Shown here: in pieces, positions 1 through 29,285 of the stretch
Layout of the letters: the number at the start of each line of letters is the position of its first letter
How positions within the stretch are numbered: position 1 is the stretch's first letter
Virus record (IMG/VR): IMGVR_UViG_3300027963_000246
Span: 1 to 29,285 of that record
Direction: 5' to 3' (one strand)
Length of the DNA: 29,285 nt
Source: a virus
Program-made: the position numbers and the translations under genes
The notes under the pieces: generated by a model
Database searches by the model: none
Told to the model about the DNA's origin: nothing
Seen by the model: only the letters and a program-made list of their open reading frames with translations

Positions 1-27
1 GATGGCAAAGAACTAATACTAATTTAA
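1..27 (+). CDS. C-terminal tip of an upstream gene (partial)
   Basis: Frame 1 reads DGKELILI and then TAA at 25-27. The stop overlaps the AAGGA ribosome-binding site (26-30) of the next gene, an arrangement typical of tightly packed phage genes. Only eight residues are visible, so no function can be assigned, and the call rests on reading-frame continuity and spacing alone. Confidence 0.35.
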   Translation, partial: DGKELILI

Positions 28-37
28 GGAATTTATA

Positions 38-1297
38 ATGGCAACGTCAACCATTTCGGCATTAACCAACACCAATACTATTGATGGAAACACAGTAGTT
101 CCTGCGGATTACAATGGCGGAACTTATAAAGTTTCGGCCAATACCTTGGGAAGTTTTATAACTACCAATGCCACAACAGTCAGTGCAACAGGCAACATTA
201 CTGGTGCTTACTTTATCGGTAACGGATCCGCATTAACCGGCGTAGATGCCACTCAGATCATAAACGGCACATCAAACGTCAAAGTCAATGGGTCCGGCGG
301 CAATATCACACACACAGTGGCTGGCACAGCCAATATTGGTGTATGGTACAATGCTGGTTTAAGCATTACTGGTGACTTGACTGTGACCGGTAATGCAACA
401 CTAACTGGCAACATTCTAGGCGATAGAATTCAAAACGGAACCACACTGATTGATATTCAGTCAGCCAGTGGCAATGCCAACATCACAATTGGTGGAACAT
501 CAAACGTGGCTGTGTTTGCCACAACCGGTGAATATATCACTGGTTTGTTGAGTGTGAGTGGCAACGTAACCGGTGGTAACGTTCTAACGGCTGGTGTGAT
601 GAGTTCGACTGGTAATGCTATACATGGTAACATCTTGACAGGTGGATTAATATCTGCAACAGGTAATATAACTGGCGGCAACTTGAACATTGGTCTTGGT
701 AACATCTCAGGAAACTTGATTGTTTCTGGTACAATTCAAGATTCTGGGCAACTGGATATTTCTACCACAGCCAGTAATGGTAACATTGTGTTGACGCCAA
801 ACGGTACTGGTAATGTCAATATTTCAAGCAATATCATGCCAACCAGTAGCAATGCCACTGCCAACATCGGCAGCGCAACAACCTATTTTAACACTATATT
901 TGGTAAGGCGACCACAGCACAATATGCTGACTTGGCTGAAAATTACCTGGCTGATGCGGCTTACACACCCGGAACTGTGTTGGATTTTGACGGCACACAA
1001 GAAGTCACAATAAGTACATGTGATTCTAGCAAGCGAGTGGCGGGTGTGGTATCTACCAACCCTGCTCACTTGATGAACTCCACCCTGGATGGGGCTCATG
1101 TGACTGCTGTAGCCTTGGCTGGTCGTGTGCCAACTCAAGTGACTGGTACAATCGCCAAAGGCGACATGATGGTATCTGCTGGAAATGGACGTGCGCGAGC
1201 CGAATCTAATCCTTCAACAGGTACTGTGATTGGTAAATCATTGGAGAACTTTAGCGGCGGCGAAGGCACTATCGAAATCGTAATAAGTATGCAATAA
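38..1297 (+). CDS. Repeat-rich tail-fibre-like structural protein, fibre 1
   Basis: This 419-residue protein is low in charge and rich in Gly, Asn, Thr, Ser and Ala. It is built from degenerate repeats of the type SATGNITGGN, as in phage fibre shafts. An N-terminal module with GNGSALTG (residues about 66-73) recurs in the other two fibre genes. Residues 276-419 form a conserved C-terminal domain (AQYADLAE, RVAGVVSTNPAHLMNS, GRVP, KGDMMV, GTVIGK). This domain is collinear without gaps with residues 341-484 of the third fibre gene. Such domains end many aquatic T4-like phage fibres, and I infer a folding or tip role. An AAGGA site at 26-30 precedes the ATG. It is likely co-transcribed with the gene that follows 10 bases downstream. 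The host receptor is unknown. Confidence 0.8.
   Translation: MATSTISALTNTNTIDGNTVVPADYNGGTYKVSANTLGSFITTNATTVSATGNITGAYFIGNGSALTGVDATQIINGTSNVKVNGSGGNITHTVAGTANIGVWYNAGLSITGDLTVTGNATLTGNILGDRIQNGTTLIDIQSASGNANITIGGTSNVAVFATTGEYITGLLSVSGNVTGGNVLTAGVMSSTGNAIHGNILTGGLISATGNITGGNLNIGLGNISGNLIVSGTIQDSGQLDISTTASNGNIVLTPNGTGNVNISSNIMPTSSNATANIGSATTYFNTIFGKATTAQYADLAENYLADAAYTPGTVLDFDGTQEVTISTCDSSKRVAGVVSTNPAHLMNSTLDGAHVTAVALAGRVPTQVTGTIAKGDMMVSAGNGRARAESNPSTGTVIGKSLENFSGGEGTIEIVISMQ
598..658 (+). repeat. Fibre block shared with 2814-2874
   Basis: This block encodes MSSTGNAIHGNILT. A near-identical DNA copy occurs in fibre 2 at 2814-2874, differing mostly at third codon positions. The AIHGN motif appears only at these two places, so the pair looks like a duplication or exchange between genes. 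Confidence 0.7.
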
Positions 1298-1307
1298 AGG
1301 ATAGAAG

Positions 1308-4300
1308 ATGGCCTTTCCAGTATCGCCGACGAACGGCCAGACTGCTGTTGTCAACAACATAACATATCAGTTTTCCAACGTCGGTAATACCTGGACACGC
1401 ATACTGTCTACGGCCAACATCATAACTGCCAACACACTGGTATCAAACGGATATGTCAGTGCTGTTGGCAACGTTTCTGGCAACTATATCTTAGGTAACG
1501 GATCGCAATTAACTGGGATCAGTATCAATCCCAGCAACATTGCCAGCGGCACAAGCAATGTCTCAATAGTCAGCGCAGGTGGCAATGCCACAGTCAATAT
1601 TGGTGGCACCGCAAACGTGGCTGTGTTTGCCACAACAGGTGAATACATCACAGGTGTGGTCAGCGCAACTGGAAACGTCACAGGCGGCAATTTATTAACT
1701 GCTGGATCAATTTCGGCCACAGGCACACTCAGTGTAAGTGGTAACACCACAGTGGCCAACGTCAGTGCTGGCAACATTTCAGCAGGCAGTTTAAATACTA
1801 GTGGGTTGATTTCGGCAACAGCCAACGTAACTGGTGGTAATTTGCTTACTCCTGGCGTGGTAAGTGCGGCCGGTAATATTACAGGTGGCAACTTGTCAGG
1901 TACTAACATTGTTGGCACACTGACCACAGCCGCTCAAACCAATATCACAAGTGTTGGCACATTGGGCAGTTTAGCAGTGACAGCCAACGTTACAGGCGGT
2001 AACTTACTAACAGGTGGACTGATCAGTTCAACAGGAACTATCACTGGCTCAAGTCATTTGGGTGCAGTAGTATCTGTAACAGGCAATGTAACAGGTGGCA
2101 ACATCGCCAGCACCGCTGATGTCAGCGCAGGCGGCGTGGTTTCGGCTGTGGGCAACATCACTGGTGGCAACATTAACACAGTAGGTGTTGTATCAGCCAC
2201 AGGTAATGTTAATGCTGGTAATTTATATACTAACGCTTCTGCTACTATAAGAACTTTAAGTGTGATTGGCGGGGTACAGTTTGTAACAACAGGATCTGAG
2301 ATTCTTATTGGTACTGGTCAACTTACTGCTAATAACACTATCGGTGGTCCATCGCAAACTGGTTTTATTCAACTTGGTCGCTCAACTGCCACACAAGGGG
2401 TATACATTGCCAACGGTGCAGTCAGTTCAGGCAATACCAAGACTGTGAGCATTGGTGAAAACGGTGTTGCTAACTCTATTACCAACATCAACATTGGCAC
2501 AGCCACAGGCAATGGTAACGTAACATTCAGCGCCAACACTCTAGTTGCCATTGCCAACACATCAGGCACTGCACTCAGTGTAGCAGGTAACGTCACAGGT
2601 GGCAATTTGTTGACAGGTGGATTGATTAGCGCCACTTCGACTATCACAAGCGCCGCGAATATAACCGGTGGCAATATCTTGACTGCTGGTTTGATCTCAG
2701 CCACTAGCACAATCACCTCAGCGGCTAACATCACAGGTGGTAACTTATTAACTGCTGGTTTGATATCAGCCACAGGCAACATAACCAGTGGTAATATACT
2801 TACCGCTGGCATTATGAGTTCAACTGGTAATGCTATACACGGTAACATCTTAACGGCTGGATTGATATCAGCCACTAGCACAATCACCTCAGCGGCCAAT
2901 ATAACCGGTGGTAACATTCTAACTGGTGGACTAGTATCAGCAACTGCCAACATCACAGGTGGTAACGTATTATCTGGGGCCGTGGTGTCAGCCGTGGCCA
3001 ACATTACTGGTGGCAACATTTTAACCGCCGGACTGGTATCAGCAACCGGCAACGTAATTGGTGGTAATGTATTAACAGGTGGTTTGATATCAGCAACATC
3101 AACAATCACCAGTGCCGCCAACATCACAGGTGGCAATCTGCTTACAGGTGGATTGATATCATCCACAGGCAACATAACTGGTGGCAACATAGTAGGCAGT
3201 ACCCTAAGCGTTACAGGAACCACCACTGGGTCTGGTATTGGATCTGGTGGCCTTACAACAGGTACCGGCACAGCATTGTTAGCGGCCACCGGAAGAAGCA
3301 GTGGTACAACTGGTGCATTGTTGAACCTAACAGGTAACAGTAATCCTTCTGGCTCATCTGGTTACTTGCTGAACGGCCAGCATTCTTTGACTCCACAAGG
3401 TGATTTATCCGCTTGGTATGGCCTGTTATTTTTGCCCACAATACAAACATATTCCGGCAATATTAGTAGTATGTACAATGAGTTCATACGATTGGATAAT
3501 GGAGCAGCCGGCAACGCAAACATCACAAACTGGTATGGATCTTTTGTTTCTACGCCTAGTTTTACAGTGGGCTCAGCACCTGTAATTAACAGTTGGAGCG
3601 GATATACTGTACAAGATCCCAACAATGCAGTGGCCAATGCTACCAGTGCATATGGATTTAGATCTTCTGTTAATCGTGGTACTAATAGATGGGGTGCATA
3701 TTTTTCGGGCACAGCCAACAACTATTTTGCAGGCAACGTTGGCATTGGTGTTATTTCTGCCGGCAACGCATTAGATGTTTCGGGCAGTGTTTATGTAACC
3801 AGTGGTAACGTTTTAACTTCTGGATTGATAAGTGCCACTGGTAATATCACAGGCGGTAATTTGATCACCAGCGGCATTTTAACAGCCACAGGTGGTATTA
3901 TTTCGGTAGCCAACGTTTCGGGCGGCAATATCACCACTGGCGGTGTAGTAACAGCAACGGGCAATGTCACAGGTGGTAATTTAACCACAGCAGGCGTAGT
4001 AACAGCCACAGGCAACATAACTGGTGGCAACATTTTAAATAATGGTTTAATTTCCAGTACTGGTAACAGCACAGCAGCCAACTATTTGACTGGTGGTTTA
4101 GTTTCTGCTACTGGTACTGTAACTGGGTCATCATTCAGTGGTGCCGGCACTGGGTTGACTGGTACTGCTTCATCATTGACTGTGGGCAGTGCTACCACAG
4201 CAGGTACCGCAGGCACAGTAACCACATCGGCTCAGCCAAACATCACAAGTGTTGGTACATTGACTGCACTAACAGTGACTGGCAATACCACTGGTGGCAA

Positions 4301-4667
4301 CATCTTGACTGCTGGACAAATTTCAGCAACCGGCAACATTACAGGTAACTATTTTATTGGAAATGGTGCGTTTTTAACTGGGCTTAACGCAGGGGCCAGT
4401 AACAGTATCAGTAATGGTGCTACCAATATCAGCATACCTGTGTCTTCGGGCAATATTGCTATGAGCGTGGGCGGTGCGTCAAATACCGTGGTTATTAACC
4501 TGGGCAGTTTGACCATGTATGGGTCATTTGCAGGGCCAAAAACGCTGAGTGCTAACGTGACTGTGGCAAATGCAGTTAATGCTTTGTTGCTGGGCCCAGT
4601 TACAATTGCAACTGGATACAACATCACGGTGCCCGATGCTTCAACATTATATGTTTACGCACCATAA
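1308..4667 (+). CDS. Large repeat-rich tail-fibre-like protein, fibre 2
   Basis: This 1119-residue protein is the longest of the three fibres. Its N-terminus (MAFPVSPTNGQTAVV, then ITYQFSN and NTWTRI) resembles the leader of many phage fibre proteins. The shaft contains 20 GGN steps by my count, mostly in units of about 17 residues. One unit, GLISATSTITSAANITGGN, occurs four times exactly. Residues about 640-830 interrupt the repeats with an aromatic segment (WYGLLFLP, NWYGSF, RWGAYFSG, NYFAGNVGIG), which could be a globular receptor-binding or trimerisation insert. Unlike its neighbours it lacks the YADLAE C-terminal domain and ends in a beta-rich tail (TVPDASTLYVYAP). A purine-rich AAGGA precedes the ATG. 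Function is inferred from composition and context. Confidence 0.75.
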   Translation: MAFPVSPTNGQTAVVNNITYQFSNVGNTWTRILSTANIITANTLVSNGYVSAVGNVSGNYILGNGSQLTGISINPSNIASGTSNVSIVSAGGNATVNIGGTANVAVFATTGEYITGVVSATGNVTGGNLLTAGSISATGTLSVSGNTTVANVSAGNISAGSLNTSGLISATANVTGGNLLTPGVVSAAGNITGGNLSGTNIVGTLTTAAQTNITSVGTLGSLAVTANVTGGNLLTGGLISSTGTITGSSHLGAVVSVTGNVTGGNIASTADVSAGGVVSAVGNITGGNINTVGVVSATGNVNAGNLYTNASATIRTLSVIGGVQFVTTGSEILIGTGQLTANNTIGGPSQTGFIQLGRSTATQGVYIANGAVSSGNTKTVSIGENGVANSITNINIGTATGNGNVTFSANTLVAIANTSGTALSVAGNVTGGNLLTGGLISATSTITSAANITGGNILTAGLISATSTITSAANITGGNLLTAGLISATGNITSGNILTAGIMSSTGNAIHGNILTAGLISATSTITSAANITGGNILTGGLVSATANITGGNVLSGAVVSAVANITGGNILTAGLVSATGNVIGGNVLTGGLISATSTITSAANITGGNLLTGGLISSTGNITGGNIVGSTLSVTGTTTGSGIGSGGLTTGTGTALLAATGRSSGTTGALLNLTGNSNPSGSSGYLLNGQHSLTPQGDLSAWYGLLFLPTIQTYSGNISSMYNEFIRLDNGAAGNANITNWYGSFVSTPSFTVGSAPVINSWSGYTVQDPNNAVANATSAYGFRSSVNRGTNRWGAYFSGTANNYFAGNVGIGVISAGNALDVSGSVYVTSGNVLTSGLISATGNITGGNLITSGILTATGGIISVANVSGGNITTGGVVTATGNVTGGNLTTAGVVTATGNITGGNILNNGLISSTGNSTAANYLTGGLVSATGTVTGSSFSGAGTGLTGTASSLTVGSATTAGTAGTVTTSAQPNITSVGTLTALTVTGNTTGGNILTAGQISATGNITGNYFIGNGAFLTGLNAGASNSISNGATNISIPVSSGNIAMSVGGASNTVVINLGSLTMYGSFAGPKTLSANVTVANAVNALLLGPVTIATGYNITVPDASTLYVYAP
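1885..2095 (+). repeat. Fibre block shared with about 5409-5619
   Basis: About 70 codons, beginning GNLSGTNIVGTLTTAAQ and continuing through TSHLGAV-like sequence, occur in both fibre 2 and fibre 3 with few amino-acid changes. The block is longer than one shaft repeat, so it reflects duplication or gene conversion of a specific segment, not chance similarity of low-complexity sequence. Confidence 0.7.
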
Positions 4668-4670
4668 ATA
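4663..4670 (+). promoter_or_regulatory. T4-type late promoter for fibre 3
   Basis: CATAAATA matches the T4 late consensus TATAAATA at seven of eight positions. It overlaps the stop codon of fibre 2 and ends 18 bases before the next ATG, with AAGGA at 4675-4679 in between. Confidence 0.7.
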
Positions 4671-4688
4671 CAGTAAGGATAAATTTAA

Positions 4689-6143
4689 ATGGCATTATCA
4701 CTAGACGGCACAACAGGAATATCGGCAACGGGTAACATCATATCTAGTGGTGGTATTATCTCCGCTACGGGCAACATCTACGGCGGAAACATTATTGGTA
4801 CACTGGTTGTTGCTAGTGCTACATTTTCAGGCAACGTCTCCGGTGGTAACCTGCTCACTGGTGGATTAATAAGTGCTACAAGTACAATCACCAGTGCTGC
4901 CAACATTTCTGGTGGTAATATCTTAACTGGTGGATTAATAAGTGCTACTGGTAACATAACTGCTCCATTTTTTGTTGGCAACGGAGCCGCATTAACTGGA
5001 CTCAGTGCCAGCAAGATCTACAACGGAACTTCAGAAGCTAATATTGGCACAAGTGGTGGTAACGCCAACATCACAGTTGGTGGTACGTCAAACGTGGCTG
5101 TATTTGCTACTACTGGGGCCTACATAACTGGTATAAACAGCGTGAGTGGTAACGTAACTGGTGGTAACTTGTTAACAGGTGGATTAATATCCGCAGCCGC
5201 CAACGTAACTGCTCCGTATTTTATTGGTAACGGCGCGGCCTTAACTGGACTCAGTGCCAGCAAAATATTCAACGGCACAAGTGAAGCCAACATTGGTACT
5301 TCGGGTGGCAATGCTAACATCACAATTGGTGGTACTTCAAATGTGGTTGTCGTAGCCACAACTGGTGTTTTAGTAACTGGTATAGTATCAGCAACTGGTA
5401 ACATTACAGGTGGCAACTTGAGTGGCACCAACATTGTTGGTACATTGACCACAGCCGCTCAAACTAACATTACAAGTGTTGGTACTCTGGGTAGTTTGGT
5501 AGTAACTGCCAACGTTACAGGTGGTAATTTATTAACTGCTGGATTGATATCAGCAGGCGGTACCATAACCGGCACAAGTCATTTGGGTGCTGTAATATCG
5601 GTTACTGGTGCTATCACAGGCGCAGCTATTACAGGTTCAAGTTTAACAGTATCAACCGGCAACATCAGTGGTGGTAATATTGTCAATAACAACGCAAACG
5701 GCGTTGGTAACATTGGTAGCGCAACTGTTTATTTTAACACTGTGTTTGGTAAAGCAACCACAGCACAATACGCTGACTTGGCAGAATTGTATTCAACTGA
5801 CGCTGAATACACACCGGGAACTGTGTTGGTGTTTGGTGGCAACAATGAAGTTACAGTATCAACTGCTGTTGCTGATCCTCGAGTGGCCGGTGTGGTATCT
5901 ACAAATCCTGCTCACTTGATGAATAGTGTGCTTGAAAGCACACACAAGGTAGCAGTGGCCTTGACAGGTCGTGTGCCAACTTCAGTTACGGGCACCATAC
6001 GCAAAGGTGACATGATGGTCACAGCCAGCAACGGTGCCGCACAGGCCAGTGCCACTCCTGCTATGGGCACAGTGATCGGTAAGGCACTAGAAAACTTTAA
6101 CGGTGTATCGGGTATGATCGAGATTGTGGTTGGTAGACTATAA
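4689..6143 (+). CDS. Repeat-rich tail-fibre-like structural protein, fibre 3
   Basis: This 484-residue protein combines SATGNITGGN-type shaft repeats with two copies of a module containing GNGAALTGLSASKI, TSEANIGTSGGNANIT and GGTSNV. Its C-terminal 144 residues (341-484) align without gaps to the end of fibre 1. A block around residues 240-312 nearly duplicates a block in fibre 2. It has its own late promoter and an AAGGA site, so it could be expressed separately from the first two. The stop codon overlaps the convergent Nudix gene by six bases. It is probably a distal fibre subunit or an alternative adhesin. The shared domains suggest recombination among the three genes. Specificity is unknown. 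Confidence 0.78.
   Translation: MALSLDGTTGISATGNIISSGGIISATGNIYGGNIIGTLVVASATFSGNVSGGNLLTGGLISATSTITSAANISGGNILTGGLISATGNITAPFFVGNGAALTGLSASKIYNGTSEANIGTSGGNANITVGGTSNVAVFATTGAYITGINSVSGNVTGGNLLTGGLISAAANVTAPYFIGNGAALTGLSASKIFNGTSEANIGTSGGNANITIGGTSNVVVVATTGVLVTGIVSATGNITGGNLSGTNIVGTLTTAAQTNITSVGTLGSLVVTANVTGGNLLTAGLISAGGTITGTSHLGAVISVTGAITGAAITGSSLTVSTGNISGGNIVNNNANGVGNIGSATVYFNTVFGKATTAQYADLAELYSTDAEYTPGTVLVFGGNNEVTVSTAVADPRVAGVVSTNPAHLMNSVLESTHKVAVALTGRVPTSVTGTIRKGDMMVTASNGAAQASATPAMGTVIGKALENFNGVSGMIEIVVGRL
5409..5619 (+). repeat. Fibre block shared with about 1885-2095
   Basis: This is the second copy of the roughly 70-codon block, here inside fibre 3. Amino-acid differences are conservative (for example SLAVT against SLVVT), while many third codon positions differ. 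The exchange is therefore not very recent, or selection holds the protein sequence. Confidence 0.7.
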
Positions 6144-6566
6144 AGTCTGTTCCACTTGCTGAATTTTTTGTTGCACAGCATCAATATTCATAGTATTCCA
6201 TAATCCAGGATGCATGGGCTTGGGCCAAGTGCCAGCATCAATCCAGGCATATCCCAGGTGTTCGTAGTTGAGTCTGGGAACAAACTCTGCATCTACAATA
6301 CAAACCCAAGTGTGATATTCAAAAGCCAAATCTGCTGAGGTAAATTTTTCTAGTGGTATCAATCGCAAGTAAGTGGGAAAGAAACCCAGTTCTTCAATGC
6401 ACTCACGTTCCATACCACCCAGTAGTGTTTCGCCTGTTTCAATCTTGCCACCTGGCAGACCCCAGGCACCAGGATGTTTGGCGTCGTTACGTAACAGATA
6501 AAGATAACGTTTGGTGTCCCGACTACGGAACCACACACCCACTGCCTTCAAAGCACTAGACTCCAT
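6138..6566 (-). CDS. Nudix hydrolase
   Basis: This 142-residue protein carries a clear Nudix box at residues 40-62 (G40, E46, R54-E55, E58-E59, G61), preceded by WGLPG. Family members hydrolyse nucleoside diphosphates linked to another moiety, using metal bound by the REXXEE glutamates. The substrate cannot be read from the sequence. T4 has a Nudix enzyme, NudE, of similar size, and related genes are common in aquatic T4-like phages. It is the last gene of the inverted neck operon. Its start lies 19 bases inside gp15, which suggests translational coupling and late expression, unusual for a nucleotide-pool enzyme. It overlaps the convergent fibre 3 by six bases. Confidence 0.9.
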   Translation of the reverse strand: MESSALKAVGVWFRSRDTKRYLYLLRNDAKHPGAWGLPGGKIETGETLLGGMERECIEELGFFPTYLRLIPLEKFTSADLAFEYHTWVCIVDAEFVPRLNYEHLGYAWIDAGTWPKPMHPGLWNTMNIDAVQQKIQQVEQTL

Positions 6567-7954
6567 GTGCCTCCAACGTAAACACCTTGATAACTTTTAA
6601 CCCACTCAACTCCAGTCCACTCATATTGAACACCTGTTGTGATGTTTGTAACGTATTGAACAGTGTCTGCTTGTGCCACACTATTAAAAACAATTCGCCA
6701 GTAAGTACCAGTCCATTCAATAACATCGTTGGCAGATGCAATCAACTGTTGCCCAACAGAACCTTGCCATGCTTCTGCGGGATAGGTATTAATGTTTGAT
6801 CCAGTTGCGTCAGTCAACAAATAGCGTTGACCCACAGCAGGCGGATCAAGTCCATAATTGGGTCCGGATATTAGTGGATCAATGATGGCAGTGATGGGAT
6901 CTAGAGTGTTTTGTGGTGCTGTGTCTTGATCGATGTTGTAGATCAACAATCGATCATCATTGGGGTTGATCACAATGGTACCCACAATTGTGGTACCATC
7001 CTCTTGATCCAGTCGTATTTGACTGATACCTGGACGTAGTACACCATAAGCACTGATCACAGCCGGCCACAACAGGCTACTGCCTGCTACAATTGCAGTG
7101 GGAGTCAAGTCTTGGTTGGCGCCATTGGGTACAATAGTGCGCCCTTGTAAACATTGTATTTGATTGCCAATCACCACAATTTCGTAGTTCCAAGGAGTAA
7201 CTATGACTCTAGTGCCCAACAGCAAGTCATTGTCTGTAACAGCATTGCTCAGATCACCTTGAGCATCATACATGCTCATGATCACACGTTCTACCACACC
7301 TAGTTTCTTGACCTTGGCCGGACTTGAGATCCAGATAGGCAAACTAAATTTAATAGTGGCCATGTCAATGGGATTCTCTGTGCCAATGGGCACAGTTCTT
7401 GAAGTCCATGTCACTGACTCTAAATCAACCACGCTCAAACTGGTCCAGTCAATAAAGTTGTCTGTGCTTTGTACTTCTAAACTGGGGTTAAACAAGGTCA
7501 GTATCTGTTCTAGCAACTGCATTTTTTGATTGGTATTGCTGGTCCAAATATCCAATGTAATGCCTAGTTTGTAAGGCACAGGCATTAGTCGTTCTACAGT
7601 AAATGCATTGCCTTGTGTGGTTTCAAATGAGTCTGTTTCGGTATCATAAGCACGTTGGCGCACATTGAGTTTGCTCACATGATATGGTTCTTGCATTCTA
7701 GGACGATCATAATCCAGACTAGACACGTAGAATGTCATCAAGGGACTGGCTGGCATTGAGTTACGACTGTTCTCTTGAATGATGACTTGTGCATTGCGAC
7801 TGGCATCTCCATAGCGAACAGGCACACGTATCAAGGCAGCGTTGTTCACACCATCTGTTTCGTTGCCATATTCAATTTGAAAGTTACTAACGATTCGTGT
7901 GAACTGTAATAAAAATCTGCGTATTTGCGCATCGTAAAAGAACATTTGACTCAT
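6548..7954 (-). CDS. 15: Tail sheath stabiliser/tail completion protein, gp15-like
   Basis: The N-terminal part of this 468-residue protein resembles T4 gp15: MFFYDAQIRRF against MFGYFYNSSFRRY, then IRVPVRYG, a FYVSSLDYDRPRM segment and EQILTLFNPSLEV. T4 gp15 caps the tail after sheath and tube polymerise and joins it to the neck. T4 gp15 has 272 residues, so about 200 extra residues follow the core here. The tail (about 370-468) holds Trp-rich repeats (VIEWTGTYWRIVF, VQYEWTGVEWV) like surface adhesin modules. M1 or M4 could be the start, and M4 matches the T4 N-terminus better. It follows gp14 by two bases in one operon. Confidence 0.85.
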   Translation of the reverse strand: MSQMFFYDAQIRRFLLQFTRIVSNFQIEYGNETDGVNNAALIRVPVRYGDASRNAQVIIQENSRNSMPASPLMTFYVSSLDYDRPRMQEPYHVSKLNVRQRAYDTETDSFETTQGNAFTVERLMPVPYKLGITLDIWTSNTNQKMQLLEQILTLFNPSLEVQSTDNFIDWTSLSVVDLESVTWTSRTVPIGTENPIDMATIKFSLPIWISSPAKVKKLGVVERVIMSMYDAQGDLSNAVTDNDLLLGTRVIVTPWNYEIVVIGNQIQCLQGRTIVPNGANQDLTPTAIVAGSSLLWPAVISAYGVLRPGISQIRLDQEDGTTIVGTIVINPNDDRLLIYNIDQDTAPQNTLDPITAIIDPLISGPNYGLDPPAVGQRYLLTDATGSNINTYPAEAWQGSVGQQLIASANDVIEWTGTYWRIVFNSVAQADTVQYVTNITTGVQYEWTGVEWVKSYQGVYVGGTWSLVL

Positions 7955-7956
7955 GA

Positions 7957-9330
7957 TTAACTCGATTTCTGGCCCGGTTGTGTCGCTGGAGGCGGATTGG
8001 GATCTTGAAAACCTTTCTGGTCTCCGTTGTCGGCACGTGGTCGGAGTATCTGGCTGAGACTCTGACGTTGTGGAATATTACCAAGATCCGTTGTGGACGT
8101 AGTGTATGTATTGTTCACAAAGCCCGACCGTAAAGTATCATTGGTGGGCCCGTTGTTGAGATTGGTTCGCACTTTGTCTTCAATTTTGATCCATCGCTTG
8201 CTGTCGTACCGGAACAAACGATTGGGGAAGTAATCTACTCGCAAGCAGTAGTCGCCGGCCACAGCGCCAAGCGGGAATTGTACGCCCGAGGTAACTGGCA
8301 ACCCGTTTGGCGGAACACCATCGCCAGTTAGATAACCTACAGTGTAGCCATCTGCTTTGGGTGTTACATTCATGCCACCTTGTGTGCCGTCTACTGTGTC
8401 TCCATTGATTGTGGTTAGTGAAGTAGGATTGGCCGGTTGACCGTCGTCCACTGTGGCCACAACATAGAGAGGCTTGACATCGTAGCCCGATAGTGGCACT
8501 TCCACATCTGCTTGTGTGAGAATAGCATCGTTGATTTGATTGTCTTTGGGACGAGTGCTAAACACTTCGCTTTGTGTGGGCGGAGTATACAATTCCCAGT
8601 AGTCAGTATTATTGATATCTGTGCCAGCCGGAGTGTTTTGTTTGGCACGATAGTATACATCACCGTAATTGGTAACCCATCCTGTGGGATAGAAGTTGCC
8701 CGGATCCCAAATATTTTCTGACACCACTGGTTTCTTGAGTATGTCTTTGAACTCTTGATTGTTGGTCATTGGAGTTGCTTTCACACGCCAAGTGTGTGGC
8801 AACCAAGTTTGGCTCATACCTTCTGTGGCATAGTCAGCATCTTGAACCACATAGTACCTGGGCAAGGGCTGAGGAATTGCTTGATTAAGTGGATAGTAAT
8901 CTTTCAAGTTGGGCACTTCTAACACATCACCGTTCATGATCTTGCGTCCCAGACTGTCAATCATGTCGTTGAAGTGGAATGTGATAAACAAAGTATCGTT
9001 GTTTAGGAACAGTCCAAACTGTGTTAGATCAAAGTCAATGTCTTGGTGATTGTATACCCCGCGCATGCAGTACACATCCGGATCGTAAATCCTGTCACGG
9101 TTTTCCAGCAACAGCAAGTCTTGGATGTTTAGTGGATCTAGGGTGTCATAAATGGGTTGGGTAGCATCACCGTTGCCCGAAAACGCTGAATCTTCCCCAC
9201 CAGTTTGTGGTCCCATGTATCGGTGCAGGAAAATGTCCATACCTCCAACGGTGTACATTTCGGAGATGGTACGATCCAAAAATTGGTAATCGCGGGTTCG
9301 ATTTGGGCGGTATAAACTTAGGCGTGGCAT
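7957..9330 (-). CDS. 14: Neck protein, gp14-like head completion protein
   Basis: This 457-residue protein belongs to the T4 gp14 neck family. I rely on the segment ENRDRIYDPDVYCMRGV, a following FGLFLNNDTLFITFHFND stretch and GDVLEVPNLKDYYPLN, which parallel gp14's region before its strand-rich core. Its position directly before gp15 supports this. With gp13, gp14 forms the collar that seals the filled head and accepts the tail. T4 gp14 has 256 residues, so this version is much longer. Residues about 208-248 (NYGDVYYRAKQNT, then DYWELY) resemble a CBM5/12-type carbohydrate-binding module. The late promoter ends only six bases before the ATG, so the mRNA may be leaderless. Confidence 0.8.
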   Translation of the reverse strand: MPRLSLYRPNRTRDYQFLDRTISEMYTVGGMDIFLHRYMGPQTGGEDSAFSGNGDATQPIYDTLDPLNIQDLLLLENRDRIYDPDVYCMRGVYNHQDIDFDLTQFGLFLNNDTLFITFHFNDMIDSLGRKIMNGDVLEVPNLKDYYPLNQAIPQPLPRYYVVQDADYATEGMSQTWLPHTWRVKATPMTNNQEFKDILKKPVVSENIWDPGNFYPTGWVTNYGDVYYRAKQNTPAGTDINNTDYWELYTPPTQSEVFSTRPKDNQINDAILTQADVEVPLSGYDVKPLYVVATVDDGQPANPTSLTTINGDTVDGTQGGMNVTPKADGYTVGYLTGDGVPPNGLPVTSGVQFPLGAVAGDYCLRVDYFPNRLFRYDSKRWIKIEDKVRTNLNNGPTNDTLRSGFVNNTYTTSTTDLGNIPQRQSLSQILRPRADNGDQKGFQDPNPPPATQPGQKSS

Positions 9331-9336
9331 AACTTG

Positions 9337-9344
9337 TATTTATG
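9337..9344 (-). promoter_or_regulatory. T4-type late promoter for the inverted neck operon
   Basis: On the minus strand the sequence reads CATAAATA, seven of eight matches to the T4 late consensus. Only six bases separate it from the gp14 ATG at 9330, so the predicted transcript starts at or almost at the start codon. No Shine-Dalgarno sequence can lie between. Confidence 0.7.
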
Positions 9345-9349
9345 GGAGG

Positions 9350-9378
9350 TTGACCAATAAATCCAGAACTGCTATAAT
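9350..9378 (+). promoter_or_regulatory. Sigma70-type promoter
   Basis: TTGACC (9350-9355) and TATAAT (9373-9378) are separated by exactly 17 bases. This is close to the bacterial housekeeping consensus. It points away from the neck operon and drives the unknown gene at 9404, which also has a strong AAGGAG site at 9393-9398. Expression is probably early, by unmodified host polymerase. Confidence 0.85.
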
Positions 9379-9403
9379 TACACATAATCTTTAAGGAGTC
9401 CTT

Positions 9404-10531
9404 GTGAAACCGGTTAAACTCTTAAATCCTCGCAGTTCAGATACCAATGTCATGGGCGGCGAGCCTGCCTGGCGTGCTCAACCCACAGAAAATCGCATCA
9501 GTGCGTTGAGCAAAGCATTTTCCTGGTACAATTACTTTTACGGCAAAAAAGATGCCCGTGAAATGATTGTGAACTATCTGGAATCACAGGATCGCCGAGC
9601 AGATGTGCGCACACTAAAACGCATACCCGACTCAGCAATACGACTGACCACAGGCTGGTTGTGTCGCATGAAGATGGTGGGCCTGCAGTTAGATGAGCAT
9701 GAAGAAATCAAACTGGACAACTTGTTGCGAGAAATTTTAACCAGCAAACAAAATGCCGAAGTAGAGGATGAACTTGTAGTAGAAGGCCCTGCCCGGCCTA
9801 ACATTCAAGATCGCTTGAGAGAAAAAGTTGGAGAGTGTGCGGCTGAACTTGATGGCATGTTTGACGAATTTATGGTTGCTGGTGCAAAAATGTCAGCAGA
9901 CTACAAGCCCATCATGATGATTCGTGGTATGAATGTGGCACCGCAGATGATTAGCGAAATTGCCAATCGTTGGAAACGCAAACTAGTAGAGTTTGAAGCG
10001 GCAGTGGAAGGCAAAGATCCATTGTTAGTTGAAGCATACTCGTATCTGACCAAGATTCAATTGCGTAACTGTGTGAAGTTTTGCGAAGCAGTGATCAACG
10101 ACTGTGGCGCTTACGTACAGATCAAGAAAGTGGAACGCAAACCACGCAAGGTCCGAGCGGTGCCTCCAGAGAAACGTGCCGCAAAGTTCAAACACGTTCT
10201 AGAATTTGCAGAACTCAAACTCAAAGGATTACCGGCCGCAAACCTAGTAGACAAAGCCGAAGCCTGGTTGTATGATACTAAAAAACGCAAGTTGATTCAT
10301 GTTGTGGCCGACAGTCACACACAGGCATTTACTATTAAAAACAATAGTGTAATTGGTTACAGTACAGTAGAAACGCTACAAAAAACTGTGCGCAAGCCAG
10401 CAGATGTTGTCAAATCTATACAAGCCGCAGGTAAACCGGCCGCTAGAAAAATTTACAAAGATCTAACCACTACAGAAACACCTTGGAATGCCCGGGGCAC
10501 TGAGAACTTGATCATACTCAAAGCCTGGTAA
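9404..10531 (+). CDS. Unknown phage protein behind an early promoter
   Basis: I do not recognise this 375-residue protein. It is soluble, mostly helical in appearance and charged. A basic stretch near residue 245 (KKVERKPRKVRAVPPEKRA) could bind nucleic acid or be a linker. It has no signal peptide and no membrane segment. GTG is the chosen start because AAGGAG lies five bases upstream and a near-consensus sigma70 promoter lies before that. It is therefore likely made early, unlike the structural genes around it. The gene ends where the late promoter of the radical SAM gene begins. An early takeover or DNA-metabolism role is possible but is inference only. Confidence 0.75.
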   Translation: MKPVKLLNPRSSDTNVMGGEPAWRAQPTENRISALSKAFSWYNYFYGKKDAREMIVNYLESQDRRADVRTLKRIPDSAIRLTTGWLCRMKMVGLQLDEHEEIKLDNLLREILTSKQNAEVEDELVVEGPARPNIQDRLREKVGECAAELDGMFDEFMVAGAKMSADYKPIMMIRGMNVAPQMISEIANRWKRKLVEFEAAVEGKDPLLVEAYSYLTKIQLRNCVKFCEAVINDCGAYVQIKKVERKPRKVRAVPPEKRAAKFKHVLEFAELKLKGLPAANLVDKAEAWLYDTKKRKLIHVVADSHTQAFTIKNNSVIGYSTVETLQKTVRKPADVVKSIQAAGKPAARKIYKDLTTTETPWNARGTENLIILKAW

Positions 10532-10534
10532 ATA
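10527..10534 (+). promoter_or_regulatory. T4-type late promoter for the radical SAM gene
   Basis: GGTAAATA carries the conserved TAAATA core. It overlaps the stop codon of the preceding gene and ends four bases before the ATG at 10539, predicting a leaderless or nearly leaderless message. Confidence 0.55.
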
Positions 10535-10551
10535 GGGGATGAGATATCCCC
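10535..10551 (+). other. Hairpin containing a start codon
   Basis: GGGGAT (10535-10540) and ATCCCC (10546-10551) form a six-base-pair stem with a five-base loop. The ATG at 10539-10541 lies partly in the stem. With the late promoter ending at 10534, this would be the extreme 5' end of the mRNA. Confidence 0.6.
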
Positions 10552-11495
10552 CGCATTGGCCAGATGACCATCCTGACGATCCAAGAACATACATTCCAAA
10601 CATTGAGTTTTACATAACCAATGTTTGTAACTTGGCCTGTCCTCAATGCAATAGATTTAACGATCACGACTTTGCAGGTTGGCAACGCTGGAGTGATTAC
10701 GAAGAATTATATACCGAATGGTCCAAAAAAGTAAGACTACAGCGAGTAACCATACTAGGTGGTGAACCTCTACTGAATCCGTCTATATGTGATTGGATAA
10801 CAGGATTAAATCGTCTCTGGAACAAACGTGTGAATGTTCTCACCAACGGTACACGACTGAACCAGGTACCTGGATTATATGATGCAATGGCAAGTCATCA
10901 ACCTGTTAAAGATGGAAAAAATTGGATTGGCATCAGTGTACACAATGCTAACGATTTAGATCGTCATTTTGATGAAGTAAAAAAATTCTTACCAGGAAAA
11001 TTAGAATTTTTTGATGGCAAAAAAGATCCAACAAAAACTTGGAACGCAAATTATACATTTGTAGACTCAAATGATATCCGAATAAATCTATATCTTCAAG
11101 ATGACTTTAACCCATCATCGATACAAAAAAATAATCTAAATCAATTCTCTTTACATCAAAGCGATCCAATAGCCGCACACAATATATGTGGATTTGTTCA
11201 ATATCAATGTTATCATTTTATTCGTGCAAAATTATACAAATGTGGTCCCGTGGCACTTTTTCCAGAGTTTGATCAACAACATCATTTGAACATCTCCGAT
11301 GAGGACCGAAAATTACTAAACAGTTACAAACCGTTGACCGTAAATGAGTTTGATCAACGTGGCCAACAATTCATCGATGATATTGATGAGGTGATTCCGC
11401 AATGTAAATTTTGCCCAGACAAAGTAGAAAACAACATCAAGATACACTCGCTAAACAAATCCAAAAATGCAACAAGTTCTTTTAACACTAGGTGA
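10539..11495 (+). CDS. Radical SAM enzyme
   Basis: This 318-residue protein has the CX3CX2C iron-sulfur motif at C30, C34 and C37 and the SAM-binding GGEP at residues 74-77. Such enzymes cleave S-adenosylmethionine to start radical chemistry. C-terminal cysteines (CGFVQYQCYHF, YKCGPVALF, CKFCPD) suggest an auxiliary twitch/SPASM-like cluster, as in peptide- and small-molecule-modifying members. The substrate is unknown. An in-frame TAG at 10533-10535 forces the start at 10539. DNA from about 10900 to 11460 is visibly richer in A and T than its neighbours, suggesting recent acquisition. Its last 29 bases overlap the SGNH-like gene, so the two are probably translated together. Confidence 0.88.
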   Translation: MRYPPHWPDDHPDDPRTYIPNIEFYITNVCNLACPQCNRFNDHDFAGWQRWSDYEELYTEWSKKVRLQRVTILGGEPLLNPSICDWITGLNRLWNKRVNVLTNGTRLNQVPGLYDAMASHQPVKDGKNWIGISVHNANDLDRHFDEVKKFLPGKLEFFDGKKDPTKTWNANYTFVDSNDIRINLYLQDDFNPSSIQKNNLNQFSLHQSDPIAAHNICGFVQYQCYHFIRAKLYKCGPVALFPEFDQQHHLNISDEDRKLLNSYKPLTVNEFDQRGQQFIDDIDEVIPQCKFCPDKVENNIKIHSLNKSKNATSSFNTR

Positions 11496-12105
11496 TAGCT
11501 GGCCTGAGGGTGCTGAATTAAACTTTGGTGACCAACGCTATGGTGAATTGATACAACATGCACTTGGATACGACAAGTTTTACAACTACGGGTCTGCAGG
11601 CGCCAGCAACGAAGACATGCAGTATCAACTACAACGGTACGTTTCTGAATCACATGAACCGGGCGATCAAGTGACCGCTGTGTTTTTTCTAACCAACCCT
11701 ACTAGAACCGCACACTTTCCTCGATTTTTTGAATGGGGATCAGATTTAAACGCCAAGTTAAAAGAAGTATACTTACATTTTCACCGTCAAGAACACGAAA
11801 TCATGAGATCTAGCGCCACTGTGAGTGCGCTACAAGCCTGGTGCGCAAATTTAGGATTTGTTGACTATTATTTTTCTGGCTGGGTGCGATACCCCACGTG
11901 GTTGCCCGGAGTAGACACTAGTAAAATTTGGGCACAGGGCAACGAAACTGTGGCCGATTGGTTTGACGCCAGCAAACACAACGGAGAACACTTGCTGGAC
12001 GTAGGCGACAATATCTATATCCGTCCTAATTTTGCACATCCAAACCAACTTGGGCACCAACTAATTGCTGATCGACTGATTGGTTGGATCTCGCAGGCCC
12101 GATAA
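11467..12105 (+). CDS. SGNH/GDSL-hydrolase-like protein
   Basis: This 212-residue protein starts with a strand followed by GDSW (S11 as nucleophile) and has a block-II-like GSAGASNEDM. It ends with HPNQLGHQLIADRL, the block-V signature with His191. SGNH enzymes are esterases, lipases or acyl-transferring enzymes. The usual DxxH catalytic aspartate is asparagine here (N188-x-x-H191), so activity may be reduced, rely on a Ser-His dyad, or be lost. No signal peptide is visible, so it acts in the cytoplasm or virion. The 29-base overlap with the radical SAM gene suggests a joint pathway. The start is set by the beta strand that must precede GDSW. Confidence 0.75.
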   Translation: MQQVLLTLGDSWPEGAELNFGDQRYGELIQHALGYDKFYNYGSAGASNEDMQYQLQRYVSESHEPGDQVTAVFFLTNPTRTAHFPRFFEWGSDLNAKLKEVYLHFHRQEHEIMRSSATVSALQAWCANLGFVDYYFSGWVRYPTWLPGVDTSKIWAQGNETVADWFDASKHNGEHLLDVGDNIYIRPNFAHPNQLGHQLIADRLIGWISQAR

Positions 12106-12108
12106 ATA
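12101..12108 (+). promoter_or_regulatory. T4-type late promoter for gp13
   Basis: GATAAATA overlaps the stop codon of the SGNH-like gene and ends 18 bases before the gp13 ATG. Confidence 0.7.
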
Positions 12109-12110
12109 TA

Positions 12111-12125
12111 GGGAACGGAGTTCCC
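12111..12125 (+). other. Hairpin covering the gp13 ribosome-binding site
   Basis: GGGAAC and GTTCCC form a perfect six-base-pair stem with a GGA loop. The GGAG Shine-Dalgarno (12117-12120) lies in the loop and the closing pair, and the ATG begins two bases after the stem. It may protect the 5' end of the transcript or modulate translation. Confidence 0.7.
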
Positions 12126-12126
12126 A

Positions 12127-12891
12127 ATGGCTGAACAAAATACACTACCTGAGTTAAAGCAAAATCTTATTGAGTATTGCAAATTAACCATGGGTGATCA
12201 AATTATTGATCTTGAATTAGACCCTGCACACTACGAAGCGGCATATCAACGAACTCTAGGTGTTTATCGCCAACGTGCGCAAAACGCCTACGAAGAGGCC
12301 TACATCTTCATGGAGTTGATTCGTGACTTGAATATCTATACTTTACCGCAAGAAGTGCAAAGTGTGCGTCAAATATTTCGCAGAACTTTTGGTGATAGCA
12401 CTGGTCCTTTTGCCTCAAACTTTGATCCCTTTGCACAGGCTTCGATCAACGTTTATCTCATGAACTTCAACGTGGCAGGCGGACTAGCCACATACGATTT
12501 CTACAGCCAGTATGTTGAACTTGCTGGACGTATGTTTGGCGCATACATGAACTACACCTGGAATCCTGTGACCAAGAAACTGCAACTGATTCGTGACCCA
12601 AAAGGCACTGGCGAAAATGTACTGCTTTGGGTGTATCAAACCAAACCTGAAATTCAGTTACTGAGTGACTACCAAATCCAACAATGGATTCGGGACTACA
12701 TGGTTGGTGCTTGTAAAATGATCATTGGTGAAGCACGTGAAAAGTTTTCAACCATTGCCGGCCCACAAGGTGGCGGCCAATTGAACGGTGCTGCCATGAA
12801 ATCAGAAGGGCAAGCCATCATGGATGCCAAAATTGAAGAACTCAAAATGTACGTGGATGCAAGTCAACCACTTACCTGGGTAATTGGTTAA
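12127..12891 (+). CDS. 13: Neck protein, gp13-like head completion protein
   Basis: This 254-residue protein resembles T4 gp13 throughout: the N-terminal ELKQNLIEYCKLTMGDQIIDLELDP-type opening and a central YMNYTWNPVTKKLQLIRDP segment. Near the C-terminus are WIRDYMVGACKMIIGEAR, the AIMDAKIEELK helix and a WVIG end comparable to T4's FGILVG. gp13 and gp14 close the packaged head and form the tail attachment site. T4 gp13 has 309 residues, so this one is somewhat shorter. It is on the opposite strand from gp14-gp15 and about 2.8 kb away from gp14, unlike T4 where the three are adjacent. It has its own late promoter and a 5' hairpin. Confidence 0.85.
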   Translation: MAEQNTLPELKQNLIEYCKLTMGDQIIDLELDPAHYEAAYQRTLGVYRQRAQNAYEEAYIFMELIRDLNIYTLPQEVQSVRQIFRRTFGDSTGPFASNFDPFAQASINVYLMNFNVAGGLATYDFYSQYVELAGRMFGAYMNYTWNPVTKKLQLIRDPKGTGENVLLWVYQTKPEIQLLSDYQIQQWIRDYMVGACKMIIGEAREKFSTIAGPQGGGQLNGAAMKSEGQAIMDAKIEELKMYVDASQPLTWVIG

Positions 12892-12898
12892 ACCGCGC

Positions 12899-12927
12899 TC
12901 GACAAACTATTGCAATCGTGTTACAAT
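12899..12927 (+). promoter_or_regulatory. Sigma70-like promoter for exonuclease and dNMP kinase
   Basis: TCGACA (12899-12904) and TACAAT (12922-12927) are 17 bases apart. The expected transcription start, about seven bases after the -10 box, falls on the ATG at 12934. No Shine-Dalgarno sequence is present, so a leaderless early mRNA is predicted. Confidence 0.65.
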
Positions 12928-12933
12928 CATTAA

Positions 12934-13452
12934 ATGGACCTGATGATTGATTTGGAGGGCCTGGCAACAGGCCCCGATACCACTATTCTTACTATTGCCG
13001 CACAGGCATTTGATCCACTTGGTCATGGCTTCTTCGACCAGCATTACTATGCTAGAGTTACATTAGAAAGCCAACCCGATCGTAAAATTGAACAAGGTAC
13101 AATAGACTGGTGGGCCACTCAAAAAGCGGCACAAGCCGAAGCCTTTGCTGAAGAGGATAGAATACCACTTGACGAAGCCCTTGATGGGCTGGGACGACTG
13201 ATATGGCATGCCAAACGTATCTGGGCGCAAGGTCCAACTTATGACATGAATATACTAGAACATGCCTACAAAAGTTATAACAAACCTATCCCTTGGCAAT
13301 ATTACTCAGTGCGAGATAGTCGTACAGTGTTTGGACTATGGCCCGAACTTCCTAAACCCCCTACTAGTCATCATGCGCTAGAAGACTGTCGCAGACAGAT
13401 AGAACTACTACAAACTACACTTAGACATTTAAACATAAAGGAACTGGTATGA
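12934..13452 (+). CDS. dexA: DEDDh 3'-5' exonuclease, DexA-like
   Basis: This 172-residue protein matches the T4 DexA / Rv2179c-like exonuclease family. Motif I is MIDLEG with D6 and E8, motif II has D104 (GPTYDMNIL), and motif III is H147-ALE-D151. A GTIDWWATQ segment parallels T4 DexA's STIEWWKNQ. These residues bind two metal ions that remove nucleotides from 3' ends. T4 DexA is longer, at 227 residues. The gene follows a sigma70-like promoter and overlaps dNMP kinase by four bases, so it belongs to an early or middle nucleotide-metabolism pair placed among late genes. The natural substrate (DNA or RNA) cannot be decided here. Confidence 0.85.
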   Translation: MDLMIDLEGLATGPDTTILTIAAQAFDPLGHGFFDQHYYARVTLESQPDRKIEQGTIDWWATQKAAQAEAFAEEDRIPLDEALDGLGRLIWHAKRIWAQGPTYDMNILEHAYKSYNKPIPWQYYSVRDSRTVFGLWPELPKPPTSHHALEDCRRQIELLQTTLRHLNIKELV

Positions 13453-14099
13453 TCATTGGCATCTGCGGATTTATTGGTTCTGGCAAAGACACTATTGCTG
13501 ACTACCTGGTAAACTTGCATCACTTTCGTAGAGAAAGTTTTGCGTCAACGCTAAAAGATGCTGTAGCACAAGTTTTTGGGTGGGATAGAACCATGCTAGA
13601 AGGACGTACAAAACAAGCACGTGAATGGCGAGAACAAGTGGATCCCTGGTGGGCAGAACGCTTGCACATGCCCACACTAACACCACGTTGGATTTTGCAA
13701 TACTGGGGAACAGAAGTGTGCAGAGCCGGCTTCCACGATGATATCTGGATTGCCAGTTTAGAAAACAAACTGCGTCACAGTCAAGATGATGTGGTGATAA
13801 GTGATTGTCGTTTTCCCAACGAAATACGTGCTATCAAAAACACCGGGGGAAGAGTTATCAGGGTAACTCGCGGGCCAGAACCCACCTGGTATGATGCCGC
13901 ATTGAGTGTGAATCGTGGGGCAAACGGCAATAGCACCTGGGCACTGAGTCAGCGCAAATTGGAAAAATATGGCGTTCATACATCGGAAACCGCCTGGGTT
14001 GGAACAGAATTTGATGTTGTACTAGACAACAATGGTACCCTGGATGACTTGTACCAGCAAGTTAAAAATCTGGTTCAAGGTCGCCGCGACGCCAGGTAA
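13449..14099 (+). CDS. 1: Deoxynucleoside monophosphate kinase, gp1-like
   Basis: This 216-residue protein has a P-loop at residues 7-15 (GFIGSGKDT). The N-terminal design is like T4 gp1 (GVKRSGKDTTAD) and so is the C-terminus (LDNNGTLDDLYQQVKNL against TNDGSLEELFSKIKNTL). T4 gp1 phosphorylates dGMP, dTMP and 5-hydroxymethyl-dCMP to diphosphates for phage DNA synthesis. The acceptor preference here is unknown. A conserved WILQYWGTEVCR stretch and SDCRFPNE fit the family. The start ATG overlaps the exonuclease stop, and AAGGA lies nine bases upstream. The last 38 bases run antisense to the HNH gene. A terminator follows inside that gene. Confidence 0.85.
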   Translation: MIIGICGFIGSGKDTIADYLVNLHHFRRESFASTLKDAVAQVFGWDRTMLEGRTKQAREWREQVDPWWAERLHMPTLTPRWILQYWGTEVCRAGFHDDIWIASLENKLRHSQDDVVISDCRFPNEIRAIKNTGGRVIRVTRGPEPTWYDAALSVNRGANGNSTWALSQRKLEKYGVHTSETAWVGTEFDVVLDNNGTLDDLYQQVKNLVQGRRDAR

Positions 14100-14406
14100 C
14101 ATCACTACGCTTCACTTCAATACTACAGTTCAAACACACAGTTCTAAGATTGCGTTGATTGCTATTGACTAAATCACCGTCGATGTGAAAAACAAATAAC
14201 TGACTAGGATATCTAGCTTTGAACCCGCATTTGTCACATGCGGGTTTTTTCTTGTACCCGTCTAGTTGCCAGCGAGGTACAGGTGCTTTCTGCTTGCGCC
14301 CACGGCGCTGACAAGCGGTACACATTGATCTATAGTACACACGATCATATTTGTGATAGGCCACCGCCCGAGGTTGCGTTCCGCATACTTTACAAAATGG
14401 TCTCAT
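14062..14406 (-). CDS. HNH-endonuclease-like zinc protein
   Basis: This 114-residue protein has two zinc-finger-like pairs (CKVCG with CTACQRRG, then CDKCGF with CLNC) around FHIDGD and QRNLRTVC. This is the arrangement of HNH proteins common in aquatic T4-like phages. HNH enzymes nick DNA and many are free-standing homing endonucleases. I chose the start at 14406 over the longer frame from 14499. The extra 31 residues are the antisense of the sheath promoter region, and a TAAATA element ends four bases before the 14406 ATG. It is a lone minus-strand gene between two plus-strand operons, which suggests insertion. Activity is not certain. Confidence 0.75.
   Translation of the reverse strand: MRPFCKVCGTQPRAVAYHKYDRVYYRSMCTACQRRGRKQKAPVPRWQLDGYKKKPACDKCGFKARYPSQLFVFHIDGDLVNSNQRNLRTVCLNCSIEVKRSDVTWRRGDLEPDF
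14222..14250 (+). terminator. Rho-independent terminator after dNMP kinase
   Basis: AACCCGCAT (14222-14230), loop TTGTCAC and ATGCGGGTT (14238-14246) make a nine-base-pair perfect stem. An uninterrupted T run to 14250 follows. It would end plus-strand transcripts from the 12934 promoter before the sheath. It is embedded in codons of the antisense HNH gene for the KKKPACDKCG region. Confidence 0.85.
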
Positions 14407-14410
14407 ACAG

Positions 14411-14418
14411 TATTTAGC
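14411..14418 (-). promoter_or_regulatory. T4-type late promoter for the HNH gene
   Basis: On the minus strand this reads GCTAAATA, ending four bases before the ATG at 14406. The spacing repeats that seen at gp14, gp16 and both radical SAM genes. Confidence 0.5.
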
Positions 14419-14468
14419 ACACGAGCCTACATATAGGTCGCTCAAACCAGGTGTTTTTGGCGGTTGCC

Positions 14469-14476
14469 AATAAATA
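14469..14476 (+). promoter_or_regulatory. T4-type late promoter for the tail sheath gene
   Basis: AATAAATA ends 24 bases before the sheath ATG. AAAAGGA at 14487-14493 provides a ribosome-binding site. Confidence 0.75.
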
Positions 14477-14500
14477 TTAGAACTTGAAAAGGAAACCATT

Positions 14501-17500
14501 ATGGCTTTAACATCACCTGGCGTAGAAGTAACAGTAATTGACCAGAGTCAATATATACCTTCAGCCGTTAACACAGTACCTTACTTTTTGGTTGCCACAG
14601 CGCAAAACAAAGTATCCAGTGACGGGGTCACTGTAGCAGCCGGTACTCTTGCCGCTAATGCAAACAAAACATATTTGATCACAAGCCAACGCGATTTGGC
14701 ACAGACATTTGGTGTACCGTTTTTCTACAACACCACAACTGGTACTCCTATCAACGGATACGAACTCAACGAATACGGCTTGCTTGCCGCTTATTCTGCA
14801 CTTGGCGTTAGTAATCGTTGCTATGTACAACGTGCTGATGTTGATTTAACAGCACTCACAGCCAGTTTGACTCGTCCTACTGGCACTGCCGCTAACGGAA
14901 CATACTGGATAGATACCGGTGTGTCAACTTGGGGTATTTTTGAGTGGAATGCTGCCACACAAGTATTTGACTCAGTAACACCATTGGTGATTACAGATGT
15001 AACTGATGTAGTAGGCGGTTCCGGGACCCCCATTGCCAACTACACTCCACTGACCACAGTTGGTAGCATTGGTGATTATGCAGTGGTAGCAATTGATGAA
15101 TACCTTTTTGCTTATTACAAAAACTCTAGTAACGCCTGGGTTCAACTGGGTAGCGATGCATGGAAAATTTCGTACCCAACAGTAGCAGGAACAAACTCTG
15201 TCACTGGATCAGCATTAACAGTAGGTTATAATTTTAAGATTAATGGTATTACAGTTACAGTTGGCGCAACAAATACAGTGGCTGGATTGGCATCTGTAAT
15301 TACTAGTGCTGGTACAGCATATGGTTTTACTGCACAGGCAGTCAATAACCAACTTTACATCTATGCCAATAGTACCGCAGGCACCGACAACTCAACACTG
15401 AGCAATGATGGTTTTATTGAAATTTCACTCAGTACAAACGGTAGTCAAGTTTTGCTGGATCAATTGGGCATTGCAGTAAGTCAGTATCCTGCTCCACAAT
15501 ACTTGCCTAGTTACAGTTACGAGCAACCCAAGTGGATATCAGGACAAGATCCGTTACTTGCAAGACCCACTGGTTCTGTGTGGCATAACATGAGCACAGC
15601 CAACAACGGATTGAATGTGGTTGTTAAACAATACAGTGCCGCTTTAGGTACCTGGATAGCACAAACCTGTCCAGCCTACACAGGCGATAGCGCCGCGCTT
15701 TACAGTCTTGACCCTACAGGCGGCGGTAAAAATATCCCAGCTGGTACCACTTACATTGGTTGGAATCAATACCAATACACTACCACTATTCCAACAGCGG
15801 CATTCATAGTTTATGAACGCTATGCATTTGGATCCACAGTGATAACTGGCACCACGATCCCAACTGGAAATGCATTCACAGTTGGTAGTACCTTTCTGTT
15901 AAATGCTACACAGCCGGGCACAACTACTAATATCATTGCAACAGTTACAATTGGTGGTACAGGTACTGTAAGTAACTTTATCCAGGCAGTATCGGCTGCC
16001 AACGTTCCATATGCAAGTGCAAGTGTGAACTCAGCAGGTAATATTGTGTTTACTCACAGTGCTGGCGGAACAATATTCTTGAAAAATACTTCCGGTACTC
16101 CAGTTACTATTGCTGGATTTGCTGTGGGTTCACCAGATCAAGTGACAACTCAACCAACTGATGCAAATTACCTAAGAGCCAGTAATTTTGTTACCAGTCC
16201 ATTGTTTACATATTCTCCGAGTTCAACTGCACCGGATCAAGATCCTGCAGATGGTCGTTTATGGTACTACAGCGCAGTTGATGCGGCTGATATCATGATC
16301 CAAGACGATGGCTCTTGGCAAGGGTATCAAAACGTTACCAACGACGTTCGTGGTTATAACCTAACAAATTGTAATGCTACTGGTCCTATTATCAGTGCCA
16401 CAGCACCCACGACACAAACTGACACAGCACTGAGCCCATTGGTATACGGTGATTTGTGGATTGATACCAGTGACTTGGAAAACTATCCTAAACTGTATCG
16501 TTGGCAAGCAGTCAGCGGAGTTGCACAATGGGTAGAAATTGACACCACTGATCAAACCACACAAAATGGTATTTTGTTTGCTGATGCACGTTGGGCCACA
16601 AATGGCACAACAGATCCCGTGGCAGATGCATTACCAAGCATTGTGAGTTTGTTGACCAGCGACTATCTTGATCCAGATGCTCCTAACCCAGCACTGTATG
16701 CACAAGGTACATTGTTGTTTAACACACGCCGTTCTGGCTACAACGTAAAGAGTTTCCAACAAAATTACTTTACAACCACAGCTACTGACTATGCAATTGA
16801 TGCATATTCAGCAACCACAGTCTATGTGTACAATGACTTTGTGAGTTATAACAACGGTATCTACGTCTGTACAGCGACTACTACTCCGGGAACTGCTCCG
16901 AGTAATACTGCATACTGGGATTTGATTAACCTCAACACATGGCTCACAGCAAGTGGCAACAAAGACAACGGCTCAATGTGGTCGGGTCGCTTGGCACAAC
17001 GTCAAATCATTGTGCAAGCACTCAAATCGGGCATTGACACCAGTGTCACAGCACGTGAAGAGCAGACACAATACAACATTGTTGCTACGCCTGCTTACCC
17101 AGAGTTGACACCAAACATGATTGCACTCAGTAATGAGCGCAATAACACATTGTTTGTTGTGGGTGATACACCAATGCGCCTGGGCCCAGATGGCAACAGT
17201 TTAACAGCATTTGCTACTAACAACAATGGCCTGGGACAACCCAACGGTGATGGCAACATCTTGACCAGCAACTATTGCGGTGTGTTCTATCCAAGTTGTC
17301 AGACTAGTGACCTTGGTGGTAACACCGTTGTACAACCTCCAAGTCACATGATGGTTCGTACAATCTTGCGCAGTGATGCCGCAAGTTATCCATGGCTAGC
17401 ACCTGCTGGTACACGTCGTGGTGTTGTTGACAATGCTACTGCAATTGGTTATATCAACGCCTTGACTGGTGAGTTTACACAGATTGGTGTGAGCCAGTCA

Positions 17501-17929
17501 GTACGAGATATCTTGTATGAGCGTAATATTAACCCAATTACATTTATTCCTGGAATTGGTATCACCAACTTTGGTAACAAAACTTCGACCACAACAACTA
17601 CCGCCTTGGATCGTATCAACGTTGCACGACTGGTATGTTTCTTGCGTGGACGCTTGGAAGAGATTGGTAAACTGTACTTGTTCGAACCCAACGACACAAT
17701 CACACGCAATCAAATTACCAACAGTGTCAACAGCCTGATGATTGACTTGGTTGCCAAACGTGCCTTGTATGATTACCTGGTTGTTTGTGACTTGAGCAAC
17801 AACACTCCTGCACGTATTGACCGCAATGAATTGTGGGTAGACGTTGCTATTGAGCCAGTAAAAGCAGTGGAATTCATCTATATTCCATTGCGTATCAAGA
17901 ACACTGGGGCAATTGCTGCCGGACAATAA
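14501..17929 (+). CDS. 18: Contractile tail sheath protein, gp18-like
   Basis: The first 40 residues (MALTSPGVEVTVIDQSQYI) and the C-terminal part (about 980-1142) are diagnostic of the T4 gp18 family. The C-terminal part includes VARLVCFLRGRLEEIGKLY and DYLVVCDLSNNTP and ends with an EFIYIPLRI segment. The sheath forms the contractile outer tube, and its conserved C-terminal domain makes the inter-subunit mesh. At 1142 residues it is far longer than T4 gp18 (659). The middle is expanded with several aromatic modules, at about 134-162, 355-400, 583-612 and 649-682. A carbohydrate-binding-like stretch lies at 766-811 (VYVYNDFVSYNNGIYVC, then AYWDL). These probably decorate the outer tail surface. 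The late promoter and ribosome-binding site are clear. Confidence 0.95.
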   Translation: MALTSPGVEVTVIDQSQYIPSAVNTVPYFLVATAQNKVSSDGVTVAAGTLAANANKTYLITSQRDLAQTFGVPFFYNTTTGTPINGYELNEYGLLAAYSALGVSNRCYVQRADVDLTALTASLTRPTGTAANGTYWIDTGVSTWGIFEWNAATQVFDSVTPLVITDVTDVVGGSGTPIANYTPLTTVGSIGDYAVVAIDEYLFAYYKNSSNAWVQLGSDAWKISYPTVAGTNSVTGSALTVGYNFKINGITVTVGATNTVAGLASVITSAGTAYGFTAQAVNNQLYIYANSTAGTDNSTLSNDGFIEISLSTNGSQVLLDQLGIAVSQYPAPQYLPSYSYEQPKWISGQDPLLARPTGSVWHNMSTANNGLNVVVKQYSAALGTWIAQTCPAYTGDSAALYSLDPTGGGKNIPAGTTYIGWNQYQYTTTIPTAAFIVYERYAFGSTVITGTTIPTGNAFTVGSTFLLNATQPGTTTNIIATVTIGGTGTVSNFIQAVSAANVPYASASVNSAGNIVFTHSAGGTIFLKNTSGTPVTIAGFAVGSPDQVTTQPTDANYLRASNFVTSPLFTYSPSSTAPDQDPADGRLWYYSAVDAADIMIQDDGSWQGYQNVTNDVRGYNLTNCNATGPIISATAPTTQTDTALSPLVYGDLWIDTSDLENYPKLYRWQAVSGVAQWVEIDTTDQTTQNGILFADARWATNGTTDPVADALPSIVSLLTSDYLDPDAPNPALYAQGTLLFNTRRSGYNVKSFQQNYFTTTATDYAIDAYSATTVYVYNDFVSYNNGIYVCTATTTPGTAPSNTAYWDLINLNTWLTASGNKDNGSMWSGRLAQRQIIVQALKSGIDTSVTAREEQTQYNIVATPAYPELTPNMIALSNERNNTLFVVGDTPMRLGPDGNSLTAFATNNNGLGQPNGDGNILTSNYCGVFYPSCQTSDLGGNTVVQPPSHMMVRTILRSDAASYPWLAPAGTRRGVVDNATAIGYINALTGEFTQIGVSQSVRDILYERNINPITFIPGIGITNFGNKTSTTTTTALDRINVARLVCFLRGRLEEIGKLYLFEPNDTITRNQITNSVNSLMIDLVAKRALYDYLVVCDLSNNTPARIDRNELWVDVAIEPVKAVEFIYIPLRIKNTGAIAAGQ

Positions 17930-17930
17930 T

Positions 17931-17963
17931 GAAACTGGGGGCTGATTTTTCGGCCTCCGTTTC
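17931..17963 (+). other. Intergenic hairpin between sheath and tube genes
   Basis: GAAACTGGGGGC (17931-17942) pairs with GCCTCCGTTTC (17953-17963). This gives eleven base pairs with one bulged T, one G-U pair and a ten-base loop. It begins one base after the sheath stop and ends just before the tube promoter. No T run follows, so a stability or processing element is as likely as a terminator. Confidence 0.6.
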
Positions 17964-17964
17964 A

Positions 17965-17972
17965 GGTAAATA
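17965..17972 (+). promoter_or_regulatory. T4-type late promoter for the tail tube gene
   Basis: GGTAAATA ends 19 bases before the ATG, with AGGAG at 17980-17984. A separate promoter would allow the tube to be made in different amounts from the sheath. Confidence 0.65.
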
Positions 17973-17991
17973 AACATATAGGAGATAACAA

Positions 17992-18642
17992 ATGGCAAGC
18001 GCATCACTAAACAGAATGACAGTACCGTTAGCAAGCGATCAATCCGCGAGCGCACAGGGCCTGTTGATGCCCAAACTCAAATATAGATTTAGAGTATTGT
18101 TTCAAAATTTTGGGGTAACTAACGAAACCACAGAAATGACCAAACAAGTTGTCAGCGTGGCTAGACCTAATCTAACATTTGAAGAAATCGCATTACCAAT
18201 TTACAACTCAACATTAAAGTTGGCCGGACGTCACACATGGGCTGACATCGCATGCTCAGTACGTGATGATGCATCAGGCAGTGTCATGACACTGGTTGGT
18301 GAACAAATGCAGAAGCAGTTGGACTTCTTGGAACAAGCGTCGGCCGCAGCTGGTATTGACTACAAGTTCATGACTACTATTCAAATTCTTGATGGTGGCA
18401 ATGGCGCAGACACACCCACAGTTCTTGAACAGTGGGAATTGTATGGTTGCTACTTGAAGGGTGCTGACTACGGTGAATTGAACTATGGTACCAACGAAGG
18501 CGTCACAATCAACTTGAATATTGCTTACGACAACGCCGCACAAGTCAAGACATCAGTCAACGACGGTGGTATTGGTGCTATCGCTACAGGACTTGGACGT
18601 ACAATCGGTGGTTCAGTAACAGGTGTTGGCCTAGGCGCCTAA
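17992..18642 (+). CDS. 19: Tail tube protein, gp19-like
   Basis: This 216-residue protein closely follows the gp19 tube proteins of aquatic T4-like phages: MTVPLASDQSASAQGLLMPK, then KYRFRVLFQNFG. It continues with VARPNLTFEEIALPIYNS, LAGRHTW, VGEQMQKQLDFLEQASA, DYKFMTTIQILDGGNG and WELYGCYLK. The protein stacks as hexameric rings to form the rigid inner tube through which DNA is ejected. T4 gp19 is 163 residues, and the extra length here lies partly in the N-terminal arm and the Gly-rich C-terminal tail. It has a strong AGGAG ribosome-binding site and its own late promoter. It is followed 10 bases later by a second tube-fold gene. Confidence 0.93.
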   Translation: MASASLNRMTVPLASDQSASAQGLLMPKLKYRFRVLFQNFGVTNETTEMTKQVVSVARPNLTFEEIALPIYNSTLKLAGRHTWADIACSVRDDASGSVMTLVGEQMQKQLDFLEQASAAAGIDYKFMTTIQILDGGNGADTPTVLEQWELYGCYLKGADYGELNYGTNEGVTINLNIAYDNAAQVKTSVNDGGIGAIATGLGRTIGGSVTGVGLGA

Positions 18643-18652
18643 GGGCAGGGCA

Positions 18653-19777
18653 ATGCCAACATTTGGTCAACAATTCTGGCAAGGGTTTACTGAAGTCAAT
18701 GCCTTGCGTGATTATACTCACGCAAGCAAAGTTTTTACTCCCAACTCATTTGAACTTAAACCTCGGTACAAGTTCCTTTTTCACGTTAGTTTTACAATTA
18801 ATACCAGTATAAAAACTGTTGCAAATTATCTCGGAGTAAACGGTAGTACACAATTGAGTTATGTGGTCAAGACTGTGGACCTACCCAAGTTCACAATTGC
18901 CAACGAAACTCTCAATCAATACAATCGCAAACGTGTGGTACAGACCAAGATCAACTATGATCCCGTCACTGTGGTATTTCATGATGATGCCGGAGACAAT
19001 GTACGCAAAATGTGGTATGCCTACTACAATTACTACTACAAAGATGCCAGTCAAAGTTACAATGATGTGTTGGAAAATGGCAACAATGGCAGTCTAGGCG
19101 AAAGTGCTAACAAGGTCACGGGATTTAGTTATAACACACGGGACATCTATGCCAACCAGCGTGTGGCAAATGTCAACGATTGGGGATACATTGGTGAAGC
19201 ATACAATGATGGTACATCTGACCCTAGTGGTAAACCTCCATTCTTTCTTGACATTCAGATAACCGGAATGGATCAACACAAAACATCAACGTATGTGTTG
19301 GTCAATCCGGTAATAACTAATTTTGCACATGATCAGTACTCTTATGCAGAAGGTGCTGGCACCATGCAAAACACCATGACCATTGCTTATGAAACTGTGA
19401 AATACTATGCAGGTGCTGTAGGCAAGTCTAGACCAGATCAAAACATTCACGGCTTTGCTGATCCCTCTCACTACGACCAAACACTGAGTCCAATTTCAAG
19501 ACCGGGCAGTCGCGCCAACTTCATGGGGCAAGGTGGCCTGTTGGATGCCGCTGGAGGTATCATAGAAGATTTGCAAAGCGGCGGACCACTAGGCATTATT
19601 GGTGCTGTACAAAAAGCCGGCACAACTTACAATACATTTAAAAACAAAAATCTCAAGAGCATTGCCATTAACGAAGCAACAGCACTGGGAACCAATTACC
19701 TCAAAGGCGCTGTACCGGCTGCCATGCGTCAGATTCCCGGACGTGCCAGCGGCATGTATTATCCTACCCCAAAATAA
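18653..19777 (+). CDS. Tail-tube-superfamily protein, candidate baseplate tube initiator
   Basis: The first 280 residues of this 374-residue protein have the signature of the gp19 fold: KYKFLFHVSF-like strand (here PRYKFLFHVSFTIN), VKTVDLPKFTIANETLNQYN, a VVFHDDAGDNVRKMWYAYYN stretch and LDIQITGMD. The closest T4 role would be gp54 or gp48, which initiate tube growth on the baseplate and share this fold. The C-terminal 90 residues are Gly- and Ala-rich (GGLLDAAGGIIEDL, GTNYLKGAVPAAM), as in proteins with a flexible plug or membrane-active tail. It follows gp19 in the same direction. Homology to the tube fold is fairly secure, but the exact role is an inference. Confidence 0.65.
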   Translation: MPTFGQQFWQGFTEVNALRDYTHASKVFTPNSFELKPRYKFLFHVSFTINTSIKTVANYLGVNGSTQLSYVVKTVDLPKFTIANETLNQYNRKRVVQTKINYDPVTVVFHDDAGDNVRKMWYAYYNYYYKDASQSYNDVLENGNNGSLGESANKVTGFSYNTRDIYANQRVANVNDWGYIGEAYNDGTSDPSGKPPFFLDIQITGMDQHKTSTYVLVNPVITNFAHDQYSYAEGAGTMQNTMTIAYETVKYYAGAVGKSRPDQNIHGFADPSHYDQTLSPISRPGSRANFMGQGGLLDAAGGIIEDLQSGGPLGIIGAVQKAGTTYNTFKNKNLKSIAINEATALGTNYLKGAVPAAMRQIPGRASGMYYPTPK

Positions 19778-19798
19778 AGTTTTAGATAATTACCGATT

Positions 19799-20161
19799 AT
19801 GGCCAGCATTAACTATACCAACTACAACATTGATCAAACTGTGCGAGTGTTTGATGCATTCTATGACTATGATGTGAACATTCCTGTGGGCGACTATGAC
19901 ATAGTCAACAGTTATTTTCGATCAGTAATGACCACAAAGCAAGCCGCAGACAACTTCACTGCCAGCCTATTTCGAGTAGCACAAGACACCAACATACCAC
20001 CATTGACTCTGTTGCAAACATTCCAGGCCAGCGGCGAGCAACTGGATCTCAACATCAACATGGCCTACTATCTCAACAGCATCCGTAGCCGTGCCACACT
20101 GTTGGGTGTGGGCATACCAGTGGCACCAAATTTTTACGCGGCTAGAAACGTCATACAATAA
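19799..20161 (+). CDS. Small unknown virion-associated protein
   Basis: I do not recognise this 120-residue protein. Its N-terminus is rich in Asn, Asp and Tyr (MASINYTNYNIDQTVRVFDA). A central segment (VNSYFRSVMTTKQAADNF) and a C-terminal helix (NINMAYYLNSIRSRATLLG) look folded. There is no signal peptide and no obvious enzyme motif. Its stop codon overlaps the gp4 start as TAATG, so it is translationally coupled to a head-completion gene. It lies between tail-tube and head-completion genes, which suggests a structural or assembly role. No good ribosome-binding site is visible upstream. Confidence 0.7.
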   Translation: MASINYTNYNIDQTVRVFDAFYDYDVNIPVGDYDIVNSYFRSVMTTKQAADNFTASLFRVAQDTNIPPLTLLQTFQASGEQLDLNINMAYYLNSIRSRATLLGVGIPVAPNFYAARNVIQ

Positions 20162-20592
20162 TGGCACACTGGGCACAAGGCACATACACTGTGGTCAACC
20201 GTGCCAAGTACGTGGGCAATGGTGAACCCAGATATCGCAGTGGGTGGGAATTCTCGTTTATGCGATTCCTAGACTCAAATGATCATATTTTACAATGGGC
20301 CAGTGAATCAATTGCTATTCCCTATCGTCATCCACTCACAGGCAAGATGTCACAATACATTCCTGACTTTCTAATAACATATCGCACCAAAAACAATCAA
20401 ATGCGGGCCGAACTGATTGAAATCAAACCCAAAAAGCAAAGCGTGATTGAGTCAAAAATGAGTAGCAAGGATCGTGCCATAGTTGCAATCAATTACTGTA
20501 AGTGGGACGCGGCGACCAAATGGGCCCGACGCAACGGACTCACATTCAGAGTCATAACCGAACAAGATATGTTTCACAACGGTCGAGCGTGA
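20161..20592 (+). CDS. 4: Head completion protein, gp4-like nuclease-fold protein
   Basis: This 143-residue protein follows T4 gp4: a basic YRSGWEFSFMRFLDSN segment, QWASESIAIPYRHPLTGK, then YIPDFLITY and AELIEIKPKKQ. D69, E87 and K89 form the PD-(D/E)XK pattern of a TnsA-like endonuclease fold. In T4, gp4 (also called gp50/gp65) is needed to complete DNA-filled heads so that tails can attach. A DNA-end-processing role is plausible. T4 gp4 is about 150 residues, so this one is full length. Its ATG shares a base with the previous stop codon (TAATG). It precedes the small terminase gene by a short gap holding a late promoter. Confidence 0.85.
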   Translation: MAHWAQGTYTVVNRAKYVGNGEPRYRSGWEFSFMRFLDSNDHILQWASESIAIPYRHPLTGKMSQYIPDFLITYRTKNNQMRAELIEIKPKKQSVIESKMSSKDRAIVAINYCKWDAATKWARRNGLTFRVITEQDMFHNGRA

Positions 20593-20595
20593 GCC

Positions 20596-20603
20596 ACTAA
20601 ATA
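20596..20603 (+). promoter_or_regulatory. T4-type late promoter for the small terminase gene
   Basis: ACTAAATA lies just after the gp4 stop and ends five bases before the ATG at 20609. There is no space for a Shine-Dalgarno, so a leaderless transcript is predicted unless read-through from gp4 supplies the message. Confidence 0.55.
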
Positions 20604-20608
20604 TTGGC

Positions 20609-21115
20609 ATGACACGCAAACTTGAAGACCTTTTTGATCTCCCACCTACCCCAGAAGAAGTAGACATTGCTCTACCCACACTTCCCACCAATCGAGAAAC
20701 ACTACAAGCACTAGATGATGCCATTGACAAAGTTGACAATGCATTGCCTGCTGTGCGTGGACTTGAAGCCACTGACACCGAGATGGACGACCTTGCTGGC
20801 CTGGCAACAGGCAGTTACAAGGATTTAATGGATCTTGGTTTTCAGGTCGACAGTCGATTTGCCAGTGAAATCTTTTCAGTAGCATCAAACATGCTGGGAC
20901 ATGCTATCACAGCCAAGACAGCCAAACTGGACAAAAAACTAAAAATGATAGATCTACAAATGAAGAAAATGCGTCTGGATCAACAGCAACAGGCCCTGGA
21001 TTCCAAAGATCCTGAAGGCATAGCCGCCGCACAGACAGCACACGGCGTGGTTCTAAGCCGCAATGATTTACTGGAACGTATTATTGGCAAAAGCCAAAAC
21101 ACGCAAAAAGAATAA
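20609..21115 (+). CDS. 16: Terminase small subunit, gp16-like
   Basis: This 168-residue protein is about the size of T4 gp16 (164). It has an acidic N-terminus, then a central coiled-coil region from TDTEMDDLAGLATGSYKDL through EIFSVASNMLGHAITAKTAK. A long Lys/Gln-rich helix (KLKMIDLQMKKMRLDQQQQA) follows. This pattern is shared by gp16 proteins of aquatic T4-like phages, which form rings and regulate the packaging motor gp17. In T4, genes 16 and 17 overlap. Here gp17 lies about 6.8 kb away with seven or more genes between them. The late promoter sits five bases before the ATG. Confidence 0.8.
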   Translation: MTRKLEDLFDLPPTPEEVDIALPTLPTNRETLQALDDAIDKVDNALPAVRGLEATDTEMDDLAGLATGSYKDLMDLGFQVDSRFASEIFSVASNMLGHAITAKTAKLDKKLKMIDLQMKKMRLDQQQQALDSKDPEGIAAAQTAHGVVLSRNDLLERIIGKSQNTQKE

Positions 21116-21118
21116 ATA
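21111..21118 (+). promoter_or_regulatory. T4-type late promoter for the capsid-associated block
   Basis: AATAAATA overlaps the gp16 stop and ends 18 bases before the ATG at 21137. AGGA lies at 21125-21128. It probably drives at least the next two genes. Confidence 0.7.
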
Positions 21119-21136
21119 TACAATAGGATACTGAAT

Positions 21137-21742
21137 ATGAAACCATTTGCAAAATACCTAGCCGAAAGCGAACGTACATACAACTACCGTATCAAAGTAG
21201 TTGGTGATGTACCTGATGGCTTTTTTAAAGAACTTCGAGACAAGTGCGCTCAATTTGACGTTGTCAAAATGTCAGATGCCAAAAGCACACCAGTTCGCAA
21301 AGTGATCCCTGACTTCCCGGCGTTTCCCAATCAGCCAATGAAGATTGTGGATGTGGAATTTAAGTATCCGGCCATTGAGCCACAGATCAAACAACTGGCA
21401 CAGTTGTTGGGACTGGATCCAAATCGCATTGTGATGATGGCCACTCCGTACGAAGAAAGTCTTGACATTGAAAGCGACAAGATTGCGGACGAGAACCAAG
21501 ACCTGTTGAATTCACCTTATCCTGCACCAGATGCAGAACAGCGAGCACTCAAGAAAGACTATGCAACTGGTCCTTACGATCACGAAGTCTTAAAAAATGC
21601 ATACCGCAGTAACTTTACCGTGGCCGGGGGCAAGACTCCTCCTGCCAAAACCACAAATGAATTGCCAATGGGCAACAAGAGCCCCATGACCAATATCAAG
21701 CGTCAACCCCGCCCGGCCACTGGCGCAAACCCAAGAGGATAA
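21137..21742 (+). CDS. Probable capsid-internal or core protein with CTS-like N-terminus
   Basis: The N-terminus of this 201-residue protein, MKPFAKYLAE followed by S, closely resembles the T4 internal-protein capsid-targeting sequence MKTYQEFIAE. That sequence is cut after the Glu by the prohead protease gp21 (consensus L/I-x-E). The rest has a ferredoxin-like alternation (TYNYRIKVVGDVPDGFFKEL, KIVDVEFKYPA) and a disordered Pro- and Asn-rich C-terminus. Proteins like it occur in aquatic T4-like phages, where I know of no firm function. It has its own late promoter and AGGA, and the 939-residue gene starts four bases after its stop. Packaging inside the head is an inference from the N-terminus and location. 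Confidence 0.7.
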   Translation: MKPFAKYLAESERTYNYRIKVVGDVPDGFFKELRDKCAQFDVVKMSDAKSTPVRKVIPDFPAFPNQPMKIVDVEFKYPAIEPQIKQLAQLLGLDPNRIVMMATPYEESLDIESDKIADENQDLLNSPYPAPDAEQRALKKDYATGPYDHEVLKNAYRSNFTVAGGKTPPAKTTNELPMGNKSPMTNIKRQPRPATGANPRG

Positions 21743-21746
21743 TATA

Positions 21747-24566
21747 ATGACATTTTTTTACAATCTCAACGACAAACTAAACGCAATTCGCGAGAAGCCA
21801 GAAACCACGCACAAGCAACTGAACGAGCGTGACATGGGCAAGCACAACAACAAGACCACTGGGTTTGATGCCTTGGCCAAGAAGGCTGGTAAAGAATACG
21901 GTAGCAAGGCTGCCGGTGAGCGTGTGGCAGGTGCTCAGTTTCAGAAGATGAAAAAATCTGGCAAAATAGAAGAAGAAGGCATGAGCCGTGCAGCCAAAGG
22001 CTATGAGAAGTATGGCAAAGCGGGCATGCAGGCCTTGGCCAAAGCCGGACGTGAAGGCAAGGCACTTGATCCAGTTCGCAACAAGTATGACAAGTATGAC
22101 AACAAAGAAGTAGACGAAGGTCTTGGTGATATGGCTCGCAAAGTTGGCAGTGCAGTTAAGAAAGTTGGCGGCGCGGTGTTAAACCGACTGGGTCATGGTA
22201 GCGACAAAGACATGCGTAAAGACTTGCAAAAGAAAATGGGCATGCCACAAACAGGCAAGAAGCCACAAGAACTTGATGAACTAAGTCCAGCAACATTGAC
22301 TAGTTATGCTGGTAAGCGATCAGGACAAGCCAAGTGGGCCGGCGGTGTTGCCAAGCAATTAGCAAGTCGCCCTCCTGAAAGACCATACTATAGAGACTCT
22401 AGTGAAACTGACCCTGAAACTGATTACGGTCCACAAGGCAACAAGTTTGCCAAGTTCAATCAACAGGCCAGGAGCAATATAAAGAAAGCAATCGGCAAAG
22501 GTGCCACTCCTAATACTCAAGATTACGATCAGGCAGCACAAAAAGCACAAGGTGGCTACGGTGATGCAAGTAATCCTGTAACTAGAAAAAAGGGCATGGC
22601 CGAAGAAGGCGGTGCTCCAATGACTGCCAAACAAAAGTCATTTGCTAAACTTGCTCCACCTGCAGACAAAATTACTTTCGCTGACAAGATTGCCGGCGCC
22701 AAGAAAGAAGTTGACGAGATGCTGGGCGATGTGGCTGCTGAAGCCATCAAAGGTGCACTCAGTTCCAAGCAAAAGAAAATTGACATGAACAAGAACGGCA
22801 AACTAGATGCCAACGACTTTGCTATGTTGCGCCGAGGTGGCAACAAGCAAGTGGCCGACGAAGGTGTTGGTCAGTTCTATGTGTATCACAAGACAAAAGG
22901 TGATAGAGCAGGTGGTGCTGATTATGATTTGCTGAAAACATTCCCTGACAAAGACAGTGCCACGTCCTTTGCTCAAAAATACAACAACAAGATATCTGCT
23001 GACAAGAAAAACTTTCACTCGGCTGTGGTTAGAACCAAATCTGTGAAAAAAGACATGGACGAGGGCTGGGACGAAATGGAAAAAGACGTCAAGAGCCGTA
23101 TGGGTGCTCGCCGAGTAGGCGATGTCACACACGGCGACAAGCATGACACTGAAGAGATTCCAGGTGGTCGCAGAGTCACACGCAGAGTTGATCCCAACAC
23201 AGGTTATAGTGTAGGCGCTGACAGTGATGAACCAGCCGCAGGTGAAAAGCGCGGACGTGGTCGTCCAAAGAGTGCAAGTGGCCCACGTCAAGAACGTGTC
23301 ACCGCAAAATCACGCAAGGCTGATCGTACTGCATACAGCAAAAAGAAAACCAACGAAGATGATTTTGACATCACTGATCGCGGTGAGTACGACCAAGAAG
23401 GCGAAATGGCCAAAGACGATATCAAGACTATTGTGCGTCATGCACAGGCCCTGGAAAAGATTCTGGGCGATAACGACAACTTACCAGAATGGGTACAAGC
23501 CAAGTTGGCCAAGATCGAAGGCATGATGACTGCTGTGGACGACTACATGCAGAATCAAGAGGACGATGAAATGGCCATGGGCGAAGAAAAAACTTCCACT
23601 CGTGACAACCGTGCTGAACGTGCAGGCCGCAAGGTGGCCAAGGACATTGAGTATGATGAGAAAAAGAAAGATGGCATTCACGGCAAGAAGCGTGGCAGTG
23701 AAGATGCCCGGGCAGAAAAAGCCGGCAAGAAGGTAGCCAAAGACATTGAGTATGATGAGAAAAAAGACAAACCTAAAAAAGTCAAAGAGGCAGGCGGAAC
23801 TGACACTCCCACAGCATCAAGTGGCTTTGGTTTTGGACAAGGCATTTATGATTCCATGAATCGTGAACTTGAAACCATGATTCGCGAAAGTATGAACGTC
23901 AGCATGAACATGAACACCGACGCCACAGGCGGACCAAGCAAGAGCGTGACTGTTACTGCTACAGATGATGATGCACTCAAACTAGGCGAGTTGTTGAAAA
24001 ACGCCGGCCTAGGCGGACATGATTACCCACACATTGAAGGTGGTGCTGATATGGATCATCCAGGTGCTATCGAAGTAAATGGCACAATGGATGCTGACGG
24101 TGCAGAACAATTGGCTCAACAGATTCGTCAAGCCATGGGAGATCATGATCACGCAGAAGGCGAAGTATGCGATGCATGTGGTCAAGAAGACTGCGGCTGC
24201 GAAACAGTTGACGAAGCCTACGGTGATGATGTTGTGAGTCAAAATGAACCTGACTTTCCAACCAACACCGAAACAGCACAAGACAGTTTTGAATATTCAG
24301 GTGGATTAAATGGTCCTAAATCAACTGGCCAAACAACTATTCCTGTAATTGCAGGACAAGAAGAACGCATGGGTGCAGATGATTTGCATCGCTTGCGTGA
24401 GATGGCCGGCATCAAAGAAGCCGCCAAGCCAGACTTCCCTGACGTTGACAACGACGGCGACAAAAAAGAAACTATCGAAAAAGCAGTTGATGACAAAAAA
24501 GCAGCCGGTGACAAAAAAGTTGCTGAAAGTTTAATGGCTGAACTACAACGTTTTATGAAAGCATAA
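21747..24566 (+). CDS. Large charged modular EF-hand protein, probable core or internal virion protein
   Basis: This 939-residue protein is very rich in Lys, Glu, Asp, Gly and Ala and is probably largely disordered. It contains an EF-hand loop at residues about 345-357 (DMNKNGKLDANDF) and a second at 899-908 (DVDNDGDKKE). A possible metal site has C808, C811, C816 and C818. A duplicated unit (KVAKDIEYDEKK) occurs near residues 630 and 663. Short acidic linkers such as VDEGLGD, ADEGVG and MDEGWDE recur between modules. The charge and length fit a scaffold, DNA-compacting or ejected internal protein, possibly cut by the prohead protease. I do not recognise a named T4 homologue. It lies between the two terminase genes and follows a CTS-bearing gene. 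Confidence 0.75.
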   Translation: MTFFYNLNDKLNAIREKPETTHKQLNERDMGKHNNKTTGFDALAKKAGKEYGSKAAGERVAGAQFQKMKKSGKIEEEGMSRAAKGYEKYGKAGMQALAKAGREGKALDPVRNKYDKYDNKEVDEGLGDMARKVGSAVKKVGGAVLNRLGHGSDKDMRKDLQKKMGMPQTGKKPQELDELSPATLTSYAGKRSGQAKWAGGVAKQLASRPPERPYYRDSSETDPETDYGPQGNKFAKFNQQARSNIKKAIGKGATPNTQDYDQAAQKAQGGYGDASNPVTRKKGMAEEGGAPMTAKQKSFAKLAPPADKITFADKIAGAKKEVDEMLGDVAAEAIKGALSSKQKKIDMNKNGKLDANDFAMLRRGGNKQVADEGVGQFYVYHKTKGDRAGGADYDLLKTFPDKDSATSFAQKYNNKISADKKNFHSAVVRTKSVKKDMDEGWDEMEKDVKSRMGARRVGDVTHGDKHDTEEIPGGRRVTRRVDPNTGYSVGADSDEPAAGEKRGRGRPKSASGPRQERVTAKSRKADRTAYSKKKTNEDDFDITDRGEYDQEGEMAKDDIKTIVRHAQALEKILGDNDNLPEWVQAKLAKIEGMMTAVDDYMQNQEDDEMAMGEEKTSTRDNRAERAGRKVAKDIEYDEKKKDGIHGKKRGSEDARAEKAGKKVAKDIEYDEKKDKPKKVKEAGGTDTPTASSGFGFGQGIYDSMNRELETMIRESMNVSMNMNTDATGGPSKSVTVTATDDDALKLGELLKNAGLGGHDYPHIEGGADMDHPGAIEVNGTMDADGAEQLAQQIRQAMGDHDHAEGEVCDACGQEDCGCETVDEAYGDDVVSQNEPDFPTNTETAQDSFEYSGGLNGPKSTGQTTIPVIAGQEERMGADDLHRLREMAGIKEAAKPDFPDVDNDGDKKETIEKAVDDKKAAGDKKVAESLMAELQRFMKA
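23608..23768 (+). repeat. Two-copy internal repeat in the EF-hand protein
   Basis: Two units encoding (R/K)AG(R/K)KVAKDIEYDEKK lie at about 23608-23667 and 23706-23765 with nearly identical DNA. They are separated by a short Lys/Gly-rich spacer. This is a tandem duplication that could expand or contract. Confidence 0.75.
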
Positions 24567-24567
24567 T

Positions 24568-24738
24568 ATGAGCACACAACCTTTTACCACAGCATTGACA
24601 ACACCCCCTGTTATCAACCCACACAGTCCAGCCACTGGCGGTTACAAACAACAACCGGTATACATTCCGGGTGTGTTGGATCAATCACGCAACTTGTTTC
24701 AACCAGTTGTGAGTGAACCACCCAAGGACTCGAAATAA
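24568..24738 (+). CDS. Small Pro/Gln-rich unknown protein
   Basis: A 56-residue frame starts with MSTQPFTTALTTPPVINPHS and ends VSEPPKDSK. It begins two bases after the stop of the 939-residue gene, and its own stop shares a base with the next start (TAATG). That dense packing is the main evidence it is real. It is Pro-, Thr- and Gln-rich, with a YIPGVLDQSRNLF segment and no membrane helix. It could be a linker-like virion peptide. No function is recognisable. Confidence 0.65.
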   Translation: MSTQPFTTALTTPPVINPHSPATGGYKQQPVYIPGVLDQSRNLFQPVVSEPPKDSK

Positions 24739-25064
24739 TGGCTGCCGTTCAAGTTGTTAATACTGGATCAAACGTTCTTTGGACCACTGACAAGGTGGAA
24801 ATTGCCACAACTCTTGCCACAGTGAATTTTCAAGTTATCCAAACACAGACACAATACATACAGGCCAATGGTGTTCCTGTAAACACTAGTATGCCAACTG
24901 GCAACCTGTACGCAAATTCTGTTGTGGTTCCGGGAAATACTGTACAACAATACTATGTTGGCGCAGGTAATTATCTGAGCATCACTGGTACTGTGTTTAG
25001 TGCCACAGCAATAGGTACTGCCACATCAGCACAGTCTGGCGTGTACGGCTCAACCTCGAGCTAA
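24738..25064 (+). CDS. Small beta-rich unknown protein, possible virion component
   Basis: This 108-residue protein is rich in Thr, Val, Asn and Gln with almost no charge (TGNLYANSVVVPGNTVQQYY, AGNYLSITGTVFSAT). That composition suggests a beta-structured capsid decoration or fibre-like protein. Its style resembles the fibre proteins at the start of the window, but there are no long repeats. It overlaps the preceding small gene by one base and is followed by a GTG-started gene after two bases. I do not recognise a family. It is probably expressed from the late promoter before 21137 along with its neighbours. Confidence 0.65.
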   Translation: MAAVQVVNTGSNVLWTTDKVEIATTLATVNFQVIQTQTQYIQANGVPVNTSMPTGNLYANSVVVPGNTVQQYYVGAGNYLSITGTVFSATAIGTATSAQSGVYGSTSS

Positions 25065-25066
25065 CG

Positions 25067-25447
25067 GTGCGAGCACACGAGTTTTTAACTGAAGATCCTG
25101 TGGTCCATACTGGAGTTAAACCTCACAAGGATCACGAAGCAGTAATGCCATCGGCTCATAGATTGGCCGGCACTAGTGATAGAACTTATACGTTAAATCG
25201 TATAATGCAAATAGTTGCGGCAGCAGATGGAAAAACCATGCCTGACGTTCCTGAAGAAAGTTGGGCTGGAAGAAATAATACAGCACATCCTTACACCAAA
25301 GTAGAAAGCGACATGCTCAAACATGCTTATAAAGCATATGGGGCAGAGTGGGACGACATACTTCATCCCAACAGCAAAGAAAAAAGTCTAGAACCAGACG
25401 ATACACACAAAATCAGTCCTATAATTGGTCACAAAGGTTTCAAATGA
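25067..25447 (+). CDS. Unknown protein with capsid-targeting-like N-terminus (A)
   Basis: This 126-residue protein starts at GTG (25067), just after the preceding stop. The N-terminus MRAHEFLTE matches the style of T4 capsid-targeting sequences, with L-x-E as a potential gp21 cleavage site. The body contains HRLAGTSDRTYTLNRIMQIV and a later EWDDILHP region. It is small, soluble and lacks recognisable catalytic motifs. A stop-start overlap (ATGA) links it to a second protein with almost the same N-terminus. I infer an internal head protein that may be injected with the DNA. The function after delivery is unknown. Confidence 0.65.
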   Translation: MRAHEFLTEDPVVHTGVKPHKDHEAVMPSAHRLAGTSDRTYTLNRIMQIVAAADGKTMPDVPEESWAGRNNTAHPYTKVESDMLKHAYKAYGAEWDDILHPNSKEKSLEPDDTHKISPIIGHKGFK

Positions 25448-25824
25448 GAGCCCGAGAATTTATCACTGAACAAGCAACTTTGCCGCCAGAGCAAGCAGAT
25501 CCCATGAACCATGTGTTTGTGTTGCCCGGTGTACCATCTAGTGATCCGTACAAAATATATCGCTTGGGTGTGGCCATGGCCCGAGCCCGTAGCGATGCCG
25601 GCACTAACGATCCCATACCTAACATGCCTGAGTGGTCAGCACAAGCCGCATTTGGCGAAGACGCTGTGGTTGCTGGATTCAATGCTTCAGTTGAACCAAT
25701 TATTGATCAGGCACTAAAAATGTCCGGGTTGTCCGCTGAAAAAATACAAATCAGTACCCCAAACAGTTTAGAACCGGCCTTGGTAAACACACAAAGCATA
25801 GTCAAGCCGTTCAAGGGTTACTAA
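25444..25824 (+). CDS. Unknown protein with capsid-targeting-like N-terminus (B)
   Basis: This 126-residue protein starts at ATG 25444, which overlaps the preceding stop as ATGA. A longer frame from 25348 would run through the coding region of its neighbour and lose the shared motif. MRAREFITE nearly repeats the start of the previous protein (MRAHEFLTE) and the T4 CTS (ends EFIAE). The bodies are not obviously alike. A segment VFVLPGVPSSDPYKIYRLGVA and a C-terminal ALKMSGLSAEKIQIS suggest a small folded domain. Together with its neighbour it looks like a pair of packaged cargo proteins. This is inference, and the family is not recognised. Confidence 0.65.
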   Translation: MRAREFITEQATLPPEQADPMNHVFVLPGVPSSDPYKIYRLGVAMARARSDAGTNDPIPNMPEWSAQAAFGEDAVVAGFNASVEPIIDQALKMSGLSAEKIQISTPNSLEPALVNTQSIVKPFKGY

Positions 25825-25831
25825 CTAAATA
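25824..25831 (+). promoter_or_regulatory. T4-type late promoter for the secreted nuclease
   Basis: ACTAAATA ends 25 bases before the ATG, with AAAAGG at 25845-25850 as ribosome-binding site. Confidence 0.6.
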
Positions 25832-25856
25832 GTAGCATATTTCAAAAGGCTACCCA

Positions 25857-26675
25857 ATGAAAAAAATATTAACCGTAGTCTTGCTGGTCACAGCAGGACT
25901 GGCACACGCCTGGGATCAACGTGCTCCTAATCCTGTTCAGGCATGTCAAGTACACTCACCTTATGGGTTTGCCATAGTCAAGCGTCCAGTACAAGCAATT
26001 TGCCGTGAAGCATATCTAGTGGCATATGATGCTCCTGTAAAGATTCCTGCTTACGTAGCCTACACATTACTTCCACAAAACGCACTAGGATGCTTTCCAC
26101 GTACCAATGCGTTTGTTGCTGACCAATCATTAGGCGGCACAGGTGCCCGTCCAGATGACTATGCTGGCACAGGCTACGACAAAGGTCATGCCGCTCCCGA
26201 TGGTGACTTGTCATGGTCAGCACAAGTAGAATATGAATCATTCTTAATGACCAATATGTATCCACAACACGGCAGTTTGAATCGTGGTATTTGGAAACTG
26301 TTGGAAACAAGTGTGCGTGGTTGGGCAGTACAACTCAATCAACCCTACACAATCTATGTGGGTGCGTTCTACGGTGCCGGTGATGAGTCAATTGGCAACG
26401 GCGTCGTTGTGCCACACGGCTTTTACAAAATTGTAATCAACAACCAAACCAAACAGATTGCTGGTTGGGCATTCCCACATACCAAACCCTATGTTAATTT
26501 AGGCAATGACTTGACCAAGTTCCGACTGCCAGTTAGCCAAATTGAAATCACAGCCGGTGTTAAATTTGCTTACCCAGCAGGTGCTCGAGAACTACAACCA
26601 GGACAAGAATGGCCAGTGGATTTTGGTGCACTCACAAATGCCAAACGTGCCCGGTGTGGTCGAAATGCAGAATAA
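25857..26675 (+). CDS. Secreted DNA/RNA non-specific endonuclease (NUC1/EndoG family)
   Basis: This 272-residue protein begins with a typical Sec signal peptide (MKKILTVVLLVTAGLAHA, probable cut after residue 18). It has the DRGH-type active site as D108-K-G-H111 and the metal-binding N142 in LNRGIWKLLE, with TNMYPQ between. Family members such as Serratia nuclease and NucA degrade DNA and RNA using a His base and one Mg or Mn ion. The late promoter and export signal suggest a periplasmic or extracellular role near lysis. Several cysteines in the mature part could form disulfides, as expected for an exported protein. This is not a core T4 gene, and transfer from a bacterium is likely. Confidence 0.88.
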   Translation: MKKILTVVLLVTAGLAHAWDQRAPNPVQACQVHSPYGFAIVKRPVQAICREAYLVAYDAPVKIPAYVAYTLLPQNALGCFPRTNAFVADQSLGGTGARPDDYAGTGYDKGHAAPDGDLSWSAQVEYESFLMTNMYPQHGSLNRGIWKLLETSVRGWAVQLNQPYTIYVGAFYGAGDESIGNGVVVPHGFYKIVINNQTKQIAGWAFPHTKPYVNLGNDLTKFRLPVSQIEITAGVKFAYPAGARELQPGQEWPVDFGALTNAKRARCGRNAE

Positions 26676-26742
26676 CCCATATCCAGTGTTGCCGCCTGAT
26701 GATGGTTACGACAGATATCGTAATCCTTATAGTCCAGTGTAA
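26638..26742 (+). CDS. Possible 34-residue Pro/Tyr-rich peptide
   Basis: This frame overlaps the end of the nuclease gene and encodes MPNVPGVVEMQNNPYP, then a PPDDGYDRYRNPY run. It fills the short gap before the next promoter. The ribosome-binding site is weak and a shorter start at 26665 is possible. It may be a real micro-gene or a by-chance frame. Confidence 0.3.
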   Translation: MPNVPGVVEMQNNPYPVLPPDDGYDRYRNPYSPV

Positions 26743-26765
26743 ATGTAGCATGTTAAAATTGGGCA

Positions 26766-26773
26766 TGTAAATA
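26766..26773 (+). promoter_or_regulatory. T4-type late promoter for radical SAM and terminase genes
   Basis: TGTAAATA ends four bases before the ATG at 26778, leaving no space for a ribosome-binding site. The promoter would also supply the large terminase message, because the two genes overlap. Confidence 0.6.
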
Positions 26774-26777
26774 CTAC

Positions 26778-27908
26778 ATGAGCAATTTTTACTGTGCGGC
26801 ACCCTGGCGTGGCTTGCATATCAATCCCCAAGGCAATGTCAAAACATGTTGTGCTGGCAACCCCAACATGCTGGGCAATCTCAACACAAATACTATAGAT
26901 GAGATATTAAACACTGACGCCATGCGAGAGATACGTAAGAGCCTAGCACAAGGTCAAGCACATGAGTATTGTAGTAATTGCGTACAATCAGAAAGATTTG
27001 GTGCAGATTCAGAACGTACTTGGCACAACAACGTCAACCCCGATTTTGATTATGCCACAGCCGGTGATCGCTATCACTATCCTGTGATTTTTGATGTACG
27101 TTGGAACACAACTTGTAATTTGAGTTGTAATTATTGTGGACCTGCGTGTTCCAGCAAGTGGGCCAGCATCAAAAGCGTGCCATTTCGATCTGGTACAAGA
27201 CCCTACTATCAACAGGTGTGTGACTTCCTGGACCAGCATCGTGAACACATACACGAAGTGGCCATGGTAGGCGGCGAACCTTTGTTATTGCCCGAGAATG
27301 AACGTTTGTTAGAAGTTATCCCTGAGTCTGCTATTGTGACCTTGATCACAAACATGAATGTGGATTTAGAAAAGAACCGGATATTCCAAAAACTTGCGCA
27401 ACGTCGTAACGTGGGCTGGAGTATGAGTTTTGATAATACTGGTGATAGATTAGAATATGTGCGCCATGGTGCCAGTTGGCAGTTGTTACAACACAATCTA
27501 CAAACAGTTAAATATCTCATGCGCGACAACGGACATTGGGGAGGCATACACGCAGTGTATAACATTTATAGTGCTACACATCTTTGTGAATTTAGGCAGT
27601 TTGCTCAAGATACTGGTACCACAGTACTATGGCAAAACTTGTTTCAGCCTGACTATCTTGATCCATTCTTGCATGGTCTCAAAGTGGCCGGATTGGCCAG
27701 TGAAGAAATTCTTCGTTTTTATGCTATGGGTATCGCTACTGATGTTGAACGTCAATTCTTTGACCAAGCATTGGAAAAATATAAACAAACAAAAGATAAT
27801 CCTGTGATACAACAAAAGTTTCATAAACACATTCAAGACAACGAAACGGTATTTCATCCAGACAAAGCAGGTGAGTTTGCACGCCTGTGGCCGGAGTTGA
27901 TCATATGA
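26778..27908 (+). CDS. Twitch-type radical SAM enzyme
   Basis: This 376-residue protein has a cysteine-rich N-terminal part (C6, C24-C25, C65, C68) that looks like a SPASM/twitch auxiliary-cluster domain (APWRGLHINPQGNVKTCC). The radical SAM core follows, with CX3CX2C at C113, C117 and C120 and GGEP at 165-168. In most SPASM enzymes the auxiliary domain follows the core, so this order is reversed. Relatives occur in aquatic phages with unknown substrates. Peptide, protein or nucleotide modification are all possible. The late promoter lies four bases upstream, and the stop codon overlaps the gp17 start as ATGA. The enzyme is therefore likely co-expressed with the packaging motor. Confidence 0.88.
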   Translation: MSNFYCAAPWRGLHINPQGNVKTCCAGNPNMLGNLNTNTIDEILNTDAMREIRKSLAQGQAHEYCSNCVQSERFGADSERTWHNNVNPDFDYATAGDRYHYPVIFDVRWNTTCNLSCNYCGPACSSKWASIKSVPFRSGTRPYYQQVCDFLDQHREHIHEVAMVGGEPLLLPENERLLEVIPESAIVTLITNMNVDLEKNRIFQKLAQRRNVGWSMSFDNTGDRLEYVRHGASWQLLQHNLQTVKYLMRDNGHWGGIHAVYNIYSATHLCEFRQFAQDTGTTVLWQNLFQPDYLDPFLHGLKVAGLASEEILRFYAMGIATDVERQFFDQALEKYKQTKDNPVIQQKFHKHIQDNETVFHPDKAGEFARLWPELII

Positions 27909-29285
27909 TAGGCGCAAAAAATACCTTAGACACAGTGTTGGTCAAAGCACCACACCGCAAAGAAACATTTACCGAATCGGAACTTGAGGACTTTGCCCGG
28001 TGCGCTGATCCTGTAACCGGCGCCATGTACTTCATGGACAACTTCTTTCATATTCAACATCCTGTTCGGGGCAAGATGTTGTATCATCCTTTTGAATATC
28101 AAAAACGCCTGATCAACAATTATCATACCAATCGTTTTTCAATCTCACTAATGCCGCGACAAACCGGCAAGTCAACTTCGGCAGCCGGGTACTTGTTGTG
28201 GTATGCTATGTTTGTTCCTGACGCAACTATTCTTATTGCCGCACACAAATACCTGGGCGCACAAGAGATCATGCAACGTATTCGCTATGCTTATGAACTA
28301 TGTCCCAATCACATACGTGCAGGCGCCACAAGTTACAACAAAGGTAGTTTAGAATTTGACAACGGTTCGCGTATTGTAAGTCAAACCACAACTGAAAATA
28401 CCGGTCGTGGTATGAGTATTACCTTGCTGTATCTAGACGAGTTTGCCTTTGTGAGACCCACAATTGCCAAAGAGTTTTGGACTAGTATTACACCTACACT
28501 ATCAACTGGTGGTAAAGCAATTATCACAAGCACACCAAACTCAGACGAAGATCAGTTTGCCTATATCTGGAAGGGTGCTAACAAGATTGAAGATGAGTTT
28601 GGTAATCCACGTCCAGATGGCTTGGGCATCAACGGCTTCAAAGCATTTAGAGCATTCTGGCGCGAACATCCAGACCGTGATGATGCATGGGCCGCAGAAC
28701 AGCGCAGCCAATTAGGAGACGAACGTTTCCGTCGAGAGATGGACTGTGACTTTGTTATCAATGACGAAACATTGATCTCGCCTATTAAACTGCTGGAACT
28801 AGAAGGCCAAGAGCCTACCCACAAAACGGGACAGGTGCGTTGGTACAAGCCTGTTGATCGAGACAAAATGTATATTGTGGCCCTTGACCCAAGCCTAGGC
28901 ACGGGTGGTGATCCTTCAGCCATACAAGTATTTGAAGCAGAAACTACAGAGCAAGTGGCCGAGTGGCGCCACAACAAAACTGATGTGCCCACACAGATCA
29001 AAATCCTAGCAGACGTGATCAAAGAAATACACTCAGTGGTCCGGGACGAAAAGAAGATATACTACTCAGTGGAAAACAATACCCTAGGCGAAGCCGCACT
29101 GATCTCTATTGCAGAATATGGCGAAGAAAATATTCCAGGTTATTTCCTCAGCGACAACTCAGTACAAAGTTCAAACGGACGCAGAATCCGCAAGGGATTT
29201 ACCACAACCAACAAGAGCAAGATTGTGGCCTGCAACAAGTTCAAAGTGCTGGTTGAATCTGGACGTATGAAATTGTACTCAAAGC
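27905..29285 (+). CDS. 17: Terminase large subunit, gp17-like (3' end beyond window)
   Basis: The first 460 codons of the packaging motor are present. The ATPase has a Walker A of the T4 gp17 type (MPRQTGKST at residues 83-91, K89) and a Walker B with catalytic glutamate (LLYLDEFAF, D178 and E179). An upstream YHPFEYQKRLI adenine-binding Q motif precedes it. The RNase-H-like nuclease domain begins with ALDPSLGTGGDPSA (D328). T4 gp17 has 610 residues, so roughly the last quarter lies outside the window. It pumps DNA into the prohead and cuts the concatemer. The ATGA overlap with the radical SAM gene indicates coupled translation. Confidence 0.95.
   Translation, partial: MIGAKNTLDTVLVKAPHRKETFTESELEDFARCADPVTGAMYFMDNFFHIQHPVRGKMLYHPFEYQKRLINNYHTNRFSISLMPRQTGKSTSAAGYLLWYAMFVPDATILIAAHKYLGAQEIMQRIRYAYELCPNHIRAGATSYNKGSLEFDNGSRIVSQTTTENTGRGMSITLLYLDEFAFVRPTIAKEFWTSITPTLSTGGKAIITSTPNSDEDQFAYIWKGANKIEDEFGNPRPDGLGINGFKAFRAFWREHPDRDDAWAAEQRSQLGDERFRREMDCDFVINDETLISPIKLLELEGQEPTHKTGQVRWYKPVDRDKMYIVALDPSLGTGGDPSAIQVFEAETTEQVAEWRHNKTDVPTQIKILADVIKEIHSVVRDEKKIYYSVENNTLGEAALISIAEYGEENIPGYFLSDNSVQSSNGRRIRKGFTTTNKSKIVACNKFKVLVESGRMKLYSK

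Follow-up and report, generated by a model that had tools for sequence, protein, structure and literature searches.

A recurrent radical SAM-SGNH gene pair among the neck and tail genes of large aquatic phages, a candidate glycan-editing cassette

The gene pair and its genomic surroundings

The window analyzed here, a complete IMG/VR record of 29,285 bases, is a fragment of a T4-like phage genome, and the terminase that it encodes has its closest counterparts in PA5oct-like jumbo phages (54% identity). Two genes on the plus strand, each with an ATG start codon, encode a twitch-type radical SAM enzyme of 318 amino acids (10539-11495; Pfam Radical_SAM, 1.8e-10, above the gathering score) and an SGNH/GDSL-fold protein of 212 amino acids (11467-12105; recognized by a Pfam Lipase_GDSL match of 1.4e-4 and an AF2 model). 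The pair is flanked, on the same strand, by a homolog of phrog_11903 (9404-10531; E 8e-55), a family with no assigned function that serves here as context only, and, after a spacer of 21 bp, by a neck protein gene of the gp13 type (12127-12891; phrog_211, head-tail adaptor Ad2, E 3.6e-26). The gene order thus runs from minus-strand genes for a tail-sheath-type protein and structural proteins through phrog_11903, radical SAM, SGNH, and gp13 to an exonuclease, a dNMP kinase, and a tail sheath protein. An HNH-endonuclease-like ORF on the minus strand (14062-14499), convergent and overlapping with the dNMP kinase gene, is conserved in about 50 related loci.

The two ORFs overlap by 29 bases (11467-11495), and these coordinates match exactly the overlap described in an earlier note on this DNA. 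The overlap has this exact length in the nearest relatives only, ranging elsewhere from 1 to 32 bases and rarely reaching 85 (when the earliest possible start codon is used), and was dropped as a family signature because its length varies among homologs. A chance pair of ORFs can be dismissed, given that both are conserved in dozens of contigs and show the signature of purifying selection in comparison with close relatives (dN/dS of 0.06-0.09).

The pair had been placed between an early gene and gp13; the gp13 flank is borne out by the phrog_211 match, whereas the early label is not, given that a T4-late-promoter-like octamer (TATAATTA, 9373-9380, plus strand) is located some 31 bp 5' of phrog_11903, which it could serve together with the radical SAM and SGNH genes. 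Another late-promoter-like octamer (GATAAATA, 12101-12108, plus strand) spans the 3' end of the SGNH gene, ahead of gp13; both elements were recognized by sequence match only. Octamers matching at 7 of 8 positions occur just upstream of 6 of the 27 genes, compared with 0.6 expected at random positions; it is only this placement before genes, and not the octamer count in the whole window, that exceeds chance. The octamers before phrog_11903 and before gp13 are compatible with phrog_11903, radical SAM, and SGNH being expressed late, as a single unit.

As the earlier note maintained, the genome encodes two different radical SAM enzymes. The second one (26778-27908) belongs to the N_Twi_rSAM family (NCBIfam NF033640; 210.7 bits, curated cut-off 170), and its gene directly precedes and overlaps the terminase gene. 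The SGNH-paired enzyme scores 20.4 bits against the same profile, so that its assignment to this phage family was rejected. The twitch domain of N_Twi_rSAM is at the opposite end from that of the SGNH-paired enzyme, and the two proteins of the window are alike only around the cluster motif: they represent different subfamilies, and no functional link between them is apparent. The late region also encodes a DNA/RNA non-specific endonuclease (25857-26675; Endonuclease_NS, 5e-37), a short distance 5' of the gene for the second radical SAM protein.

Recurrence and inheritance of the pair

Contig scans, one per protein, yielded 27 and 67 contigs, and at least 523 matches to the radical SAM family were found in one scan, in aquatic phages. 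After a further scan, the radical SAM gene was found directly before the SGNH gene in 95 of the 96 cases with room upstream, the sole exception being a locus (L177) where it is likewise upstream but separated from SGNH by two genes. A wider scan revealed a second phage lineage, in which SGNH occurs alone. With duplicates removed, 55 of the 63 distinct SGNH genes adjoin a radical SAM gene, one more has such a gene within 8 kb, and the remaining seven, all from one phage lineage, are solitary. Conversely, there are many loci where the same site is occupied by radical SAM without SGNH, including one closely related to the window, where a short spacer separates radical SAM from gp13, and a 347-kb genome carries several radical SAM copies but no SGNH of the paired family. 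The SGNH-only loci and the radical SAM genes without SGNH rule out an obligate pair. The association is nevertheless strong and recurrent: the random distribution that, according to the earlier note, would argue against pairing is not what was found, with the 55 distinct SGNH genes directly 3' of radical SAM being spread over three genomic contexts.

This comparison rests on metagenomic contigs, because the phage isolate database contained a single distant homolog of the radical SAM enzyme and no homolog of SGNH. Among bacteria, no SGNH gene was found near the radical SAM relatives in 41 Pirellulaceae genomes, a search that had no positive control. A contig binned as Legionella (CAISKC010000069.1) shows the phage order radical SAM, gp13, exonuclease, and kinase; it probably comes from a phage and was binned wrongly.

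In the first of the three contexts, the pair is inserted between phrog_11903 and gp13, as in the window; in Pseudomonas phage PA5oct, this site is empty, and the phrog_11903 homolog directly adjoins gp13. In the second context, found in another lineage, the pair lies between two conserved genes without assigned function, and in the third, it occupies a region that also encodes a GT25 glycosyltransferase, ahead of a DNA polymerase-like gene (a call made by eye). The recurrent neighbor families c36 and c15, which have no known domains, could not be assigned to a class with Pfam or PHROGs.

We compared evolutionary distances across the 36 loci that contain all four genes. The distances for radical SAM and SGNH correlate with r of 0.77, and 0.73 when gp13 is controlled for, whereas the correlations of the two genes with the flanking gp13 are only 0.37 and 0.45, a difference that linkage alone does not explain, given that SGNH is only 21 bp from gp13. 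Thus, radical SAM and SGNH have a far stronger common ancestry than either has with gp13 and, therefore, move as a cassette; this shared history, distinct from that of the adjacent neck gene, supports the functional pairing that had been suggested from gene arrangement. Alternatively, two unrelated auxiliary genes could have been inserted together by chance and then passed on through linkage in a single phage lineage. Such a passenger origin would account for the concentration of the paired loci in a single syntenic lineage (51 of 55) and for the occurrence of each gene on its own, but we consider it quite unlikely in view of the three genomic contexts, the co-ancestry that exceeds that with the immediate neighbors, the dN/dS values below 0.1, and the association of residue 224 of the radical SAM enzyme with SGNH described below. 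It also fails to anticipate the arrangement at locus L266, in the 347-kb genome, where one of the radical SAM paralogs is directly followed by a gene of another family, unclassified by Pfam, that encodes a GDSW motif.

The encoded proteins

The first gene of the cassette encodes a twitch-type radical SAM enzyme of the SpeY/BtrN type, with a predicted auxiliary cluster. The radical SAM cluster motif CX3CX2C (C30, C34, and C37; 10626-10649) is followed by a putative auxiliary cluster site in two halves, namely C217-x17-C235 (11187-11243), which encloses C224 (11208-11210), and a CxxC motif (C289 and C292; 11403-11414) that aligns with CRNC of SpeY. The seven cysteines C30, C34, C37, C217, C235, C289, and C292 are invariant in 62 relatives from phages and bacteria. 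SpeY, a twitch radical SAM dehydrogenase (PDB 7wzx, 7wzv, and 7x0b) that acts in an aminocyclitol pathway, is the best match both in profile comparison (4.7e-18) and in the search of the PDB with the AF2 model (pLDDT 93.5; E 2.8e-10 over 314 columns, probability 1.00, TM 0.59-0.62). The full-length fold is shared between the two proteins, as are the CX3CX2C core and the C...C...CxxC site, but with 16% identity and a TM score of about 0.6, and SpeY lacks a cysteine at position 224; furthermore, the enzyme of the window is a phage gene product with an SGNH partner. The twitch dehydrogenase BtrN, which acts on 2-deoxy-scyllo-inosamine in an aminocyclitol pathway, contains one auxiliary cluster with four Cys ligands (PMC9012708). 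The phage enzyme shares this four-Cys site, although the fold match is weaker than that with SpeY and there is no significant sequence match.

Viperin was the top NCBIfam match of the radical SAM protein, and PADLOC reported pVip (1.7e-11, residues 22-138), which raises the alternative of an antiviral or anti-competitor enzyme producing a chain-terminating nucleotide. We rejected this assignment, and consider such a function highly improbable: the score against the viperin family (NF038283) is 39.6 bits, compared with a curated cut-off of 180, the match is limited to the core, downstream of which the phage enzyme has the conserved four-Cys C-terminal site, and the structural match is far below that with SpeY.

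The Lipase_GDSL score of the second protein is just under the gathering score, and the AF2 model is of moderate confidence (pLDDT 83); this model matches the GDSL lipase 4rw0 and TesA with a probability of 1.00 and a TM score of about 0.5. Block I consists of the invariant residues G9, D10, S11, and W12 (GDSW; 11491-11502), with S11 as the would-be nucleophile, and the oxyanion-hole positions G45 (block II) and N77 (block III) are invariant in the family as well. Block V (NFAHPN; 12028-12045) retains H191, but N188 occupies the place of the canonical catalytic Asp, both residues being invariant. The resulting NxxH in place of DxxH is found in all homologs that reach block V, whether paired or solitary; the three sequences that seem to deviate (L003, L004-type, and L005) contain an HPNFAHPN repeat, in which Asn occupies position -3 of the second HPN. 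Thus, the fold and the Ser, Gly, Asn, and His positions are shared with TesA and the GDSL-family esterases, at about 15% identity, whereas the catalytic Asp is replaced by an invariant Asn.

An Asp-to-Asn change of the catalytic DxxH usually cripples hydrolysis, and an engineered change of the same kind, the D192N variant of rhamnogalacturonan acetylesterase (3c1u), is among the solved structures matched by the model. Because the catalytic Asp is missing, we call this protein SGNH-fold rather than SGNH hydrolase, and its reading as a simple esterase is weakened. Plain hydrolysis is uncertain, and the protein may bind or transfer its ligand or use another acid.

Substrate, residue 224, and the proposed activity

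The earlier note left the substrate open between a glycan and a peptide, and the genes surrounding the homologs support the former more than the latter. The neighbors of a distant cyanophage homolog of the radical SAM enzyme include glycosyltransferases, an aminotransferase of the DegT type that carries the annotation 3-amino-5-hydroxybenzoic acid synthase, and a protein annotated as inosamine amidinotransferase, and the Pirellulaceae relatives adjoin genes for GT2, GT25, and sulfotransferase. In L177, a GT25-family gene is located just 5' of radical SAM, along with an unclassified protein, and SGNH follows three genes on. Paralogs of SGNH in the same phages lie beside genes for a sugar epimerase and a DegT aminotransferase, or for amidinotransferase-like, FkbM, and carbamoyltransferase proteins. 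No glycosyltransferase gene is found beside the pair in the window itself. Because relatives of both genes are located in glycosyltransferase and sugar clusters, and both BtrN and SpeY belong to aminocyclitol pathways, a glycan substrate, either a sugar or a cyclitol, is favored over a peptide.

The location within a structural module is equally compatible with a peptide target, the most common context of the pair being inside the neck and tail gene block. The radical SAM enzyme would, in that case, epimerize or crosslink residues of a structural protein encoded in the late region, with SGNH processing an acyl or glycosyl adduct. Among the solved structures, the family of the peptide epimerase EpeE ranks second, and in most Pirellulaceae relatives, a small proline-rich ORF follows the radical SAM gene. 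However, in the comparison with sugar- and peptide-modifying radical SAM families that had been suggested for this locus, EpeE matches far more poorly than SpeY (TM 0.41 and 0.59, respectively). Moreover, no precursor-like ORF adjoins the pair in the phages, and the homologs in other contexts are accompanied by glycosyltransferases and sugar enzymes; we therefore regard a peptide or virion protein as an unlikely substrate.

Residue 224, located between the twitch cysteines 217 and 235, is Cys in all 57 distinct enzymes with an adjacent SGNH, but in only 10 of the 29 unpaired phage enzymes, the other 19 having Ser, Asn, or Asp (Fisher test, 3.7e-12, ancestry ignored). This column separates paired from unpaired enzymes better than any other, but the next-best columns likewise give a strong separation, as would be the case with a contribution of clades to the signal. 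The state of residue 224 changes at least eight times on the tree; among independent pairs on supported branches, three are concordant and none discordant, numbers that, with so few events, are not significant. In one locus (L065, 1029-3543), SGNH is flanked by two radical SAM genes, the second of which encodes Ser224, and L179, L185, and L207 each contain two tandem radical SAM genes without SGNH, all with Asn at this position.

In the twitch epimerase HygY, according to the title of the respective paper, mutation of one Cys reveals dehydrogenase activity, and in NeoN, a Cys serves as the hydrogen donor (PMC10991966). Together with these two precedents, the pattern at residue 224 suggests a possible switch between epimerase and dehydrogenase like that reported for HygY, where the control by a single Cys is the proposed model for Cys224, a putative counterpart of the HygY cysteine. 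Alternatively, the phage enzyme could be a dehydrogenase like SpeY and BtrN that yields a keto-sugar, with SGNH handling the acyl groups of that sugar and Cys224 being a fifth cysteine, non-essential or on the cluster side. The dehydrogenase activity of SpeY, the best solved relative, and the BtrN-like four-Cys auxiliary site speak for this possibility, which we nevertheless find doubtful because Cys224 is present in every SGNH-paired enzyme and absent in SpeY.

Taken together, these observations lead us to propose, with a probability of roughly one half, that the pair is a mobile cassette with which phages edit a glycan in the late phase of infection, the Cys224 form of the radical SAM enzyme epimerizing a sugar and SGNH acting on the same sugar. 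Lodged among neck and tail genes of large aquatic phages, the pair probably restyles a sugar coat. Using SAM, the radical SAM enzyme would remove hydrogen from a carbon that bears a hydroxyl group in a sugar or cyclitol; in enzymes with Cys224, this residue would give hydrogen back from the other face, resulting in an epimerized sugar, and SGNH would then bind, acylate, or deacylate that sugar, whereas the Ser224 or Asn224 forms without SGNH would oxidize the carbon to a ketone. The target glycan could belong to the phage particle or to the host surface, and its modification might change a receptor or exclude competing phages. Apart from the location in the structural module, several findings count against this proposal: no glycosyltransferase gene adjoins the pair in the window, the Cys224 association corrected for ancestry depends on few events, 10 of the 29 unpaired enzymes retain Cys224, the nearest solved homolog is only 16% identical, and SGNH has no catalytic Asp. 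Tentatively, and with more doubt than for the proposal as such, residue 224 could be a natural chemical switch in a large family of phage enzymes, such that Cys224 enzymes epimerize a glycan sugar and cooperate with SGNH, which binds the product or acylates it, whereas Ser224 and Asn224 enzymes are dehydrogenases acting alone or in tandem. By exchanging cassettes with different radical outcomes, phages would then tune the glycans of the virion or the host.

The suspicion of an undescribed phage modification system holds in part: the radical SAM and SGNH families are already known, but the literature searched contains no description of the cassette, of its similarity to SpeY, of the absent Asp, or of the Cys224 pattern. 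In pelagimyophages, cassettes of radical SAM genes and glycosyltransferases have been found in hypervariable regions, and a change of the host O-chain has been proposed (PMC7029224). These T4-like aquatic phages resemble those analyzed here in carrying radical SAM cargo along with glycan genes; the location differs from that of the pair in the window, and the paper mentions no SGNH or GDSL protein. Radical SAM editing of sugars is known mainly from aminoglycoside-type pathways, whereas the SpeY-like family is abundant in aquatic phages, where its genes are found among those for virion proteins, together with a co-inherited partner. If the proposal is correct, radical-based sugar editing would join the known ways in which phages alter glycans, and the Cys224 pattern provides a specific chemical prediction, for which one mutant and one natural variant would suffice as a test.

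Several related loci deserve mention in their own right. A phage gene cluster (L260; G001:38000-44000) encodes an amidinotransferase-like protein, an SGNH paralog, an FkbM methyltransferase, and a carbamoyltransferase, a combination that resembles aminocyclitol decoration. In about 30 Pirellulaceae loci (L082-L128), the proline-rich small ORF lies directly 3' of radical SAM, among GT2, GT25, and sulfotransferase genes, and its product may serve as a peptide substrate or be a protein that is glycosylated. In Lachnospiraceae (L146, 5396-13203), a distant radical SAM relative is located among flagellin-like genes (identified by eye), DUF4422, and glycosyltransferases, which suggests flagellin glycosylation.

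Follow-up and report, generated by a model that had tools for sequence, protein, structure and literature searches.

The bodies of proteins that a phage injects with its DNA change quickly in evolution, which makes such proteins difficult to identify from sequence, and the question raised by this locus is whether a short N-terminal leader can mark them. The window analysed here is an entire IMG/VR record (29,285 bases, probably a fragment), in which three leader ORFs between the tail sheath gene and the large terminase gene begin MKPFAKYLAE, MRAHEFLTE and MRAREFITE (Table 1). An earlier note on this DNA likened these starts to the capsid-targeting leader of T4 internal proteins, with L/I-x-E closing each. 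All three N-termini are present in the sequence as described, L/I-x-E is read directly at the end of each, and the likeness to T4 holds, as ipII and ipIII of that phage (AF158101) both start MKTYQEFIAE, the same leader on different bodies. We propose, from the sequence comparisons set out below, that the shared N-termini are most probably T4-type capsid-targeting propeptides, a tag that the lineage has used over and over on different cargo.

Table 1. Genes and leaders around the three leader ORFs of the window
Feature	Position	Strand	Remarks
168-aa protein	20609..21115	+	Small-terminase position; PHROG 16202, function unknown; gp16 identity putative
Leader MKPFAKYLAE of 201-aa protein	21137..21166	+	ATG start; predicted cut after E10
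201-aa protein	21137..21742	+	Leader, compact beta-alpha domain (residues ~14-105) and poorly predicted tail
939-aa low-complexity multi-domain protein	21747..24566	+	Without a leader of these types
56-aa ORF, conserved	24568..24738	+	
108-aa ORF, conserved	24738..25064	+	
Leader MRAHEFLTE	25067..25093	+	GTG start
126-aa protein A, leader and body	25067..25447	+	Paralog of protein B
Leader MRAREFITE	25444..25470	+	ATG overlaps preceding stop
126-aa protein B, leader and body	25444..25824	+	Paralog of protein A
Terminase large subunit	27887..29285	+	Runs off contig; 54% identity to PA5oct large terminase

Results

Gene context

The leader genes had been placed between the terminase genes, which holds on the side of the large subunit, by comparison with the Pseudomonas jumbo phage PA5oct; on the other, the product of 20609-21115, a putative small subunit by position, matches only a PHROG of unknown function. 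Head genes are absent from the window fragment. The stop of the protein A gene and the start of the protein B gene share bases; the protein B frame opens earlier in the ORF list (GTG, 25348), and relatives favour the start at 25444. For the three leader proteins, a Pfam search found no domain and a PHROG search no significant match (one insignificant, E 0.029), and tblastn of protein B against 50,697 phage records gave no match at E 0.1.

Several neighbours are recorded here in their own right. Two radical SAM proteins (26778-27908 and 10539-11495), one with a SPASM domain and one adjoining the large terminase gene, are encoded within the structural gene region. Directly 3' of the small leader pair is a DNA/RNA non-specific endonuclease (25857-26675; PF01223, E 5e-37) with an apparent signal peptide, and a TnsA-like endonuclease domain (20161-20592; PF08722, E 2e-19) is encoded two genes ahead of the 201-aa protein. 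Three long ORFs with TGNITGGNLLTAGLISATG-type repeats (38-6143) look tail-fibre-like by eye. Marine and cyanophage matches, together with the view taken in the earlier note, suggest that the lineage is aquatic.

Conservation of the leaders

Among 767 called genes in the whole contigs of three relatives, 16 fitted the pattern M[KR]x2-5[FYL][ILV]xE, two of them doubtfully, as did 2 of 3663 internal ATGs. The DNA pattern for MR[A/S]xEF was present in 47/48 relatives' contigs and its mirror control in 0/48; the 48 had been fetched for encoding one of the leader proteins. In 257 Gb of bacterial genomes the ATGAGR form of the pattern turned up in 107 stretches. Of the 80 stretches examined, 20 had the appearance of gene starts, compared with 110 of 122 in the viral loci.

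Conservation was followed in relatives fetched by their bodies, drawn from the best 80 of 203 and the best 80 of 198 matches and from their contigs. R2, A3, E5, F6 and E9 are kept in all 46 distinct relatives of protein A and in all 54 of protein B, while positions 4, 8 and 10-12 vary and the codons differ synonymously. A joint alignment of 55 small-family sequences has six invariant leader columns and none between E9 and Y36, a count biased by the many rows that came from leader-pattern scans, so that the body-fetched counts are fairer. The leader of the 201-aa protein is nearly as constant among 82 body-fetched relatives (K2 in 80, F4 in 73, Y7 in 77, L8 in 76 and E10 in 77), and the five that differ at position 10 can be explained by the insertion of one residue (MKKPFARYLAE). 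The processing residues, an aliphatic P3 and E at P1, are present in the leaders, with exceptions in distant relatives of the 201-aa protein in which E is replaced by D or A (L440, L357, L427). In MRAQEFIAE variants, QEFIAE is identical to the core of the T4 leader.

One explanation for such a conserved start is that it acts in the DNA, as a translation or promoter element. A T4-like late motif does lie within 25 nt upstream of 21/95 leader genes outside the small family and of 66/595 other genes (p = 0.004), but within 60 nt there is no difference (24/95 against 133/595), and we set aside a link to late promoters as weak and confined to 25 nt. With the synonymous codon variation inside the leader also against it, we give a DNA-level element almost no weight.

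The small pair and the same leader on other bodies

The bodies of the two small proteins had been described as unrelated in appearance. This does not stand: with the leaders removed they align at an hhalign probability of 98.1% (E 9e-14; profiles of 57 and 65 sequences), and on this comparison proteins A and B are diverged tandem paralogs, whose bodies have fallen to 22-26% identity with the leader retained. The shared N-terminus of this pair alone thus does not prove a portable tag. The model of the 126-aa protein is poor (pTM 0.38), and the families have the C-terminal end SP[VI]xxFKGY.

A search of relatives for the same leader had been suggested in the earlier note. Two scans of viral contigs for leader DNA, which constitute a sample, returned at least 214 matches in at least 151 loci; with three ORFs of under 30 aa removed and identical proteins merged, at least 204 distinct MR[A/S]xEF leader proteins were left, at least 109 from the small family and at least 95 from outside it. 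The latter form at least 39 single-linkage clusters, one of which contains, among the matches listed, 40 proteins linked by shared modules. The start is uncertain in 8 of the 95, as 40 or more open codons lie upstream, and the match at L286 is probably due to chance. When 20 leader proteins were compared with Pfam, seven matched at E <= 0.01 and three passed the curated cut-off, for DUF6267, DUF6321 and Acetyltransf_1 (by 0.1 bit), with ART-PolyVal, ParB_N, DUF6886 and most GNAT matches falling below it; of five further proteins one (L435) passes, for GH19. Some other readings were rejected. An MtlR match on L257 was judged spurious, and a kinase-like reading of the same protein by eye had only an implausible Pfam match below cut-off. 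A metallopeptidase reading by eye (HExxH; L250, L263, L265, L268, L269) found no Pfam match for L250 and L268 and only an implausible one below cut-off for L269.

The paralogy of A and B would fit an account in which the N-terminus was merely inherited by gene duplication and has no targeting role. This account fits poorly with the occurrence of the same leader on at least 39 other clusters, some with recognisable unrelated domains, and with its retention after the duplication while the bodies diverged, and we judge it highly improbable. The idea of a portable address tag put forward in the earlier note is therefore upheld by these other clusters in the lineage and not by the pair of small proteins on which it had been based.

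Head machinery and the capsid cleavage site

An S77 prohead protease is encoded in 10/30 relatives' contigs, many of which are fragments, and in 5/35 leader-scan contigs; one of the 35, that of L427, has only a small-family leader, and without it the count is 4/34 contigs with other leader proteins, or 4/6 of those over 100 kb. The gene order in three whole contigs is portal, gp67-like, gp68-like, protease, scaffold and capsid protein, where all names except that of the protease were assigned by eye, by position and by comparison with the PA5oct annotation. In all three genomes read the capsid protein carries KYLKE^NA[ST]AG (NTRKYLKE^NASAG or NATAG), ^ marking a predicted cut, and T4 gp23 has FGSFLTE^AEIGG at the equivalent position. 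We take the KYLKE^N position to be that at which the T4 capsid protein is cut. The same junction reappears in a leader protein: a 66-aa protein of a 346,856-base relative (G008:62030-62230) starts MRAQEFIKE^NASVGATSSGSVATV, in which NASVGATSSGSVATV copies the predicted cleavage junction of the capsid protein, and L433 holds a near copy of this protein. In the same relative, a region well removed from the terminase genes (G008:55308-66122) groups three leader proteins with long proteins of several domains and an ORF that looks Dps-like by eye.

The 201-aa protein and PA5oct

None of the tests run joined the 201-aa protein to proteins A and B, and it is treated here as a probable family apart. 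Its AlphaFold model (mean pLDDT 72.8) has a helix at residues 4-9 and a domain from residue 15, and the fold matches ribosomal S6, ACT and a tRNA-synthetase domain (best Z 7.7). We rejected a functional reading from these matches (Foldseek/VIA), which are to common beta-alpha folds only. The family also has a conserved TTN[DE]LPxGxKSP tail at the C-terminus, within the poorly predicted part.

Among homologs of the 201-aa protein from cultured phages, the closest is the distant EST35_0202 of PA5oct (32.5% over residues 1-79 with E 6e-3, encoded in the same neighbourhood), which is annotated 'structural protein, ESI-MS/MS', that is, as detected in virions. The next gene, EST35_0203, in a position equivalent to that of the 939-aa protein of the window, is also annotated ESI-MS/MS; the 939-aa protein itself has 18 phi-x-E sites against 10.9 expected by shuffling (p 0.0125), an excess that is weak alone. 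EST35_0202 starts MKSFRDYYDAS, with the cut site absent, and this together with the D and A variants of distant relatives means that processing may not be general. Across PA5oct the strict T4 pattern shows no enrichment among MS-detected proteins (2/93 against 2/392 others). The pattern M[KR]hx[DE]h is found in 7/93 against 3/392 (p = 6e-4), having been chosen post hoc from the MS-detected N-termini, with the 392 others taken from our own ORF caller.

Another possibility is that the leader is an uncleaved motif that binds the tail, the portal or another part of the virion, as might be expected from an E10 that is not universal among distant 201-aa members and from a PA5oct homolog annotated in virions without the E site. 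Set against this are the presence of E9 in every body-fetched member of both small families and the use of the same phi-x-E to close the predicted capsid propeptide and to mark the internal module junctions described below, and we consider an uncleaved motif very unlikely.

Module junctions inside longer proteins

The first 70 residues after the leader of the 95 other proteins were compared with other ORFs of the fetched DNA, and copies located at least 45 residues into these were retained. This gave 95 distinct junctions, belonging to 21 module groups. An E stands no more than six positions from the boundary in 84 of them, and 73 show phi-x-E, which occurs at 13.5% of random places in the same proteins and in 483/4213 (11.5%) of a non-leader ORF control; junctions of one group are related, the loci were chosen for leaders, and the E may belong to the module. 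Since the ORF control held spurious ORFs, the test was redone on called genes only, on both sides, and phi-x-E was found at 71/92 junctions against 593/4218 (14.1%) for non-leader genes. It is in the majority in 15 of the 21 groups and, counted per query on called genes, in 15/20 against 60/372 controls. These figures replace a first, cruder count (92/114 against 19% random), which still held leader frames. For example, a module occurs as a single protein in MRAEEFITE^DLRKWF and as LEE^DLRKWF inside longer proteins, and MRAHEFVSEAKKDACY is paired with KTFSDFIEEKDACY inside a protein of Synechococcus phage S-B68 annotated 'structural protein'.

With homologous genes counted separately, MRAxEF opens 28 of the 76 called junction genes, a T4-like leader 6 and M[KR]hx[DE]h 11, which leaves 31 without any of the three. 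The third type is present in 63/3791 background genes, and its excess among junction genes is only partly independent, as the pattern was picked from PA5oct; it gives a hint from sequence that M[KR]hx[DE]h may be a second leader type. Among long junction proteins that lack MRAxEF (such as L266, L329, L283, L418 and L420), a start of the form M[KR]hx[DE]h is frequent (MRLDEI, MKIREV, MRFSEI).

We tentatively suggest, as a possibility that falls somewhat short of probable, that splitting injectable polyproteins is a general task of the prohead protease, with effector modules occurring singly or strung together, each just after phi-x-E. A module made as a single protein would consist of leader, phi-x-E and module. 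In a polyprotein a single leader at the N-terminus (MRAxEF, or M[KR]hx[DE]h as in MRLDEI) would suffice to target all the modules, so that only the processing residues would be needed further in; cuts at phi-x-E would then free each module within the head, and all would be injected together.

Discussion

The leaders and their conservation, the portability of the tag, the protease gene and the matching capsid site can all be read from the sequence, and the mechanism they suggest is that of T4. The leader would bind the prohead core and thereby bring the protein into the head as it forms, the S77 prohead protease of the lineage would cut after phi-x-E, and the mature body would stay with the DNA and probably be injected, from which an effect on the host may be expected. 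On this mechanism A and B would be tandem duplicate cargo and the 201-aa protein a separate cargo family. The analogy of IPI and IPIII in T4 makes an anti-defence function of the bodies plausible (available part of PMC9391042).

The available part of PMC9026906 assigns targeting by the T4 leader to its residues 4 and 7 and processing to residues 8 and 10, where Asp at 10 blocks processing and leaves targeting unaffected, gives a leader length of 10-19 residues, and states that capsid targeting sequences may let T4-like phages take up various proteins. By this account MKPFAKYLAE agrees with T4 at all four positions (F4, Y7, L8, E10) and MRAxEF at three of four, F6 corresponding to T4 position 7 and A3 standing where T4 has Y4; the leaders of the lineage, at 9-10 residues, are at or below the lower end of the T4 range. 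T4 IPI, IPII and IPIII share with the proteins described here a short basic N-terminal leader on unrelated bodies and an S77 protease in the phage. The leader of IPII and IPIII ends in [FY][IL]xE, and the core xEF[IL]xE is common to the lineage leaders. In contrast to T4, the commonest tag of the lineage, MRAxEF, is without the aromatic residue at position 4, and the cargo families are far more numerous and some are enzyme-like, packaging being inferred here from sequence.

Two other systems invite comparison, each through the available part of one paper. Iyer et al. (2017, PMC5512222) predict packaging and injection for the domains of polyvalent proteins, and some leader proteins weakly match ART-PolyVal, ParB and GNAT among them. 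Unlike polyvalent proteins, many units of the lineage stand alone as one protein with a leader to itself, and the three window proteins are without any such domain in Pfam; in the available main text of PMC5512222 the term 'N-terminal motif' is absent and no leader was found described. The ejection proteins of SPN3US and phiKZ (PMC5694885, available part) are likewise head proteins whose propeptides are removed by the prohead protease, and two of them, gp53 and gp54, are diverged proteins with identical N-termini. Most propeptides of the ejection proteins exceed 100 residues (one has 20), against 9-10 in the lineage. Capsid targeting sequences are thus known already, and what appears new against the open-access literature searched is the leader in its MRAxEF form, the breadth of its use and the rule for junctions. 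In that search no listed title, opening of an abstract or passage of text described an MRAxEF leader in such phages.

A leader that is readable in DNA and common to dozens of families would turn ORFs of no known function into a testable list of head cargo, some of it possibly active against host defences. Should cutting extend to the internal junctions, effectors would be released from polyproteins by the prohead protease, a function for it that the literature searched did not describe, and tag and sites together would form a readable inventory of the injected arsenal of a phage. The leader may allow the proteins that these phages deliver into their bacterial hosts to be listed from DNA sequence only.
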